NCBI GenBank assembly: GCA_023819375.1
Contig: JAMWDI010000008.1
Location: forward strand, 1 to 55,775
Source: Candidatus Omnitrophota bacterium
Lineage (GTDB): Bacteria; Ratteibacteria; UBA8468; B48-G9; JAFGKM01
Length of the DNA: 55,775 nucleotides
Direction: 5' to 3'
Shown: positions 1 to 55,775 of the stretch, in pieces
How positions within the stretch are numbered: position 1 is the first letter of the stretch
Layout of the letters: each line of letters begins with the position of its first letter
The notes under the pieces: model-generated
The model's database searches: none
The model's input: the letters and a program-made list of their open reading frames with translations, nothing else
Told to the model about the DNA's origin: nothing
Program-made: the position numbers and the translations under genes

Positions 1-24
1 GTATATTTTGTTATTTTAATTGAA

Positions 25-924
25 ATGATAAAGAAAGGGAATTTAAAGAAAGTTCTTTTAATTTTGGTTTTCTCATTATATGGAATAAGAACAATTTTGA
101 GAAATTATGACTGGAATGACCCTGAAAAATTTTATCTGAAGTCTTTAAAATACTCATTTTATCCCTCTTTGCTTTATGGTAATCTTTCATATCATTATTT
201 TAGAGATGGGAGATATGAAAAAAGTTTAAGTATATCTCAAAAAGCAATCTCCTTAGGGCTTAAAAATGAAACAATTCTTTATGTTTATGGACTTTCTCTT
301 TCAAAACTTGGAAAATATGATCTTGCCATTAAAGTGTTTAATGAAATTCTACAAAATAATCCTGAAAATTACGAAGTTTTAACAGAACTTGGAGAAATAT
401 ATTTTTTAAAAGGCAATTTTGACATTGCAGAAAAATTGTTAGAAAAAAGTTTAGAAATAAATCTTTTATATCCCAAAACTTATTATGTTTTAATTGAAAT
501 AAACAAATTGAGAGGAAATAAAGAAAAAATGATTAACTATATTCAAAAATTGACCTATTTAGTTTCAAATGATTTTTATCTTTACTATCTTAAAGGTTTA
601 TACTATAAAGAAACAGGAAACTATCAAAATGCTTTGAAAGAATTCAACAAGGCTTATTTAATTCTAAAAAAGAGAAATGATTTTTATTCTATGTTTAATC
701 TTGGCATACTTTTGAAAGAAATGGGTTTAATAGATAGGGCTTTAAATTTATTTTTAAAACTTAACGAAAAAAATCCTGATAATATTGAAATTATGAATGA
801 AATTGGAATATGCTATGCTCTTAAAGGAGAAAAAGCAAAAGCAAAAGAATTTTGGGAAAAAGTACTTAAAAGAAACCCAAATTATTATCCAGCAAAAGAA
901 AATTTAAAAAAGTTGAAATTTTAA
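25..924 (+). CDS. TPR-repeat protein with N-terminal membrane anchor
   Basis: Protein of 299 residues. Residues 7-25 are hydrophobic and look like an uncleaved signal anchor. From about residue 45 to the end it consists of tetratricopeptide repeats, visible as recurring Y-x-x-A/L and NPEN/NPDN/NPNY turns at roughly 34-residue spacing. TPRs are protein-interaction scaffolds, so no enzymatic role is implied. No Shine-Dalgarno sequence precedes the ATG, and the frame stays open to the left edge of the window, so an upstream start cannot be excluded; the anchor right after this Met supports it. Its stop overlaps the stop of the convergent cmk gene by a few bases. Partner proteins cannot be deduced. 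Confidence 0.75.
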   Translation: MIKKGNLKKVLLILVFSLYGIRTILRNYDWNDPEKFYLKSLKYSFYPSLLYGNLSYHYFRDGRYEKSLSISQKAISLGLKNETILYVYGLSLSKLGKYDLAIKVFNEILQNNPENYEVLTELGEIYFLKGNFDIAEKLLEKSLEINLLYPKTYYVLIEINKLRGNKEKMINYIQKLTYLVSNDFYLYYLKGLYYKETGNYQNALKEFNKAYLILKKRNDFYSMFNLGILLKEMGLIDRALNLFLKLNEKNPDNIEIMNEIGICYALKGEKAKAKEFWEKVLKRNPNYYPAKENLKKLKF

Positions 925-1601
925 TTTCCTCTTTCTTCTTTCTTTTTTTCATATAACTTAATTATTTTTTCCACAACTTCTTCAATTGTTAAATTCGTAG
1001 TATCAATATAATAGTAATCATCAGATTTTATCAGTGGAGCAATTTCTCTATTTTTATCTCTTTCATCCCTTTTAATAATTTCTTTTTTTATCTCCTCTAA
1101 ATTTATTTCAATTCCCATTCCTTTTAATTGTAAATATCTCCTTTTTGCTCTTTCTTCTACTGAAGCATCAAGAAAAATTTTTAGTTGCGCATCTGGAAAC
1201 ACTTTACTTCCTATATCTCTACCTTCCATTACAATATTATATTTTTCCCTAAAATCTCTCTGCTTTCCCCATAAAATTTGTCTGATTTCCAGAATAGAAG
1301 CGACATAATCTGAATTTTTACTTACTTCTTCTTTTCTTATTTCTTCACTTACATCCTCCCCATCAAGTAAAACTCTATATTTATCATTGTCTAACAATTC
1401 AATCTTTGTATTTTTAGCCATTTCTATTAATTTTTCTTTTTCATTCCATGGAATCCCTAATTTCATTGCTTTTAAAGTTAAAGCTCTATACATTGCCCCT
1501 GTGTCTACATATAAGAATTTTAATTTCTTCGCTACAATTTTAGCCACTGTACTTTTTCCTGCACCTGCAGGACCATCAATTGCTACAACAAAATTTTTCA
1601 T
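921..1601 (-). CDS. cmk: Cytidylate kinase
   Basis: Phosphorylates CMP and dCMP to the diphosphates with ATP, in the cytoplasm, recycling nucleotides for RNA, DNA and phospholipid synthesis. The Walker A loop GPAGAGKST lies at residues 10-18, followed by the family signature DTGAMYRA and, further on, VMEGRDIGSKVFPDA, which shapes the CMP site. The length of 226 residues is normal for the bacterial short-form enzyme. It is the last gene of the pyrH-frr-cmk series, separated from frr by three bases, so it probably has no promoter of its own. Nothing unusual is seen. Confidence 0.96.
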   Translation of the reverse strand: MKNFVVAIDGPAGAGKSTVAKIVAKKLKFLYVDTGAMYRALTLKAMKLGIPWNEKEKLIEMAKNTKIELLDNDKYRVLLDGEDVSEEIRKEEVSKNSDYVASILEIRQILWGKQRDFREKYNIVMEGRDIGSKVFPDAQLKIFLDASVEERAKRRYLQLKGMGIEINLEEIKKEIIKRDERDKNREIAPLIKSDDYYYIDTTNLTIEEVVEKIIKLYEKKKEERGN

Positions 1602-1604
1602 TTT

Positions 1605-2162
1605 TTATTCTTCCATTATTTCCTTTTCTTTATCCTTAATTTTTTTATCAATTTCTTCAATAAATTTATCTGTTAACTTTTGTATTTCTTCAGTTCCTTT
1701 AAACATATCATCTTCTGAAATCTGTTTTTCTTCCTTCGCCCTTTTTAATTGTTCATTTGCTTTCCTTCTAATTTCTCTTATTTCAATTTTTGCTTCTTCA
1801 CCCACTTTATGCAAAATTTTTACAAGTTCTTTTCTCCTTTCTTCACTTAAAGGAGGGATTGGTATTTTTATCAAATTACCATCAGAAATGGGATTAAGCC
1901 CAATATTGCTTAACTGAATTGCTTTCAAAACATTATTGTAAATATTTTTATCCCATGGTTGAATAACTATCATCTGTGGTTGAGGAATTGTTATTGTAGC
2001 AACTTGATTTATTGGCATTTTAGAACCATAACATTCAACAACAATTCCTTCTAATAATGAAATTGATGCTCTACCTGCTCTTAACTTGGCTATTTCTTTT
2101 GAGAAATATTCAACTACTCCTTTCATTTTTTCTTCTGTTTCTTTATAAATTTTATTCCTCAT
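1605..2162 (-). CDS. frr: Ribosome recycling factor
   Basis: With EF-G, splits post-termination ribosomes so that subunits can be reused. The product of 185 residues matches the family length and has the typical helical-bundle sequence: KLRAGRAS near the start, then the MPINQVATI and IQPWDK segments, [24 protein letters not shown], and a charged C-terminal helix. The frame can be extended upstream to 2186, but the ATG at 2162 is preceded by a GGGGGAG Shine-Dalgarno sequence and gives the expected N-terminus. That start lies inside the end of pyrH (11-bp overlap), which suggests translational coupling. pyrH-frr adjacency is conserved in many bacteria. Confidence 0.96.
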
Positions 2163-2886
2163 TAACTCCCCCTTTTTCACAAACAATTGTTTTTATACCT
2201 TTACCAAGAATTATCTTTTTGATATTTCCTTTTTTAAAAAGATTAAAAACAACAATTGGAATTTTATATTCCATACACAGTGAAATGGCAGTGCTATCCA
2301 TTATTTTAAGTCGTTTTTGTAGTATTTCAAGGTAAGTCAATTTGTTATATCTCTTTGCATTTGGAAATTTTAAAGGGTCTGCTGAATATATACCATCTAC
2401 CTTTGTTGCTTTTAAAATAACTTCTGCTTTTATTTCAATTGCTTTTAATGCTGCTGCAGTATCTGTTGTAAAATAGGGATTACCTGTCCCACCCACAAAA
2501 ATCACTATTCTTCCTTTTTCAAGATGTCTTATTGCTCTTCTTCTGATGTAAGGTTCACAAAATTGCCTCATTTCAAATGCACTCTGAACTCTTGTTTCAA
2601 GTCCCAGTTTTTCAAGAGAATTTTGTAAAGCAAGACCATTTATTACAGTCGCAAGCATTCCCATATAGTCTGCAGTAACTGGTTCAATAACCTCTTTATC
2701 TCTTTCACTTCCTCTATAAATATTCCCACCACCAACAACAAGACCTATTTCACACCCCAATTCCCATATACTTTTAATCTCTTCAGAAATAGACATTAAT
2801 GCTTTTGTACTTATTCCACCTTTTTCTTCTCCTTGAAATGCCTCTCCTGAAAGTTTTAAAAGAATTCTTTTATATAATGGTTTCAT
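2152..2886 (-). CDS. pyrH: UMP kinase (bacterial hexameric type)
   Basis: Converts UMP to UDP with ATP. The protein belongs to the amino-acid-kinase fold rather than the P-loop kinase family: residues 8-20 read [13 protein letters not shown], a glycine-rich [12 protein letters not shown] loop follows, and [15 protein letters not shown] lies in the second half, all diagnostic for PyrH. The length of 244 residues is normal. The start overlaps the stop of metG by four bases and the end overlaps frr, so metG-pyrH-frr-cmk is probably co-transcribed. UMP kinases of this class are usually controlled allosterically by GTP and UTP. Confidence 0.96.
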
Positions 2887-4367
2887 TTTTTCCTATAAAA
2901 AATTATCTCTCTTTTACCAATTTTAATTCTTCCAGTATATTTAACTTTCAAATTCTCAAACTTATCAATTTCTTTTCTCTCAAGTCCTAACATTTCAGCC
3001 ATTTTTTCACAAGTTTCAGGAATAAAGGGTCTTAGTAAAATCAAAAGATTTCTTATTCCATAAAAAACTGAAACCATTGTTTTTTTAGCATTCTCATTAT
3101 CTTCTCTCCATGGTGCTTTTTCATCAAGATATTTATTTAAATATATCATTAATTTCCATATTTCTTCAATACCTTCAGAAAAAGACAAATTTTCCATCTT
3201 CTCGCTATATTTTTTATATACTTCTTCTGATAGATTTATAATACTCTCATCAATTTCGTCTTCTGGAAGGAAGCCATTCCATTTTTTTTCAATTAAATTC
3301 AAACTTCTGTTCAATAAATTTCCAAAATCATTTACAAGATCACTGTTATATCTTTTTTTAAAATTCTCTTCCGAAAATTCACCATCAAGTCCAAATGGAA
3401 CTTCTCTTAAAAGAAAAAATCTAAAAGGATCAACTCCATATTCTTTAATATAATATTCAGGAGATATAATATTACCTTTAGATTTTGAAATTTTCTCCTT
3501 TCCTGAAATCCACCATCCATGAGCAAAAATTTTCTTTGGTTGAGGTAGGTTAAGAGCAAAGATTATGGCAGGCCAAACAATATAATGAAATCTCATAATG
3601 TCCTTTCCTATTAGTTGAACATCTGGGGGCCAATATTTCTGAAAAGTTTGGTCATCATAAAGATATCCTATCCCACTTAAATAATTTAAAAGTGCATCAA
3701 ACCATACATAGATAGTATATTTTTCTTCTGTAGGTGACTCTATTCCCCATACTACATTTTTTCTTGTGACACTAATGTCAATTAATCCTTTTTTTATAAA
3801 ATTTAAAATTTCATTTTTTCTAAAATCTGGTTTCACAATATCACTTTTTTCAATAAGTTCTTCAAGTTGTTTCTGGTATAAAGACAATTTGAAAAAATAA
3901 GATGGTTCAGAAATTTCTTTAACAGGCCTATTACAATCAGGGCATACAGGATTTTTTGCTTCTTCTACATTTACATAACTCTCACAATGGACACAATAGA
4001 ACCCTTTATATTCTCCCTTATAAAGTTCTCCTTTATCAAGAAGTTTTTTAAAAACCTTTTTTACTACTTCTTCATGCTCTTTTTCTGTTGTTCTTATGAA
4101 TCTGTCATAAGAAATATTTATTTTCTTCCACATCTCTTTAAAAATGCTTGAAACTCTATCTGTAAGTTCAACAGGTGAGATTCCTTCTTTTTCTGCCGTT
4201 TCATAAATTTTCTGTCCATGTTCATCTGTTCCTGTCAAGAAAAAAACATCATAATCTTTCATTCTATAAAATCGTGCCAAACAATCTGCAGCAACAGTTG
4301 TATATGTATGACCTATATGAGGTTCAGCATTTACATAATATAACGGTGTTGTTATATAAAATTTCAT
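2883..4367 (-). CDS. metG: Methionyl-tRNA synthetase
   Basis: Charges tRNA-Met with methionine. Class I signatures are intact: HIGH at residues 17-20 and KISKS at 292-296 (the KMSKS loop). Cysteines 125, 128, 142 and 145 form the CxxC...CxxC zinc knuckle of the connective domain. At 494 residues it lacks the C-terminal tRNA-binding (Trbp111-like) domain found in many bacterial enzymes, so it is the short form; that domain may exist as a separate gene elsewhere. The gene overlaps both ricT upstream and pyrH downstream by four bases. Confidence 0.96.
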
Positions 4368-5029
4368 TTTTTTTCAACTTTTTCTTTTGTATAATATTCT
4401 TCTTCGTAATTAAGGCAACACAATAATCTACCACATAAACCTGTTATTTTGTTTACATCTAAAGGTAGTTTTTGATTTTTTACCATTTTCATAGTTATTG
4501 ATTCAAATTCCTTAAGAAAAGTAAAACAACATAATTCTCTTCCACAAATTCCATATCCTCCTTTTATTTTTGCCTCATCTCTTAATCCTATTTGTCTCAT
4601 TTCAATTCTACAATTAAAAATTTTTGCAAGATCTCTTACTAATTTTCTAAAATCAATCCTTCCTTCTGCCCAGTAATAAAAAGTAACTTTAGTTTTATCG
4701 TATGAAAAATCTACATCAATAAGACGCATTGGGAGATTATAACTTTTTATCTTTTCAAGACATATATTGTAGGCTTCTTTTTTTTTCTCATTGTTTTCCT
4801 GAATTATTATAAGGTCTCTCTCATTCAATTTTCTTAAAACTCTACCTGAAATGACTGGAGAAAAAATTCCTTTTGATTCAAAAATTTTATAGATTTTTCC
4901 ATAATCAATCCTTCCTTGTGTAAATTCAACCAAAACCAAGTCTTTAATTTTTACATCAATTTCAGGTGGTAACCTAAAATAAAGATGTTTTTCTACTTTT
5001 CTTATTTCTATTTCTGCGACTCTATCCAT
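4364..5029 (-). CDS. ricT: PSP1-domain protein, RicT/YaaT-like
   Basis: The 221-residue protein has the PSP1 C-terminal domain with its cysteine pattern: C162, C167, C168 in GICGRELCC and C199, C204, C205 in GLCGRLLCC. In Bacillus subtilis RicT (YaaT) joins RicA and RicF in a complex that carries iron-sulfur clusters and promotes RNase Y-dependent mRNA processing; whether partners exist here is not visible. All six cysteines are present, so cluster binding is plausible. It overlaps metG by four bases and the upstream membrane-protein gene by 22. A position close to a methionyl-tRNA synthetase gene is also seen for yaaT in Bacillus. Confidence 0.85.
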   Translation of the reverse strand: MDRVAEIEIRKVEKHLYFRLPPEIDVKIKDLVLVEFTQGRIDYGKIYKIFESKGIFSPVISGRVLRKLNERDLIIIQENNEKKKEAYNICLEKIKSYNLPMRLIDVDFSYDKTKVTFYYWAEGRIDFRKLVRDLAKIFNCRIEMRQIGLRDEAKIKGGYGICGRELCCFTFLKEFESITMKMVKNQKLPLDVNKITGLCGRLLCCLNYEEEYYTKEKVEKK

Positions 5030-6822
5030 TTTTCTATTTCATCTATAAGAATGCCTTCTTCTATGTTGACACCTTTTAAATTTTTGCTTTTTTCATAAAA
5101 ATATTTAAATTCCTTTTCTTTTCCATATTTTTTATAAAATCTTGCCACTTCAAGATTATACAATTTTTTATTTGGATATATTTCAATAAGTTTCAAATAA
5201 AATTTTTCTGCCTTTTCAAAATTTCCAAGATTTTCATAAATAGAAGCCAACCTTTTAAAACCTTTAATTAAATAAGGATTCAAATAAACTGCTTTCAATA
5301 AATCTGAAATTCCTTTTTCCAAATATTCAGTATTCTCCTTTACTCTCCAGATATTAATATAAACATCACTTCTATCTATATAAATCTCAAAATTTTTATT
5401 ATACCAACTTTCTGCTAAATTAAGATAATAAATTTTTGCCTCCAAACTTTTTTCCTTTACTGCATATCTTTTTCTGCATATTTCTTCTGAAATTTCATAT
5501 CTTAAAAGCGTTACAAAACATAAGATATTTAAAATTATAATAAAACAAAGAACCATTTTTGTCAATCTTTGCTTAATCTCTTTTTCTTTACTATAAATTA
5601 TGGCTCCCAAAATAAAAAAAATAATTGCTAATGAGGGATCTGAAAAATCAAAATCTACAAAATTATGAAGTAAGAACGAGATTAGAGAATAAGAAATACC
5701 AAAATTAAAATTTCTAAATTTTTCGTTTTTGAATCCTTTCAATATAACCATAACCAGAAATATAAAAAGTAAACTAATTCCTAAAAATCCAGTTTCAGCA
5801 GCAGTTTCAAAAAACAAATTATGAGCATGTTTAACTTCAAGTCCTTCTGGGAGTTTATATTTAGGAAAATAGTATTGAAAATTTTCTGCTCCTATACCTA
5901 AAATTGGTTTATATAATATCATTTTCCAAGTTGCTTTCCAGTAATAAACTCTATCTACAAAAGAGTGGATATGTGGCAATTTTCCAAATTTATATCCCAG
6001 ATAAAAGAAAAGAATTTCAAAAAAAATAAGCAAAGGCAATATTTTTTTAAATTTTTTTGGTCCAAATAAAAAATTTAAAAAAATTATATGAAAAACAAAA
6101 AGAAGTACAAAAAAACCTCCAACCGATTCTGTGAAGTACAAATTTATAATACAAAGAAATATTAAAAAAAGAGAAAAAAACCTTATAAGTCTCAAATTTT
6201 TAAAATCTATATTGTCCAAAAAAATAAAATAAAGAAAAGGAAGAATGGTTATAAGAAAACCAGCATAGATATTAGGATATGCAAATGTAGAAAAAACTCT
6301 ATTACTTTCCAATCTATGAAAGAAGGTGGGGGTAAAATATTTTGCAAATTCGGGATGTTGTGACATTAAAAACTTATAATTTTCCAATAAAAATTTTCTT
6401 GTCTCTTCAAACCCCCAAAAACGTTGATAAATGCCATAGATACAAATAAAAAAAATTGAAAAGAGATAAAATAAAAGAAAAACTTCAAGTCTATTTTTTT
6501 CTCTAATTAAATTTTTTAAAAGAATGTAAAAAGAAAGGTAAGTAGCAATGTAAGAGTTAAAACGGATACCTGTTCCCTTTATCTCAGAAAAAAAAGAAGA
6601 AAAAATTGAAATAATTAAAAAAAACAAAAGGAAAATTTCTGACAGTTCAATTTTAACTTTTGAAAAATTCTTCAAAACAAATAAAAAGAAAATAAAAAAA
6701 ATGAAAAGGGTAAAAATAAGATTAAAAAGAGGGTAGGTAAGACCGTCAAAAATAAACCTGAGAAAAATCAAAAAAAAGATAAAGTATAAAATTATTTCAT
6801 CAAAAATTTTCTTTTTTTTCAT
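5008..6822 (-). CDS. Wzy/O-antigen-ligase-like membrane protein with C-terminal TPRs
   Basis: Membrane protein of 604 residues with about a dozen hydrophobic segments over residues 8-440. The central region around WKATWKMILYKPILGIG and the following HAHNLFFETAAETGFLG is the hallmark of the O-antigen ligase/polymerase (Wzy_C, PF04932) family, which joins or polymerises lipid-linked glycans at the periplasmic face. The last 150 residues form TPR-like helices (ENLGNFEKAEKFYLKLIEIYPN), a fusion often seen in this family. It is wedged between pyrD and ricT with overlaps on both sides, and no glycosyltransferase genes are adjacent. Polymerase, O-antigen ligase and protein-glycan ligase functions cannot be told apart from sequence. 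Confidence 0.8.
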   Translation of the reverse strand: MKKKKIFDEIILYFIFFLIFLRFIFDGLTYPLFNLIFTLFIFFIFFLFVLKNFSKVKIELSEIFLLFFLIISIFSSFFSEIKGTGIRFNSYIATYLSFYILLKNLIREKNRLEVFLLFYLFSIFFICIYGIYQRFWGFEETRKFLLENYKFLMSQHPEFAKYFTPTFFHRLESNRVFSTFAYPNIYAGFLITILPFLYFIFLDNIDFKNLRLIRFFSLFLIFLCIINLYFTESVGGFFVLLFVFHIIFLNFLFGPKKFKKILPLLIFFEILFFYLGYKFGKLPHIHSFVDRVYYWKATWKMILYKPILGIGAENFQYYFPKYKLPEGLEVKHAHNLFFETAAETGFLGISLLFIFLVMVILKGFKNEKFRNFNFGISYSLISFLLHNFVDFDFSDPSLAIIFFILGAIIYSKEKEIKQRLTKMVLCFIIILNILCFVTLLRYEISEEICRKRYAVKEKSLEAKIYYLNLAESWYNKNFEIYIDRSDVYINIWRVKENTEYLEKGISDLLKAVYLNPYLIKGFKRLASIYENLGNFEKAEKFYLKLIEIYPNKKLYNLEVARFYKKYGKEKEFKYFYEKSKNLKGVNIEEGILIDEIEKWIESQK

Positions 6823-7714
6823 TTAACAAACCTATCATTTCTCTTATACTTTTAAATTTATTTTTTCTTAAGAAATTTTTTAGAGTTTTATAAATATCAT
6901 CTATTATTTGGGGATTTGAATAAAAACCACTTCCAATTCCAATAGCAGAAGCACCAACTAAAAAATATTCTATCGCATCAAGTCCACATGTGATACCACC
7001 CATACCTATAATTGGAATATTTACAACCTTATAGACATCATACACGCATTTAAGACCAACAGGTTTTATAGAAGGACCTGATAAACCTCCATCAATTACT
7101 CTCATTTTTTTAAAATCAACAGCAAGACCTTTAATGGTATTTATAAGAGATAATATATCCGCCCCACCTTCCTCAGCAGAAATTGCAATTTCTTTTATCT
7201 CTGTAACGTTAGGAGTAAGTTTCACTATTACAGGAATATCAGTTTCATTTTTGACACTTTTAACAATTTTAAACGTCAATTCAGAACTTTGAGAAATCAT
7301 CTTTTTTTCATTCTCAAAATTTGGACAGGAAAGATTTAATTCTATAGCATCAATCCTTTTTTTTGAAACAATCTTTATAATTTCAACAAATTCTTTTTCT
7401 GATCTTCCCGAAATACTTACAAAAACTCTTTTATATTTTTTTCTTAATTTTGGAAAAATATTTCTCATAAAATAAAAAACACCAGGATTTTGCAATCCAA
7501 TTCTATTAATCATCCCATAATTTGTTTCATAAATTCTTGGTTGAGGATTCCCAGGCCAAGGTTCATATGTTATTGTTTTTGTAACTATGGCTCCTATTTT
7601 TCTTTCATCAATAAATTTTATATTTTCATTCCCAAAACCAAATATTCCACTACATAAAATTAAAGGACTGTTAAGTTTTATTTTCCCCAAGGTAATTTCT
7701 AAATTTAATCCCAT
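6800..7714 (-). CDS. pyrD: Dihydroorotate dehydrogenase B, catalytic subunit
   Basis: Oxidises dihydroorotate to orotate in pyrimidine synthesis, using FMN and passing electrons to PyrK and then NAD+. The 304-residue barrel has NLSCPN with the class 1 catalytic base Cys130, KTITYEPWPGNPQPRI for the substrate lid, and the C-terminal GMGGI and GASAIGIGSGF phosphate-binding loops for FMN. The neighbouring pyrK, overlapping by 10 bases, identifies it as type 1B rather than fumarate-dependent 1A. No other pyr biosynthetic genes are nearby apart from the kinase gene pyrH. Confidence 0.95.
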   Translation of the reverse strand: MGLNLEITLGKIKLNSPLILCSGIFGFGNENIKFIDERKIGAIVTKTITYEPWPGNPQPRIYETNYGMINRIGLQNPGVFYFMRNIFPKLRKKYKRVFVSISGRSEKEFVEIIKIVSKKRIDAIELNLSCPNFENEKKMISQSSELTFKIVKSVKNETDIPVIVKLTPNVTEIKEIAISAEEGGADILSLINTIKGLAVDFKKMRVIDGGLSGPSIKPVGLKCVYDVYKVVNIPIIGMGGITCGLDAIEYFLVGASAIGIGSGFYSNPQIIDDIYKTLKNFLRKNKFKSIREMIGLLNEKKENF

Positions 7715-8451
7715 ATTATTTCACTTGCTTTAAAAACTGGTCCATCCTTACAAACTCTTTTATATTCATAACCATTATTTTTTCTTATTCTTATTACACA
7801 TCCATAACACAAACCCATACCACATGCCATGTAATTTTCAACCGATATATAAACAGGAATATTTTCTGAATAAATTGACAACTTTTTTAAAAGAATTTCT
7901 GGCCCTGCACCATATATTACTTGAAAATTTTCTTCAAAATTTTTAAAAACATCAAAAATATTTCCCTTTTTTCCATAACTTCCATTATCTGTTGAAAATA
8001 TGTAATTTATACCTGTTAAAAGTAATTTGAAAAATATTAAATTTTTATCCCTTGCCCCATAAAAAAAATATACATCATTACCATATTTTTTGAGTACTTT
8101 TGACAAAAAAATTAAAGGAGCAATGCCTGTTCCTCCACCAATAATACATACTTTCTTATTTTTATATATTGGAAAAAAATTTCCACAAGGACCAAGAATA
8201 TCTAAAAATTCTCCTTTTTTCTTTTTTCTCAATTCATCTGTTCCTTTTCCAACAACTTTGTAAATAATACCTATTTTTTCTCTATCAAAAAGTGCAATAG
8301 AAAATGGCCTTCTAAGAAAATTATTTCCAATTTTTATATGAATAAAATTACCTGGTTTAAAAATTTTTTTGAAATTGTTTTCTAAAATAAGAAAATAATA
8401 ATTGCCGGACAGGTTTTCATTTTTTAAAATTTTACAGATTTTTCTTTCCAT
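7705..8451 (-). CDS. pyrK: Dihydroorotate dehydrogenase B, electron transfer subunit
   Basis: Ferredoxin-reductase-like subunit that carries electrons from the PyrD FMN to NAD+. Residues 47-52, RRPFSI, are the FAD-binding motif; GGGTGIAPL at 105-113 begins the NAD-binding domain; C210, C215, C218 and C234 ligate the [2Fe-2S] cluster in the order expected for PyrK. The length of 248 residues is usual. It is the first gene of the minus-strand run, with a 48-bp divergent intergenic region to the oxidoreductase gene at 8500. No clear PyrR-type attenuator is visible in that short gap. Confidence 0.94.
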   Translation of the reverse strand: MERKICKILKNENLSGNYYFLILENNFKKIFKPGNFIHIKIGNNFLRRPFSIALFDREKIGIIYKVVGKGTDELRKKKKGEFLDILGPCGNFFPIYKNKKVCIIGGGTGIAPLIFLSKVLKKYGNDVYFFYGARDKNLIFFKLLLTGINYIFSTDNGSYGKKGNIFDVFKNFEENFQVIYGAGPEILLKKLSIYSENIPVYISVENYMACGMGLCYGCVIRIRKNNGYEYKRVCKDGPVFKASEIIWD

Positions 8452-8499
8452 TTGATTTTATGATAACATAAATATTTAAAAAATTAAAAGGAGGGAAAA

Positions 8500-9477
8500 A
8501 TGGAAATAAAAATAGGATTTATTGGATGTGGAGGAATAGGAAAAGCCCATATGATGCGACTATCCAAAATAGAAAATGTTAAACTTGTTGCTTTTTGTGA
8601 TCTTGAGGAAAATTTGGCAAAAGAATGCGCAAATTTATATAATGGAAATCCATATACAGACTTTAGAAGAATGTTTGATAATGAAAAAATTGATGCTTGT
8701 TATATTTGCGTTCCTCCTTTTGCTCATATTGGACAAGAGGAAGAATGTATAGAAAGAAATATTCCTTTTTTTATTGAAAAACCAATTCATTTAGATTTAA
8801 ATAAGGCTAAAGAAATTGCAAAAAAAATTGAAGAGAAAAAATTAATAACTTCTGTAGGATATGTTTTAAGATATTTTGATATAGTTGAACAATTAAAAGA
8901 AAAAACAAAAGAAGAAAAAATAGGGCTTGTAAGAGGGAAGTATTATGGAGAAGTTCCTGGTGAAGGTAAAAAATTATGGATCATAAGAAAAGATATGTCA
9001 GGAGGACAATTAATAGAACAGGCAACACATATAGTTGATCTAATGAGATATTTATGTGGTGAAATAGAAGAAGTTTTTGCTTATAAATTTGAAGGCATCA
9101 ATAATAAAATTTATCCAGAATATAATGTTGAAGATGCTCTCACTCTGACAATGAAATTTAAAAATGGAATAATTGGAAATTTAAGTTGCACTTGGTTATG
9201 GAAAGGATATGATAGTGAGATTGAAATTATTGGGAAAAATGTTCTTTTTACTTATAAGGGAAATGGGATTACAATTAATAAAGGATCTAAAGTTGAACAT
9301 TACTTTTCAAAAATTGATCCTATGTATGAAGAAGACGTTGCTTTCATAAAAAGTGTAAAAGAAAATAATCCCAAATATATAAAATCAAATTACAATGATG
9401 GCTTGAAAACACTTGAAGTAACACTTAAAGGACATGAAAGTATAGAAAAAAATCAGCCAATCAAAATTACTTCTTAA
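8500..9477 (+). CDS. Gfo/Idh/MocA family NAD(P)-dependent oxidoreductase
   Basis: The 325-residue protein begins with a Rossmann fold (GFIGCGGIGKAH at residues 6-17) and carries the family signature EKP at 93-95, with a C-terminal alpha/beta dimerisation domain including GGQLIEQATHIVDLMRYLCG, where the histidine is a likely catalytic residue. Members oxidise or reduce sugars, inositols or sugar nucleotides. Substrate cannot be inferred: the neighbours are lipid genes, not a sugar operon. A good AAGGAGGG ribosome binding site precedes the ATG. It is divergent from pyrK. Confidence 0.88.
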   Translation: MEIKIGFIGCGGIGKAHMMRLSKIENVKLVAFCDLEENLAKECANLYNGNPYTDFRRMFDNEKIDACYICVPPFAHIGQEEECIERNIPFFIEKPIHLDLNKAKEIAKKIEEKKLITSVGYVLRYFDIVEQLKEKTKEEKIGLVRGKYYGEVPGEGKKLWIIRKDMSGGQLIEQATHIVDLMRYLCGEIEEVFAYKFEGINNKIYPEYNVEDALTLTMKFKNGIIGNLSCTWLWKGYDSEIEIIGKNVLFTYKGNGITINKGSKVEHYFSKIDPMYEEDVAFIKSVKENNPKYIKSNYNDGLKTLEVTLKGHESIEKNQPIKITS

Positions 9478-9490
9478 TTCATATTTATTC

Positions 9491-9520
9491 TTGACCCATA
9501 ATAGAAAATTACATTAAAAT
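9491..9520 (+). promoter_or_regulatory. Sigma-70-type promoter for plsY, predicted near-leaderless
   Basis: TTGACC at 9491-9496, an 18-bp spacer, then TAAAAT at 9515-9520. The ATG of plsY is only eight bases after the -10 box and has no Shine-Dalgarno sequence. Transcription starting six to seven bases after the -10 would give an mRNA with almost no leader. Confidence 0.6.
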
Positions 9521-9528
9521 ATAAACTG

Positions 9529-10104
9529 ATGGTATTAATTTTCATGATTATTGGTTATTTAATTGGAAGTATATCTTTTGCTTATCTCTTTACATACTTT
9601 CTTACAGGAAAGGATATACGAAAAATAGGAACTGGAAATCCTGGTGCTGCTAATGTTGCAAGATGTGTTGGGAAAAAATGGGGTATAATTGTCTGGATCT
9701 CTGATACTATTAAAGGAATATTTCCAATGTTTCTTGCCAAAAAATATGGAATAAATAACTTTGTACTCCTTACACTTATTGGATCTTCAGCCATTATAGG
9801 ACATTGTTATTCTATCTTTCTGAAATTTAAGGGAGGGAAAGGTGCTGCTACAAGTGGAGGTGTAATTTTATATCTTATGCCCAAATTATTCCCTTTGGTT
9901 ATTATTTTGTGGTTTTTGGCTCAAAAAATTAATCCACGTTCTCCTAAAATATTACTTTCAAGTATTTTAATTTTTTTTATATTTTTAGGTATTTTCTATA
10001 GAAGTTATTTCTTTTCTTTAAGTTTTTCAACTCTCATTCTAATAATAGTTGGCGCAATCATTAACAGGGATGTAATTGAGGAGATTAGAAATAAAGGAAA
10101 ATAA
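9529..10104 (+). CDS. plsY: Acyl-phosphate:glycerol-3-phosphate acyltransferase
   Basis: Inner-membrane enzyme that makes lysophosphatidic acid from acyl-phosphate, the first committed step of phospholipid synthesis. Family motifs are visible: GYLIGSISFAY near the start, GTGNPGAANVAR in the first cytoplasmic loop, and HCYSIFLKFKGGKGAATSGG in the next, with about five membrane segments over 191 residues. It is followed after three bases by a lipid-kinase-like gene and then a patatin, forming a lipid-metabolism run. Its partner PlsX, which makes the acyl-phosphate, is not in the window. Confidence 0.94.
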   Translation: MVLIFMIIGYLIGSISFAYLFTYFLTGKDIRKIGTGNPGAANVARCVGKKWGIIVWISDTIKGIFPMFLAKKYGINNFVLLTLIGSSAIIGHCYSIFLKFKGGKGAATSGGVILYLMPKLFPLVIILWFLAQKINPRSPKILLSSILIFFIFLGIFYRSYFFSLSFSTLILIIVGAIINRDVIEEIRNKGK

Positions 10105-10107
10105 AAA

Positions 10108-10689
10108 ATGGTAATTTGGAAAAGAAAAATTTATAGAATTCTTATGGGCTCTCTTGTCCCTTTGATTTATTTATTAACTAATTCAGTTTTTTTCCCTTTA
10201 ATTATCTGTTCCTTTTTTCTGACATTATTGCTTGCTCTCGAATTTGAAAGATGGAAAAATCCTGGGGTTTGGGACTATGTTTTGAGAAAATACGGTAGAA
10301 TTTTCAAAACGCCTGCAGGAAAATTAACTGGAGACACCTATTTTATGATTTCAACATTTATAATTTTAATTTTTTTTAATAAGCATGTGGCGGTACCTTC
10401 TCTATTTTTCCTAGTTTTTGGTGACGCAGGGAGTGGAATAATTGGCAGTAAATTTGGCAAAATACAAATTTTCCCAGGTAAATCTTTTGAAGGATTTACT
10501 GGGGGATTTCTTTTTAATTTTCTAATTTCTTTGTTAATCTTTAAATTTTTAAATTTGCCACTCTACCTACTTATCTTTGGCTCTTTGTTTGCTTCTTTTA
10601 TAGAATTGCTTCCATTAAAATTTGACGACAATTTAACAGTGGGTATTTCAACAGCAATTTTTATGAATTTCTTAACTTCTGGACTATGA
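10108..10689 (+). CDS. CTP-dependent lipid kinase-like membrane protein (dolichol/phytol/diacylglycerol kinase family)
   Basis: Membrane protein of 193 residues with about six hydrophobic segments. It has the conserved pattern of the SEC59/phytol kinase/Dgk1 superfamily, related to CDP-diglyceride synthetases: TGDTYF at 74-79, FGDAGSG at 104-110, GKSFEG at 124-129 and DDN at 173-175. Characterised relatives phosphorylate dolichol, phytol or diacylglycerol using CTP. Which lipid is used here is unknown. Three bases from plsY and four from the patatin gene, it probably recycles a lipid alcohol or diacylglycerol into phospholipid precursors. Confidence 0.72.
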   Translation: MVIWKRKIYRILMGSLVPLIYLLTNSVFFPLIICSFFLTLLLALEFERWKNPGVWDYVLRKYGRIFKTPAGKLTGDTYFMISTFIILIFFNKHVAVPSLFFLVFGDAGSGIIGSKFGKIQIFPGKSFEGFTGGFLFNFLISLLIFKFLNLPLYLLIFGSLFASFIELLPLKFDDNLTVGISTAIFMNFLTSGL

Positions 10690-10693
10690 TAAG

Positions 10694-11620
10694 ATGAAAA
10701 GAGGTCTTGCTCTTTCCGGAGGTGGCACAAGAAGTTTTTCTCAGATAGGTGCTTTAAAAATTTTGGAAAAAAGGGGGTTCCAATTTGACATAATAACAGG
10801 AACAAGTATGGGAGCAATTATAGGAACAATTTATAGTTTTACAGAAAGTGCAGAAAGAGTTGAAGAGATAATTTTTAAAATATTCACAAAAAAAATTTTT
10901 AGAAAAATAGAAAAATTTTTTTCAAGAAATGATAAAAGAGTTTTTGATAGGTTCTTTAAAAATATAAAAGACTTCTTTTTGCTCTTTATTGATAGTTATA
11001 AATCTGGACTCTTTGATTCTGAAATTATTGAAAAAGAAATTTATAAATTTATAGGAAAAAAAATTTATTTTGAAGAGGCTAAAAGAAAACTTGGAATAGT
11101 TGCAACTGAATATTTTTCAGGAAAAACAATAATATTTCACAAAGGAGAAATTATTCCTGCTTTAATCGCTTCTTGTTGTATTCCAGGGCTTATAAAACCA
11201 TATAAAATAAAGAATAAATTTTTTGTTGATGGGGGGATTACAAGTAATTTACCTGTTATTGCAAATTTCTTACTTGGTGGGGAAATAATTATAGGAATTG
11301 GAAATAATCTATTTTTACAAGAGAAAATACCGGTAAATGCATTTGATGTATTTACGCAGATTGAAAAAATAAAAACAATTTATTTACAACTTACGGAAGA
11401 ATTCCTTGCTGATTATGTTTTAAACATCCAAATGCCAGATATTGAATGGTTTAATTTTTCAAAGATTAAAGAATGTATTAAAATTGGTGAAGAATATACT
11501 TTAAAAAATTTAAAATTTATTGAAACAAAATTGGAAAAAAAAGAAAAAATTGAAATAAGAGAAAAAATTGTTCAAAATTTAAAAGAATATTTCTTACTCG
11601 GGGAATCTTCCAGGATTTAA
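10694..11620 (+). CDS. Patatin-like phospholipase
   Basis: Cytoplasmic or membrane-associated lipid acyl hydrolase of 308 residues in the RssA-type bacterial family. The oxyanion loop GGGTRS is at residues 9-14, the nucleophile elbow GTSMG at 36-40 (Ser38) and the catalytic Asp179 in DGG, so the Ser-Asp dyad is intact. It follows the lipid-kinase-like gene by four bases and could remodel or degrade membrane lipids made by its neighbours. The 3' end overlaps the convergent acyltransferase gene by 27 bases tail to tail. Confidence 0.87.
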   Translation: MKRGLALSGGGTRSFSQIGALKILEKRGFQFDIITGTSMGAIIGTIYSFTESAERVEEIIFKIFTKKIFRKIEKFFSRNDKRVFDRFFKNIKDFFLLFIDSYKSGLFDSEIIEKEIYKFIGKKIYFEEAKRKLGIVATEYFSGKTIIFHKGEIIPALIASCCIPGLIKPYKIKNKFFVDGGITSNLPVIANFLLGGEIIIGIGNNLFLQEKIPVNAFDVFTQIEKIKTIYLQLTEEFLADYVLNIQMPDIEWFNFSKIKECIKIGEEYTLKNLKFIETKLEKKEKIEIREKIVQNLKEYFLLGESSRI

Positions 11621-12514
11621 CCAACTTGACCATTGTTCAGGATATTTTTCAACCCACTCTTGAATTCTTTTAATAAAAAATTGTGTATTTTCTTTCACAT
11701 CCTGAGCAATATTTTTTGTCTCTTTGATATTATAAGGGCCTTCAACAAAAATTTTATGTTTCATTGGGCCTGTTCTAATTGTATAAAGACCTATAACATG
11801 AGTTTTATATTTTCTTGCAAATACAGCAGCACCAGTAGGAACATAAACTTTTCTGCCAAAGAATTCACATTCAACTCCATTAGGAGAATGTTGGTCTAGA
11901 TATATACATAAAATTCCACCCTTTTTTAACCAGTTTTTTGATTCTTCAATAGTTTCTTTCAAATCCCTTTTTGAAATTGCAGGAACTCCATATTTTTTTC
12001 TCATTTTTTTCAAATCTCTATCCACATATATATTAACAGAATTCTGAATAATAACATTGATAGGATAACCCTTCTTACTTAAAAATAAAAGTGCAATTGG
12101 GAAGTTTCCCATATGTGGACAGATGGCAACTACCCCCTTTTTTTCTTTCATAACTTCTTTTAAGATCTCTTCTCCTTCTATTTCAACCATTTTCATAAAT
12201 TTTGTTTCGTTAAATTTATATAGTTGAAAGGTTTCAAGCATACTCATAATTTCCTCAAATGTTCTTTTGCAGATTTTCCTTTTTTCTTTAGAAGTGTATT
12301 TATTTCCAAAAGCAATATTTATATTTCTCAAAGCAATCCTGCGTTGCCCTTTTATTGTATAAAATGCAAAATTCCCAAGCAATTTTATAACTTTTTCCAA
12401 AAGAAATAGAGGAATAATTTGGATGAAAAAAATAAGAATTTTTAAAAAAATATAAATAATTATTCCATTTTCAAAAGGTTTCAAGAAATTCCTAAAAAAC
12501 CTTTTTAGTTTCAT
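11594..12514 (-). CDS. LpxL/HtrB-type lysophospholipid acyltransferase family protein
   Basis: Protein of 306 residues with a hydrophobic N-terminal segment (about 19-50) and the layout of lipid A late acyltransferases: GQRRIALRNINIAFG, then the block around H134 (CPHMGNFP), then the YLDQHSPNGVECEFFGRKVYVPTGAAVFARK acceptor-site stretch. The usual catalytic motif is H-x4-D/E; here the fifth position after H134 is Pro139, so the acidic partner seems shifted or missing. It could acylate lipid A or another glycolipid at the inner membrane. No lpx genes are in the window. Confidence 0.75.
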   Translation of the reverse strand: MKLKRFFRNFLKPFENGIIIYIFLKILIFFIQIIPLFLLEKVIKLLGNFAFYTIKGQRRIALRNINIAFGNKYTSKEKRKICKRTFEEIMSMLETFQLYKFNETKFMKMVEIEGEEILKEVMKEKKGVVAICPHMGNFPIALLFLSKKGYPINVIIQNSVNIYVDRDLKKMRKKYGVPAISKRDLKETIEESKNWLKKGGILCIYLDQHSPNGVECEFFGRKVYVPTGAAVFARKYKTHVIGLYTIRTGPMKHKIFVEGPYNIKETKNIAQDVKENTQFFIKRIQEWVEKYPEQWSSWLNPGRFPE

Positions 12515-12524
12515 TATTTTCTCC

Positions 12525-12553
12525 TTGACTGATTTAAATAAAAAATCTATAAT
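12525..12553 (+). promoter_or_regulatory. Sigma-70-type promoter for addB-addA
   Basis: TTGACT at 12525-12530, an exact 17-bp spacer and a perfect TATAAT at 12548-12553. The addB ATG is 19 bases after the -10 box, so the predicted leader is about 12 bases and contains no Shine-Dalgarno sequence. It lies in the divergent gap next to the acyltransferase gene. Confidence 0.7.
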
Positions 12554-12572
12554 ATTTTAACATTTAACAAAA

Positions 12573-15221
12573 ATGAAAAAAATTTTCTTACTTCCTTTAA
12601 ATCTAAAAAATAAAACCATCTTCTTGCTTGAAAAACTGAAAAATGAAAACTTTCCATTTGATTTTATCTACATTACTTCTAACTATTGCAAAATTAAAGA
12701 TTTCAAATTTAAATTTTATAAATATTTTCAAAGTTTTTTTGGTCCTCAAGCATTTACATTGAAAAATCTTGCTATAAAAATAATTGAAGAAAAAAGCCCC
12801 AAAAGGATAATTTCAGAAATAGAAAAATATTTATTAATTCTTCAATTTATAAAAAAAAATAAAATTTCTTACAATGAAGAAGGTAAGGCCCAAATTATTT
12901 CTAACTTTATCAAAGAACTAAAAAAATCTTCAATTTCTATAGATGAAATACCAAATATTGAAAGGAAGATTGAAAATTACCCTTGGAAATACGATAAAAT
13001 AAAGGAAAATATCAAATTTGCTCTTTTAATTTTTAAGGAATATGAAAATTATCTTTCAAATAATAACTTAATTGATCAGGAAGATATATATAAAGAAGCC
13101 TCCTCTTTTATAGAAAAGGGAGAGTTTAAAAATCTTGTTTTTGAAAATATACTTGAAATACCGAAATATCAAAGAAAATTTATTTCCAAATTGATAACTT
13201 TTTGTGAAAACGTTTTTTTCTTTTATTTTGACCCTTCTTTTTTTTCTATTGACACCCAGGAATTGATCATAAAAGATACTTTTAATTTTTTAAGTGAGAT
13301 AGAAGACTGGGAAAAAGTTCAAGTTAAAGGTGAAGTGTTGGAACCTGTAATTGAATGTTATAATTTTGCCACAAAAGAAGAAGAGGTTAACGGAATTCTT
13401 GAATTGATTTATGAAGAAAAAAATAAAAAAAATTCTCTAACACTTGACGATTTTATAATTACATGTCCAGACATTTTAAGTTATCGTAATCAAATAAAAA
13501 GAACTTTCTCAAGATTTAATATTCCTGTTGAAATAATCCCTGGTTATTCACTTATAAAAAATCCTTCCATTTCTTCACTTTTTGAATTTTTGATATTTTC
13601 AGAAACATACAGTTGGGAAAACTTAATGAATATATTAATGTCTCCTTATTTTAAAGAATTTAATAAAGAAGAAATAAAAAAAATTTCTGAGGAAACAAGA
13701 AAAAAATACGAAAAAACAGGATTTTATAAAGATAATTTTGAAAAACTTAATTATCATAGTTTAAAAGTAATTAAGAAATGTTTGAATTTAATGAAAAGAG
13801 ACAAAATGTCATTAAATAAATGGAAAGAAGTTATCCTGAATATCATCAAAAATACAAAATGGGAACCATCAGAAGTTGAAGTTAAAATTGAATTTGAAAA
13901 AGTAATTGACAAACTTAGTGGTTCTTATTACATTACAAAAGAAAGTTTCATAAATCTTATGAATAAACTACTGGAAATGGTTGAAGTTGAAGAAGGTAAA
14001 GGAACGGGAATAAGAGTAAGTGGTGTTATAGAAAGTTTAGGAATTGAGAAAGAAATATGTATTTTTTGTGGAGCCACTGAAAAAAATTTCCCTAATACTC
14101 CAAAAGTTGAAGAATTTTTCTTACCAGATACATTAAAAAAAGATCTTAATCTTGAATATTTTGAGAAAAGAATTGCAAGAGATAGAGGCGATTTTTATAG
14201 AATTAAAAATGAACATGAAAAAATCATTTTTACCTATCCTTCAAAAGTAGGAGATGAATTGCAAATGAGATCAATACTTATCTTTGATTTACCTGTTAAA
14301 CAAAAAGAGAAACAGGCTTTTTTTATTTCATCAAAAGAACTATTTAAAGTAGAAACAAGTTTTGAAAAATTTAAAGAAAAATATGTAAAAAATGGAATAT
14401 TTACAATTGACGTAACAGATTTAGAAAAATTACTTAAATGTCCTTATAAATTTTATCTTGAAAAAATAGAAAATATAAAACCATATGAAATCCCCTCAAT
14501 AAAAGAAGACCCAAAATTGTGGGGAACATTAATTCATGAGAGTTTTAGGAAAACTTTTGAAGAAGAAAAAAACAAAACAATTGAAATAAAAAAAATAAAG
14601 GAATATAAAGAAAAATTTGAATACTGGATAAATAAAATGATAAATGAAAAAATAGAGAATAATGAGATTTCTAAAATTTACGGCCAAATTCTTAGATTGC
14701 GTTATCCAATAGTTCTTGAGAAGTTTGAACAAATTATCTTCAAACATGCAGAAAATATTTTTATAGATTTTGAAAAAAAAATTGACACAAAAAACGAAAA
14801 ATTCAAAATTATCGGAAAAGTAGATATTATAGAAAAAAACATAAAAGATGGGAAATTGGCAATAATTGATATTAAAACTGGAACTTCTTCAAAACTGTAC
14901 TATACAGAAAAAGACTTTTTTGAAAATCACAACATTCAAGTTCCATTATATATCTGGATTTATGCCAGAGAAAATGCCTTACCATATGAAGAAATAATCG
15001 GGATAATCTGGAATTTTAGTTTTTTTGAAGATGATAAAGATATTGAAAAAAAATTTAATTTTTCGCAAGATAAAAGTAAACGGAATTATCTTGATAAAAT
15101 AGAAGAATATTTAAATGAAAAAATAGAAGAAATAATGAATGGTAAATTTTCATTTATGCCTGAACCAAATAGATGTGAATATATATGTGAATACAAGGAG
15201 TTGTGTATATATGGAGAATAA
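12573..15221 (+). CDS. addB: AddB-like nuclease subunit of an AddAB double-strand-break resection complex
   Basis: Protein of 882 residues. The N-terminal two thirds are a degenerate helicase-like region, and the C-terminal third is a PD-(D/E)XK nuclease with D751 in GKVDII and D766-x-K768 in IIDIKTG. C623 (LKCPYKFYL) and C868, C872, C878 near the C-terminus form the split four-cysteine set that holds a [4Fe-4S] cluster in AddB; the last three are spaced Cx3Cx5C rather than the usual Cx2Cx5C. It overlaps the AddA-like gene and shares its promoter. The complex would resect DNA ends for RecA. It is shorter than Bacillus AddB (about 1170). Confidence 0.85.
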   Translation: MKKIFLLPLNLKNKTIFLLEKLKNENFPFDFIYITSNYCKIKDFKFKFYKYFQSFFGPQAFTLKNLAIKIIEEKSPKRIISEIEKYLLILQFIKKNKISYNEEGKAQIISNFIKELKKSSISIDEIPNIERKIENYPWKYDKIKENIKFALLIFKEYENYLSNNNLIDQEDIYKEASSFIEKGEFKNLVFENILEIPKYQRKFISKLITFCENVFFFYFDPSFFSIDTQELIIKDTFNFLSEIEDWEKVQVKGEVLEPVIECYNFATKEEEVNGILELIYEEKNKKNSLTLDDFIITCPDILSYRNQIKRTFSRFNIPVEIIPGYSLIKNPSISSLFEFLIFSETYSWENLMNILMSPYFKEFNKEEIKKISEETRKKYEKTGFYKDNFEKLNYHSLKVIKKCLNLMKRDKMSLNKWKEVILNIIKNTKWEPSEVEVKIEFEKVIDKLSGSYYITKESFINLMNKLLEMVEVEEGKGTGIRVSGVIESLGIEKEICIFCGATEKNFPNTPKVEEFFLPDTLKKDLNLEYFEKRIARDRGDFYRIKNEHEKIIFTYPSKVGDELQMRSILIFDLPVKQKEKQAFFISSKELFKVETSFEKFKEKYVKNGIFTIDVTDLEKLLKCPYKFYLEKIENIKPYEIPSIKEDPKLWGTLIHESFRKTFEEEKNKTIEIKKIKEYKEKFEYWINKMINEKIENNEISKIYGQILRLRYPIVLEKFEQIIFKHAENIFIDFEKKIDTKNEKFKIIGKVDIIEKNIKDGKLAIIDIKTGTSSKLYYTEKDFFENHNIQVPLYIWIYARENALPYEEIIGIIWNFSFFEDDKDIEKKFNFSQDKSKRNYLDKIEEYLNEKIEEIMNGKFSFMPEPNRCEYICEYKELCIYGE

Positions 15222-17787
15222 ATTCCCATTTGTAGTTTCCATTAAAGAAGCGTCTGCAGGAACAGGAAAAACGTTTTCAATAATGCAAGAAATTTCAAAT
15301 TTAAAAAATTTTTATGGTTCTTATGAATTTTTAAAAAAAATTCTTGGAATAACTTTTTCTGAATCTGCTGCAATTGAATTGAAAGAAAGATTGATTACTT
15401 TAATAAATAAAGAATTGAAGTTTATGTCTGAAGAAGAAAGAATAAAAATTCAAAATATTCTTCTAAATTTAAATTTTTCAACAATACATTCTTTCACGAG
15501 AAAACTTCTAAAAAGGTTTTCTGTTATTATTGATATTGACCCATTTTTCCAAATAATAGATGAAAATCAGAGTGAAATACTTTTTTTAAATGCCTTAAAC
15601 AAAGTCATTTCTGAATCTGAAAATCTAAAATTTTTCTTTGAAATTCTTAAGGATTTAAAACTCAACAACTTTACAAAAATAATTTTCGCTATGAAAAGAT
15701 TACATCCTTATATTTTTCTTGGAAAACCTTTAACAGACAATTCTCTAACAGAAAAAATAGTAAAATTTTATAAATCTGTAGAGGAAACATATTTAAACTT
15801 AAAAAAAGAATTGGGATATTTAGATTTTGATGATCTTGAGAAATTAACATTTATAACATTAATAAAAAGGCCAGAAGCAATGTTAATACTTGAAGATTTT
15901 GACGAAAACATTGATTTTATATTTGTTGATGAGTTTCAGGATACAAATTTACTTCAATGGGAAATAATAAAAAAACTAACTGAAGAATGGTCTTCTGGAT
16001 ATGGTGCCAAAGCCGAAGAAAGAAAATTTTATGGAATTTATATTGTTGGGGATAAGAAACAGTCAATTTACAAATTCAGGGGTGGAGAAAAGGAGGTTTT
16101 TGAAGAGGCAAAAAAGGCTTTCAGTGATTTTTATACAATTGAAAAATTGAAAAAAAACTACAGAAGCACTTCTGAAATCATAAATTTTATAAATGAATAT
16201 TTCAAAGATGAAGCCGACTGGAAAGATGAAGAATTAATATTTGGTGGAGAAATGGAAGATTTACCTTCAAAGATAGAAATAAAATTTTTTGAAAACAAAA
16301 ATGATGAGTATGATTGGGTATGTAGCAAAATAATTTCACTTTTAAATAAGAATATTTTAGTAAAAGACAAAAAAACTAATACAAAAAGGAAGATTGAATT
16401 TAGGGATATCCTTTTGCTTATAAGAAAAAGAACAAAAAATTTTAAACTATTAGAGGAAAAATTGAAAACTTATAACATCCCTTATGTTATAATAGGAGGA
16501 ATTGGTTTTTATCAGGAATTAGAAATTAAATTTTTACTTTCTCTTTTATACTCTTTAATTGATCCTACAGATAAATATTCAGTATGGAATCTTAAGAATT
16601 CAATTTTTAAAATAAATGAAGAGAAAATTGAAAATTGGAGGAATTTACTTGATAAATATGAAATCTCTTTTTTGATAGAAGAAATTTTAAAAGAAATTGA
16701 TTTTTGGAAAAATCTTAATATTCAACAAAAAGCAAATGTAGAAAAATTCCTTTCTATTTTACAGGAACAATCTTATCTACCTTTATATCAAATAACAAAA
16801 AATTTTAGGGAATTGTCTCTTTCTTCACTAGAACCAAAAGCAGACATTTATTCACTTCATCAAAATGCAGTTAAAATTATGACTATCCATAAATCTAAAG
16901 GACTGGAATTTCCTGCAGTATTTATTCTAAATATTGAAGATTTACATTATTCCTTTCAGAAAGAAGATTTTTTCTTTTATAAAAAGGAAGAAGGAGAATA
17001 TAAATATGTTTATAAAGAAGAAAGTGATGAAGAATTTAAAAAAGGATTTATTAATCAAATGTCTGAAGAAGAAAATAGAATATTATATGTTGCTATGACA
17101 AGAGCAATGCAGTTTCTTTTTATTTCAGGAACAAAATTTAACCATCCAATATCCAAAAAATTTTATGAACTTTCAGAAAAATTCCATGGAACAGTTGAAG
17201 AAATAAAACCACTTTTATATGAAAAGAAATCTGAAGAAGTAAAAATTGAACCTGTTTTTCAATATACTCCTTTTCTTTCTTATACAAAAGAAAAAAGAGA
17301 AGAGGGATTTGTTTATTCTGAAGCAATTATAGGAGATATAACTCACAGAATTCTAAATGAAATCAGTGAGGGTAAACTGGAATTCAAAGAAGATGAGATT
17401 TCTAAAAGGATTGATTTCTATCTTTTGAAACAAACAAAAAAAGCAAAAAATTATAGAGAAAAAATTTTAAAAATTTTTAAATTGATAAGAAAAAATAAAA
17501 AAATAGAGGAAATTGTAAAATCTAAGATATCGGAAAATGTCAAAAGCGAATTCCCTTTTATTTGTGAAATTGACGGTTCTCTTTATGAAGGGAAAATAGA
17601 TAAAATTTTTGTTAAAGATAATAAAATTGAAATTTATGATTTTAAAACTTTTTTGGGTCCATTAGAAAATTATAAATTTCAACTTAAAATATACAAAGAG
17701 GCAGTCAAAAGAATCTTCAAAAAAGAAAATATTGAATGTTATATAGTTGATTTATCTAAGGGGGAAATCTTAAAAATTGACATTTAA
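15211..17787 (+). CDS. addA: AddA-like UvrD-family helicase-nuclease subunit
   Basis: Superfamily 1 helicase with a fused C-terminal nuclease. Walker A is ASAGTGKT at residues 14-21; Walker B FVDEFQD, VGDKKQSIYKFRGGE, IMTIHKSKGLEFP and YVAMTRA are helicase motifs II, III, V and VI; the C-terminus has EGKIDKIF and IYDFKT, the PD-(D/E)XK acidic-lysine set. The frame is open from 15139, but the ATG at 15211 has AAGGAG at 15195-15200 and begins immediately before motif I, giving 858 residues. It overlaps addB by 11 bases. It is much shorter than Bacillus AddA (about 1230), suggesting reduced accessory domains. Confidence 0.87.
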   Translation: MENKFPFVVSIKEASAGTGKTFSIMQEISNLKNFYGSYEFLKKILGITFSESAAIELKERLITLINKELKFMSEEERIKIQNILLNLNFSTIHSFTRKLLKRFSVIIDIDPFFQIIDENQSEILFLNALNKVISESENLKFFFEILKDLKLNNFTKIIFAMKRLHPYIFLGKPLTDNSLTEKIVKFYKSVEETYLNLKKELGYLDFDDLEKLTFITLIKRPEAMLILEDFDENIDFIFVDEFQDTNLLQWEIIKKLTEEWSSGYGAKAEERKFYGIYIVGDKKQSIYKFRGGEKEVFEEAKKAFSDFYTIEKLKKNYRSTSEIINFINEYFKDEADWKDEELIFGGEMEDLPSKIEIKFFENKNDEYDWVCSKIISLLNKNILVKDKKTNTKRKIEFRDILLLIRKRTKNFKLLEEKLKTYNIPYVIIGGIGFYQELEIKFLLSLLYSLIDPTDKYSVWNLKNSIFKINEEKIENWRNLLDKYEISFLIEEILKEIDFWKNLNIQQKANVEKFLSILQEQSYLPLYQITKNFRELSLSSLEPKADIYSLHQNAVKIMTIHKSKGLEFPAVFILNIEDLHYSFQKEDFFFYKKEEGEYKYVYKEESDEEFKKGFINQMSEEENRILYVAMTRAMQFLFISGTKFNHPISKKFYELSEKFHGTVEEIKPLLYEKKSEEVKIEPVFQYTPFLSYTKEKREEGFVYSEAIIGDITHRILNEISEGKLEFKEDEISKRIDFYLLKQTKKAKNYREKILKIFKLIRKNKKIEEIVKSKISENVKSEFPFICEIDGSLYEGKIDKIFVKDNKIEIYDFKTFLGPLENYKFQLKIYKEAVKRIFKKENIECYIVDLSKGEILKIDI

Positions 17788-17806
17788 AAGACAAAAAAGA
17801 TAAAAT
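17777..17806 (+). promoter_or_regulatory. Sigma-70-type promoter for the nucleotide-sugar dehydrogenase gene
   Basis: A perfect TTGACA at 17777-17782 overlaps the end of addA, followed by an 18-bp spacer and TAAAAT at 17801-17806. The ATG at 17819 lies 12 bases beyond with no Shine-Dalgarno sequence, so the predicted leader is about six bases. Confidence 0.6.
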
Positions 17807-17818
17807 TTTTAGACTAAA

Positions 17819-19126
17819 ATGGAAATTAAAGAATTAATAAAAAAAATTGAAGAAAAAAAAATTAAGATAGGAGTTATCGGACTTGGTTATGTTGGTCTTC
17901 CAATTGTTATTCGGTTTGTTGAAAGCGGTTTTAAAGTTATTGGTTTTGACATAGATGAAGAAAAAGTTAAAAAATTAATGGAGGGAATATCATATATTTA
18001 TTACATACCAAATGAAAAAATAAAGGCATTATTACCTAACTTTAGTGCAACTACAGATATGGGAAAATTAAAGGAAGTAGATGCTATTCTTATATGTGTT
18101 CCAACTCCATTAACACCTTATAAAGATCCTGATCTACAATATCTTTACAAGACAGCAAATGATGTATATAAAGTTTTAAGAGAAGGACATATAATTTCAG
18201 TTGAGTCAACTACTTACCCAGGAACTACAAGAGAAATATATCTTAAAATACTGGAAAAAACTGGCCTGAAGGTTGGAAATGACTTTTTCCTAATTTATTC
18301 ACCAGAAAGAGAAGATCCAGGGAATTTCCAATATGATGCAAGAGAAATACCAAAAGTTGTTGGAGGAATAACGGAAAATTGTAAAAAAGTTGGAATTGCG
18401 TTATATTCTCAAATTGTAAAAAAAGTAGTTCCTGTTTCCTCCACAGAAGTAGCAGAAGCGACAAAATTGCTTGAAAATATATATAGAGCAGTAAATATAG
18501 CACTTGTAAATGAATTAAAGATGCTTTTTGATAGAATGGGAATAAATATATGGGAAGTTATTGAAGCAGCAAAAACAAAACCTTTTGGTTTCCAACCTTT
18601 TTATCCTGGTCCAGGATTAGGGGGACATTGTATTCCTATTGATCCATTTTATTTAACGTGGGTTGCCAAAAGATATGATTTTACAACAAGTTTTATTGAA
18701 TTAGCAGGAGAAATAAATACAATGATGCCTTATTATGTGGTTGAAAAATGTATTGAAGGATTAAATATGCAAGGAAAACCTATAAAAGGAAGTAAAGTTC
18801 TAATAATAGGTATTGCTTACAAAAAAGATGTAGATGATATTAGAGAATCACCTGCTTTTAAAATTATGAAAATTCTTGAAAAAAAAGAGGTAGAAAAAAT
18901 TGACTATTATGATCCTTATGTAAAAGAAGTAAAGAAAACAAGACAATATGATAAATCAATATCTTCAATTGAATTTAAACCTGAAAAACTGAAAGAATAT
19001 GATGTTGCGATTATTGTTACAGATCATTCAAATGTTGATTATGAAACCATATATGAAAATTTACCGTTAATTATAGATACAAGAAATGTGTATAAAGTGC
19101 CATCCCCTAAAGTTATAAAAGCATAG
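17819..19126 (+). CDS. Nucleotide-sugar 6-dehydrogenase (UDP-GlcNAc dehydrogenase-like, WbpA/WecC family)
   Basis: Four-electron NAD-dependent oxidation of the C6 hydroxyl of a UDP-sugar to a uronic acid, a precursor for surface polysaccharide. The Rossmann motif GLGYVGLP is at residues 21-28; the catalytic cysteine is C271 within GGHCIPIDPFYLTW; the central EVAEATKLLENIYRAVNIALVNEL helix is typical of the family. The HCIP-D form and 435-residue length fit the UDP-N-acetylhexosamine dehydrogenase branch better than UDP-glucose dehydrogenase, but substrate is inference. It stands apart from other polysaccharide genes here and has its own promoter. Confidence 0.85.
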   Translation: MEIKELIKKIEEKKIKIGVIGLGYVGLPIVIRFVESGFKVIGFDIDEEKVKKLMEGISYIYYIPNEKIKALLPNFSATTDMGKLKEVDAILICVPTPLTPYKDPDLQYLYKTANDVYKVLREGHIISVESTTYPGTTREIYLKILEKTGLKVGNDFFLIYSPEREDPGNFQYDAREIPKVVGGITENCKKVGIALYSQIVKKVVPVSSTEVAEATKLLENIYRAVNIALVNELKMLFDRMGINIWEVIEAAKTKPFGFQPFYPGPGLGGHCIPIDPFYLTWVAKRYDFTTSFIELAGEINTMMPYYVVEKCIEGLNMQGKPIKGSKVLIIGIAYKKDVDDIRESPAFKIMKILEKKEVEKIDYYDPYVKEVKKTRQYDKSISSIEFKPEKLKEYDVAIIVTDHSNVDYETIYENLPLIIDTRNVYKVPSPKVIKA

Positions 19127-19154
19127 TTGACTATAAAAAAGAAAATGTTAAAAT
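19127..19154 (+). promoter_or_regulatory. Sigma-70-type promoter for the GerMN-rpmE-prfA genes
   Basis: TTGACT at 19127-19132, a 16-bp spacer and TAAAAT at 19149-19154. The start codon at 19168 follows after 13 bases without a Shine-Dalgarno sequence, predicting a leader of about seven bases. Confidence 0.5.
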
Positions 19155-19167
19155 TAAAAAGATAAAA

Positions 19168-19728
19168 ATGAAAAAAGAAAAAAACATCTTGTTTTTTCTA
19201 TTTTTTTTATTTGTTTTTTTAATATTGTTTTTGCTCTTTTTAAAAATTAAAGGCTATTTTATTAAAGAAAGTAAAGTTTACATTTACTTAACGCACCAAA
19301 ATGATCAGACATATCTTGTACCAGTAGTAAGAAAAATAAAATATACTAAGAAAATTGAAGAAAAAATTAAAAATGCAATCAATGAATTATTTAAAGGTCC
19401 AACAGAAGAAGAAAAAGAAGCAGGACTTTCAACATCTTTAAATGAAGATTCAAAACTTTTAAATGTAAGTATTGAAAAGGATACTGTTAACCTTGATTTT
19501 TCAGAAAATATTGAAGAGGGAGGAGGGACTTCATTAATGGAAACAAGAATTGCTCAAATTGTTTATACTGCTACTCAATTTCCTGAAATTAAAAAAGTTA
19601 GATTTTTAATTGAAGGTAAAACTATAAATTATTTTAGTGGAGAAGGTATAACAATAGTAGAGAAACCTGTTAGCAGAGAAGATTTAAAAGAATTTGATAT
19701 AAAGATAAAAGAGGGAGGAGAATTATGA
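19168..19728 (+). CDS. Membrane-anchored GerMN-domain protein
   Basis: Protein of 186 residues: lysine-rich N-terminus, a single hydrophobic segment at about residues 8-27, then an extracytoplasmic GerMN domain (PF10646) recognisable by [27 protein letters not shown] and [26 protein letters not shown]. GerMN domains occur in Bacillus GerM and in lipoproteins such as LpqB; they are thought to act at the cell wall, but no enzymatic activity is established. It overlaps rpmE by four bases, an unusual coupling of a cell-envelope protein to translation genes. Confidence 0.8.
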
Positions 19729-19922
19729 AAAAAGGAATCCATCCTGAATACAAAGAAGCAACAATTGTTTGTGCTTGTGGTAATGTTGTTAAAACAAGAT
19801 CGACAAAATCTGAAATTAAAATAGAGATTTGTAATAAATGTCATCCATTCTTTACAGGAAAACAAAAATATGTTGATAGTGCGGGAAGAGTTGAGAAATT
19901 TATGAAGAAATATGGTAAATGA
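19725..19922 (+). CDS. rpmE: 50S ribosomal protein L31 (zinc-binding form)
   Basis: Small ribosomal protein of 65 residues that bridges the large and small subunits. It starts MKKGIHPEY as in most bacterial L31, and C16, C18, C36 and C39 form the zinc site, so this is the zinc-containing paralogue rather than the cysteine-free form used in zinc limitation. It overlaps the GerMN gene upstream and prfA downstream; rpmE-prfA adjacency is common in bacteria. Confidence 0.96.
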
Positions 19923-20985
19923 AAAATTAAAAGAAATTGAAAAAGATTACATTAATTGCCTTGAATATTTAACAAAAAATCAAAAAGATTCTTTTAAATT
20001 AAAGGAAATTTTAAAAAAATTAAATTTTTATGAAGAAATTTTAAAACTTAAAAAACAACTTGAAGAGATAGAAAAAAGAATTAAGGAAGACGAAGAAATA
20101 CTGAAAAGTGAAGAAAAAGAATTAAAGGAGATTGCAAAAGAAGAATTAAAAAATTTAAAAGAAGAAAAGAAAAAAATTGAGAATGAAATAAATAAACTTC
20201 TAAATCCACCTGATATAAAAGACGAAAAAAATGCAATTATTGAAATCAGGGCAGGAACAGGTGGAGAAGAGGCTTGCCTTTTTGTTGGTGATCTTTTCAG
20301 GATGTATGTAAAATATTGTGAAAAAAAGAATTACGAAATAGAAATTTTGGACTCCCACCCATCTGAATTGGGAGGCTTTAAAGAAATAATCTTTATTGTG
20401 AAAGGAAAAGGTGCATATGGAAATTTGAAATTTGAAGGTGGAGTTCATAGGGTTCAAAGAATACCAGAAACAGATGCATATGGAAGAATTCATACTTCAG
20501 CAGCAACAGTTGCAGTTTTTCCAGAAATGGAAGAAGAGGAGATTAAAATAAATCCAGATGATTTGAAAATAGAAACTTTTAGAGCAAGTGGACATGGTGG
20601 ACAACATGTAAATAAAACCTCATCAGCGGTCAGAATAACTCATATTCCCACAGGGATTACAGCAAGTTGTCAAGATGATAGGTCACAGTTAAAAAATAAA
20701 GAAAAAGCAATGAAAATATTAAGAGCAAGATTACAGAATTTTTATGAAATGGAAAGAAGAAAAAAGATTGAAGATGAAAGAAGAAAGTTTGTCAAAACTG
20801 GGGATAGAAGTGAAAAAATAAGAACATACAATTTTCCTCAAAATCGTGTAACAGACCATAGAATTAATTTTACTTTATATAATTTAGATAAGGTAATGGA
20901 TGGTGAAATAGATGAATTAATAGAAAAATTGAAGGAGGGACTCGGCAAAAATTTAAAATTATCAAATAGACAAATTGACAATTAA
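19912..20985 (+). CDS. prfA: Peptide chain release factor 1
   Basis: Terminates translation at UAA and UAG. The anticodon-like tripeptide PET is at residues 185-187 in [19 protein letters not shown], which marks RF1 rather than RF2 (SPF). The catalytic GGQ at 229-231 is intact. An extended lysine/glutamate-rich helical N-terminus is typical, and 357 residues is the normal length. Its start lies 11 bases inside rpmE and is followed 1.9 kb later by prmC, the enzyme that methylates this GGQ glutamine. Confidence 0.96.
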
Positions 20986-21024
20986 TTTTTTTTGAAGTAA
21001 TTTATTATTAAAGGGGTTTTACAA

Positions 21025-22857
21025 ATGAAAAAATTGAAAATTTCTTTTGTGTTATTTTTCATAATTTGTCTTATTTTATCTGGAAAAGAAGTAAGAGAAC
21101 TTATTGATGAAGGAATTTTTTATTTAAGAATTGGAGACTATGAAAATTCAATAAAAATATTTGAGAACGCTAAAAGAATGTCTCCTGAAAATCCAGATAT
21201 TTATCATTTACTTGGAGAAGCATATTTTTATAATGGAGAAATTCAGAAAGCAATTACAAATTTGCAAAAAGCAATTGAAATGAATGATAAAAACCCCTCT
21301 TATTATTATACAATTGCACTTGTATATTTATCTCAAAATAAAAATAAAGAGGCCCTTGAAGCACTTGAAAAAGTTATTAAAATTTCTCCTCTTTCAATAT
21401 ATGGAAAAAGTGCCTTGAAAATAAAACAGGAAATTGAAAATGAAAATTATAAAGATGAAATTGTAAAAAGGTGGGAAAAAATTGAAAATGAAGAGAAAAT
21501 AAAAAGAGAAGAATTGAAAAAAATTCGAGAAAGAACTTCTCAGGAAGAGATAAGTCCTGCAGGAGAGATTGAAGCTCTTCCTAAGGAAGAAAAGATACCA
21601 ATAGTAAATTTAATAAAAAGATTAAAATATGGAACTGATGCGATGAGGATAAATTCTTCTAATTTGTTAATTAAATATTCTGCTGTAGAAATTAATTCTA
21701 TTGTAGGAGAAATTCTTGAAATGGTAAAAAAAGAAGAAAATCCAGAAATTAAAAGAAATTTAATAATTGCTTTAGGGAAAGTAAAAACACCTGAGGTTAT
21801 CAATGTTCTTTTAAATATAATTAAAGATGAGAATGAATTGTTTGAAATAAAAATTATTGCTCTTGATGTAATTGAAACTCTACAATCTGAAAAGGTTGTT
21901 TCAGAATTAAGAACAATTTTATCTCAAATGGTAGAAAAAAGAGAAAAAGAAAGAGAAGAGGCAAGAAAAAATATAGAAAAAATAAATCAAGACCTTGATG
22001 ACCTTACTGTTAAAAGATTGACCTTAAATAATACTTTACAAGATTTAAATAGTAAAAAGAGTCAAATAGATGGAATTCTTGGTGGTCCATCAGAAATGAT
22101 GGGGCCTGAAATGCCACCAGGAATGATACCTCCAGGTGGACCAGCAGTTGCTGGTGGTAGAAGATTAACAGAAAGAGAATATAAACAAATGCTTGAAGAA
22201 AGAAGAAAATTAGAAGATAGAATAAAACAAACAAATGAAGAACTTGAAAAAATAAATAAACAAATTGATGAATTGAATTTAAAGAAAAGAAAATATGAAG
22301 AATTACTTGCTATTAAAGGTAGAAAAATCGATATAACATCTCTCAGTTCATCAGCAGTTGTTACTGTGATTACAGAAAGACCAAGAGAAATAGGACCTCC
22401 TGCTTTTCCTGAAGGTCCTGGTGCTATGATGGTTGAAATGTTTAGTCCATCTCAGAGAGAAACAGATGAAGAAAAAAATGAAATAATCTTTGCAGTTAAA
22501 CTTATTAAAACTCTTGGAGAATTGAGAGATAAAAATTCAATATCACTTATTAAAAAAGCATGGAAAGAATTTGGGGTTCCTGGTTTAGAAATATATTATC
22601 TTATTGCACTTGGTAAACTTGGAGAATTTACAAATATAAATTTGTTAGTTAATAGATTGAAAAGAGATATCCCACAAGGAAATATAGAAGAAGTAAATAT
22701 CAGAAAAAATATAATTGAAGTTCTTGGTGAATATTTAAAAATTAATCCTAATGAAAATATAAAAGGACTTATTGAATTTCTTGCTGAAGAAAGTGAATAT
22801 CCAGAAATAAAAAATGCTGCACAAAAAGTATCTTTTATAATAAAACAAGGGTCTTGA
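21025..22857 (+). CDS. Secreted or periplasmic TPR-HEAT protein with coiled coil and Pro/Gly-rich linker
   Basis: Protein of 610 residues with an N-terminal signal peptide (hydrophobic 5-19). TPR repeats fill about 25-145; HEAT-like repeats occupy about 190-300; long charged helices likely to form coiled coil lie at 300-350 and 382-435, separated by a Pro/Gly/Met-rich linker at about 353-378; a second helical-repeat region runs from 480 to the end. This is a scaffold architecture with no catalytic motif. A clear AAAGGGG site precedes the ATG. Function is unknown; it sits between prfA and prmC. Confidence 0.72.
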   Translation: MKKLKISFVLFFIICLILSGKEVRELIDEGIFYLRIGDYENSIKIFENAKRMSPENPDIYHLLGEAYFYNGEIQKAITNLQKAIEMNDKNPSYYYTIALVYLSQNKNKEALEALEKVIKISPLSIYGKSALKIKQEIENENYKDEIVKRWEKIENEEKIKREELKKIRERTSQEEISPAGEIEALPKEEKIPIVNLIKRLKYGTDAMRINSSNLLIKYSAVEINSIVGEILEMVKKEENPEIKRNLIIALGKVKTPEVINVLLNIIKDENELFEIKIIALDVIETLQSEKVVSELRTILSQMVEKREKEREEARKNIEKINQDLDDLTVKRLTLNNTLQDLNSKKSQIDGILGGPSEMMGPEMPPGMIPPGGPAVAGGRRLTEREYKQMLEERRKLEDRIKQTNEELEKINKQIDELNLKKRKYEELLAIKGRKIDITSLSSSAVVTVITERPREIGPPAFPEGPGAMMVEMFSPSQRETDEEKNEIIFAVKLIKTLGELRDKNSISLIKKAWKEFGVPGLEIYYLIALGKLGEFTNINLLVNRLKRDIPQGNIEEVNIRKNIIEVLGEYLKINPNENIKGLIEFLAEESEYPEIKNAAQKVSFIIKQGS

Positions 22858-22864
22858 AAATTCT

Positions 22865-23707
22865 GTGAATATTTTTTCTCTTCTTAATAAATGTGTAGAA
22901 ATTTTAAAAAATAATGGTATTGAAAATCCTGTTTATGAAAGTGAACTGTTAATTTCACATTTTTTAAACATTGAAAGATATAAAATCTATACTGAAAAAA
23001 TTGAAATTAAGGAAAATTTTGTTAAAAAAATTTTAAAACTTATAGATAAAAGAGTTAGGGGTTATCCACTTCAATACCTTATAAAAAAAGCATATTTTTT
23101 TGATATAGAATTTAAAATAGTAGAAGGAGTTTTTATTCCCAGGCCTGAAACAGAATTGCTTGTAGAAGAAGTTATATGTTTATATAAAAAATATTTCTAT
23201 CCTAAAAAAATTAAAATCCTTGATATAGGCACAGGTTGTGGAAATATAGGAATTTCTCTTGCTTTAAATATAGAAAACTGTTTTGTCAAAGGAGTTGATA
23301 TTTCAAAAAAAGCATTAAAAATTGCAAGAGAAAATGCTATTTTAAACAATGTTAAAAACAAAGTGAAATTTTTTTATTCAAATATATTTTCTAATATTAA
23401 TGAAAAATTTGAAATAATCACAAGTAATCCCCCGTATATAAGTGAGAAAGATTATGCAAAACTTGATAGAGAAGTTAAAAAAGAACCCAAAAGAAGTTTA
23501 TATGGAGGGAAAGATGGATTAAAAGTTATAAGAAAAATTATAAAAGAATGTAAACACTATATGAAAAAAAACGGCTTTCTTGTCCTTGAAATAGGATATA
23601 ATCAGACAAAAAAAATTAAAGAATTTATTCCTGACGAATTGGAAATTGTAAAAGTTAAAAAAGATTTCTCAGGAATTGAAAGAGTTTTAGTCTTTAAAAA
23701 AAAATAA
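22865..23707 (+). CDS. prmC: Release factor glutamine methyltransferase
   Basis: N5-methylates the glutamine of the GGQ motif of release factors using S-adenosylmethionine. The 280-residue protein has an N-terminal helical domain, then the class I methyltransferase fold with IPRPETELLVEE, DIGTGCGNIGISLAL and the catalytic NPPY at 188-191. The start codon is GTG at 22865, placed seven bases after the preceding stop. Association with prfA two genes upstream is a conserved bacterial arrangement. Confidence 0.93.
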   Translation: MNIFSLLNKCVEILKNNGIENPVYESELLISHFLNIERYKIYTEKIEIKENFVKKILKLIDKRVRGYPLQYLIKKAYFFDIEFKIVEGVFIPRPETELLVEEVICLYKKYFYPKKIKILDIGTGCGNIGISLALNIENCFVKGVDISKKALKIARENAILNNVKNKVKFFYSNIFSNINEKFEIITSNPPYISEKDYAKLDREVKKEPKRSLYGGKDGLKVIRKIIKECKHYMKKNGFLVLEIGYNQTKKIKEFIPDELEIVKVKKDFSGIERVLVFKKK

Positions 23708-23745
23708 AAAATAGTAAAATATATAGGAAAAAAGAAAGGAGAAGA

Positions 23746-25017
23746 ATGGAAAAGTTTGTTATAGAAGGAAAACAGAAACTTGAAGGTGAAGTAAAAATTT
23801 CTGGTTCAAAAAATGCGGCTTTACCTATCATTGCTGCAAGTATAATGGGAGAGGGAAAAACAATTTTACATAATATACCTAATTTGAAAGATGTCCAAAC
23901 AATTTTAAAAATTTTGAATTATATGGGAGTAAAAACTAAATTTGAAAACAATGTTTTAGAAATAGACCCTTCTGGTATATATCAATTTACTGCTCCATAT
24001 GAATTTGTAAGTACAATGAGAGGTTCAATATGTCTACTTGGTCCTTTACTTGCAAAATATAAAACTGCAAAATTTTCTATGCCTGGAGGATGTGTTATTG
24101 GCCCACGACCTATTGATTTACATTTAAAAGGATTAAAAAAACTTGGAGTTAAAATTGAAAATGAAGAGGGATATATTGTTGGAAAAGTTGAAGATAAATT
24201 AAAGGGTAATATTGTTTTTCTCGGTGGTAATTTTGGTTCAAGTGTCCTTGCAACTGCAAATGTTATGTGTGCTGCCACTCTTGCAGAAGGAGAAACCATT
24301 ATTGAATTTGCCGCTTGTGAACCAGAAATTGTTGACCTTGCTAATTTTCTAAAAAAAATGGGTGCAAAAATTTATGGTGAGGGTTCACATTTAATAAGGA
24401 TTGAAGGTGTAAAAAAACTTAAAGGTACTGAATATACCATTATTCCTGACAGAATTGAAGCAGGAACTTATATTTTAGCAGGCTATATAACAAAAAGTAG
24501 AATTAAAATAAGTGGAGTAATAACACATCATCTTCTTTCTTTATTTGACAAAATTGAAGAATCAGGTCTGGAAATTAATTTTGGTGATACCTATGTTGAA
24601 ACTATTCCTAAAGAAAAATGGAAGGCGATTGAAATTACAACTTTACCTTATCCTGGTTTTCCAACTGATTTGCAAGCTCAGATAATGAGTTTTTTAACGT
24701 TGGCAGATGGAGTGAGTTTAATCACAGAGAAAGTTTTTCCAGAAAGATTTATTCACGTAGGTGAACTTAATCGTCTTGGAGCTGATATTACTCTTGATGG
24801 TTCAAAAGCAATTATTAAAGGTGTAAGTTCTCTTAAAGGAGCAAAGGTTATGGCATCAGATTTAAGAGCAAGTGCAGCATTAGTTTTAGCCGCACTTGCT
24901 GCCGAAGGTACCACAGAAATTTCAAGAATTTATCACCTTGACAGAGGATATGAAAAATTTGAAAAAAAATTGAGTGATTTAGGTGCTAAAATAAAGAGAG
25001 TTAAGGAGGAAACCTAA
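23746..25017 (+). CDS. murA: UDP-N-acetylglucosamine 1-carboxyvinyltransferase
   Basis: Transfers enolpyruvate from PEP to UDP-GlcNAc, the first committed step of peptidoglycan synthesis. The EPSP-synthase-like fold is evident from KISGSKNAALPI near the start, MRGSICLLGPLLA, and the active-site loop GGCVIGPRPIDLHL with catalytic Cys116; the Cys-to-Asp change of naturally fosfomycin-resistant enzymes is not seen. Length is 423 residues. GGAG before the ATG gives a clear ribosome site. It is followed after one base by dapB and dapL, also serving cell-wall synthesis. Confidence 0.96.
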   Translation: MEKFVIEGKQKLEGEVKISGSKNAALPIIAASIMGEGKTILHNIPNLKDVQTILKILNYMGVKTKFENNVLEIDPSGIYQFTAPYEFVSTMRGSICLLGPLLAKYKTAKFSMPGGCVIGPRPIDLHLKGLKKLGVKIENEEGYIVGKVEDKLKGNIVFLGGNFGSSVLATANVMCAATLAEGETIIEFAACEPEIVDLANFLKKMGAKIYGEGSHLIRIEGVKKLKGTEYTIIPDRIEAGTYILAGYITKSRIKISGVITHHLLSLFDKIEESGLEINFGDTYVETIPKEKWKAIEITTLPYPGFPTDLQAQIMSFLTLADGVSLITEKVFPERFIHVGELNRLGADITLDGSKAIIKGVSSLKGAKVMASDLRASAALVLAALAAEGTTEISRIYHLDRGYEKFEKKLSDLGAKIKRVKEET

Positions 25018-25018
25018 A

Positions 25019-25813
25019 ATGGAAAAAATAACTTTAATTATTTGTGGCGCGTGCGGTAAAATGGGACAAACTGTAATGAAACTTGCCTTAAAAGATAATA
25101 ATTTTTTAATCAAAGGTGGCATTGAAGTAAAAGGGCATGAAATGATTGGAAAAAAAATTGAGGGTATACCAATTTACAATGACTTATCAGAAATCTTAGA
25201 AAAAGGTGATGTAGTAATTGATTTTACAACTCCATCTGCAACAATAGATTTTATTAAAAAAGTTGAAGAAAAAATGGGAAAAATAGTTATAGGAACAACA
25301 GGATTTGAAAAAAATCAAATGGAAAAAATAATGTTATTAGGTGAAACTACATCTGTTTTCTTTTCTCCTAATATGAGTTTAGGAGTCAATTTATTTTTTG
25401 AAATTATAAAATATGCTGTAAAACTATTAAAAAATTATGAAATTGAAATAAAAGAAATTCATCACCATTTCAAAAAGGATGCACCAAGTGGAACAGCAAA
25501 AAAAATAGCAGAAATTATATGTAATGAAAAAAACTGGAAAATAGATAATGTTTTAAAATATGGAAGAAGTGGATTTACTGACATAAGAAAGTTTGAAGAA
25601 ATTGGAATTCATTCTTTAAGAATTGGAGATATTGTTGGTGAACACTATGTTTATTTTGGAGGGCTTGGTGAGATTATAGAAATTTCACATAGATGTTACA
25701 ATAGAGAATCTTTCGCAAGTGGAGCATTAAAAGCAGCAAAATTTATAAGTAAAAAAGAAAAGGGATTTTACAGTATGGAAGATTTAATAAAAGAGGAGGT
25801 TCTCAATGTTTGA
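25019..25813 (+). CDS. dapB: 4-Hydroxy-tetrahydrodipicolinate reductase
   Basis: NAD(P)H-dependent step of lysine/diaminopimelate synthesis. The Rossmann loop GACGKMGQ lies at residues 10-17 and the family signature EIHHHFKKDAPSGTA contains the catalytic histidine and lysine. NMSLGVNLFFE and the C-terminal EISHRCYNRESFASGALKAA match the family. Length 264. It overlaps dapL by eight bases, so reductase and aminotransferase are made together. Confidence 0.95.
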   Translation: MEKITLIICGACGKMGQTVMKLALKDNNFLIKGGIEVKGHEMIGKKIEGIPIYNDLSEILEKGDVVIDFTTPSATIDFIKKVEEKMGKIVIGTTGFEKNQMEKIMLLGETTSVFFSPNMSLGVNLFFEIIKYAVKLLKNYEIEIKEIHHHFKKDAPSGTAKKIAEIICNEKNWKIDNVLKYGRSGFTDIRKFEEIGIHSLRIGDIVGEHYVYFGGLGEIIEISHRCYNRESFASGALKAAKFISKKEKGFYSMEDLIKEEVLNV

Positions 25814-26963
25814 AATAAGTGAAAGATTAAAAAAAATCCCACCATATCTTTTTGTTGAAATAGATAAAAAAAAGAAAAAATTACTTGAAAAAGGAGAAGA
25901 TGTTATTGACTTTGGAGTAGGAGACCCTGATATGCCAACTCCTTCAAATATTATTGAAGCAATGAAAAAAGCGGTTGAAAATCCAAAATTTCATAGATAT
26001 CCTTTTGGAAAAGGAACAAAAGAATTCAGAAAGGCTATCTCTGATTTTTATAAAAAAAATTATGATGTAAAAATAGACCCTGACGAAGAGATATGTGTTC
26101 TTATTGGTTCTAAAGAAGGAATATCTCATTTTCCTTTATGTTTCATAAATCCTGGAGATGTTTCACTCGTTCCTGAGCCTGGATATCCTGTTTACTCTAT
26201 TGGAACTTTAATTGCTGGTGGAGAGAGTTATTTTTTGCCTTTAAAAGAAGAAAACGATTTTTTACCTGATTTAGGAAAAATTCCAGATGAAATAGTTAGA
26301 AAAGCCAAAATTTTATATTTAAATTATCCTAATAATCCAACTGGAAGTTTTGCCAATAAGGACTTTTTAAAAGATGTTATAAATTTTTGCAAAAAGAATA
26401 AAATTATACTTGCTTATGATGCTGCCTACAGTGAGATATATTTTGAAGAAAAACCTGTAAATATTTTTTCAATAGAAGGAGCAAAAGAAGTTACAATTGA
26501 ATTCAATTCCCTTTCTAAAACTTACAATATGACTGGATGGAGAATTGGCTGGGCTTGTGGAAATTCTTTTTTAATTTCTTCACTCGCTAAAATTAAAGAA
26601 AATATTGATTCTGGAACTTTTGAAGCAATCCAATTTGCAGGAATTGAAGCATTAACTGGCTCTCAGGATAGTGTTGCCAAAATGAGAGAAATATATAAAA
26701 AAAGAAGAGATTTATTTGCTGATGGAATAAAAAAATTAGGATTTGAATTTTCATTACCAAAAGGTACATTTTACTTTTGGGTTAAAATTAAAGAAAACTC
26801 TATAAAATTTGTTGATTTTTTATTAGAAAATGGTAAAATAGTAGCAACACCAGGGGTTGGTTTTGGTCCATCTGGTGAAGGTTATGTAAGATTTTCTTTA
26901 ACAATCAATGAAAGCAAAATAAAAGAAGCAATTGAAAGAATGAAAAAAATATGGGCAAAATAG
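25806..26963 (+). CDS. dapL: LL-Diaminopimelate aminotransferase
   Basis: Fold-type I PLP aminotransferase of 385 residues that converts tetrahydrodipicolinate directly to LL-diaminopimelate, bypassing the succinylase/acetylase routes. PLP lysine is K238 in SLSKTYNMTGWRIGW; YPNNPTGS and the starting FEISERLKKIPPYLFVEID resemble DapL/AspC-like DapL2 proteins. Direct overlap with dapB strongly supports this assignment over a generic aspartate aminotransferase. DapL is characteristic of plants, Chlamydiae, Lentisphaerae/Verrucomicrobia-like bacteria and others. GAGGAGG precedes the ATG. Confidence 0.85.
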   Translation: MFEISERLKKIPPYLFVEIDKKKKKLLEKGEDVIDFGVGDPDMPTPSNIIEAMKKAVENPKFHRYPFGKGTKEFRKAISDFYKKNYDVKIDPDEEICVLIGSKEGISHFPLCFINPGDVSLVPEPGYPVYSIGTLIAGGESYFLPLKEENDFLPDLGKIPDEIVRKAKILYLNYPNNPTGSFANKDFLKDVINFCKKNKIILAYDAAYSEIYFEEKPVNIFSIEGAKEVTIEFNSLSKTYNMTGWRIGWACGNSFLISSLAKIKENIDSGTFEAIQFAGIEALTGSQDSVAKMREIYKKRRDLFADGIKKLGFEFSLPKGTFYFWVKIKENSIKFVDFLLENGKIVATPGVGFGPSGEGYVRFSLTINESKIKEAIERMKKIWAK

Positions 26964-27403
26964 TTATTATAGTTGGGAATGAAGATGATTTAAAATACAT
27001 AGAAGAAGCAGAAAATATATTAAAAGAGTTTGGAATTTATTATATTAAAAGAATTTTTTCTGGATTTGAAACTTTAGAACCAGTTTTTGATTTTATTGAT
27101 ATGGCTGAAAAAGAAAATTTTGATATTATAATTGTTTGTAGTGGAGTTTCAACACATCTTGCAGGAATCATTGCTTCAAGAACAACAATTCCAGTTATAT
27201 GTGTTCCTTTACCCACAAATAATATTGCAACAACAGATCTTATATATTCTTCTGTTCAAATGCCTGAAGGAGTTCCTGTCGCCTGTATGTCTTTAGGAAA
27301 AGCAGGTGTTAAAAATTCTGCAATTTTAGCGATAGAAATTCTTTCATTGAAAGATTCAAATTTGAAAGAAAAATTGAAAGAATTTAAAAAACAATATATT
27401 TAA
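26951..27403 (+). CDS. PurE-like protein lacking the canonical SAHR motif
   Basis: Protein of 150 residues that clearly follows the PurE (N5-CAIR mutase/AIR carboxylase) fold: IVGNEDD at 7-13, STHLAGI around H69 and SSVQMPEGVPVACMSLGKAG in the second half. Where PurE has the SAHRTPD loop carrying a catalytic histidine, this protein reads SGFETLE (residues 37-43), so that histidine and the arginine are absent. Either it is a divergent enzyme or a PurE-fold protein acting on another substrate. It starts inside the end of dapL (13-bp overlap) with no purK or other purine genes around, so involvement in amino-acid or cell-wall metabolism is possible. Confidence 0.75.
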   Translation: MGKIVIIVGNEDDLKYIEEAENILKEFGIYYIKRIFSGFETLEPVFDFIDMAEKENFDIIIVCSGVSTHLAGIIASRTTIPVICVPLPTNNIATTDLIYSSVQMPEGVPVACMSLGKAGVKNSAILAIEILSLKDSNLKEKLKEFKKQYI

Positions 27404-27423
27404 AATTTAAACAAGGAGGTAAA

Positions 27424-28494
27424 ATGGTTTATGCAAGATATAAAGATGGACTTGAAGTCAGTGAAGGAATTTTTAAAGTTCTTGCCAAATTTGCTCCTGA
27501 TGGAGTAATGGATGTTTTTGCTTCTGATCAGCATAGTTCCTATCTTAAACTTACAAATGCCTATTTAAAGCACATTGGCGAAAATAGAGAAGCAAACGAT
27601 GAAGACGTTAAAGAAGTTTGTATAAGATTTGCAAGACATTTAAAAGGCGAAGTTACTGCTGCTTTATTTAATCATCTTGCAATTTTAACTCCTGGATTTA
27701 AAGAAGCATTAGGTTCAGATATACTTTTAATTGGACGTCTTGAACATACAAAACCAATTGAACTTGATGGAGGCCTTGGTAAAGTTGCAAGATTAGCAAT
27801 AGAACCAGAAGAAATTGCTGATAAAGTTGATGCTTTTAAAACTTTAGTTTATCTAAATCCTGACCACAAAGAAAGTTGGGAAAAAAACAAAGAATGGCTC
27901 GCAAATGTTTTTGAAAAATGCAAAAAACTTGAAAAACCTCTTTATAACGAAACACTTCTTGCAGACTTACCAGGAGAAACAAAATTGGAAAAAGCAAAAA
28001 AATTACCAGATGCTTTAATAAAAATGGCTCAAGATTTTTCTCCGTTTGGCCATTTCTATAAAACACAGGTACCGGTTTTATGGGTAGAAGAAGATGGTAA
28101 AATTATTCAAGTTTGTTCTCCTCAAGTAGTAAGAGATGTTGCCAAAGAAATGGAAAAGATATCTCCAAGACCTATGCTTCTTTTGAGTGCTGCAGTTGAT
28201 TTTGAACAGTATGTAATCCAATATAGCTCTGTTTGTGATTTAGTCTCAGGCCCAATGTGTGGAAGAGCATATTTTAAAGAAGCATTCACTGATCCTGAAA
28301 CAAAAGATTGGGATTCCCTTGAAAATTCTTTTGTCAAAATAGCAATTCCAAGAATACGTCAAATAAGAACAATAACAAAAGTTATGTCAAAACCATGGTG
28401 GTATAAATTTGAATGGATAAGTGAAGAAGGGAAAAAACTTATAAAAGAAACAAGAGAAATTAAACCGGGTCTTAAAGCAGATTTTGGTTATTAA
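27424..28494 (+). CDS. Class I aldolase, tagatose-1,6-bisphosphate aldolase (LacD)-like
   Basis: Protein of 356 residues related to the LacD branch of the DeoC/LacD class I aldolases: FASDQHSSYLKL resembles the LacD start, FYKTQVPV holds the likely Schiff-base lysine K213, and LLSAAVDFEQYV followed by SGPMCGRAYFKEA matches the phosphate-binding C-terminal strands. It would cleave a ketohexose bisphosphate to triose phosphates. Five bases separate it from the phosphofructokinase gene, so together they plausibly make the upper part of glycolysis. A consensus AAGGAGGT (27413-27420) suggests strong expression. True fructose versus tagatose specificity is not decidable. Confidence 0.75.
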   Translation: MVYARYKDGLEVSEGIFKVLAKFAPDGVMDVFASDQHSSYLKLTNAYLKHIGENREANDEDVKEVCIRFARHLKGEVTAALFNHLAILTPGFKEALGSDILLIGRLEHTKPIELDGGLGKVARLAIEPEEIADKVDAFKTLVYLNPDHKESWEKNKEWLANVFEKCKKLEKPLYNETLLADLPGETKLEKAKKLPDALIKMAQDFSPFGHFYKTQVPVLWVEEDGKIIQVCSPQVVRDVAKEMEKISPRPMLLLSAAVDFEQYVIQYSSVCDLVSGPMCGRAYFKEAFTDPETKDWDSLENSFVKIAIPRIRQIRTITKVMSKPWWYKFEWISEEGKKLIKETREIKPGLKADFGY

Positions 28495-28499
28495 AATAA

Positions 28500-29465
28500 A
28501 TGAAAAAAATAGGTGTAATAACAACTGGTGGTGATGCACCTGGGATGAATGCTGCTATAAGAAGTGTTGTAAGGACAGCAATTTTTTACAACATTGAGGT
28601 TGTTGGAATTGTAGAAGGTTTCAAAGGCCTCTATGAAAAAAAATTTATTTCTCTGAATTCAAGAAGTGTAAGTGGAATAATAAATCAAGGTGGAACAATA
28701 TTAAAAACAAAAAGATTTTATGAATTTAAAAATAAACAAGTAAGAGAAACTTCTTACCAAAATTTAAAAAATGAAAATATAGAAGGACTTGTTGTTATAG
28801 GTGGCAATGGTTCAGCAGTAGGGGCATATCTTTTATATTCTGAATTTAATTTTCCAGTAGTTCATATTCCTGCATCAATAGATAATGATGTTTATGGAAC
28901 AGATTATACAATTGGATTTGATACAGCAGTAAATACAGCAATTGATGCAATTGATAAAATAAGAGATACAGCAACAAGCCATGAAAGGACATTTATAATT
29001 GAAGTAATGGGTAGAGACTGCGGAAATTTAGCGCTTGAAGTTGGAATAGTTTGTGGAGCAGAAATTGTTATTATTCCTGAAATAAAATTTGAAATAGATA
29101 AAATTGTTGAAGAAATCAAAGAAGAAGAAAAAAAGGGCAAAAAAAGTTGTATAATAGTTCTGGCAGAAGGTGCAGGAAAAGCAGAAGATTTAACAAAAAT
29201 TCTTAAAGAAAAATTGCCGGATAGAGAAATAAGATATACAGTTTTAGGTTATATTCAAAGAGGTGGTAAACCAACATATTTAACAAGAAAACTTGCTACA
29301 ATATTTGGAAGTAAAGCAGTTGAACTTTTAATAAGTGGCCAATATGGTTATATGATAGGTTTAAAGGGCGAAGAAATTATTTATGTTCCTCTTGTAGAAG
29401 TTGTAAACAACAAAAAATTGCCAAAATTTGAATATTTAGATATAATTCAAAAAATGTCAATTTGA
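28500..29465 (+). CDS. pfkA: 6-Phosphofructokinase
   Basis: Phosphorylates fructose 6-phosphate. The 321-residue protein has TTGGDAPGMNAAIR at the start, PASIDND with catalytic Asp128, IGFDTAVNTAIDAIDKIRDTA, and MGRDCG for substrate binding. Gly104 points to ATP rather than pyrophosphate use (PPi enzymes have Asp there), but the preceding residue is Asn103 where Escherichia coli PfkA has Asp103, a magnesium-ATP ligand. The phosphate donor is therefore not certain. It follows the LacD-like aldolase in the same transcript, with no Shine-Dalgarno sequence of its own. Confidence 0.9.
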   Translation: MKKIGVITTGGDAPGMNAAIRSVVRTAIFYNIEVVGIVEGFKGLYEKKFISLNSRSVSGIINQGGTILKTKRFYEFKNKQVRETSYQNLKNENIEGLVVIGGNGSAVGAYLLYSEFNFPVVHIPASIDNDVYGTDYTIGFDTAVNTAIDAIDKIRDTATSHERTFIIEVMGRDCGNLALEVGIVCGAEIVIIPEIKFEIDKIVEEIKEEEKKGKKSCIIVLAEGAGKAEDLTKILKEKLPDREIRYTVLGYIQRGGKPTYLTRKLATIFGSKAVELLISGQYGYMIGLKGEEIIYVPLVEVVNNKKLPKFEYLDIIQKMSI

Positions 29466-29467
29466 GG

Positions 29468-29473
29468 TATAAT
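29468..29473 (+). promoter_or_regulatory. -10 box of the tRNA-Cys promoter
   Basis: A perfect TATAAT lies 10 bases before the tRNA 5' end. The best upstream -35 match, TTCAAA at 29446-29451 with a 16-bp spacer, is weak and lies inside the end of pfkA. Confidence 0.5.
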
Positions 29474-29483
29474 TATTATATAA

Positions 29484-29555
29484 GGCCTGGTAGCCAAGCG
29501 GAAAGGCAGCGGTCTGCAAAACCGCTATACGCCGGTTCAAATCCGGCCCAGGCCT
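29484..29555 (+). tRNA. tRNA-Cys (anticodon GCA)
   Basis: A full cloverleaf can be folded by hand. The acceptor GGCCTGG (29484-29490) pairs with CCAGGCC (29548-29554); the anticodon stem GCGGT/ACCGC (29509-29513/29521-29525) encloses loop CTGCAAA with anticodon GCA at 29516-29518; the T arm GCCGG/CCGGC encloses TTCAAAT. The discriminator base is U, as expected for tRNA-Cys. CCA is not encoded. A run of six T (29555-29560) follows directly and may act in termination. It lies between pfkA and a convergent membrane-protein gene. Confidence 0.96.
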
Positions 29556-29562
29556 TTTTTAT

Positions 29563-30222
29563 TTAATTCAAATGATAATGTCCAAATTCTCTGCTTCTTT
29601 TAGTAAAAAGGAGAGGAAAAATAATATCACTTGTGCAACATGGAATAATAACTGCAAGAACCATATAAATTAAAACTGCACCTATTCTGTGTATCCAATC
29701 AAAAAGACCAAAACTTATAAGATAAAATATTGAAGCAACAGCGCTTATAAAAACGTGTAAAGAATGAGAAAAAATTACTCCTTCCGATTTTTCTAATGTT
29801 TCTGGGGCAACATAACCAATAAAAACTCCTAAAAATAAAAAGGGCAAGATAAGTTGTGGATGTTTTACTATACAAATATGAAGTTCCATTTTAACACCAA
29901 GAAGGAAACCTGAAATATAAGGAATAAAAATATCACTTATTCCACATATTCCAGCAGAACCCACAATTCCAATTAGAAATGCCTTTAAAAATTTTTTTTC
30001 GTGCTTCCAAAACATTGCTGTTGTTGCAAGTGCAGAAAATAACATATGGATTGGATGAAATACGTGAAAAATTTCTTCAAAATAATAACTTGGATTTTCA
30101 ATTCCAAATAATTCTGTTAAAAAAGTCATAATACTTGCAAATATAAGTCCAATAGAAACAGATAATACAGAAAACGGCAAATGATGAGTTAAAGATTCAA
30201 CAATATATTTAAATTTTTTCAT
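29563..30222 (-). CDS. Histidine-rich polytopic membrane protein in a metal-regulator operon
   Basis: Protein of 219 residues with about six hydrophobic segments and no family I can name. Several histidines sit in or beside membrane segments: SLTHHLPFS near residue 12, FHVFHPIHMLFSA around 48-60, and HSLHVFISA; a CC pair lies in the last segment and the C-terminus ends with HYH. It starts four bases inside the Fur-family gene, so the two are co-translated, and two further metal-linked membrane genes lie upstream. A role in metal transport or sensing is inference from context and histidine placement. Confidence 0.6.
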   Translation of the reverse strand: MKKFKYIVESLTHHLPFSVLSVSIGLIFASIMTFLTELFGIENPSYYFEEIFHVFHPIHMLFSALATTAMFWKHEKKFLKAFLIGIVGSAGICGISDIFIPYISGFLLGVKMELHICIVKHPQLILPFLFLGVFIGYVAPETLEKSEGVIFSHSLHVFISAVASIFYLISFGLFDWIHRIGAVLIYMVLAVIIPCCTSDIIFPLLFTKRSREFGHYHLN

Positions 30223-30680
30223 ATTTCACCCCCCTTCTGGCAATCTTTGCAAATTCCTTTAACAATTAAATAATGCTCTTTAATACTAAACCCTGTCTTT
30301 TTTTCAATTTCCTCTTTTAAATCTTCAAAATTACAAATATCAAAATCAAGCAATTTATGGCAGAAAGAACAAGTTATATGATGGTGATGTTTCTTTTTTT
30401 TAATCTTACAAATCCCATAGTAAAATCTATTTTCTTCTCCTTCAACTTTTGTTAATATACCTATTTTTTCAAATTTTTCTAAATTTCTGTAAACTGTTGG
30501 TAAACCAATTTTTTTAAAATTCTTCTTTAAATATATCCATACATCAAAAGGAGTAGCATATTTTCCACTTTTGACAAAGTAATCTATAATAGCAATCCTT
30601 TTTGGTGTTAACTTTAATTTGTTTCTTTTTAAAATCCTTGTATATTTTACTTTTTTATCATAAATAGAAATCATTTTCAT
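30219..30680 (-). CDS. Fur-family metal-responsive repressor
   Basis: Winged-helix regulator of 153 residues. The N-terminal half has KLTPKRIAIIDYF and the recognition-helix region GLPTVYRNLEKFEKIG. The C-terminal dimerisation domain has C104/C107 and C144/C147, the structural zinc site, plus four consecutive histidines at 98-101. Fur, Zur, PerR and Mur cannot be separated confidently; neighbours resembling the Zur-linked ycgR/ycgQ pair favour a zinc role. The ATG lies five bases from its -10 box, so the mRNA may be leaderless, possibly starting translation at Met1 or Met3. Confidence 0.88.
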   Translation of the reverse strand: MKMISIYDKKVKYTRILKRNKLKLTPKRIAIIDYFVKSGKYATPFDVWIYLKKNFKKIGLPTVYRNLEKFEKIGILTKVEGEENRFYYGICKIKKKKHHHHITCSFCHKLLDFDICNFEDLKEEIEKKTGFSIKEHYLIVKGICKDCQKGGEI

Positions 30681-30685
30681 TTAAA

Positions 30686-30714
30686 ATTTTAATTAAGAAA
30701 TTATTATCTGTCAA
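30686..30714 (-). promoter_or_regulatory. Promoter of the Fur-family gene and its downstream membrane gene
   Basis: Read on the minus strand, TTGACA (30714-30709), a 17-bp spacer and TAAAAT (30691-30686). The start codon at 30680 is only five bases beyond the -10 box. AT-rich sequence across the promoter could contain a Fur/Zur box, but I see no convincing palindrome. Confidence 0.65.
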
Positions 30715-30721
30715 GATTTTC

Positions 30722-30761
30722 AAAAAGAACCTCTCCTGCGGGGGTGAAACAGGAGAGGTTC
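30722..30761 (-). terminator. GC-rich hairpin with T-tract on the minus strand; terminator and possible dispersed palindrome
   Basis: A perfect 12-bp inverted repeat, GAACCTCTCCTG at 30727-30738 and CAGGAGAGGTTC at 30750-30761, with an 11-base loop. On the minus strand it is followed by TTTTT (30726-30722), fitting an intrinsic terminator for the permease/UPF0703 operon that ends at 30838, just before the fur promoter. On the plus strand it runs into seven G, then AGGAGGTG. The block 30727-30780 is about 63% GC in a 30% GC region, which suggests it may be a REP-like element recruited as a terminator. Confidence 0.7.
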
Positions 30762-30837
30762 GGGGGGGTTAGGAGGTGGAAGTTGATGAAGTAAAATTTT
30801 TGCTTATTATATAAATTATACCGCTACTGTAAAGTTT

Positions 30838-31539
30838 TTAATAAAGATATGGATCAGAAGGTGAACTTATTTTTTCTATTTCATCCGCATAAATTAAAAC
30901 TTTTCCTTGTTCAATTTTAACTTTTCCTTTCACTTTCACCCACTCTTCATTTCTTAATTCTTCTTTCTTTTCATATTTAACTTCAATACCAAGTGGTGTA
31001 GCATCAGCAGCACAACAAATTACTAAAAACCTTATCAATGTGAATTTATCTTTTTCTTCTCCTTTAAACACAATTCCTTCTACCACAATATCTTTTTCAT
31101 TAATCTCTTCTGGTTTTGACTTAGCAAAAGTAAGTATTTGCTTTATTGTTAATTTTTTATATTTTCCTTCTGTTTCTATTTTTTCTTGAAGGGATCTTAA
31201 AATACTTTCACTGATTGACAATTCTGTCTGTATCCCTCTTTTTAAAGCAGCATAAGTTGGTAAATTACTCGGCCTTGTAAGACAGACAAGAATTAAAGGG
31301 AATAAAAAAATGACAAAGGAAAAAATCTCATATACATCTATTTCTTTAAAAATCTTTATCCTTTTTGATGTTACAAAACAAAGACATGAAAGAATTACTA
31401 TTCCTGTTAAAATATAAGGAAAATAAAATTTCTTCACAAATATTCTATAATTACCTGTCAAAGAAAGAACAAGGAAACTTACAAAATAGAGAAAACATAT
31501 TAGAAAGTTATAAAATTCCTTATTTTTAAAAATCTTCAT
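30838..31539 (-). CDS. UPF0703/DUF1980 (YcgQ-like, TIGR03943) membrane protein
   Basis: Protein of 233 residues. Residues 8-105 hold about four membrane segments; the C-terminal soluble part includes a strand-rich domain with RFLVICCAADATPLGIEV, the signature of the TIGR03943 family. Members are almost always paired with a PF03773 permease, as here, with a two-base gap. In Bacillus subtilis the pair ycgR-ycgQ belongs to the zinc (Zur) regulon. The two cysteines in the signature could bind metal, but no transport activity has been firmly shown. Confidence 0.82.
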   Translation of the reverse strand: MKIFKNKEFYNFLICFLYFVSFLVLSLTGNYRIFVKKFYFPYILTGIVILSCLCFVTSKRIKIFKEIDVYEIFSFVIFLFPLILVCLTRPSNLPTYAALKRGIQTELSISESILRSLQEKIETEGKYKKLTIKQILTFAKSKPEEINEKDIVVEGIVFKGEEKDKFTLIRFLVICCAADATPLGIEVKYEKKEELRNEEWVKVKGKVKIEQGKVLIYADEIEKISSPSDPYLY

Positions 31540-31541
31540 TT

Positions 31542-32543
31542 TTATATTCCTTTAATAAAACTTCCAACAACTCCAAGAACGAATAATGTAAGAAATACAC
31601 TTATAAGTAATTTTTTCACAAATTTTTCTTTAAAAACAGCAAAATAAACAATCATAAGCGAAATACTCATCATGGGTCCAGAAATCATAAAAATAATTTT
31701 AGACATTGATGACATATAAGTAAATGAACTTGCAACAAAAGCATCTGCATAGGAACATAATGAAAGAAGAATTGATAAAATTTGCATTGATAGAATTGAA
31801 ATTATTTTATTTCTACCAATCATAAGAAAGAAATCCCTTGAAATTAAAGTAGAAAATAATGAAGCAAGAGTAGCCCCAATAATTAAATATTTCCCCATAA
31901 TTAAAAAGTCGTGTAATGCATGAGTAAAAATTTCCTGAAATTTAGGTATATGTTTTAAATTTTCATGTTCCTCTTTTTCATATTTCTTTAGAATTTCATC
32001 CTTTTCTTTTGGAGCGATTAAAATACCAACAAAAACACTACAAATAAAAGCAATAAGAAATCTGCCAAATACCATTTTAATAGAGGAAAAAGCAAGATAA
32101 GTTGAAAATAAAGTAATTGGATTTATTATTGCAGTTGCAAGTAAATATGAAATACTTCCTGCAGGTGGTACTCCTTTTTTAATCAATCTTCTCGTAACTG
32201 GAATTTCGCCACATGAACAGACAGGAAATAAAAAACCCAAAAATGAACCAATAAATGCTGACAAAAATCTGTTTTCAGGGAAAAATTTTTTAAATTTTTC
32301 TTCTGAAACAAAAACTTCAATTAGACCTGAAATAAATGAACCAATCAAAATAAAAGGAAATCCTTCAATCAAAATAGCAAAAAGAATTATAACAAAAACT
32401 TGAAGTTTTGGATTTTGAAAAATTTTATTAATTTCAGACAAAGTCCCTGATTGCCACAAATTTATAATTATAAAGAAAAGAAAAACTCCCAAAAAAATCA
32501 AAATTTTTTTTAAATTTTCTTCTTTTCTTTTTTGTGTTTTCAT
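31542..32543 (-). CDS. PF03773-family permease (YcgR/YraQ/ArsP-like)
   Basis: Polytopic protein of 333 residues with about eight to ten membrane segments and a cytoplasmic loop near 200-225. The signature FPVCSCGEIPVTRRL (C109 and C111) is followed by GVPPAGSISYLLATAIINPIT, and a second conserved block CSYADAFVASSF lies in the C-terminal half. Relatives include ArsP, an organoarsenical exporter, and YcgR, a zinc-regulon protein. The partner gene immediately downstream favours the YcgR-type metal role. First gene of a two-gene operon ending at the hairpin terminator. Confidence 0.85.
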   Translation of the reverse strand: MKTQKRKEENLKKILIFLGVFLFFIIINLWQSGTLSEINKIFQNPKLQVFVIILFAILIEGFPFILIGSFISGLIEVFVSEEKFKKFFPENRFLSAFIGSFLGFLFPVCSCGEIPVTRRLIKKGVPPAGSISYLLATAIINPITLFSTYLAFSSIKMVFGRFLIAFICSVFVGILIAPKEKDEILKKYEKEEHENLKHIPKFQEIFTHALHDFLIMGKYLIIGATLASLFSTLISRDFFLMIGRNKIISILSMQILSILLSLCSYADAFVASSFTYMSSMSKIIFMISGPMMSISLMIVYFAVFKEKFVKKLLISVFLTLFVLGVVGSFIKGI

Positions 32544-32568
32544 TTTAGATTTTTATACTTTATAAATA

Positions 32569-32597
32569 AATTTAAAAGCAATTTCCCAAATTGTCAA
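32569..32597 (-). promoter_or_regulatory. Promoter of the permease operon
   Basis: On the minus strand, a perfect TTGACA (32597-32592), a 17-bp spacer and TAAATT (32574-32569, four of six matches). The gene starts 25 bases downstream. A 14-bp AT-only palindrome at 32599-32612 lies just upstream of the -35 box and could be chance or an operator. Confidence 0.45.
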
Positions 32598-32662
32598 CTA
32601 TTAAATTTAATATTGGAAAATTTAAAATTTTGTGATATTTTATTTTAAAAAGGAGGAATCAA

Positions 32663-33736
32663 ATGGAATTAAAGAAAGAATGTAAATATGCACTTTTAGT
32701 TCCTACAAGTATGGGAGTTAGAATTACACCTTTTAATATGCAACCTGTTCATACAAGCAACCTTTACATAATGCAGGCAACAAGTGCGGAATCAAATGTA
32801 GCAAGTGTTATTTCCTATTTAGGATTACCGGTTAAAGTTTTAACTGCATTTGTAAAAGGAAGCCCAATAGCAAGATTTATAAAAGAAAGTTTAAAGAGTA
32901 GGGGAATGGACATTGAAGCAAAAGAAGTTCCCCAAGGAGGTCCGTGGGGTTTTAGACATCAATTTAATATTGCTGACACTGGCTATGGAACAAGAGCACC
33001 AAGAGTCTGGAATGATAGAGCAGGAGAAGTAGGAAGAACTTTAAAAGCAGAAGATTTTGATTTAGAAAGAATTTTTGGAAAAGAGGGTGTCTGTATTGTT
33101 CATATGTCAGGGCTTTTTGCAGCATTATCAGAAGATACAGGTAATTTCTGTCTTGAGATAGCAAGAGTTGCAAAAAAATATGGGACAAAAATTTCTTTTG
33201 ATTTGAATTACAGAGCATCTTTTTGGAAAAATAGAGAAAGTCAATTAAGAGAGATATTTACAGAAATTGCAAAAATAACAGATATTCTTGTTGGTAACGA
33301 AGAAGACTTTCAATTATGTCTCGGGATAGAAGGACCTGAACCTGGAGGGAAAAACATTAAGATACAAATAGAAAATTTTAAAGGCATGATAGAAAAAGCA
33401 AAAAAAATATTTCCAAATGTAAATGTTTTTGCAACAACACTAAGAGAAGTAATAAGTGCACAACAGCATCTATGGGGAGCAATAATGTCTGTTGGGGATA
33501 GATGGTATGTAATAGAACCAAGGGAAATATTTGTTCTTGACAGAATAGGCGGAGGAGATGCTTTTGTCGGAGGTCTTCTGTATGGAATTCTAAAAGGTTG
33601 GGAAGAGGAAAAATGGATTCAATTTGGATGGGCTTGTGGTGCTTATGTTGTAACTTTATTAACTGATTATGCTCAAGTCCTTGATGAAGAAGAAATCTGG
33701 AATGTCTGGGAAGGCAATGTCAGAGTTAAAAGATAA
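32663..33736 (+). CDS. PfkB-family sugar kinase (2-keto-3-deoxygluconate kinase-like)
   Basis: Ribokinase-fold kinase of 357 residues. The anion-hole and catalytic signature IGGGDAFVGGLLYGIL is at 295-310 with catalytic Asp299; the substrate side includes SAESNVASVISYLGLPVKVLTAF. Overall pattern resembles KDG kinases, and an SDR resembling mannonate oxidoreductase lies 12 kb downstream, which would fit uronate breakdown, but specificity is inferred. AAAAAGGAGG gives a strong start. Its last eleven codons plus stop lie in one copy of a perfect 35-bp direct repeat, the other copy being 5 kb downstream. Confidence 0.82.
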   Translation: MELKKECKYALLVPTSMGVRITPFNMQPVHTSNLYIMQATSAESNVASVISYLGLPVKVLTAFVKGSPIARFIKESLKSRGMDIEAKEVPQGGPWGFRHQFNIADTGYGTRAPRVWNDRAGEVGRTLKAEDFDLERIFGKEGVCIVHMSGLFAALSEDTGNFCLEIARVAKKYGTKISFDLNYRASFWKNRESQLREIFTEIAKITDILVGNEEDFQLCLGIEGPEPGGKNIKIQIENFKGMIEKAKKIFPNVNVFATTLREVISAQQHLWGAIMSVGDRWYVIEPREIFVLDRIGGGDAFVGGLLYGILKGWEEEKWIQFGWACGAYVVTLLTDYAQVLDEEEIWNVWEGNVRVKR

Positions 33737-33738
33737 TT
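33704..33738 (+). repeat. Left copy of a perfect 35-bp direct repeat (3' end of the pfkB-type gene)
   Basis: Begins GTCTGGGAAGGC and ends TTAAAAGATAATT; it is identical base for base to 38745-38779, with mismatches immediately outside on both sides. It covers the last codons and the stop (33734-33736) of the PfkB-family kinase gene. The arrangement resembles an integration event that regenerates a gene end. Confidence 0.95.
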
Positions 33739-33865
33739 ATTTTTAGTTATTTGAAGATATTTTTCCATTTTGTCAAGTTTTTTTTAAACATTTCTAATAC
33801 TTTAACAGACAAAGGTTTTAGTCATTAGAAAATATGAATTTTATTATGAAAATAAAAATTTATGG

Positions 33866-33893
33866 TATAATATAATTAAACTTGTACGGACAA
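33866..33893 (+). promoter_or_regulatory. -10 box and AraR-like operator before the GntR/LacI-type regulator
   Basis: TATAAT at 33866-33871 is followed, around the expected transcript start and leader, by the interrupted palindrome TTGTACGGACAA at 33882-33893. Bacillus AraR, which has the same GntR-DNA-binding/LacI-sensor architecture as the product of this gene, binds operators with the core TTGTACGTACAA, differing at one base. Its position just before the ATG fits autorepression. No good -35 box is seen. A 10-bp direct repeat AACAGACAAA also occurs at 33804-33813 and 33892-33901. Confidence 0.6.
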
Positions 33894-33900
33894 CAGACAA

Positions 33901-35028
33901 ATGAAAAAATTAATAAAATACGAACCAAAATATAAACAGATAAAGAAAATTATAAAAGAGAGAATATCTAAAGGTATATATAAGGAAGAAGAAAGAATTC
34001 CTTCAGAATATCAATTAATAAAGGAATTTAATGTAAGTAGACATACAATTTTGAAAGCATTATCTGAATTAATAGGAGAAAATTATATTTACAGAATACA
34101 TGGAAAAGGAACCTTTGTATGTAGTAATCACAAAAGAAGAAAAAACAAGATTGCTGTGCTTGTTTATCATTCTGAAAATATATACTTTTCAAAAATAATT
34201 AGAGAAGCAGAAAATTTTGCCAACAAAAAAAATTATCATTTAATTCTATGTAACACTATAGGAGATTTTGAAAAAGAAACAAATTATATAGAAAAGTTGC
34301 TTCCAGAAGTTGATGGATTTTTAGTATGTTGTTGTTATAAAAATAAAAAAATATCGGATGGTCTTAAAAAATTAATAAAAAATGAATTCCCTTTTGTTTT
34401 ATTTTCTCATATCCCTGAAATTAAAAATATTGACAAAATTGATTATGTTATTCCAAATTATTTTGAGGGAATGTATAAACTTGGTAAATATCTAATTAAA
34501 AATGACTATAGAAATTTTATATTTATTGTAGAGAAAAATGGATTAAAAAGAACCGAAATTCAAGAAAGATTAAAAGGATTAAAACTATCTATTAAAGAAG
34601 AAAACTTAGAACATAATCTTAAACTATTTGAAATTTCAGATAGAGATGCAATGAATGGATATATGAATGACGGTTATGAAGCAAGTAAAAATTTGATTAA
34701 TTATATTTCCAAAGATAGAAAAACGTGTATTGTATGCATGAATGATAGTATATCTATTGGAATCATTATGGGATTAAGAGAAAAAGGCGTAAGAATTCCA
34801 GAAGATGTTGGTGTAACAGGTTTTGATGATATCACCCCACTAAGTATTAATTTCAAATTAACTACTGTTTCTACTTCAATATATGAAATGGGAAGAAAAG
34901 CGATGGAATTACTAATCGAAAAAATTGAATTTGTTAACCATAAACCGCAACATATTATATTGCCCTATGAACTGAAAATAAGAGAAACTACTATGACCGA
35001 AAAATTAAAAGAGGAGATAAAATTGTGA
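33901..35028 (+). CDS. AraR-like transcriptional regulator (GntR winged helix plus LacI-type sensor)
   Basis: Protein of 375 residues. Residues 10-78 are a GntR-type winged helix (YKQIKKIIKERISKG, FNVSRHTILKALSELI, YRIHGKGTFV). From about 85 it is a periplasmic-binding-protein-like sensor of the LacI/GalR type, including CMNDSISIGIIMGLREKGVRIPEDVGVTGFDD and the TTVSTSIYEMGRKAMELL end. Such regulators bind sugars and release DNA. It is the first gene of the repeat-flanked cassette, and an AraR-like operator precedes it. It has no Shine-Dalgarno sequence. Likely target: itself and the downstream prepilin/lipoprotein genes. Confidence 0.88.
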   Translation: MKKLIKYEPKYKQIKKIIKERISKGIYKEEERIPSEYQLIKEFNVSRHTILKALSELIGENYIYRIHGKGTFVCSNHKRRKNKIAVLVYHSENIYFSKIIREAENFANKKNYHLILCNTIGDFEKETNYIEKLLPEVDGFLVCCCYKNKKISDGLKKLIKNEFPFVLFSHIPEIKNIDKIDYVIPNYFEGMYKLGKYLIKNDYRNFIFIVEKNGLKRTEIQERLKGLKLSIKEENLEHNLKLFEISDRDAMNGYMNDGYEASKNLINYISKDRKTCIVCMNDSISIGIIMGLREKGVRIPEDVGVTGFDDITPLSINFKLTTVSTSIYEMGRKAMELLIEKIEFVNHKPQHIILPYELKIRETTMTEKLKEEIKL

Positions 35029-35066
35029 AAAGACAATTTTTATAAAAAAGAAAGGAGGTGATCGAA

Positions 35067-35756
35067 ATGAAAAAAAATAAAAAACATGGTTTCACATTAA
35101 TAGAGTTGTTGGTAGTGGTTGCCATAATCGCTATTTTGGCAGCCATGTTATTACCAGCACTTTCAAAAGCAAGAGAGAAAGCCAGATCTGCTACATGTAT
35201 GAGTAATTTAAAACAAATTGGAGTTGCCTTTCTTATGTATGCCCAAGATTATGATGAATATTTAATTCCACTTTATTCAGGGGATTCTAATAGTTCCTAT
35301 AACTGGTGGCCTGCAATAGCAGTTAATTACTTGGTTAAAAGATCTGGAGGAGCTTCAGGAGGATATGCAATGGAAAAATATCAAGGGAAACTTAACTGTC
35401 CAAATCTTTATAGAAAAGGCTATTATTGGATGACAGGTTATGCACTTGCAGATACTTACATCAGTCCGAGGAAATTATCAAAAATTAAAAATCAACATCT
35501 TAAAGGAATGATAGCTGACTCTCCATGGGATGGTAACAGATGGGCATGGGTCTTTTATCCATATCTTACACCTATAACGTATGAATCAACTTCTACAAGT
35601 CACAGAAATAGAATAGTGCTAAGACATAATAATTTGGCTAATCTTCTCTATGTGGATGGACATGTTGAACAATTAGATATGAATAAATGGAAAAGTATGC
35701 TTGGTCCAGGAACTTGGAGTGATATTTATAAAACTTACTGGGATGCATATTTTTAA
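35067..35756 (+). CDS. Type IV prepilin-like protein of the H-X9-DG class
   Basis: Residues 8-32 form the class III signal [19 protein letters not shown] with cleavage expected after Gly8 and Glu5 of the mature protein conserved, then a hydrophobic helix. The C-terminus has the pattern H-x9-DG followed by HVEQLD, characteristic of the abundant pseudopilin-like family in Planctomycetes and Lentisphaerae. At 229 residues it is complete. The frame opens earlier at a GTG inside the ribosome site, but ATG 35067 follows a perfect AAAGGAGGTGAT (35051-35062), implying very strong translation. Found between a sugar regulator and a glycan-binding lipoprotein, it may be a surface component of polysaccharide capture. 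Confidence 0.9.
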
Positions 35757-35798
35757 TAATTTTTGGAAGTATAGGAAAAAATTATAAAGGAGGAATTT

Positions 35799-38744
35799 AT
35801 GTGTTTTAAAAATATAAAGGAGATTGCTTTATTTTTATTTATACATTTGATTTTTTTGTTATCATGTGAAAACCTAAAACCAGAAATTTACTATTCTTTT
35901 GAGGAAGAAATAGAATCTATGATATATAATAAAGAAAATGATAAATTTACAGCGATAGGAACAAATTTAGAAAAAGTAGAGGGAGTTGTTGGTAAAGGAG
36001 TAAGATTCAATGGTGTAAATAGTTATATAAAAACAGGAATAATTGATTTAAAAAATACTGATTATAGTTATGAAGTTTGGATAAAACCTGAAGATGATTT
36101 TTCAAAGGGAGAATTTTATATATTTGGACCTCAACAATGGGATCAGATGGGACTTAAAATAAAAAATAATGTGATAAGAATGTGGCATAGAAAAGGGGGA
36201 ACGTGGGATAAAGGTGGTGGAAAATTTATTTCAATTTCTGCATATTATGAATTTAAAAAAGACATTTGGTATCATGTAGTAGGAACTTTTAGTACTAAAA
36301 ATGGCATGGCTTTATATGTAAACGGTGAATTAGTTGCTTTAAATCCCTACGCAAATGAACCTTCTGATTGGCATATATGTTTAATAGGAGCAGGAACAAC
36401 TTATGGTAGGGTAAAAGAAGAAGAATATTCTGGAGCATTACATAGTTTTTTTAAAGGTATCATTGATGAAGTGAAAATTTATAGAAAAGAATTAAACTCT
36501 AAAGAAGTTAAAACAAGTTATATAAATACAAAATCTTTCAAAATTGTTTTTAATGGTAAACCTATGGCTGATATATTAATTTCAGAAAATGCCACTCCTT
36601 TAATAAATTTTTCCGCTGATGAATTACAGAAATATATAAAGAAAATTACAGGTGTTGAAATTCCAGTAGTTAAAATTAGAGATTTTAAACAACTGGAGAG
36701 TTTATATGAGTTTCATATTGTAATTGGTGAGAATGAATTATCGAAAACAAAAAATCTTACAACTGAAAATCTTAAAACAGATGGTTATATAATAAAAAGA
36801 GAAAAAAATATGATATTTATTTTGGGAAAAGATACTAACTTAGATCCCAAAACTCACCATACAAAATGGTTAGGAAGTGCTGGAACTCTATATGGAGTAT
36901 ATAAATTACTTGAAATTCTCGGAGTCCGCTTTTTCTTCCCGGATGAAGAATTAGAAGTTATTCCTAATAAGAAAGAACTTTTTATTACTGATGATTTAGA
37001 GACAATAGAAAATCCATATTTCCGCATGAGATTATGTTGGGGTTTAAATACAGAATGGACAAGAAAAATAGGATATGGGGGTGATGAAGATGCTTGGGCC
37101 TCGGGTCATACTTTTGAAGGGAAAAGGAGTGGAATAAATTTTTGGACATTATATAAAGATACTAATCCCGAATTTTTTAGCATAGACAAAAATGGTAGGA
37201 TTTATAATCATATTGCTTTTCCCCATAAAGGAGTCATAGATAAAATTGTTGAACATGCAGAGGATTATTTTAAGAAAGGAAGAAATTTTTTTATAGTGTG
37301 TCCTAATGATTATTTTATGGATATATGTTCTTGTGATTTATGTCAATCAAAAGTTGATAAATCAAGAGAAGAAACTGGAATCTATTCTAACTATGTAGGA
37401 GAAGCAGTTATAGAAGTTGCAAAAAGATTGAAGAATAAATTTCCAGATAAATATATTGTATATCTTGCATATGAAAAATATTTATTACCACCAACTATTG
37501 TTGAAAAATTACCCGAAAATGTAGTTTCATTAATAGCATTTCCCTGTCTTGATAAAATTAAAAAAGGAAAATTAAATTTGGGAGAGCAAATAATTGATGA
37601 AACAAAATATAATCTTATAGAAGATTGGCAAAATTTAAAACCCCAAAGGATTTATCTTCTAGAATATTATACTTTTGGAAATAACTTTATTCCAATTTTT
37701 ATTCCTCATTTAATTTCTCAGCATATAAAGAAGTTAAAAGAAATATCTGAAAAAGTTAATTTTTCCCAAATAAGTGGTATGGGAATTTTTACAGATTCTG
37801 TTCGTAAAGAAAATTTTTGGTGGTATGCTATTAATCATTACGTAACTGCTAAATTATTATGGAATCCAGAATTAGATGTAGATGAAATATTAGAGGATTT
37901 TTATTTGAATTTCTTTGGTCCAGCCTATGAGGATATGAAGAAAATGTTTGAATACATAGAATGTCTTTATTATAGAAATCCAAAGAGAGCTATATATAAT
38001 AAGGACGAAGTTGAATTTATTATTAATTGTGTTGAAAAAGCAAAACAAAAAGTAGAAGGGACAGTATATGAAAAAAGAGTAAAGTATATTGACGATGGAC
38101 TTTTTGGTTTAAAGAGTTTAAAACAAAAATTAACTTATGAGAATTTAGAACTTTCAAAGGATAATTTAATTGTTTTTTATGATTTTTCAGGAAAAAATGA
38201 AGAATTAGTAAAAAACAAAGTCAACGAAATGAAATATGAAGGTATAATATCAAATGGAAAACTTCTTTATGATGAAGAATTAAAAAAAGAAGTTTTATTT
38301 TTTAATGGAAAAACCTTTATAGACATAAAAGGTGGTGTTAATTTAAAGGATAAGGATTACTTAATATTTGTAAAGTTCAAACTTGAAAGTTTACCATCAG
38401 AAAAAGAAACATTTTATATTTTAGGACCAGAGATGTGGGATAGGATTGGATTAAAATTAATAGGGAAAAAGGTAGAATTTATACATAGAAATAATGGGAG
38501 ATTTATAAAAATAAATGCTTATTTAGAAGATATAACTCCATCAAAATGGTATGAGATTGTTGTAACATTTAGTAAAAAGGATGGAATGGCCATTTATCTT
38601 GATAAAAACCTAATTTCGTATAATAACCTTATGAACTTACCAGCATCTTGGTCTTTGAAATATATAGGAGCCTCTGGACATCCAGAAGGAATGATTGGTT
38701 ATTTCAAAGGATGGATTTCTGAGGTAAAAATATATGTTTTTTAG
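35799..38744 (+). CDS. Lipoprotein with LamG domain, DUF4838 and second LamG domain
   Basis: Protein of 981 residues. The N-terminal signal ends in lipobox LLSC with Cys23 as lipidation site. A LamG/concanavalin-like domain spans about 30-245; an alpha-glucuronidase N-terminal-like region (FSADELQKYIKKITG) spans about 255-385; DUF4838 (PF16126; GVYKLLEILGVRFFFPD, then CPNDYFMDICSCDLCQS) spans about 370-700; a second LamG fills 780-981. The two LamG copies share wording such as FYI-GP-WD and DGMA/NGMA-IY, an internal duplication. It probably binds and perhaps cleaves uronate-containing glycans at the cell surface. AAAGGAGG at 35786-35793 precedes the ATG. Confidence 0.85.
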   Translation: MCFKNIKEIALFLFIHLIFLLSCENLKPEIYYSFEEEIESMIYNKENDKFTAIGTNLEKVEGVVGKGVRFNGVNSYIKTGIIDLKNTDYSYEVWIKPEDDFSKGEFYIFGPQQWDQMGLKIKNNVIRMWHRKGGTWDKGGGKFISISAYYEFKKDIWYHVVGTFSTKNGMALYVNGELVALNPYANEPSDWHICLIGAGTTYGRVKEEEYSGALHSFFKGIIDEVKIYRKELNSKEVKTSYINTKSFKIVFNGKPMADILISENATPLINFSADELQKYIKKITGVEIPVVKIRDFKQLESLYEFHIVIGENELSKTKNLTTENLKTDGYIIKREKNMIFILGKDTNLDPKTHHTKWLGSAGTLYGVYKLLEILGVRFFFPDEELEVIPNKKELFITDDLETIENPYFRMRLCWGLNTEWTRKIGYGGDEDAWASGHTFEGKRSGINFWTLYKDTNPEFFSIDKNGRIYNHIAFPHKGVIDKIVEHAEDYFKKGRNFFIVCPNDYFMDICSCDLCQSKVDKSREETGIYSNYVGEAVIEVAKRLKNKFPDKYIVYLAYEKYLLPPTIVEKLPENVVSLIAFPCLDKIKKGKLNLGEQIIDETKYNLIEDWQNLKPQRIYLLEYYTFGNNFIPIFIPHLISQHIKKLKEISEKVNFSQISGMGIFTDSVRKENFWWYAINHYVTAKLLWNPELDVDEILEDFYLNFFGPAYEDMKKMFEYIECLYYRNPKRAIYNKDEVEFIINCVEKAKQKVEGTVYEKRVKYIDDGLFGLKSLKQKLTYENLELSKDNLIVFYDFSGKNEELVKNKVNEMKYEGIISNGKLLYDEELKKEVLFFNGKTFIDIKGGVNLKDKDYLIFVKFKLESLPSEKETFYILGPEMWDRIGLKLIGKKVEFIHRNNGRFIKINAYLEDITPSKWYEIVVTFSKKDGMAIYLDKNLISYNNLMNLPASWSLKYIGASGHPEGMIGYFKGWISEVKIYVF

Positions 38745-38779
38745 GTCTGGGAAGGCAATGTCAGAGTTAAAAGATAATT
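38745..38779 (+). repeat. Right copy of the perfect 35-bp direct repeat
   Basis: Identical to 33704-33738. It begins with the base after the TAG stop of the DUF4838 gene and ends one base before the stop codon of the convergent RACE gene. The pfkB TAA stop within it (38775-38777) has no reading frame attached, so this copy is a non-coding remnant or the ancestral junction. Confidence 0.95.
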
Positions 38780-40396
38780 TCAAAAATACATGTTTTCTGC
38801 AAGTAAAAAATTAAAATTAGGTTCTATCTCATTTGTCCTTATATGTTCAACTTTTTGAACAATTTCTTCTACAATTTTCCTTTTTTCATAACATAATAAA
38901 ACTTCTCTTGCTCCTTCAAGGGAACCATTCCCTATTTTTATTACTTTATTTTTATCAACTTCAGGAAGTAAACCAATTTTCATAGCATTTTCTATATTTA
39001 TAAAATTTCCAAATCCACCTGCAATAAAAATTTTATCAATGTTTTTAATATCAATAGGATAAATTTTAGAAAGAATTTGCCAACTTGTTCTTATTGCTGA
39101 CTTTGAAATTATTAGTTGAAATATATCTTGTTGAGTTATTTTTATATCGTCTGTTATATAAAATTCACCATTTTTAAGTCGTGCTTTTTCATTTATTATT
39201 CCATTTTTTAACATTTCACTCAAAAGATCTATCAATCCAGAACCGCATATTCCAATAGGATACTTATCCCCAATAGTAGAATAATAGACCTTTCCATTTA
39301 TTATTTTAACTTCTTTTATTGCTCCTTCTATTCCTCCAACTCCACAACTTATATTCACTCCCTCAAAAGCACCTCCAGCAGCAGCAGAAGTGGCAAGGAT
39401 TTTATCTTTATTTCCTATTACAATTTCTCCATTTGTTCCTATGTCTATAAGCATGCACACTTTTTCTTCTTTATAAATTTCTGATGCTAAAATATCGGCA
39501 ACAACGTCAGCACCAACATGTCCTCCTATTAAAGGCAATCCATAAATTTCTCCATTTTTATTTATTTGCAATCCTATTTCTTCTGGTTTTTTTACTATAC
39601 TTTCTGGATTAAGTGGTTCATAAGGTATTTTACCAAGAGTAGATATATCAATGAGAAAAAATATATTTCTCATTGCAGAATTGCCAGCAACAACAATCTC
39701 ATAAATTTTGTCTAATATATCACTATTAAATTTTCTTAACTCTTCATTTATTAAATCAACAACAGATCTCTGCAATTCAACCAATTTTTCCCTTCTTTCT
39801 TCTTCTTTCAAAAATCTTTTTTCTTTTTTATCAATCATTGTATATTCAATTCTTGAAATTACATCATTTCCATAAACAATTTGAGGATTTGTTCTTGCAA
39901 TAGTTCCGACAATATCTCCATTTTCAAGATTAACTATATTAAAAACAATTGTAGTTGTTCCAATATCAAGTGCAATTCCATAAATTCCACCTTTATAATT
40001 TTCAATTTCTACCTCATTTTTATATACCTTCCCATTTTTTGTTTTAAAAAGAGGATATATTTCAACCTTTTTTTCTAATCCACTTTTCAATATTTCATAT
40101 TCTCCAAAATCTTTTATATAAACAACAACATCAGAGACATTTCTAACAATTTTTGTTTGACATGCAAGTCTATATTCTTCTGATAAATTAAATTTTTTTT
40201 CAGAGGAAGTTTTAGAATTTAAGTTTTCTTTCCCTTTTTCAATTCTAACAATACACTTTCCACATTTTCCAATTCCTCCACATTCTGCGTTTATCTTTAT
40301 TTTTAATTTTTGTGCATAATCAAGAATTGTTGATCCAGGATGAATTTCAAAACCATCTTTACCATTCTTAAACTGAGGAAAATATATCTTACCCAT
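38780..40396 (-). CDS. Ferredoxin-ASKHA protein (RACE/RamA-like, DUF4445)
   Basis: Protein of 538 residues. Residues 1-90 are a plant-type [2Fe-2S] ferredoxin domain with C39, C45, C48 and C79. The remainder is an ASKHA-fold ATPase: GIALDIGTTTIVFNIV, AGNSAMRNIFF, GGHVGADVVADILAS, LIDIGTNGEIVIG, SAAAGGAFEG and AGGFGNFI. COG3894 members reductively reactivate corrinoid proteins that drift to Co(II). No corrinoid protein, methyltransferase or dehalogenase gene is in the window, so its client is unknown. It abuts the isomerase gene without any gap. Confidence 0.88.
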   Translation of the reverse strand: MGKIYFPQFKNGKDGFEIHPGSTILDYAQKLKIKINAECGGIGKCGKCIVRIEKGKENLNSKTSSEKKFNLSEEYRLACQTKIVRNVSDVVVYIKDFGEYEILKSGLEKKVEIYPLFKTKNGKVYKNEVEIENYKGGIYGIALDIGTTTIVFNIVNLENGDIVGTIARTNPQIVYGNDVISRIEYTMIDKKEKRFLKEEERREKLVELQRSVVDLINEELRKFNSDILDKIYEIVVAGNSAMRNIFFLIDISTLGKIPYEPLNPESIVKKPEEIGLQINKNGEIYGLPLIGGHVGADVVADILASEIYKEEKVCMLIDIGTNGEIVIGNKDKILATSAAAGGAFEGVNISCGVGGIEGAIKEVKIINGKVYYSTIGDKYPIGICGSGLIDLLSEMLKNGIINEKARLKNGEFYITDDIKITQQDIFQLIISKSAIRTSWQILSKIYPIDIKNIDKIFIAGGFGNFINIENAMKIGLLPEVDKNKVIKIGNGSLEGAREVLLCYEKRKIVEEIVQKVEHIRTNEIEPNFNFLLAENMYF

Positions 40397-41263
40397 TTAT
40401 GCGAGGTCAGACCTTGTAAAAATTTTATTCCAGATTTTTAAAAGATATCCCCCAACTAATCTAACTGCTATTTCGTCAGGTAGTTCGTTTACCCTTTTAT
40501 TAAACGGTTCAGGTGTGACAGGCCCTTCATATCCAATTTCTTTTAATATTTTCAAAAATTTTTCTGCATCAATAACTCCAGTCTCTCCTGGTAAAAATCT
40601 TTCGTTATCTAATAAATTTTCCTTCGGTATATTTGGTGCATCATTAATATGGACACAGATTATATCTTTTCCTTTTAGGCTTTTTATATTTTCCATTTCA
40701 CAACCAGAAGCATATAAGTGCCAACTGTCAAGCAAAATCCCAATATTTTCCATATTTATTTCTTTAACTAAATACAAAGTTTGTTCTAAATTCCAGATAA
40801 ACTCATATTTATGTCCTTCTCTTTCTTTTTTTGTTCCAACAAATTCAATCCCCAGTTTACACTCATATTTTTCCATAATTTCACATATTTTTTTAATTCT
40901 CTTTTTATGTATTTTAAAATTTTCTTCATAGGGTATTTCATCTGAATAAGGTTTTATCCAAGTATAAACTCTATAAGCAGAAATTTTTTGAGCAATTTCC
41001 AAATATTTTTTTAATTTTTCAAGGTTTTCATTGAATTTATTTTCATCAATATCAATATTAAAAGGTAAATCCCATCCACCAATTTTTATATCAAAATAAT
41101 CAAATAAATTTTTAATTTTTTCAACTCTATCATTTTTTGAAAATTCAAAACATTCAATAATTGAAATATCCATACCTTCAAAATTTCCCAGTTTTGCAAG
41201 TCTTAATTTTTCAAGTAAAGTTGTTTTTATGTTTATTGCGTCAGGAGATAAATTTCTAAACAT
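40397..41263 (-). CDS. Sugar phosphate isomerase/epimerase family TIM-barrel protein
   Basis: Protein of 288 residues of the xylose-isomerase-like (AP endonuclease 2) superfamily. Metal-ligand stretches can be seen: LGIEFVG (Glu), IGILLDSWHLYASG (Asp, His), VCVHINDAP-type IICVHINDAP (His, Asp) and GPVTPEPFN (Glu). Members isomerise or epimerise sugars, keto-sugars or inositol derivatives. It sits one base from a GH106-like glycosidase gene and directly before the RACE gene, so a role in using the released sugar is likely; the substrate is unknown. Confidence 0.82.
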   Translation of the reverse strand: MFRNLSPDAINIKTTLLEKLRLAKLGNFEGMDISIIECFEFSKNDRVEKIKNLFDYFDIKIGGWDLPFNIDIDENKFNENLEKLKKYLEIAQKISAYRVYTWIKPYSDEIPYEENFKIHKKRIKKICEIMEKYECKLGIEFVGTKKEREGHKYEFIWNLEQTLYLVKEINMENIGILLDSWHLYASGCEMENIKSLKGKDIICVHINDAPNIPKENLLDNERFLPGETGVIDAEKFLKILKEIGYEGPVTPEPFNKRVNELPDEIAVRLVGGYLLKIWNKIFTRSDLA

Positions 41264-41264
41264 A

Positions 41265-44200
41265 TCATCTTTCCTCTTTAATTATTATTTCTGGATTTTT
41301 CATTAACCCACACGGAATTATCTGATATTCATCTATCCATTGATTTCCTTCTGAAACAAATTGCCCAGGACCTGTCCATTCTGGCCATTTCTCAAAGTAG
41401 TGTAAAGGTCCATGTGAGTTTCTTCTATGTCCAAGAATTTCTATAATTAGATTAAATTCTTCCTTTACAAAATCCGTTATTTCAATCTCATAGGGTGGCC
41501 AACCGATTATTCCAACTTCTTTCCCATTTATTATAACTCTTAAACCAACTCCTCTAAAATCAGAAATTTTCAAAAATATTTTTTGATTTTCTTTAAAATC
41601 AATTTTATCAACATTGAAGACATAACCCAAATTTCCTGAGTAAAAAGGCAATCCTTGAAGAGTCCAATCACCTATTTTTAATTTTTCAGGTAAAGATGTT
41701 ATTATTAAATTGCCTTCTTCAATTTTAACACCAAAATCTCCAAGTAAATAAATAATTTCAAATCCCGGATGGTCTTCACTATAATTGGTTTTAAGTAAAA
41801 TTTCATTTTTTCCAACATTTAATAAAGATGAAGAAAAATTAATTTTTTCCAACGATTTGTCAACCCACCAACCATTTTTCATATCTGGAAACAATTTATA
41901 TCTATTAATGTAAATTTCATAAAGTTCTGGCTTTTCAATTGCAATTGACATTCCTTTATTTGGTATTTTTTCAACATAAAATTCATATTTCAAATCAACT
42001 TCTATATTTTTTAAATTCACATTTTTTTTCCTTGCCCATGGTTGAACCATTGCACCACCTCTTTCTTGAATTCCTAAATATTTCCTAACTTCTTTATCAA
42101 CCTTTAAAATTTCTAATTTTCCCTTCCATTCATTATCTCCAATTTTAAAATAAGGCATATCAAGAACTAAAACATTTGGTTCATTTAAAATATAGTCAAC
42201 TTCTTCTTGCTTTATTTCTTCTTTTTTTATTTCAATATATTTCTTTTTCTCCTTTATATCAATGTTTATTCCTTTTTTGGGTATCACATATAGATGACTT
42301 TCAATAGGAGAAAAATCTGTTTTAATCACAAACCCATTTTCTTTTTTTATTATATCTGGATAAAAATAATTACCACTCACAGGATCAATTTCAATGGGTT
42401 TATACTTCCAGTCAGGATAACCTTTAATAATTACATTTTTAAACTCTTTTTTTCTTTCTCTAACAGGGTAGTATTTTTCAATATTTTCCCACTCCATGCC
42501 TGTATTACATACAAAAAGGTAAAAGTTATCTTCATCTTCTCTTAAAAGATATAAAATTTCTTTTATTTCATTATCATTTTCATCCTTTATTGAAACTCTT
42601 CTTATTTCCTCAAGATAGGTAATTGCTTCCTCAAAGTTAGAAACAATAATACATCCTTCTGCAAATTTTTTAACTTCATTTGAAAATTCACAATCAACAT
42701 ATGAAGGAACTTCTTTTACAAATATAATTTTTCCTCCTTTTTCTTTAAATTTTTTCAGTAATTTTAATGTTGAACTTCTAATTGTTATTAAAGGTGGAAC
42801 CAAAACATATTTATAGTTCGCTTTATTAACTTTTAAAATTGTTTCACCATTTTCTTCTATAACTTTACTCCACCTTGACAAAATTTCTTCATCTCCATAA
42901 TCAAAATCAATATGAGCAGAAAGAAGGACATCACACAATTTAACATACATTTCATCAAGTTTTTTTATATCTTCTGAATAAATAAATTCTTTCTTATTTT
43001 CGTCCCACTTAGGCATTTTATAAATAGCCCACATACTTTCAATTGGATGAATTACTAAAAGATCTCTTATCTCTTTTCCTTGTGTCATGATTAAATGAAT
43101 CCTTGCAAAATAATCTTCAACATATTTGTAATAATTCCACCAAGGAGATTGATAAAAAATACTTGCTGGATAATCTCTTTTTGCTTCGCCAAGCATGGTA
43201 TACCAAGAAAGATGTTGACATCTTAAGTTTATACCAAGAGCGACTTGCCAATCACCAAGTGCTTTATGTCCTGCAAATGGAAAGTCCCACCCTGTGCAAC
43301 CATATGTTTCTGTAAGTCTCCACTTTCTCTCAAATTGTCTTGCAACTGAACTTACTTGTTTTGCAGTGTTAAATATCCTTCGATGTTCTGTAAGTAAATC
43401 CATACCAGGTGCTTGCATATGTTCATAAAACCTCATACAACTTCCAACAACGTGTGCTTGCCTTAAAAGAGTATCTTCTGCAAGTATATGGCCTGTAAAG
43501 AGTAAATTATTTCTTTCACACCATTCACCAATCTGTTTTGCAAAACTTTCAACAAAAAGATAAGTTATACAGTCAAAATAGTGGTATCTTACTTTTGAAA
43601 TTTCTTTATTTTCTAAATCAAAATAGATTTCTGGTAAATATTCTAAAATGTCATATCCGTATCTTTTTTTAAATATGAATGGTAACTTTTCTGTCCAAGG
43701 AATTGCAATTGAAATTTCTTTTTCTGTAGGTGGATCATAATGAAAGTAAACATTGCCATAATTTGGTTCATCTGTAAAAATCCCAGGAATTATAGATCCA
43801 AAATATTTTCCACAATATTTCTTATAATTCTCATGAGTAACCTTAATAAACTTCCTCACTGCTTCTGGATTGAGCGTATCAAGATATGTATAACCATTAT
43901 ACCACCGACTTTTTTTAGAAATTTTCACAGAAAAAACCAGAATTTTTTCTGATGAAGATAAATTTTTTATCTTTTCATTTTTTTTAACCTTTCTATATTT
44001 CTTTATAATATTTTCTTCAAATTCGGTAATAAAAACACCAATTACATTTTTTTTCCAATCAATTTTATTTTTATCGTTTATTATAGTCATAACAAGATGC
44101 CTCATTCTAAATTTTTTATCTTTTGTAACAAGACCACCAGCAAAACCAGAAGGCCACCTATCTTCATCATATAGATAAGCAAGCATACCTATTTTTTTAC

Positions 44201-44432
44201 TTTCCTCAGCACACGTATTTATACATTCAAACCATTCTTTGGATAAGTAAGGTGTATCAAGGCCAACTCTTGAATGCATAAAAAATCCACCAAGTCCCAT
44301 TTCTTTCATAATCCTTACTTGCCTTCTCAACTCTTCTTTTTCAATTTTTCCATTCCAAGCCCAAAAAGGTGCTCCTCTATATTGTGATGAAGGATTTTTT
44401 AAATCTTTCAAGATTTTTTCAAAACTTCCCAT
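41265..44432 (-). CDS. Large glycoside hydrolase, GH106 alpha-L-rhamnosidase-like
   Basis: Protein of 1055 residues without a signal peptide, so probably cytoplasmic. It begins with YRGAPFWAWNGKIEKEELRRQVRIMKEMGLGGFFMHSR, the typical start of the GH106-like family, then AYLYDEDRWPSGFAGG and ITRETYGCTGWDF-like RLTETYGCTGWDF in a barrel up to about residue 500. The C-terminal half contains beta-sandwich domains, with Arg/Asn-rich FRGVGLRVIINGKEVG near the end. Rhamnosidase activity is inferred from family only. AAGAGGA precedes the ATG. It is first in an operon with the isomerase and RACE genes and divergent from the radical SAM operon. Confidence 0.78.
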   Translation of the reverse strand: MGSFEKILKDLKNPSSQYRGAPFWAWNGKIEKEELRRQVRIMKEMGLGGFFMHSRVGLDTPYLSKEWFECINTCAEESKKIGMLAYLYDEDRWPSGFAGGLVTKDKKFRMRHLVMTIINDKNKIDWKKNVIGVFITEFEENIIKKYRKVKKNEKIKNLSSSEKILVFSVKISKKSRWYNGYTYLDTLNPEAVRKFIKVTHENYKKYCGKYFGSIIPGIFTDEPNYGNVYFHYDPPTEKEISIAIPWTEKLPFIFKKRYGYDILEYLPEIYFDLENKEISKVRYHYFDCITYLFVESFAKQIGEWCERNNLLFTGHILAEDTLLRQAHVVGSCMRFYEHMQAPGMDLLTEHRRIFNTAKQVSSVARQFERKWRLTETYGCTGWDFPFAGHKALGDWQVALGINLRCQHLSWYTMLGEAKRDYPASIFYQSPWWNYYKYVEDYFARIHLIMTQGKEIRDLLVIHPIESMWAIYKMPKWDENKKEFIYSEDIKKLDEMYVKLCDVLLSAHIDFDYGDEEILSRWSKVIEENGETILKVNKANYKYVLVPPLITIRSSTLKLLKKFKEKGGKIIFVKEVPSYVDCEFSNEVKKFAEGCIIVSNFEEAITYLEEIRRVSIKDENDNEIKEILYLLREDEDNFYLFVCNTGMEWENIEKYYPVRERKKEFKNVIIKGYPDWKYKPIEIDPVSGNYFYPDIIKKENGFVIKTDFSPIESHLYVIPKKGINIDIKEKKKYIEIKKEEIKQEEVDYILNEPNVLVLDMPYFKIGDNEWKGKLEILKVDKEVRKYLGIQERGGAMVQPWARKKNVNLKNIEVDLKYEFYVEKIPNKGMSIAIEKPELYEIYINRYKLFPDMKNGWWVDKSLEKINFSSSLLNVGKNEILLKTNYSEDHPGFEIIYLLGDFGVKIEEGNLIITSLPEKLKIGDWTLQGLPFYSGNLGYVFNVDKIDFKENQKIFLKISDFRGVGLRVIINGKEVGIIGWPPYEIEITDFVKEEFNLIIEILGHRRNSHGPLHYFEKWPEWTGPGQFVSEGNQWIDEYQIIPCGLMKNPEIIIKEER

Positions 44433-44485
44433 TTTGTTTTTTCCTCTTTTTTAATCAATAATTTTATTCCAAGTTTCAAAAAAAG

Positions 44486-44491
44486 TAAAAT
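44486..44491 (+). promoter_or_regulatory. -10 box of the radical SAM/ATP-grasp operon
   Basis: TAAAAT ends six bases before the ATG at 44498, with no Shine-Dalgarno sequence between, again predicting a leaderless transcript. The -35 region is weak (TTTTAT-like near 44463). Confidence 0.4.
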
Positions 44492-44497
44492 ATTTCT

Positions 44498-45523
44498 ATG
44501 GATAATACATTTCATATTCAATGGCATATAACGGATAATTGTCATTTAAGATGCAAGCATTGTTATCAGGATAATTTTTCTTCAAAAAATGACCTTCCTT
44601 TTGAAAAACTTATTTTAATTTATTCCAATATATGTGAATTCCTTGAAAAAAATAATAAAAAACTTGTTATTGATATAACTGGTGGTGAACCATTTTTACA
44701 TAAAGATTGGAAAAAATTAGTTGAAAAAATTATAAAATCTGACTATGTTGAAAAAATTGGTATAATTACAAATGGTTTACTTCTTGATGACTTGATTATT
44801 TACGAAATTGAAAAAAATAAAATAATATTAAAAATTTCTACAGAAGGAGTGGAAAAAGAATCCTATGAATTTTTTAGAGGGAAAAATTATGAAAAATTTA
44901 TAAAAATTTGTGAGAAAATTAAGGATATAAAAACAGAAAAATACTTAATGTTTACTCTGCTTGAGAAAAATTGGAATGAAATTTTTAATATTTTTGATTT
45001 TGCTAAAAATTATAATTTTAATGGAGTAATTATAGAAAGATTTATTCCCTATGGCCTTGGTAAGAAGTTAAAAGAAGATGTTATTTCCTTTGAAAAATGG
45101 GTTTTAATAACAGAATTTTTACATAAAATTTGTAATATAAAATTTGAAATTTCGGATATTGTTGAATTCAAAGGTTATATGGTTAAAATTAAAAAAAATT
45201 GTTATGAACTGTATGGAAGTCAATGTATTGTTGGAAAATATGGAATTGCCATTATGCCTGATGGAAAAGTTTTTCCGTGTAGAAGATTTCCTCTTTCAAT
45301 AGGTAATCTTTTGAAAGATAGATTGATTGATATATGGAGAAATTCTGAAGTATTGAATAAAATAAGGAATAAAAGTTTTTTGAAAGGTATATGTAAAAAT
45401 TGTATAATTGATAATTGTATTGGATGTAGAGCACTTGCTTACAGTATTTATAATGATTTTTTAGAGGAAGATCCTCTATGTTATTTAAAATTTAAAATAG
45501 GAGGAAAAAATGAAAATAATTGA
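44498..45523 (+). CDS. Radical SAM/SPASM protein
   Basis: Protein of 341 residues. C15, C19 and C22 in NCHLRCKHC form the Cx3Cx2C motif that binds the radical [4Fe-4S] cluster. GGEPFLHKDW follows for S-adenosylmethionine binding. The C-terminus has a SPASM-like cysteine series from IMPDGKVFPCRR through GICKNCIIDNCIGC to DPLC, expected to bind one or two more clusters. Related enzymes modify peptides (AlbA, PqqE), proteins (anSME) or sugars. No small precursor peptide is evident on either side. It overlaps the SDR gene by 14 bases and starts the operon that runs to 55533. Confidence 0.88.
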   Translation: MDNTFHIQWHITDNCHLRCKHCYQDNFSSKNDLPFEKLILIYSNICEFLEKNNKKLVIDITGGEPFLHKDWKKLVEKIIKSDYVEKIGIITNGLLLDDLIIYEIEKNKIILKISTEGVEKESYEFFRGKNYEKFIKICEKIKDIKTEKYLMFTLLEKNWNEIFNIFDFAKNYNFNGVIIERFIPYGLGKKLKEDVISFEKWVLITEFLHKICNIKFEISDIVEFKGYMVKIKKNCYELYGSQCIVGKYGIAIMPDGKVFPCRRFPLSIGNLLKDRLIDIWRNSEVLNKIRNKSFLKGICKNCIIDNCIGCRALAYSIYNDFLEEDPLCYLKFKIGGKNENN

Positions 45524-46334
45524 AAAAATTTTCTCTTTAGAGGGAAAAGTAGCAATTGTAACAGGAGGAGGAGGAATTTTAGGATCAGAGATCGCAAAAG
45601 GACTTGGGCTTGCAGGAGCAAAGGTTATTATTGGAGATATAAAAAATTATAAAGAAGTTTCTGAAAATTTGAAAAATTTAGGAATTGAAAGTGAAGGAGA
45701 ATATCTTGATGTTTTTGACAGGAATTTACTGGAAGAGGTAGCAAAGAAAGTCATAAATAAATATGGGAAAATTGATATTCTTATTAACGCAGCAGGGGGA
45801 AACATAAAAGAAGCAACAACATCTCCTGAACTATCTTTTTTTGATATTCCTATATCTGCTCTTGAAAAAGTGGTTGCTTTAAATCTTTTTGGTGGAGCAA
45901 TTTTACCTTGTCAAGTTTTTGGAAGATATATGGTAAAAAACGAAAATGGTGGTTCAATCATAAATATTTCTTCAATGAACGCTTTCAGACCTTTAACAAG
46001 AATTCCAGGATACTCTGCAGCAAAAGCAGCAGTAAGTAATTTCACTCAATGGCTTGCTGTCCATTTTGCTCTTGAATATAATAAAAAATTAAGAGTAAAT
46101 GCAATCGCTCCAGGTTTTTTTCTTACACAACAAAATAGATATCTATTAATTGATGAAAATGGGAATTTAACTGAGAGAGGGAAATCAATAATTTTACATA
46201 CTCCTATGGGAAGATTTGGAAATCCAGAAGAACTTGTTGGAGTATGTATTTTTCTATCTTCTGATGCTTCAAGTTTTATTACAGGAACAGTTATTCCAAT
46301 TGATGGTGGTTTTAATGCTTATTCAGGAGTTTAA
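45510..46334 (+). CDS. SDR oxidoreductase, D-mannonate oxidoreductase-like
   Basis: Classical short-chain dehydrogenase of 274 residues: TGGGGILG at 18-25, INAAGG, catalytic Tyr168 and Lys172 in PGYSAAKAA, and a C-terminal GTVIPIDGGFNAYSGV. The last string is typical of the SDR branch annotated as D-mannonate oxidoreductase (fructuronate reductase), which would link to the KDG-kinase-like gene in a uronate pathway. Alternatively it acts on the product of this operon. AGGAGG precedes the ATG within the end of the radical SAM gene. Confidence 0.82.
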   Translation: MKIIEKIFSLEGKVAIVTGGGGILGSEIAKGLGLAGAKVIIGDIKNYKEVSENLKNLGIESEGEYLDVFDRNLLEEVAKKVINKYGKIDILINAAGGNIKEATTSPELSFFDIPISALEKVVALNLFGGAILPCQVFGRYMVKNENGGSIINISSMNAFRPLTRIPGYSAAKAAVSNFTQWLAVHFALEYNKKLRVNAIAPGFFLTQQNRYLLIDENGNLTERGKSIILHTPMGRFGNPEELVGVCIFLSSDASSFITGTVIPIDGGFNAYSGV

Positions 46335-46336
46335 AA

Positions 46337-47842
46337 ATGAAAATTTCAAAATATTTAGAAAAAGTAAAGAATGAAAATTTAAAAAGATTAATTGAAAAAT
46401 ATATTAAAAAAATAGGAGATGAAGATGTTATTCTAATAAGAGTCCCTGCAAGAATAAACTTACTTGGAACACATATAGAACATCGTGGTGGATTTATAAA
46501 CACACTTGCAATTGATAAAAACTTATGGTGCTTTGCCGGAAAAAGAAATGATCTTAAAGTTTATATTTATGATTTAGAAGAAAAAAAATACCCAGAACAA
46601 GTTATAGATCTTGAAAAAGAATTGCCTGAGAAGGGAATTAATTGGCTTGATTTTATTAGAAAAGTAAAAATTATACCAGGTGAATGGAGTAACTATATAA
46701 AAGGTGCATTTTTATATTTAATGAATAAACTTCCACAAATAGAAATAAAAGGTTTAAATTTGTTTTTTTACGGTGAAATCCCAACAGGTGCTGGGTTAAG
46801 TTCATCTTCTGCTATGGTGGTTGCAACAATGGTAGCACTTATTCATCTTTATAATTTACCAATTAAAAAAGAAGAACTACCAGAAATGTGTGGGGAAGCA
46901 GAATGGTATGTTGGGACAAGAGGAGGAAGTGGAGATCATGCTTCAATGATTTTAGGAAAGAAAGGATATATAACTCATATAAGATTTTTCCCCTTCATAA
47001 TTGAATACATTCCATTTCCTGAAAATTATCAAGTAATTTGTTGCAACTCTCTTATAGAAGCCAAAAAATCAGCAAATGCTAAAGATATTTTCAATGAAAG
47101 AATTGCTTCCTATGAAATTGGTTTAAAATTAATAAAAAAGAAATTTCCTGAATTGAAAGAAAAAATTAATTACGTTAGAGATATAAATGTAAAAAACCTT
47201 GAAAGCAACACAAAAATATATGAAATTTTACTTGCTCTTCCTGAAAAATTGACAAGAAATGAGGTTTATGAACTTTTGCCAGAAGAAAATTTAGACCGAA
47301 TTTTTGAAACTCATAGAGAACCAAAGGAGGGATATAAAATAAGAGATGTTATGTTATATGGAATAAGTGAATGTGCAAGAAGTGAGGTATGTGCTGAATT
47401 TTTAAAAGAAGGTAAAATAAAAGATTTTGGAGAGTTAATGTTCATTTCTCATGATGGAGATAGAGTTGTAAGATTTTTGAAAAATGGGATAAAAAGAAAA
47501 TGGAATTATAGCGTGAATGACAAATATCTTTTGAAACTTATAGAATATTCAAAAAGTAAAAATATGAAAAATAGAAAAAAAGCAGAAATTTATTATCAAC
47601 CTGGTGCCTATAGATGCAGTATAGAAGAAGTTGACTTTATTGTTGATACAGTTAAAATAATTAATGGAGTTATAGGAGCAAAAATTACAGGGGCAGGACT
47701 TGGTGGATGTGTGGTTATTTTAGTAGAAGAAAAAAAGGCAAATGAAGTTTTAGAAGTTTTAAACGAAAAATATTATAATCCAAGGAAACTTGAATTTGCT
47801 TCTTTTGTTTGTAAATCTGTAAATGGAGTAGAAATAATTTAA
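46337..47842 (+). CDS. GHMP-family kinase, divergent galactokinase relative
   Basis: Protein of 501 residues, longer than the usual 350-400 of galactokinases. Motif 1 reads RVPARINLLGTHIEHRGG (35-52), motif 2 PTGAGLSSSSAMV, and motif 3 AKITGAGLGGCVVIL near the C-terminus, so ATP binding and the fold are intact. In galactokinase motif 1 is GEHTDY, whose Glu and Asp contact galactose; here the corresponding residues are Thr45 and Glu48, with His49. The substrate is therefore probably not galactose. The gene follows the SDR after two bases and precedes the giant gene by 16. Confidence 0.82.
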   Translation: MKISKYLEKVKNENLKRLIEKYIKKIGDEDVILIRVPARINLLGTHIEHRGGFINTLAIDKNLWCFAGKRNDLKVYIYDLEEKKYPEQVIDLEKELPEKGINWLDFIRKVKIIPGEWSNYIKGAFLYLMNKLPQIEIKGLNLFFYGEIPTGAGLSSSSAMVVATMVALIHLYNLPIKKEELPEMCGEAEWYVGTRGGSGDHASMILGKKGYITHIRFFPFIIEYIPFPENYQVICCNSLIEAKKSANAKDIFNERIASYEIGLKLIKKKFPELKEKINYVRDINVKNLESNTKIYEILLALPEKLTRNEVYELLPEENLDRIFETHREPKEGYKIRDVMLYGISECARSEVCAEFLKEGKIKDFGELMFISHDGDRVVRFLKNGIKRKWNYSVNDKYLLKLIEYSKSKNMKNRKKAEIYYQPGAYRCSIEEVDFIVDTVKIINGVIGAKITGAGLGGCVVILVEEKKANEVLEVLNEKYYNPRKLEFASFVCKSVNGVEII

Positions 47843-47858
47843 ATAAAGGAGTGTAAAA

Positions 47859-50800
47859 ATGGAAGAAAGAAAATTTGTAAAGAGATTGCTTTCAAGTAAT
47901 TCAAAAGATGAACTTTTGGATTTACTTTCAATTTATGAGAAATTTCCTATCTCTAAAAAAGAAAAAATCAAAAATTTACTTCTTAAAGAGGAAAATTGTG
48001 ATTGGTATATAGATTTCCTCTCTAATGAAAAAGAGGAATTAATCAAAAAGAAAAAAATTTCTGCTTTTTTGCTGGCAAGAAAAACATTTGGTATACCTTA
48101 TGATAGAAAGAGAGTTAAAAAAATTATAGAAACAGAAAAAGACCTTGAACAATTAAGATATAAAATATATGAAGCAATAAATGAAACATACAATGATACT
48201 TTTGATGAAGAATGTGCAAAAAGAATAGCAGAGAAAGCAAGTAAAGAAAATAGAAGAATTGTTTGTGGAAGATTTAGTCGTGCTTTTTACATAGATGCTT
48301 TACTTCTTGCCAATTCCCGCCTTATTGCGTGTGAAAAGTTTAAAGAAAATTTAAATAAACTAAATGAAAAAATTAAACAATTAAAATTTTTCCCATCTTA
48401 TCTTTATACTGAAATTAATGAACTTGATTATCTTTTAAAAGAAAAAGAAACAGCAAAAGCACAGATTTTAAGTTCTTTAAAAAAACTGGAAAAAGACCTT
48501 ATTGATTATGAATTAAAACTTATACAGAATTTTAATGAAGGAAAAATAGAAAACAAAATTTATGAAAATGATAGAAAAGTCATTGATTCTATTAGAAAGG
48601 AAATATTGGAGTTCAAAAGAAAAATTGAAAAAGAAAAAGGTAGGCCACCAATTTATATGGTATTTTTCCAGAGAATTTTTCCAATAGATGCAATTTTTAT
48701 GGGACTTCTAAATGAACTTATGGATCCATTCTTTGGAGAAGATCCTCATATAGATGAACTTTTAAGTGAAGGAGGAGAGAATATCTATGTAACCCCTGGA
48801 ATGAAAAACTGGTTAAAAGTTTGCGATGACTGGATAGAAGCACTTCCTGCTTATGCTTCATATGAAATAATACCTGAAAATGGTTCTTATAAATTCAAAC
48901 CCTATGTTCAAAGAAATATTCTTGAAGAGATGTATAGAGCAAACGCAGATAGTTGGGCAGAAAATATTAATGATGTTATGCTAACAGAACATTTACAACT
49001 TGCCAGAGAATTTATTGCTGATTTATTTAAAATAAAATACAAAAATGAAGATGAGTTGATTAAAAAATTAGGGAAATTCAAAGAAGAAGTTTCTATGGTA
49101 GCCGCATTAATTGAAAAAACATATGAAAATCTTATTGAAAATATTGGACGTATCTGTGAGAAGGAAAATATTTTGAGATTTGATGGGTTAAAAAAGATAA
49201 TTGAAGAGAGAAAAGATATAATTAGTGAAATACCAGTAGAAATTAAAAATAAAGAGTCTTTCAAAAAAATACTACAAAATCTCATTAAAAAATATAATCT
49301 GGAAGAAAAAGTTAAAGAATATCTTGAAAACTTTCATAGAAAAAGAAGAAATTTACCATCAGTTCATGTATTGACAACTTTAGGGCCAGGAGAAACAGAG
49401 TTTAACGTTAAAAATTGGCTTGAAGAAGGGATGCTCCTTTATAATTTTATTAAGAAAAATAACTTATCTGGAAAAGTCGAAGAAAAAAGAAAAATTTGGA
49501 AAGAAAATATCATAAAGGTTGGTGAAAAAATTGTAAAAGAAAATAATCTTGAAAGTGAAGTTTATAAACTTGACGAAAAAAATTTTAAAGAGGGAATTGT
49601 AAAAATCCTTTTCGCTTATCCTGATATAGGTAAAGAGGTTGCCAAACTTTGCATTCTTTTGATAAATGAGGGACAAAATTTCAATAAAGATAATTTTGTG
49701 GCGAAAGAACCAAATGAAATCATTAAGGAATTGCCACCAGAAATAAAAGAAAAATTAGGAACAAATAAATTAACTGAAGAGGAGGCAGAAAAATTAAAAA
49801 ATTTAAGACAGGAATTGGTTAAAAAATACAATCTTGAAAAAAATGTATCCACATTTTTAAAAGACTACCTTCATCCTGTTTACTCAAAAGTTAATGCACA
49901 GAGGCAAGTAATCACAGAAGAAGGTCTATTAGAAGAACTAAATAAACCGATATATAGATATGAAGCCAAAGGGGCATACAAAAAATATAATCTTCTGTAT
50001 ACTCCAAGTAGAGTTGACCTTGGAGCAAAAGAAGTTTATTCAGTAAGAGATATCCCGAAATGGGTTGGAGGGATTGATAATTACTCTGCACTTTCTGGAA
50101 AATCACTTTATTCTTTATATAACATTGCAGGTCCAACTGTCGTTCCCTCAACAAGAATTGCTGAATTTTTAAAAGTTGGTGAAAATTTCTTCTCAAGGGG
50201 TGGGGTTTTTTATTTATCTCTTACTGCTGGAATTAATCTTGATGTTTTAAGATTTGGAGAATTTGAATTTTTCAGAAATCAATGGAATATGAGAGGAGAT
50301 AGAATAGTTTTACCTTCTGGTGAAACATATGGTGGATTTTGCGTTCCAAAAGAATTTAGTTTACTTTATGCAATAATAATTTCAGCAGTGGATAAAGAAA
50401 CTTCAAGTAAAATACTTAACTCTTTTGGTATTCCAGAAAAACTTCATGAAATAGTAATTTCTGATTTGAGAAAAGTTCTTGCATGGAGATTAGATTTCCA
50501 ACTTGAAATTGACTGGGAAGGCAAAGCACTTTCTTATTTATATTCAAAATATCCTGAATATTTTAAAATTTATGGAGAACCTGTTTATCTATCAAGATTA
50601 CCTCAAATTGCCTTAACGCTTGAAAAAATGGGAATAGTAATTCCTGAGGGTGAAGAAGAAAGAATAAATGAATTTAAACTTACATACTGGGTAAACAAAA
50701 AAGCGCAGGGATTAGAAGAAATAAACAGAATAGGACCTTTCAGGAAAGTAAAACTTATTTATGATCTTATAAAAAGAGCAAGAGAAAAAAATAAATATAT

Positions 50801-53800
50801 TGTTCCTGATGATGCTTTAATTGGAGTTATGGATGTCAGTTATAAAGAAAGTGAAGTGGAAGATGGAAGATTAATACCTGTATCTGATGTAAGGTTTAGT
50901 GCTGGTTGTAGAAAATTAGAAATTTATAGTTTAGTTGCCGAAAAACATATTTTACTTGATATAGATCCAGAAGGAAGAGAAATCATAAAAGAAATTTTTA
51001 AAAATTTTGTTCCACCAGCAGATATAAGAATTGTTGGCAGATGTACAGGTTCAGATATTTTAAATCATGTCCCCAATTCTGGTCTTGAAGAAATAAAAAA
51101 TGAAGTTCTTGAATATTTATACAAAATAGGTCTTGATGAAAATTTAATAAAAACTAACTGTATTGTTTATGGTGGAGACATAAAAAAATGGGTTGGAATA
51201 AGGGAAAGAAGTGTTGAAGAAATAAATAAAATATATAATGACTTAAAGGGAAAAATCCATCTTTTAGTAATAGATAAAAGAGGTCCATTTTCTTCATATA
51301 AAATAGCAGTTAGAGGAGTTGATTTTGTTGATTTAGGAATTCCAGATCCAGAATTACTTCAACTGATTGACAATCTACCAGAATTTATATATTTAATTAA
51401 AAAGGATAGGCCTTTCAGTGCTCTTGTTTTTGCTGATGGAACATCTGGTGCAAGAAGACCATCATTTGCTTATGGTTATCCAAATTGTAGAAGAAAAGTT
51501 AAAGAACTTTTTGCTATTGAAGAAAAAGCAGTTTATGGTTGTCTTGGAATTGGGAAGGAAACTATTGATGAGTGGAGAAAAGAAATGGAGATTGAAAGAA
51601 GTTTAAGTAAGGAATTACTGGATTCAGTTTTAAATGAAAGTAAAACAAGTTTTTTAGAAAATATGAAAAAAATAAGAAACTATATTATTAAAGAAAACAA
51701 AGTTGACCAGGCTATACTTGAAGAGCAACAAGCAAAAAGAATAAACAATTGGAATTTAAAGGATAAAGTTTACACAGAGACATTTTTACATTTATCTAAA
51801 GAAAATAACTACGAATATTTTGATTTTGGGAAATGGTTAATATTTGGTGGAATATTTTTGTTAAACGGGAAATATACAAAAAATGAAGTTGAAAATTTAA
51901 GAAGTGAATTTGAAAGAAAATTAAAGAAAATCTTAAAAGAAGAAAGGAAGCCCTATAGCAAAAAAGAAATTGATTTTATTATAGAGAAATATTTTAGACC
52001 AATTTATATACCTGAATTAAAAACAAAATATGAGGAAATAAGCACCGGACTTGCAGGTTCTTTAAAAGCAGCAGAAATACAAACACAGGCACTTGCAAGA
52101 TGGCAGGAAAGAAAAAGAGAATATGAAAAAATAAAGAATTTACAAAAAAGAAAAGAAAATTACAAAAACTTTGATTTTACTTCTTTGAAAAATTTAGCAC
52201 TTGAAGAAATTTATAACAAAGCAAAAGAAATTCTTGGAGAACCGCAAAGAATGATACCACCTGAAGTTTTTGGAAAGTTCCTTGCTATTTCAAAAGTTTA
52301 TATTGAAAAATTAATTTATGAAACAAAAGAAATTCAGGAAAAGGAAAAACTTTTAAATGAAATAGAAAACTTTTTCAATTCATCAGAAATAAATGAAGAA
52401 AACTACATCAATTTTGCTACACTTATCTCAAATTTACCTAAATATAAAGAAAATGATTTAAAATTTTATGAAAAAGTCTGTATGGCCCTTGAGTTACTTG
52501 ATATATCCTTCCTTCTTGAACTGGTTTCAAACTGTTATACCGAAAATGAATTTAATACTGCAATAGCAAAATTTCTTGATAGAACTGTCAACAGCCATAT
52601 TTTTGATTATTTACCATATCATTATCATAGAGAGCGCTCTCCTTATTTTGAAAAATTATCAAGAGACCTTAAATTTAAATTTGCCTTTAAATTTCATAAA
52701 TTTCTTTATTCTCATTTAAGATATCTTGTGTGTGAAAAAACTGATTTGAAGTATTATTCAGAAGAATATAAAGAACTTTATATAGGAAATATTTTAGAAA
52801 AGAAAAAAGCAATAGGAATAAAAGGAGAAACAGAAGAAGAAATTTTCTGGTTCCATTATGCAAGAATAAGAGATGCTGTTGTTTTAAAGTATGAGGGCTT
52901 TGGATATCCAGAAATTTATACAGATGTAGAAATAGAGGACATTAAAGCCAATGAAAGAGTTAACGTAGTTATTGTATATCCCTATGGTAATACTACTGTT
53001 CCTGTTGCTTTACAACAAGGGCCCAAATTTGCCCAAAATAAAATCAACCTATTTCTTACTGCATTTCCTGAAGTAAAAGAAATAAATGACTATAAAATTC
53101 TACAAATAAAAGAAGGAATGATATATCTTTCTGAAGACGAATTAAATCATATCAGAGAAAAATATCAAAAAATTGTTCAACTAAAATCTGACTTTGTATT
53201 CCTTTCTTTTAAAAATCCAGTAACTGCACATGCCATATTTTTCCACTTTACTCATCCATTAAGACCTTATATTGACCATTTTAAAATTCCAATTATACAA
53301 CCATTAATATGGGAAGCAGCAACACACTTAAAATGTGAATTACCAAAGATGCTTGCTGGATCAGGAGTAAAAGTTCCTGAACAAATAAACTGGTATATGA
53401 AAGATACTGAGAAATTTAAAGACAAGGCAAAAGAAAAAATAAGGGAAAAAATAAAGAATCTTGCCAAAAAATACGATACAATCATTGTAAAATGTGAAAA
53501 AGAGTCGGGAGGAAGAAAATCAATGATTTTACCTGTAAGAGAAAATGGCAAATATCTTGAAGAAAATATAGATAAACTTACAGATTTAGTTTACGAAATT
53601 TCCTTAACTGATAATGCTGTAATTCAGGAAGTTATAAAATCTAGAGTGAGACAACTCTATACAAGAGAATTTCTTGAAAATGTTGTAGAAAGATTTGCTA
53701 AAATTGGAATTCCAGTCTTAATTGATAGAGAACCTCAAACACCACTATATTCCTATTTTAGACAAATTGTTGTCCTTGGAAAAGAAGGTTATAAAATATC

Positions 53801-54515
53801 TCATCATATCACAGTTATAAGCACACGAGGAATTGCAAATGTGGGGCAGGGCGGTCTTCTTTATGAATATACAGATGATATAATTCATCCTAAATATAGA
53901 AAAATATTAAGAGAACAGATAACAAAAGCAGTTTATAAAAGTTTAGAATACCAACAAAAATATCTTGAGAAAAACTGGAAATTTGTAATTGAAGAATACC
54001 TGAAAATTCATCCAGAATTTAAAGAAAAGGTTAAATATGACGAAATATTTACTGATTTGACTGGTTTTCCAATTACAGGAATTCCTTATGAAATGGGCGA
54101 TTATATGCCTGTATTTTTAGTAGATGAGTTTGAAAATTTAAGGTATATATATGACGAAAAAGAAGGGAAACTTTTACCCTTATATGACGAAAAAGGAAGA
54201 CCAACAGACATTAAAATATATGATGAAAATGGAAAAGAAATCCCCAGAATAGACAAAAATAAAAAACCTGTTTTAATACCTTATTTTGATGAAAATGGAA
54301 ATCCAAGAAAGATATATGACGAAGACGGAAAAGAAATTCCTCCTCTCATTATATGTAAGATAGAACCAAATCCTGGTGCAGGTTTATGGAGACCTCATAA
54401 TGATAGATTACCACCTGAAAGAAAAGGGGAAGGAGTATTTATAATATTCAGTTGTCTTGCAGAAAGAGGAAAAATTTATAAAGAAAAAATTGAAAAACTT
54501 ATTGGTAATTTATGA
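47859..54515 (+). CDS. Giant 2218-residue protein with C-terminal ATP-grasp-like region
   Basis: I do not recognise the first 1700 residues. They appear soluble, have no signal peptide or membrane segment, and include long charged helices (about 150-265 and 1270-1500) and conserved-looking glycine-rich blocks such as LTTLGPGETEF, RVDLGAKEVYSVRDIPKW and FADGTSGARRPSF. From about 1870, IIVKCEKESGGRKSMILPV, a later RQIVV strand and E2169-x-N2171 in EPNPGAGLW match the order of ATP-grasp nucleotide and magnesium sites. A run of IYDENGKEI-like repeats (2097-2164) interrupts that domain. AAAGGAG precedes the ATG. It probably activates a carboxylate for ligation; substrates are unknown. Confidence 0.7.
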   Translation: MEERKFVKRLLSSNSKDELLDLLSIYEKFPISKKEKIKNLLLKEENCDWYIDFLSNEKEELIKKKKISAFLLARKTFGIPYDRKRVKKIIETEKDLEQLRYKIYEAINETYNDTFDEECAKRIAEKASKENRRIVCGRFSRAFYIDALLLANSRLIACEKFKENLNKLNEKIKQLKFFPSYLYTEINELDYLLKEKETAKAQILSSLKKLEKDLIDYELKLIQNFNEGKIENKIYENDRKVIDSIRKEILEFKRKIEKEKGRPPIYMVFFQRIFPIDAIFMGLLNELMDPFFGEDPHIDELLSEGGENIYVTPGMKNWLKVCDDWIEALPAYASYEIIPENGSYKFKPYVQRNILEEMYRANADSWAENINDVMLTEHLQLAREFIADLFKIKYKNEDELIKKLGKFKEEVSMVAALIEKTYENLIENIGRICEKENILRFDGLKKIIEERKDIISEIPVEIKNKESFKKILQNLIKKYNLEEKVKEYLENFHRKRRNLPSVHVLTTLGPGETEFNVKNWLEEGMLLYNFIKKNNLSGKVEEKRKIWKENIIKVGEKIVKENNLESEVYKLDEKNFKEGIVKILFAYPDIGKEVAKLCILLINEGQNFNKDNFVAKEPNEIIKELPPEIKEKLGTNKLTEEEAEKLKNLRQELVKKYNLEKNVSTFLKDYLHPVYSKVNAQRQVITEEGLLEELNKPIYRYEAKGAYKKYNLLYTPSRVDLGAKEVYSVRDIPKWVGGIDNYSALSGKSLYSLYNIAGPTVVPSTRIAEFLKVGENFFSRGGVFYLSLTAGINLDVLRFGEFEFFRNQWNMRGDRIVLPSGETYGGFCVPKEFSLLYAIIISAVDKETSSKILNSFGIPEKLHEIVISDLRKVLAWRLDFQLEIDWEGKALSYLYSKYPEYFKIYGEPVYLSRLPQIALTLEKMGIVIPEGEEERINEFKLTYWVNKKAQGLEEINRIGPFRKVKLIYDLIKRAREKNKYIVPDDALIGVMDVSYKESEVEDGRLIPVSDVRFSAGCRKLEIYSLVAEKHILLDIDPEGREIIKEIFKNFVPPADIRIVGRCTGSDILNHVPNSGLEEIKNEVLEYLYKIGLDENLIKTNCIVYGGDIKKWVGIRERSVEEINKIYNDLKGKIHLLVIDKRGPFSSYKIAVRGVDFVDLGIPDPELLQLIDNLPEFIYLIKKDRPFSALVFADGTSGARRPSFAYGYPNCRRKVKELFAIEEKAVYGCLGIGKETIDEWRKEMEIERSLSKELLDSVLNESKTSFLENMKKIRNYIIKENKVDQAILEEQQAKRINNWNLKDKVYTETFLHLSKENNYEYFDFGKWLIFGGIFLLNGKYTKNEVENLRSEFERKLKKILKEERKPYSKKEIDFIIEKYFRPIYIPELKTKYEEISTGLAGSLKAAEIQTQALARWQERKREYEKIKNLQKRKENYKNFDFTSLKNLALEEIYNKAKEILGEPQRMIPPEVFGKFLAISKVYIEKLIYETKEIQEKEKLLNEIENFFNSSEINEENYINFATLISNLPKYKENDLKFYEKVCMALELLDISFLLELVSNCYTENEFNTAIAKFLDRTVNSHIFDYLPYHYHRERSPYFEKLSRDLKFKFAFKFHKFLYSHLRYLVCEKTDLKYYSEEYKELYIGNILEKKKAIGIKGETEEEIFWFHYARIRDAVVLKYEGFGYPEIYTDVEIEDIKANERVNVVIVYPYGNTTVPVALQQGPKFAQNKINLFLTAFPEVKEINDYKILQIKEGMIYLSEDELNHIREKYQKIVQLKSDFVFLSFKNPVTAHAIFFHFTHPLRPYIDHFKIPIIQPLIWEAATHLKCELPKMLAGSGVKVPEQINWYMKDTEKFKDKAKEKIREKIKNLAKKYDTIIVKCEKESGGRKSMILPVRENGKYLEENIDKLTDLVYEISLTDNAVIQEVIKSRVRQLYTREFLENVVERFAKIGIPVLIDREPQTPLYSYFRQIVVLGKEGYKISHHITVISTRGIANVGQGGLLYEYTDDIIHPKYRKILREQITKAVYKSLEYQQKYLEKNWKFVIEEYLKIHPEFKEKVKYDEIFTDLTGFPITGIPYEMGDYMPVFLVDEFENLRYIYDEKEGKLLPLYDEKGRPTDIKIYDENGKEIPRIDKNKKPVLIPYFDENGNPRKIYDEDGKEIPPLIICKIEPNPGAGLWRPHNDRLPPERKGEGVFIIFSCLAERGKIYKEKIEKLIGNL
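54147..54350 (+). repeat. Intragenic YDE(N/K/D)G repeat tract in the giant protein
   Basis: Residues 2097-2164 repeat a 13-18 residue unit four to five times: IYDEKEGKLLPL, LYDEKGRPTDI, IYDENGKEIPRI, YFDENGNPRKI, IYDEDGKEIPPL. The DNA copies are diverged (for example TATGATGAAAATGGAAAAGA and TATGACGAAGACGGAAAAGA). The tract lies immediately before the E-x-N metal site of the ATP-grasp-like domain. Confidence 0.8.
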
Positions 54516-55533
54516 AATTGATGATGAATATATAAAAAGAGTTCTTTCATTTTTTAAAATTTTCTCTTTGAAAGAAGGTATACCTTTAAATTTTTATGCC
54601 AAAAGGTTTGAAAAAGATAAATTTGAAAAGAAAACATTATTTTTAAATGAGGAGTTTAAAATATGTGAGAAAGATATTAACAATTTAAATTTTTTTCAAT
54701 ATTCAATAATTTTATCTTTAAATCCTGAATTTGAAAAAGAACATCATAAAGAAATTTCAGAGTATCTTAAAAAAATCAAAATTCATCAATTCAATCCATT
54801 TTTACCATCTTTTTTGGCATCGGACAAATTTAAGATAATAAAAAAACTTGAAAGATATGGTATAAATGTTCCTGAAGCAATCTTAATTGAATTTAAATAT
54901 AGAAAAAAATTAAAAGAGAAAGTTGAGGAATTCATTAGTTTAATTCAGAAAGACGCCTTTTATATCCAACCAAATTATGGAACTGAAGGAAAACAGACAT
55001 ATTTTTTTACAAAAAATCAAATAATTGAAAATTTTGATTTTTTTATTGAAACAATTTTAAGCATTTTACCAGAACAACCTGTAATTATAAAAGAAAAAAG
55101 AGGGAATGTATATTATTTTAAAGAAGAGGAAAAAATTTTAGGCTATAGAGATGTTGTTTTAAGGTTTTTTATCTTTGAATATAATAAAAAAATTTTTTCA
55201 AACTGGTGCTTTTTTGAAATAAGTCCAAATGAAAAACTTCCAATAACTTCTCCATATCAAGGTGGTAGGATTTTGAATTTTAACGATATAAAAAATAATC
55301 TTTATTATAGGGTAGGGGGAAATTTCTACAGATTTAATTTAACAGAAATTCACAAAAAGCAAATTATTTATGAAGTTCAAAAGATTTTCAAATTATTTAA
55401 TAATAACTTAAAAGAAAAATTAAGAATAGGAGGCATGGATATTTTACTTGAAACTGATGGAAAAAATATAAAAACTATATTTCTTGAACTAAACCCTCGT
55501 CCCTCTGGCCTTGACAAACTTGATTTATTTTAG
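54457..55533 (+). CDS. Second ATP-grasp-like protein
   Basis: Up to 358 residues. LASDKFKIIKKLERYGINVPEAILIEF begins the ATP-grasp N-lobe; DAFYIQPNYGTEGKQTYFFTKN is the glycine-rich nucleotide loop; QPVIIKEKRGNVYYF and a final IFLELNPRPSGLDKL with E-x-N give the ATP and magnesium sites. The frame has no early ATG: possible starts are TTG at 54457, 54490 or 54502, all overlapping the end of the giant gene, so translation is probably coupled and the start is uncertain. It likely works with the giant protein. It ends nine bases inside a convergent gene. Confidence 0.72.
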   Translation: MQKEEKFIKKKLKNLLVIYEIDDEYIKRVLSFFKIFSLKEGIPLNFYAKRFEKDKFEKKTLFLNEEFKICEKDINNLNFFQYSIILSLNPEFEKEHHKEISEYLKKIKIHQFNPFLPSFLASDKFKIIKKLERYGINVPEAILIEFKYRKKLKEKVEEFISLIQKDAFYIQPNYGTEGKQTYFFTKNQIIENFDFFIETILSILPEQPVIIKEKRGNVYYFKEEEKILGYRDVVLRFFIFEYNKKIFSNWCFFEISPNEKLPITSPYQGGRILNFNDIKNNLYYRVGGNFYRFNLTEIHKKQIIYEVQKIFKLFNNNLKEKLRIGGMDILLETDGKNIKTIFLELNPRPSGLDKLDLF

Positions 55534-55775
55534 AATTTTTTTATTATTAATTTTTTCCAGTTCTTTTAATATTTCTCTTTTTGCCAGATTAAATTTTTCA
55601 TAAGATGTATCTAAAAATGTGTCATAAACAAAAATGTGAAATTTTGTTTCTTTTAGTTTTAAAATAGCATTTTCATTAAAAAATAATTTATTTTTCAATT
55701 CTTCTCTTTTCTTTTCATCTAATTTTTCAAGAAGCAAACAGAAATACGCAGCATCTTCATTTCCATCTCTTAGGC
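55525..55775 (-). CDS. C-terminal part of an unidentified protein, cut by the window edge
   Basis: The minus-strand frame is open from the right edge to the stop at 55525, encoding at least 82 residues that read LRDGNEDAAYFCLLLEKL at their start and end in lysine-rich helix. No stop or convincing start occurs, so the gene begins outside the window. The sequence is charged and helical without a motif I recognise. It is convergent with the second ATP-grasp gene. Confidence 0.55.
   Translation of the reverse strand, partial: LRDGNEDAAYFCLLLEKLDEKKREELKNKLFFNENAILKLKETKFHIFVYDTFLDTSYEKFNLAKREILKELEKINNKKILK

Follow-up and report, generated by a model that had tools for sequence, protein, structure and literature searches.

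A recently gained 5.0-kb operon segment, bracketed by a 35-bp direct repeat, behind a sugar-kinase gene in an Omnitrophota genome

The window, which is the whole stretch of 55,775 nucleotides analyzed here (Candidatus Omnitrophota bacterium, contig JAMWDI010000008.1), carries a segment of 5006 bp (33739-38744, forward strand) that is missing in five congeners and separates a sugar-kinase gene from its convergent neighbor. Genome comparison shows this segment to be a recent gain in the lineage, acquired after its split from the five sampled congeners. We consider the best explanation, with a probability of roughly 0.6, to be a one-off illegitimate insertion of a 5.0-kb operon segment at the kinase 3' end, without a dedicated mobile-element enzyme. 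The event is a known kind of gene gain, of which this locus is a clean example, and does not amount to evidence for a new mobile element.

The duplicated target and the empty site

The segment is bracketed by an exact 35-bp direct repeat, GTCTGGGAAGGCAATGTCAGAGTTAAAAGATAATT, whose copies lie at 33704-33738 and 38745-38779 (both on the forward strand) and diverge at once on either side. Approximately 1e-9 exact 35-bp pairs are expected by chance under the base composition of the window, and the longest exact repeat in third-order Markov shuffles was 16-20 bp (20-55 kb of sequence); in the whole assembly (1.73 Mb, 13 contigs) the 35-mer occurs twice. An earlier note on this DNA had reported a perfect repeat with differing flanks at these positions, and it is borne out, far beyond chance.

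The left copy consists of the last 33 bases of a gene for a pfkB-family carbohydrate kinase (32663-33736, forward strand; Pfam PF00294, E 8.5e-19), including its TAA stop codon at 33734-33736, followed by TT; these 33 bp are the duplicated target. Among the NCBIfam models, the best partial matches of the kinase are to KDG-kinase/iolC-type sugar kinases, below the cut-off. The right copy, which is now non-coding, begins one base past the TAG of the gene at 35799-38744 and ends one base short of the stop codon (38780) of the convergent neighbor, a gene for a RACo-type corrinoid-protein reductive activator (RACE; 38780-40396, reverse strand; PF14574, PF17651, PF00111). With 35 bp duplicated where the segment entered, both convergent neighbors have retained their stop codons.

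The closest named relatives of the organism are Omnitrophota MAGs, and an ADurb.Bin131 'TA06' record is related more distantly. The kinase and convergent RACE genes are immediate neighbors in each of the five congeners available, their stop codons abutting or nearly so; the insertion site is empty, with a single copy of the target, and the boundaries of the insert are precise. The window is colinear with one of these genomes, G001, over 16830-33739 and 38745-55551 (~34 kb), the 5.0-kb segment being the sole large gap, with no other of similar size. When the flanks of the window are joined with one copy of the repeat, the arrangement of the congeners results, apart from two additional T in the gap of two bases; the duplication itself may therefore measure anywhere from 33 to 35 bp. 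The earlier note had proposed looking for a single-copy empty junction in relatives, and its picture of an excision that would bring the kinase stop close to the RACE stop is the arrangement found in the congeners. The pattern that it had named as contrary, both repeats present in deep branches, is absent; the five congeners, a basal one among them, are empty.

The bases of the repeat bear on the age and polarity of the event. Positions 3, 12, and 18 are C in both copies and another base in all five congeners, from which this species differs at 32-50% of four-fold degenerate kinase sites; that the two copies share these bases despite such divergence indicates that the copy is young. Had the right copy been as old as the genus, it would be expected to have drifted, since it is non-coding. 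In a tree of the kinase and RACE sequences, the empty-site congener G005 falls outside this species (support 0.82) while the other four congeners fall inside, so that a single gain is more parsimonious than a pair of losses. The host-specific bases in both copies, the tree, and the divergence together mark the insertion as a recent gain, in which the right copy arose by duplication of the host's own target.

The inserted operon and comparable modules

Three genes, all on the forward strand, make up the segment. The first (33901-35028) encodes a regulator in which a GntR helix-turn-helix is fused to a LacI-type sugar-sensor domain (PF00392 with PF13377 and PF00532), the architecture of AraR. 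It is followed by a gene for a type IV prepilin-like protein with N_methyl and DUF1559 domains and H-X9-DG (35067-35756; PF07963, PF07596; TIGR02532) and by a gene for a secreted carbohydrate-related DUF4838 protein (35799-38744; PF16126), which contains two LamG-like stretches (PF13385) and a GH67-N-like stretch (PF03648). These domain matches confirm the contents that had been assigned to the cassette from the sequence alone. The GC content of the insert (0.273) is the same as that of the window (0.273), so composition gives no pointer to a distant donor.

Just 5' of the regulator start is an AraR-type operator-like box, TTGTACGGACAA (33882-33893), which agrees in its core with the AraR consensus of B. 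subtilis, At(T/A)tGTaCGTAcaa(A/T)T (PMC4218819), and has the palindromic TTGTACG(T)ACAA form of an AraR-type operator, making it a candidate site. A near-identical box, ACTTGTACGGTCAACA, is located upstream of a homologous regulator in genome G021. The window regulator thus resembles B. subtilis AraR, a GntR-LacI protein with TTGTACGTACAA operators, in its domain architecture and in the operator-like box directly upstream. However, B. subtilis AraR governs arabinose catabolism, whereas the window regulator, judged by its position, would govern the prepilin and the DUF4838 protein. We infer that the regulator represses the operon, itself included, until a sugar ligand is present, and that the prepilin and the LamG/DUF4838 protein would then work on a glycan at the cell surface. 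The description of the cassette as a self-contained module is supported, in that it appears to be transcriptionally self-contained.

A homologous operon is found in G021, which belongs to another family of the same order: its contig C6 carries these three genes in matching order, with 69% DNA identity to window positions 33879-38726 over 4.9 kb. There two more genes, one URO-D-like and one glycosidase-like, follow in the operon, whereas the window segment breaks off with the DUF4838 stop codon, and its DUF4838 protein falls short of the G021 version by the final residues. Such an ending, in an operon that is longer in G021, is as expected for an operon fragment, and the inserted segment fits a captured piece of an operon better than an element whose ends are conserved. 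Our search found no donor closer than G021. Viral contigs and phages were considered as carriers of the cassette and none was found: phage records contained no DUF4838 gene, and plasmids gave distant matches only. A 43-bp match between the left end of the insert and contig C3, considered as a shared element terminus, was attributed to chance, as it lies in AT-rich sequence inside an mnmG-like coding gene.

Modules of this kind are common in the genome, where prepilin-like matches number 54 and regulator matches 19; to judge by position, 14 of these 19 regulators are at most ~210 bp upstream of a prepilin gene on the same strand. We scanned for isolated long direct repeats in the module-bearing stretches of the source genome (~680 kb, ~50 prepilin loci) and in 657 kb surrounding the DUF4838 genes of relatives, ~1.3 Mb altogether. 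The 657 kb of relatives contained no flanking duplications around DUF4838 genes, and the ~680 kb of the source genome yielded one further candidate, an exact 34-bp pair (locus L195, 4883/10824, contig C3) around a GH42-like/prepilin module. We do not count this pair as a second insertion, although it may be one: the last 12 bp of the repeat are part of a dispersed sequence beside other prepilins, also on contigs C9 and C10, an IS110 remnant lies within, and the neighborhood is rearranged in the congeners, in which no empty site for the pair was found. Longer repeats at other loci proved to be gene duplications or shared prepilin N-termini (L199, L203, L206, L261, L316) or a dispersed repeat of another genome (L288/L290), and a 9.6-kb glycogen-gene block between the RACE and TIM-barrel genes of G005 has no flanking repeat. 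The suggestion that insertion with a gene-end duplication is a general route by which prepilin/glycan modules spread is not supported: long flanking repeats are missing around nearly all other modules of this genome and of relatives, and the search for further such cassettes in the same genome gave a single doubtful candidate.

The mode of insertion

Under illegitimate insertion, the reading that we prefer, linear operon-bearing DNA would have been captured at a chromosomal break with staggered ends of ~35 nt, which were then filled in; alternatively, replication may have switched from the chromosome to the foreign piece as template and come back 35 bp upstream. Its own predicted promoter, operator, and ribosome-binding sites probably favored retention of the insert, as did the tolerance of convergent gene ends for insertions. 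Repeat-flanked insertions between conserved genes, without mobility genes, are well documented in E. coli, S. aureus, and S. pyogenes and are largely attributed to illegitimate recombination; 10-18% of the variable segments are repeat-flanked, and 66-94% of such repeats are shorter than 30 bp (PMC2884548). The window insert is like these segments in its presence or absence between conserved genes, its short direct repeat, and its lack of a mobility gene. It differs in that its repeat is at the long end and its polarity is that of a gain with duplication, not of a loss between old repeats. Two observations count against illegitimate insertion: a 35-bp duplication is long for the capture of DNA at a random break, and the second, 34-bp pair in the same genome could point to a stagger length shared by the two.

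The earlier note had compared the locus to integration at an att site. In that case the 35 bp would be the att core of a non-autonomous integrative element, and a tyrosine or serine recombinase acting in trans would have integrated a circular cassette. Like integrative elements that occupy the 3' ends of genes (tRNA genes, and protein genes such as rlmH, guaA, and icd) and their cis-mobilisable relatives, the insert has a direct repeat at a gene 3' end, a restored gene, and cargo in between; the length of its core is typical of gene-end att sites, and recombinase-less elements mobilized via shared att sites are known. Unlike them, it has no recombinase inside, none matching among the tyrosine recombinases of the genome, and a core that occurs only here. 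None of the three inserted genes contains a recombinase or transposase domain, in agreement with the earlier remark that the cassette is without an integrase. The genome encodes three tyrosine recombinases, and further ones are present in the congeners. One of the three scores above both the XerC and the XerD cut-offs, and a second is Xer-like in length only; the third, the only phage-type integrase in the genome, belongs to an 8.3-kb element that occupies tRNA-Ser(GCT) and has a 19-bp att with no relation to the 35-mer, so no genomic tyrosine recombinase was found that uses the 35-bp core. No second use of the core by related elements was detected in the genome, and the congeners hold the empty target only. 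Furthermore, since both copies have the species' own bases, an att-carrying circle would have had to stem from the same species. An integrase could have acted in trans, but we regard an integrative element as doubtful; the likeness to an att site is not supported.

Transposition with a fixed, unusually long target duplication of 34-35 bp, in which prepilin modules are moved in trans by an integrase, unknown or Cas1-like, would account for the presence in one genome of two modules with exact flanking repeats of 35 and 34 bp and of unrelated sequence, and CRISPR-type integration does duplicate a whole repeat. Casposons and Cas1-type integration share with the insert a target duplication and some preference for gene 3' ends, but the casposase duplication is 14-15 bp (PMC6614799) as against 35 bp here. 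Neither cas1 nor terminal inverted repeats were found within the insert (best 20-mer match 12, null mean 12.6), nor was the combination of such repeats with a transposase that marks a DDE-type transposon. With the dispersed last 12 bp of the 34-bp repeat, no empty site for that pair, and no other case in ~1.3 Mb of module-bearing stretches, we judge this route improbable. Still less weight is due to its broader form, an unknown trans integrase that makes 34-35-bp duplications, needs no terminal inverted repeats, and moves the prepilin/glycan modules of Omnitrophota; if it were true, the two repeat-bracketed modules would be its youngest products and the unbracketed ones older, their repeats having decayed. 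Insertion by a single crossover of a circle already bearing the kinase 3' end would yield exactly the observed structure, and duplications by single crossover with circular DNA have been seen in E. coli (PMC3240628). Such a circle needs the species' own kinase end, so the first insertion is left unexplained. As 35 bp is also short for RecA-dependent recombination, we hold a single crossover to be very improbable. Finally, the genome is metagenome-assembled, and an assembly artefact or a chimera of the chromosome with a small circle sharing the 35 bp could mimic an insertion. However, the assembly comprises 13 contigs, the cassette is found nowhere else in it, insert and window are equal in GC content, and final assembly joins usually rely on k-mers or overlaps longer than a 35-bp repeat; misassembly at the locus is unlikely, and an artefact or chimera has a small probability in our estimate.

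Implications

With filled and empty sites, exact boundaries, and a host-derived duplication, the locus offers an unusually clean and datable gain in an uncultured phylum. The length of the duplication, 33-36 bp, is a testable figure for the underlying process. Taken alone, the event does not account for how prepilin modules came to expand in these genomes. It shows that a complete regulator-prepilin-glycan-protein operon can be acquired in one step.

Integrative element and gene block

On contig C12 of the genome from which the window comes (G000), an 8.3-kb integrative element (stretch L327, local positions 10312-18631; G000:C12:146.3-154.6 kb) encodes a phage-type tyrosine integrase and a primase-like gene, and its limits are a 19-bp repeat within tRNA-Ser(GCT). 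Short repeats with the sequence CCCCACCCTTAAGAACTATATATTTT, or variants of it, are clustered just inside this element (L327 10640-11300, G000:C12:146.6-147.3 kb); they do not form a regular CRISPR array.

In the congener G005, a nine-kilobase glycogen-metabolism gene block (L335 4840-14430, contig C60), predicted from sequence to comprise glgC, galT, glgA, GH57, glgB, and a two-component pair, separates RACE, the RACo-type corrinoid-protein reductive activator gene, from a TIM-barrel gene; in the window, the two are contiguous. A repeat flanking this block was looked for, and none was found.

Repeats near prepilin genes

An exact 34-bp direct repeat (L195 4883-4916 and 10824-10857; G000:C3:94882 and 100823) brackets a GH42-like/prepilin module, and a tRNA-Ser(TGA) adjoins. 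The end of this repeat overlaps a dispersed sequence of ~100 bp (AGGNAGATANGATATTGNGACAGTAATATATGGCTAAGAG...), perhaps an insertion-sequence relic, present in three places (L195 4904-5007, L206 about 9447-9538, and L264 about 8072-8164), two of which adjoin prepilin genes.

Regulator-prepilin pairs

Contig C7 (10972 bp) carries two nearly identical regulator and prepilin copies (L199 677-1719 and 9930-10972) at its opposite ends, 9253 bp apart; in each regulator, a stop falls within the search alignment. Candidate readings are a recent duplication, a tandem array, or the assembly of a circle.

Across G000, AraR-like GntR/LacI regulators are expanded directly upstream of H-X9-DG-type prepilins, for example at C1:16596-17711, C2:14362-15384, C7:581-1594, C9:32805-33830, C12:18199-18990, and C13:104766-105566. 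Prepilin-like matches number 54, and 14 of the 19 regulator matches have a prepilin at most about 210 bp away. The genome repeats a one-regulator-one-prepilin design many times.

Follow-up and report, generated by a model that had tools for sequence, protein, structure and literature searches.

A five-gene operon built around a giant protein

The window, meaning the whole 55,775-nucleotide stretch analysed here, is an entire contig of a 1.73 Mb Candidatus Omnitrophota genome. Five consecutive plus-strand ORFs within it encode a radical SAM/SPASM protein (44498–45523; 341 aa, CxxxCxxC at residues 15–22), a D-mannonate oxidoreductase-like SDR (45510–46334; 274 aa), a galactokinase-like GHMP sugar kinase (46337–47842; 501 aa), a giant protein (47859–54515; 2218 aa) and a stand-alone ATP-grasp partner (54457–55533; 358 aa counted from TTG 54457). 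The ORF coordinates reproduce the junctions of −14, +2, +16 and −59 bases given in the initial annotation, and the contig end at 55775 limits the view downstream of the last gene. The five ORFs are not a chance set, because their order recurs at a second locus (L013, JAMWBY010000001.1), where the proteins are 70–85% identical to those of the window and the upstream divergent genes are also shared, and, split over two contigs, in genome G003, with radical SAM–SDR–kinase on one (L156) and giant–ATP-grasp on the other (L014). A GH106-like enzyme and sugar genes lie upstream of the window operon. The partner gene has additional in-frame TTG starts at 54490 and 54502. Its homologue at locus L016 does not overlap the giant (gap +14) and begins, by alignment, at the position matching 54502, so the real overlap in the window is probably 14 rather than 59 bases.

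The radical SAM product matches PF04055 (1.1e-17) and the SPASM family PF13186 (2.1e-11), and the SDR matches PF13561 and the NCBIfam D-mannonate oxidoreductase model NF006132 (350 bits against a cutoff of 281). Both genes were seen solely in the window's genus (window, L013 and L156). The pairing of radical SAM with ATP-grasp, initially taken as a tailoring core, was therefore dropped after neighbourhood comparison. The conserved core consists of the giant, the short ATP-grasp protein and the GHMP kinase, and the radical SAM and SDR genes are a local addition. Three loci of family f254 have a radical SAM nearby, but of another kind, the KamA type. No convincing precursor peptide ORF was found in the window flanks, and the junctions leave no room for one between the genes.

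An inflated nucleotide-sugar dehydrogenase fold

Used alone as a query against Pfam, NCBIfam and PDB sequences, the giant returned nothing beyond a weak UGDH fragment, which NCBIfam places at residues 689–838 as a nucleotide-sugar dehydrogenase fragment. Homologues were gathered from other genomes, and alignments of 37 and 39 rows were fed into two AlphaFold2 runs. The model of residues 60–1255 (pLDDT 84.6, pTM 0.80) matched whole three-domain nucleotide-sugar dehydrogenases in VIA (3g79, Z 21.0; CalS8, Z 20.6; 4r16, Z 20.1), as well as GDP-mannose dehydrogenase 1mfz (Z 19.1, rmsd 3.7 over 350 residues). The match spans model residues 69–1182, about 131–1236 of the giant; large insertions and domain shifts push the rmsd to 16–20 in most full-length rows. 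By itself, Foldseek gave weak matches to this model (best E 1.5e-3). Independently of the models, PF00984 was detected in 23 of 37 homologues, the family profile reached E 4.1e-8 against the PDB for the dehydrogenase part, and hhalign aligned the giants with ordinary UGDH-like proteins at E 3.6e-14 over 204 columns. Together, the VIA scores (Z 19–21) and the hhalign result place a three-domain UGDH fold in the giant; on model and profile evidence, residues ~131–1236 (48249–51566, plus strand) are predicted to form a hugely inflated version of it. The first 1700 residues, initially described as unassignable, are now mainly accounted for by this fold and by helical stretches. Viral contigs scanned for relatives of the giant yielded none.

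An apparently retained sugar pocket without the cofactor turn

NDP-sugar dehydrogenases have 18 family-invariant residues (PMC4794789), and we compared the giants with this set, taking column counts from the giant-family alignment. The equivalent of the catalytic thiol Cys260 is Cys828, within GGFCVPKE (50340–50342, plus strand; 39/39). Also retained are Lys204 (K772, 40/40), Asn208 (N776, 39/39), Gly257–Gly258 (G825–G826, 39/39), Asn287 (N956, 39/39), Lys320 (K996, 42/42) and Glu201 (E769, invariant), together with Arg327 (R1012, 41/41), which is conserved at 99% across NDP-sugar dehydrogenases (PMC4794789). The Asp264 position holds Asp in 26 giants and Glu in 13, that of the window among the latter. 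Ser117–Thr118 probably corresponds to Thr506–Thr507 (40/40), as placed by a weak sub-alignment and the model.

Other invariants are gone. The GxGxxG turn that binds NAD is replaced by VCGRFSRAF at residues 135–143 (48261–48287, plus strand), in which R138, R141, A142 and F143 are kept in 38/38 sequences and S140 in 37/38; the Gly7 equivalent persists (37/38), but Gly9 has become Phe, Met or Leu and Gly12 has become Ala in 38/38. Tyr10 is Ser, inside the conserved motif GRxSRAF. At Pro140–Glu141 the proline survives (Pro716, 38/39), but Ser717 (50007–50009, plus strand) replaces Glu141 in 39/39 giants. Glu141 of the family numbering presumably corresponds to position 161 of human UGDH. The Gln mutant at that human position has a crystal structure with a thiohemiacetal (PMC3184952), and thioester hydrolysis has been assigned to Tyr10 (PMC4794789). 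With the Cys, Lys and Asn retained but the glycine turn, Tyr10 and Glu141 lost, the sugar pocket and covalent catalyst look kept, whereas features for cofactor binding and hydrolysis look lost. Given the missing Gly9 and Gly12 of the NAD turn and the Ser in place of Glu141, the dehydrogenase-like part may not oxidise anything. Judged by the invariant residues tested, the giant is predicted to lie outside the NDP-sugar dehydrogenase family. The initial annotation had treated a match of the N-terminal part to a known housekeeping enzyme as evidence against its reading: a family match does exist, but it is degenerate only and lacks family-invariant residues.

Two related ATP-grasp ligases

Behind the dehydrogenase-like module, AlphaFold2 secondary structure indicates an all-helical linker region (residues ~1258–1698; 51630–52952, plus strand), followed by a predicted complete ATP-grasp ligase domain of the LysX/ArgX/RimK/Ddl type (residues ~1701–2208; 52959–54482, plus strand). 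In the second model, covering residues 1019–2218 (pLDDT 86.8, pTM 0.73), model residues 683–1190, equal to 1701–2208 of the protein, matched LysX 3vpd in VIA (Z 21.0, rmsd 3.1, 272 aligned), and complete matches at Z 19–21 were also obtained for ArgX, RimK, DcsG, glutathione synthetase and Ddl. K1878, Q1923, R1968, N1994, E2169 and N2171 are invariant, and E1882–S1883–G1884 is also kept. The C-terminus is thus predicted to carry an ATP-grasp fold with its ATP- and metal-binding residues, in agreement with the ligase-fold domain first read from the sequence. A viral fold library returned generic ATP-grasp matches only.

The window's stand-alone partner matches PF02655 and PF14397, both weakly. 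RimK-family matches were found for its homologues (1.9e-7 in one), a match to D-Ala ligases reached 2.5e-4, and K124, R236, D328, N346 and R348 are invariant. On the profile match and the metal/ATP residues, among them K124, D328 and N346, it is assigned to the ATP-grasp superfamily, and it is related to the giant's own ATP-grasp domain (hhalign E 1.5e-6).

Co-inheritance across uncultured bacteria

Giants of 2,200–2,700 residues occur sporadically in at least six phylum-level groups of uncultured bacteria: in 4 of 35 genomes of the window's phylum, 10 of 14 in that of G177, 20 of 64 in that of G315, 1 of 17 in that of G061, and one of two in each of those of G299 and G072, and also in one MAG titled Hydrothermota. 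Of the 34 loci long enough to show it, 20 have the partner gene immediately 3′ of the giant. An apparent absence beside the giant in many loci did not hold up, since the partner was found elsewhere in the genome or was masked by an overlapping spurious ORF (L141, L147). Where unlinked, it was recovered elsewhere in 18 of 19 tested giant-bearing genomes, the exception being 60% complete, and in 0 of the 14 giant-lacking genomes searched alongside. Including the window's phylum, the totals are 22/23 giant-bearing versus 0/40 giant-lacking genomes (Fisher 4e-16, relatedness uncorrected). The second ligase-fold protein of the initial annotation is a real partner of the giant. Its presence pattern recurs across several phylum-level groups. 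Pairwise protein distances are correlated between giant and partner (r 0.90, reached in 0 of 5000 permutations), although vertical descent of the two together would give the same correlation.

The window kinase is a GHMP kinase with a galactokinase signature by Pfam and NCBIfam, carrying PTGAGLSSSSA, GGSGDHAS and an altered sugar signature, GTHIEHRGG, and it falls below the NCBIfam galactokinase equivalog cutoff (TIGR00131, 174 bits against 226.65). A GHMP kinase stands immediately 3′ of the partner gene in 14/14 unlinked loci examined and directly after the giant–ATP-grasp pair in G072, G299 and 8 loci of family f264. None was seen beside the pair in the copies examined from G061, f222 (G315, G413) and f254; in G007 the contig begins within the giant. 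The adjacent kinase belongs to the galactokinase-like type in the window, G072, G299 and f258 and to the fucokinase-like type in f264; f148 has a third type of ~335 aa, whose best PDB match is a heptose phosphate kinase and whose likeness to glucuronokinase lies in one motif only. That one and the same gene slot is filled by different kinase subfamilies in different lineages points to a requirement for sugar phosphorylation. A galactokinase-like GHMP family is also found in the window's phylum without the giant. Kinases closely related to that of the window carry a fused NTP_transferase domain, as the known salvage kinases FKP and zebrafish glucuronokinase carry a nucleotidyltransferase (PMC3938481). 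Neighbourhood comparison thus showed that giant homologues do not sit among random neighbours, since the ATP-grasp partner and usually a GHMP kinase recur, and the earlier view that the kinase points to a sugar-derived substrate gains from the finding that in most other lineages a GHMP kinase adjoins the ATP-grasp gene.

Proposed mechanism and alternatives

The co-inheritance of the giant, the second ligase and usually the kinase suggests that these bacteria join amines to sugar acids by an undescribed route. From the domain identities, conserved residues, co-inheritance and operon linkage we propose putative substrates, an order of steps and a product. The GHMP sugar-1-kinase would make a sugar-1-phosphate, and an ordinary nucleotidyltransferase whose gene lies elsewhere would convert this into an NDP-sugar. 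The dehydrogenase-like module of the giant would bind this NDP-sugar, or an NDP-sugar acid, and engage C6 via Cys828; the two ATP-grasp active sites would use ATP to activate a carboxylate and join it to an amine (a simple one or an amino acid), so that a sugar-acid amide or sugar-peptide conjugate results. Further changes to the sugar or to the amine portion may be made, in the window's genus, by the SPASM radical SAM enzyme and the SDR. We judge the chances about even that the module combines a sugar kinase, a giant handling NDP-sugars or their acids, and ATP-grasp amidation to such a product; against it, the neighbourhoods compared have no glycosyltransferase or nucleotidyltransferase as a constant member. 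A more far-reaching version, which we hold only tentatively, treats the dehydrogenase-like half as an acyl-transfer module that neither oxidises with NAD nor hydrolyses: an NDP-sugar acid would be held via Cys828, as a thioester or otherwise, and passed to an amine with both ATP-grasp ligases. If true, this would be new chemistry for the UGDH fold and imply a widespread unknown class of sugar-acid conjugate.

The retained residues could be those of a working NAD-dependent NDP-sugar dehydrogenase with an unusual nucleotide-binding loop, oxidising an NDP-hexose twice and handing the uronate to its own ATP-grasp domain. The Cys260, Lys204, Asn208, Asn287, Lys320 and Arg327 equivalents, the Asp or Glu at position 264, and Thr506–Thr507 where the family has Ser117–Thr118 are all in keeping with this, but the second and third glycines of GxGxxG are replaced in all sequences, both Tyr10 and Glu141 are Ser, and no conserved acidic residue was seen where the second strand ends; we consider it rather unlikely. 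The products of ATP-grasp enzymes also include esters, thioesters and acyl phosphates, and a shared fold is no proof of substrate class. That the ATP-grasp sites phosphorylate, or build a non-amide bond on, a sugar or inositol-like substrate is improbable in our estimation: PPIP5K kinases appear among weak Foldseek rows and the exact acceptor is not readable from the fold, but the best structural matches are the carboxylate-amine ligases LysX, ArgX, RimK, DcsG, Ddl and glutathione synthetase, at Z 19–21.

Two further readings start from the gene content of the window. In one, the locus is an ordinary sugar-catabolism operon, with a kinase and mannonate-type SDR beside glycoside hydrolases, and the giant and ATP-grasp genes are there by accident. 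The upstream GH106-like enzyme and sugar genes, and the galactokinase-like family that exists in the phylum without the giant, fit such an operon; it is contradicted for the kinase, since GHMP kinases of different subfamilies adjoin the ATP-grasp gene in several other phyla amid unrelated surroundings. As an account of the module it is very improbable, and it is possible for the SDR and radical SAM genes. We give still less credence to a ribosomal-peptide tailoring cluster, of graspetide or radical SAM type, in which the giant modifies a precursor peptide. An ATP-grasp protein and a SPASM radical SAM enzyme do share one operon, and the macrocyclases MdnB and MdnC are among the fold matches, but the window flanks hold no convincing precursor ORF and the intergenic space has no room for one, the radical SAM gene is confined to the window's genus, and the conserved partners are a sugar kinase and a UGDH-like module.

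Significance and comparison with known systems

In line with the initial annotation, no description of this gene combination was found in the open-access literature. A protein family of 2,200–2,700 residues is now defined, with an assigned fold, near-obligate partners and a range of at least six phylum-level bacterial groups. A UGDH scaffold that appears to keep the covalent catalyst while dropping the cofactor turn offers a direct test for non-redox chemistry of this fold, and the module is a concrete genetic starting point from which to seek a new sugar-acid amide or sugar-peptide metabolite.

Like UGDH, UDP-ManNAc dehydrogenase and GDP-Man dehydrogenase, the giant has a predicted three-domain fold with the catalytic Cys, Lys and Asn, the Gly-Gly pair and the UDP-sugar-phosphate Lys in every sequence; unlike them, its module spans ~1,100 rather than ~430–475 residues, lacks the glycine turn for NAD as well as Tyr10 and Glu141, and is fused to an ATP-grasp domain. 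With LysX/ArgX/RimK and D-Ala-D-Ala ligase the C-terminus shares a complete modelled fold and conserved ATP/metal residues, and the partner is related, but here the domain sits in a protein of 2200–2700 aa paired with a second ATP-grasp. The kinases beside the module resemble the GHMP sugar-1-kinases (galactokinase, fucokinase, glucuronokinase) in being galactokinase- or fucokinase-like and in having relatives fused to a nucleotidyltransferase, whereas the sugar signature of the window kinase is altered. In the Campylobacter jejuni capsule, the carboxylate of glucuronate is amidated to glucuronamide by Cj1438C, the ATP-grasp domain of Cj1438 (PMC11800379). That pathway (Cj1441 UGDH, Cj1438 C-terminal ATP-grasp) uses separate enzymes of ordinary size, its TupA-like ATP-grasp is fused to a glycosyltransferase and not to a dehydrogenase, and no GHMP kinase enters the comparison; by analogy with its principle, ATP-grasp amidation of an oxidised sugar carboxylate, the module described here may work like a sugar-acid amidation system.

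The UGDH-like and ATP-grasp modules of the giant protein are separated by a stretch of ~440 residues (~1258-1698; window 51630-52952) that is confidently predicted to be all-helical. An ordinary UGDH-like nucleotide-sugar dehydrogenase, carrying the motifs GLGYVG and GGHCIPID, is encoded on the same contig (17819-19126) and provides a useful non-degenerate reference for the giant. At three loci of family f254 in other genomes (L122, L127 and L132), a radical SAM gene resembling KamA/glutamate 2,3-aminomutase lies close to the giant and ATP-grasp pair. Diverged second copies of the giant also occur in f254 genomes (L123, L126 and L128), with an ATP-grasp gene on the opposite strand, 3-4 ORFs upstream.

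Relatives of the window's GHMP kinase are found within the same phylum as the rear part of two fusion proteins fronted by an NTP_transferase domain (824 aa, locus L036:529-3000; 897 aa, locus L039:283-2973), each of them a bifunctional kinase/nucleotidyltransferase by domain composition. At four family f2 loci lacking the giant (L029, L030, L033 and L034), a galactokinase-like GHMP kinase adjoins a sulfatase-family gene, an assignment borne out by Pfam for L030; an apparent radical SAM-like gene also lies beside the kinase.

Just upstream of the five-gene operon, on the opposite strand, lies a gene for a RACo-like corrinoid-activation protein with Fer2 and RACo domains (38780-40396). Elsewhere in the window, two overlapping ORFs of 882 aa each (12573-15221 and 15139-17787) encode a nuclease of the PD-(D/E)XK class and a helicase of the UvrD type, and together look like an AddB/AddA-type recombination pair.
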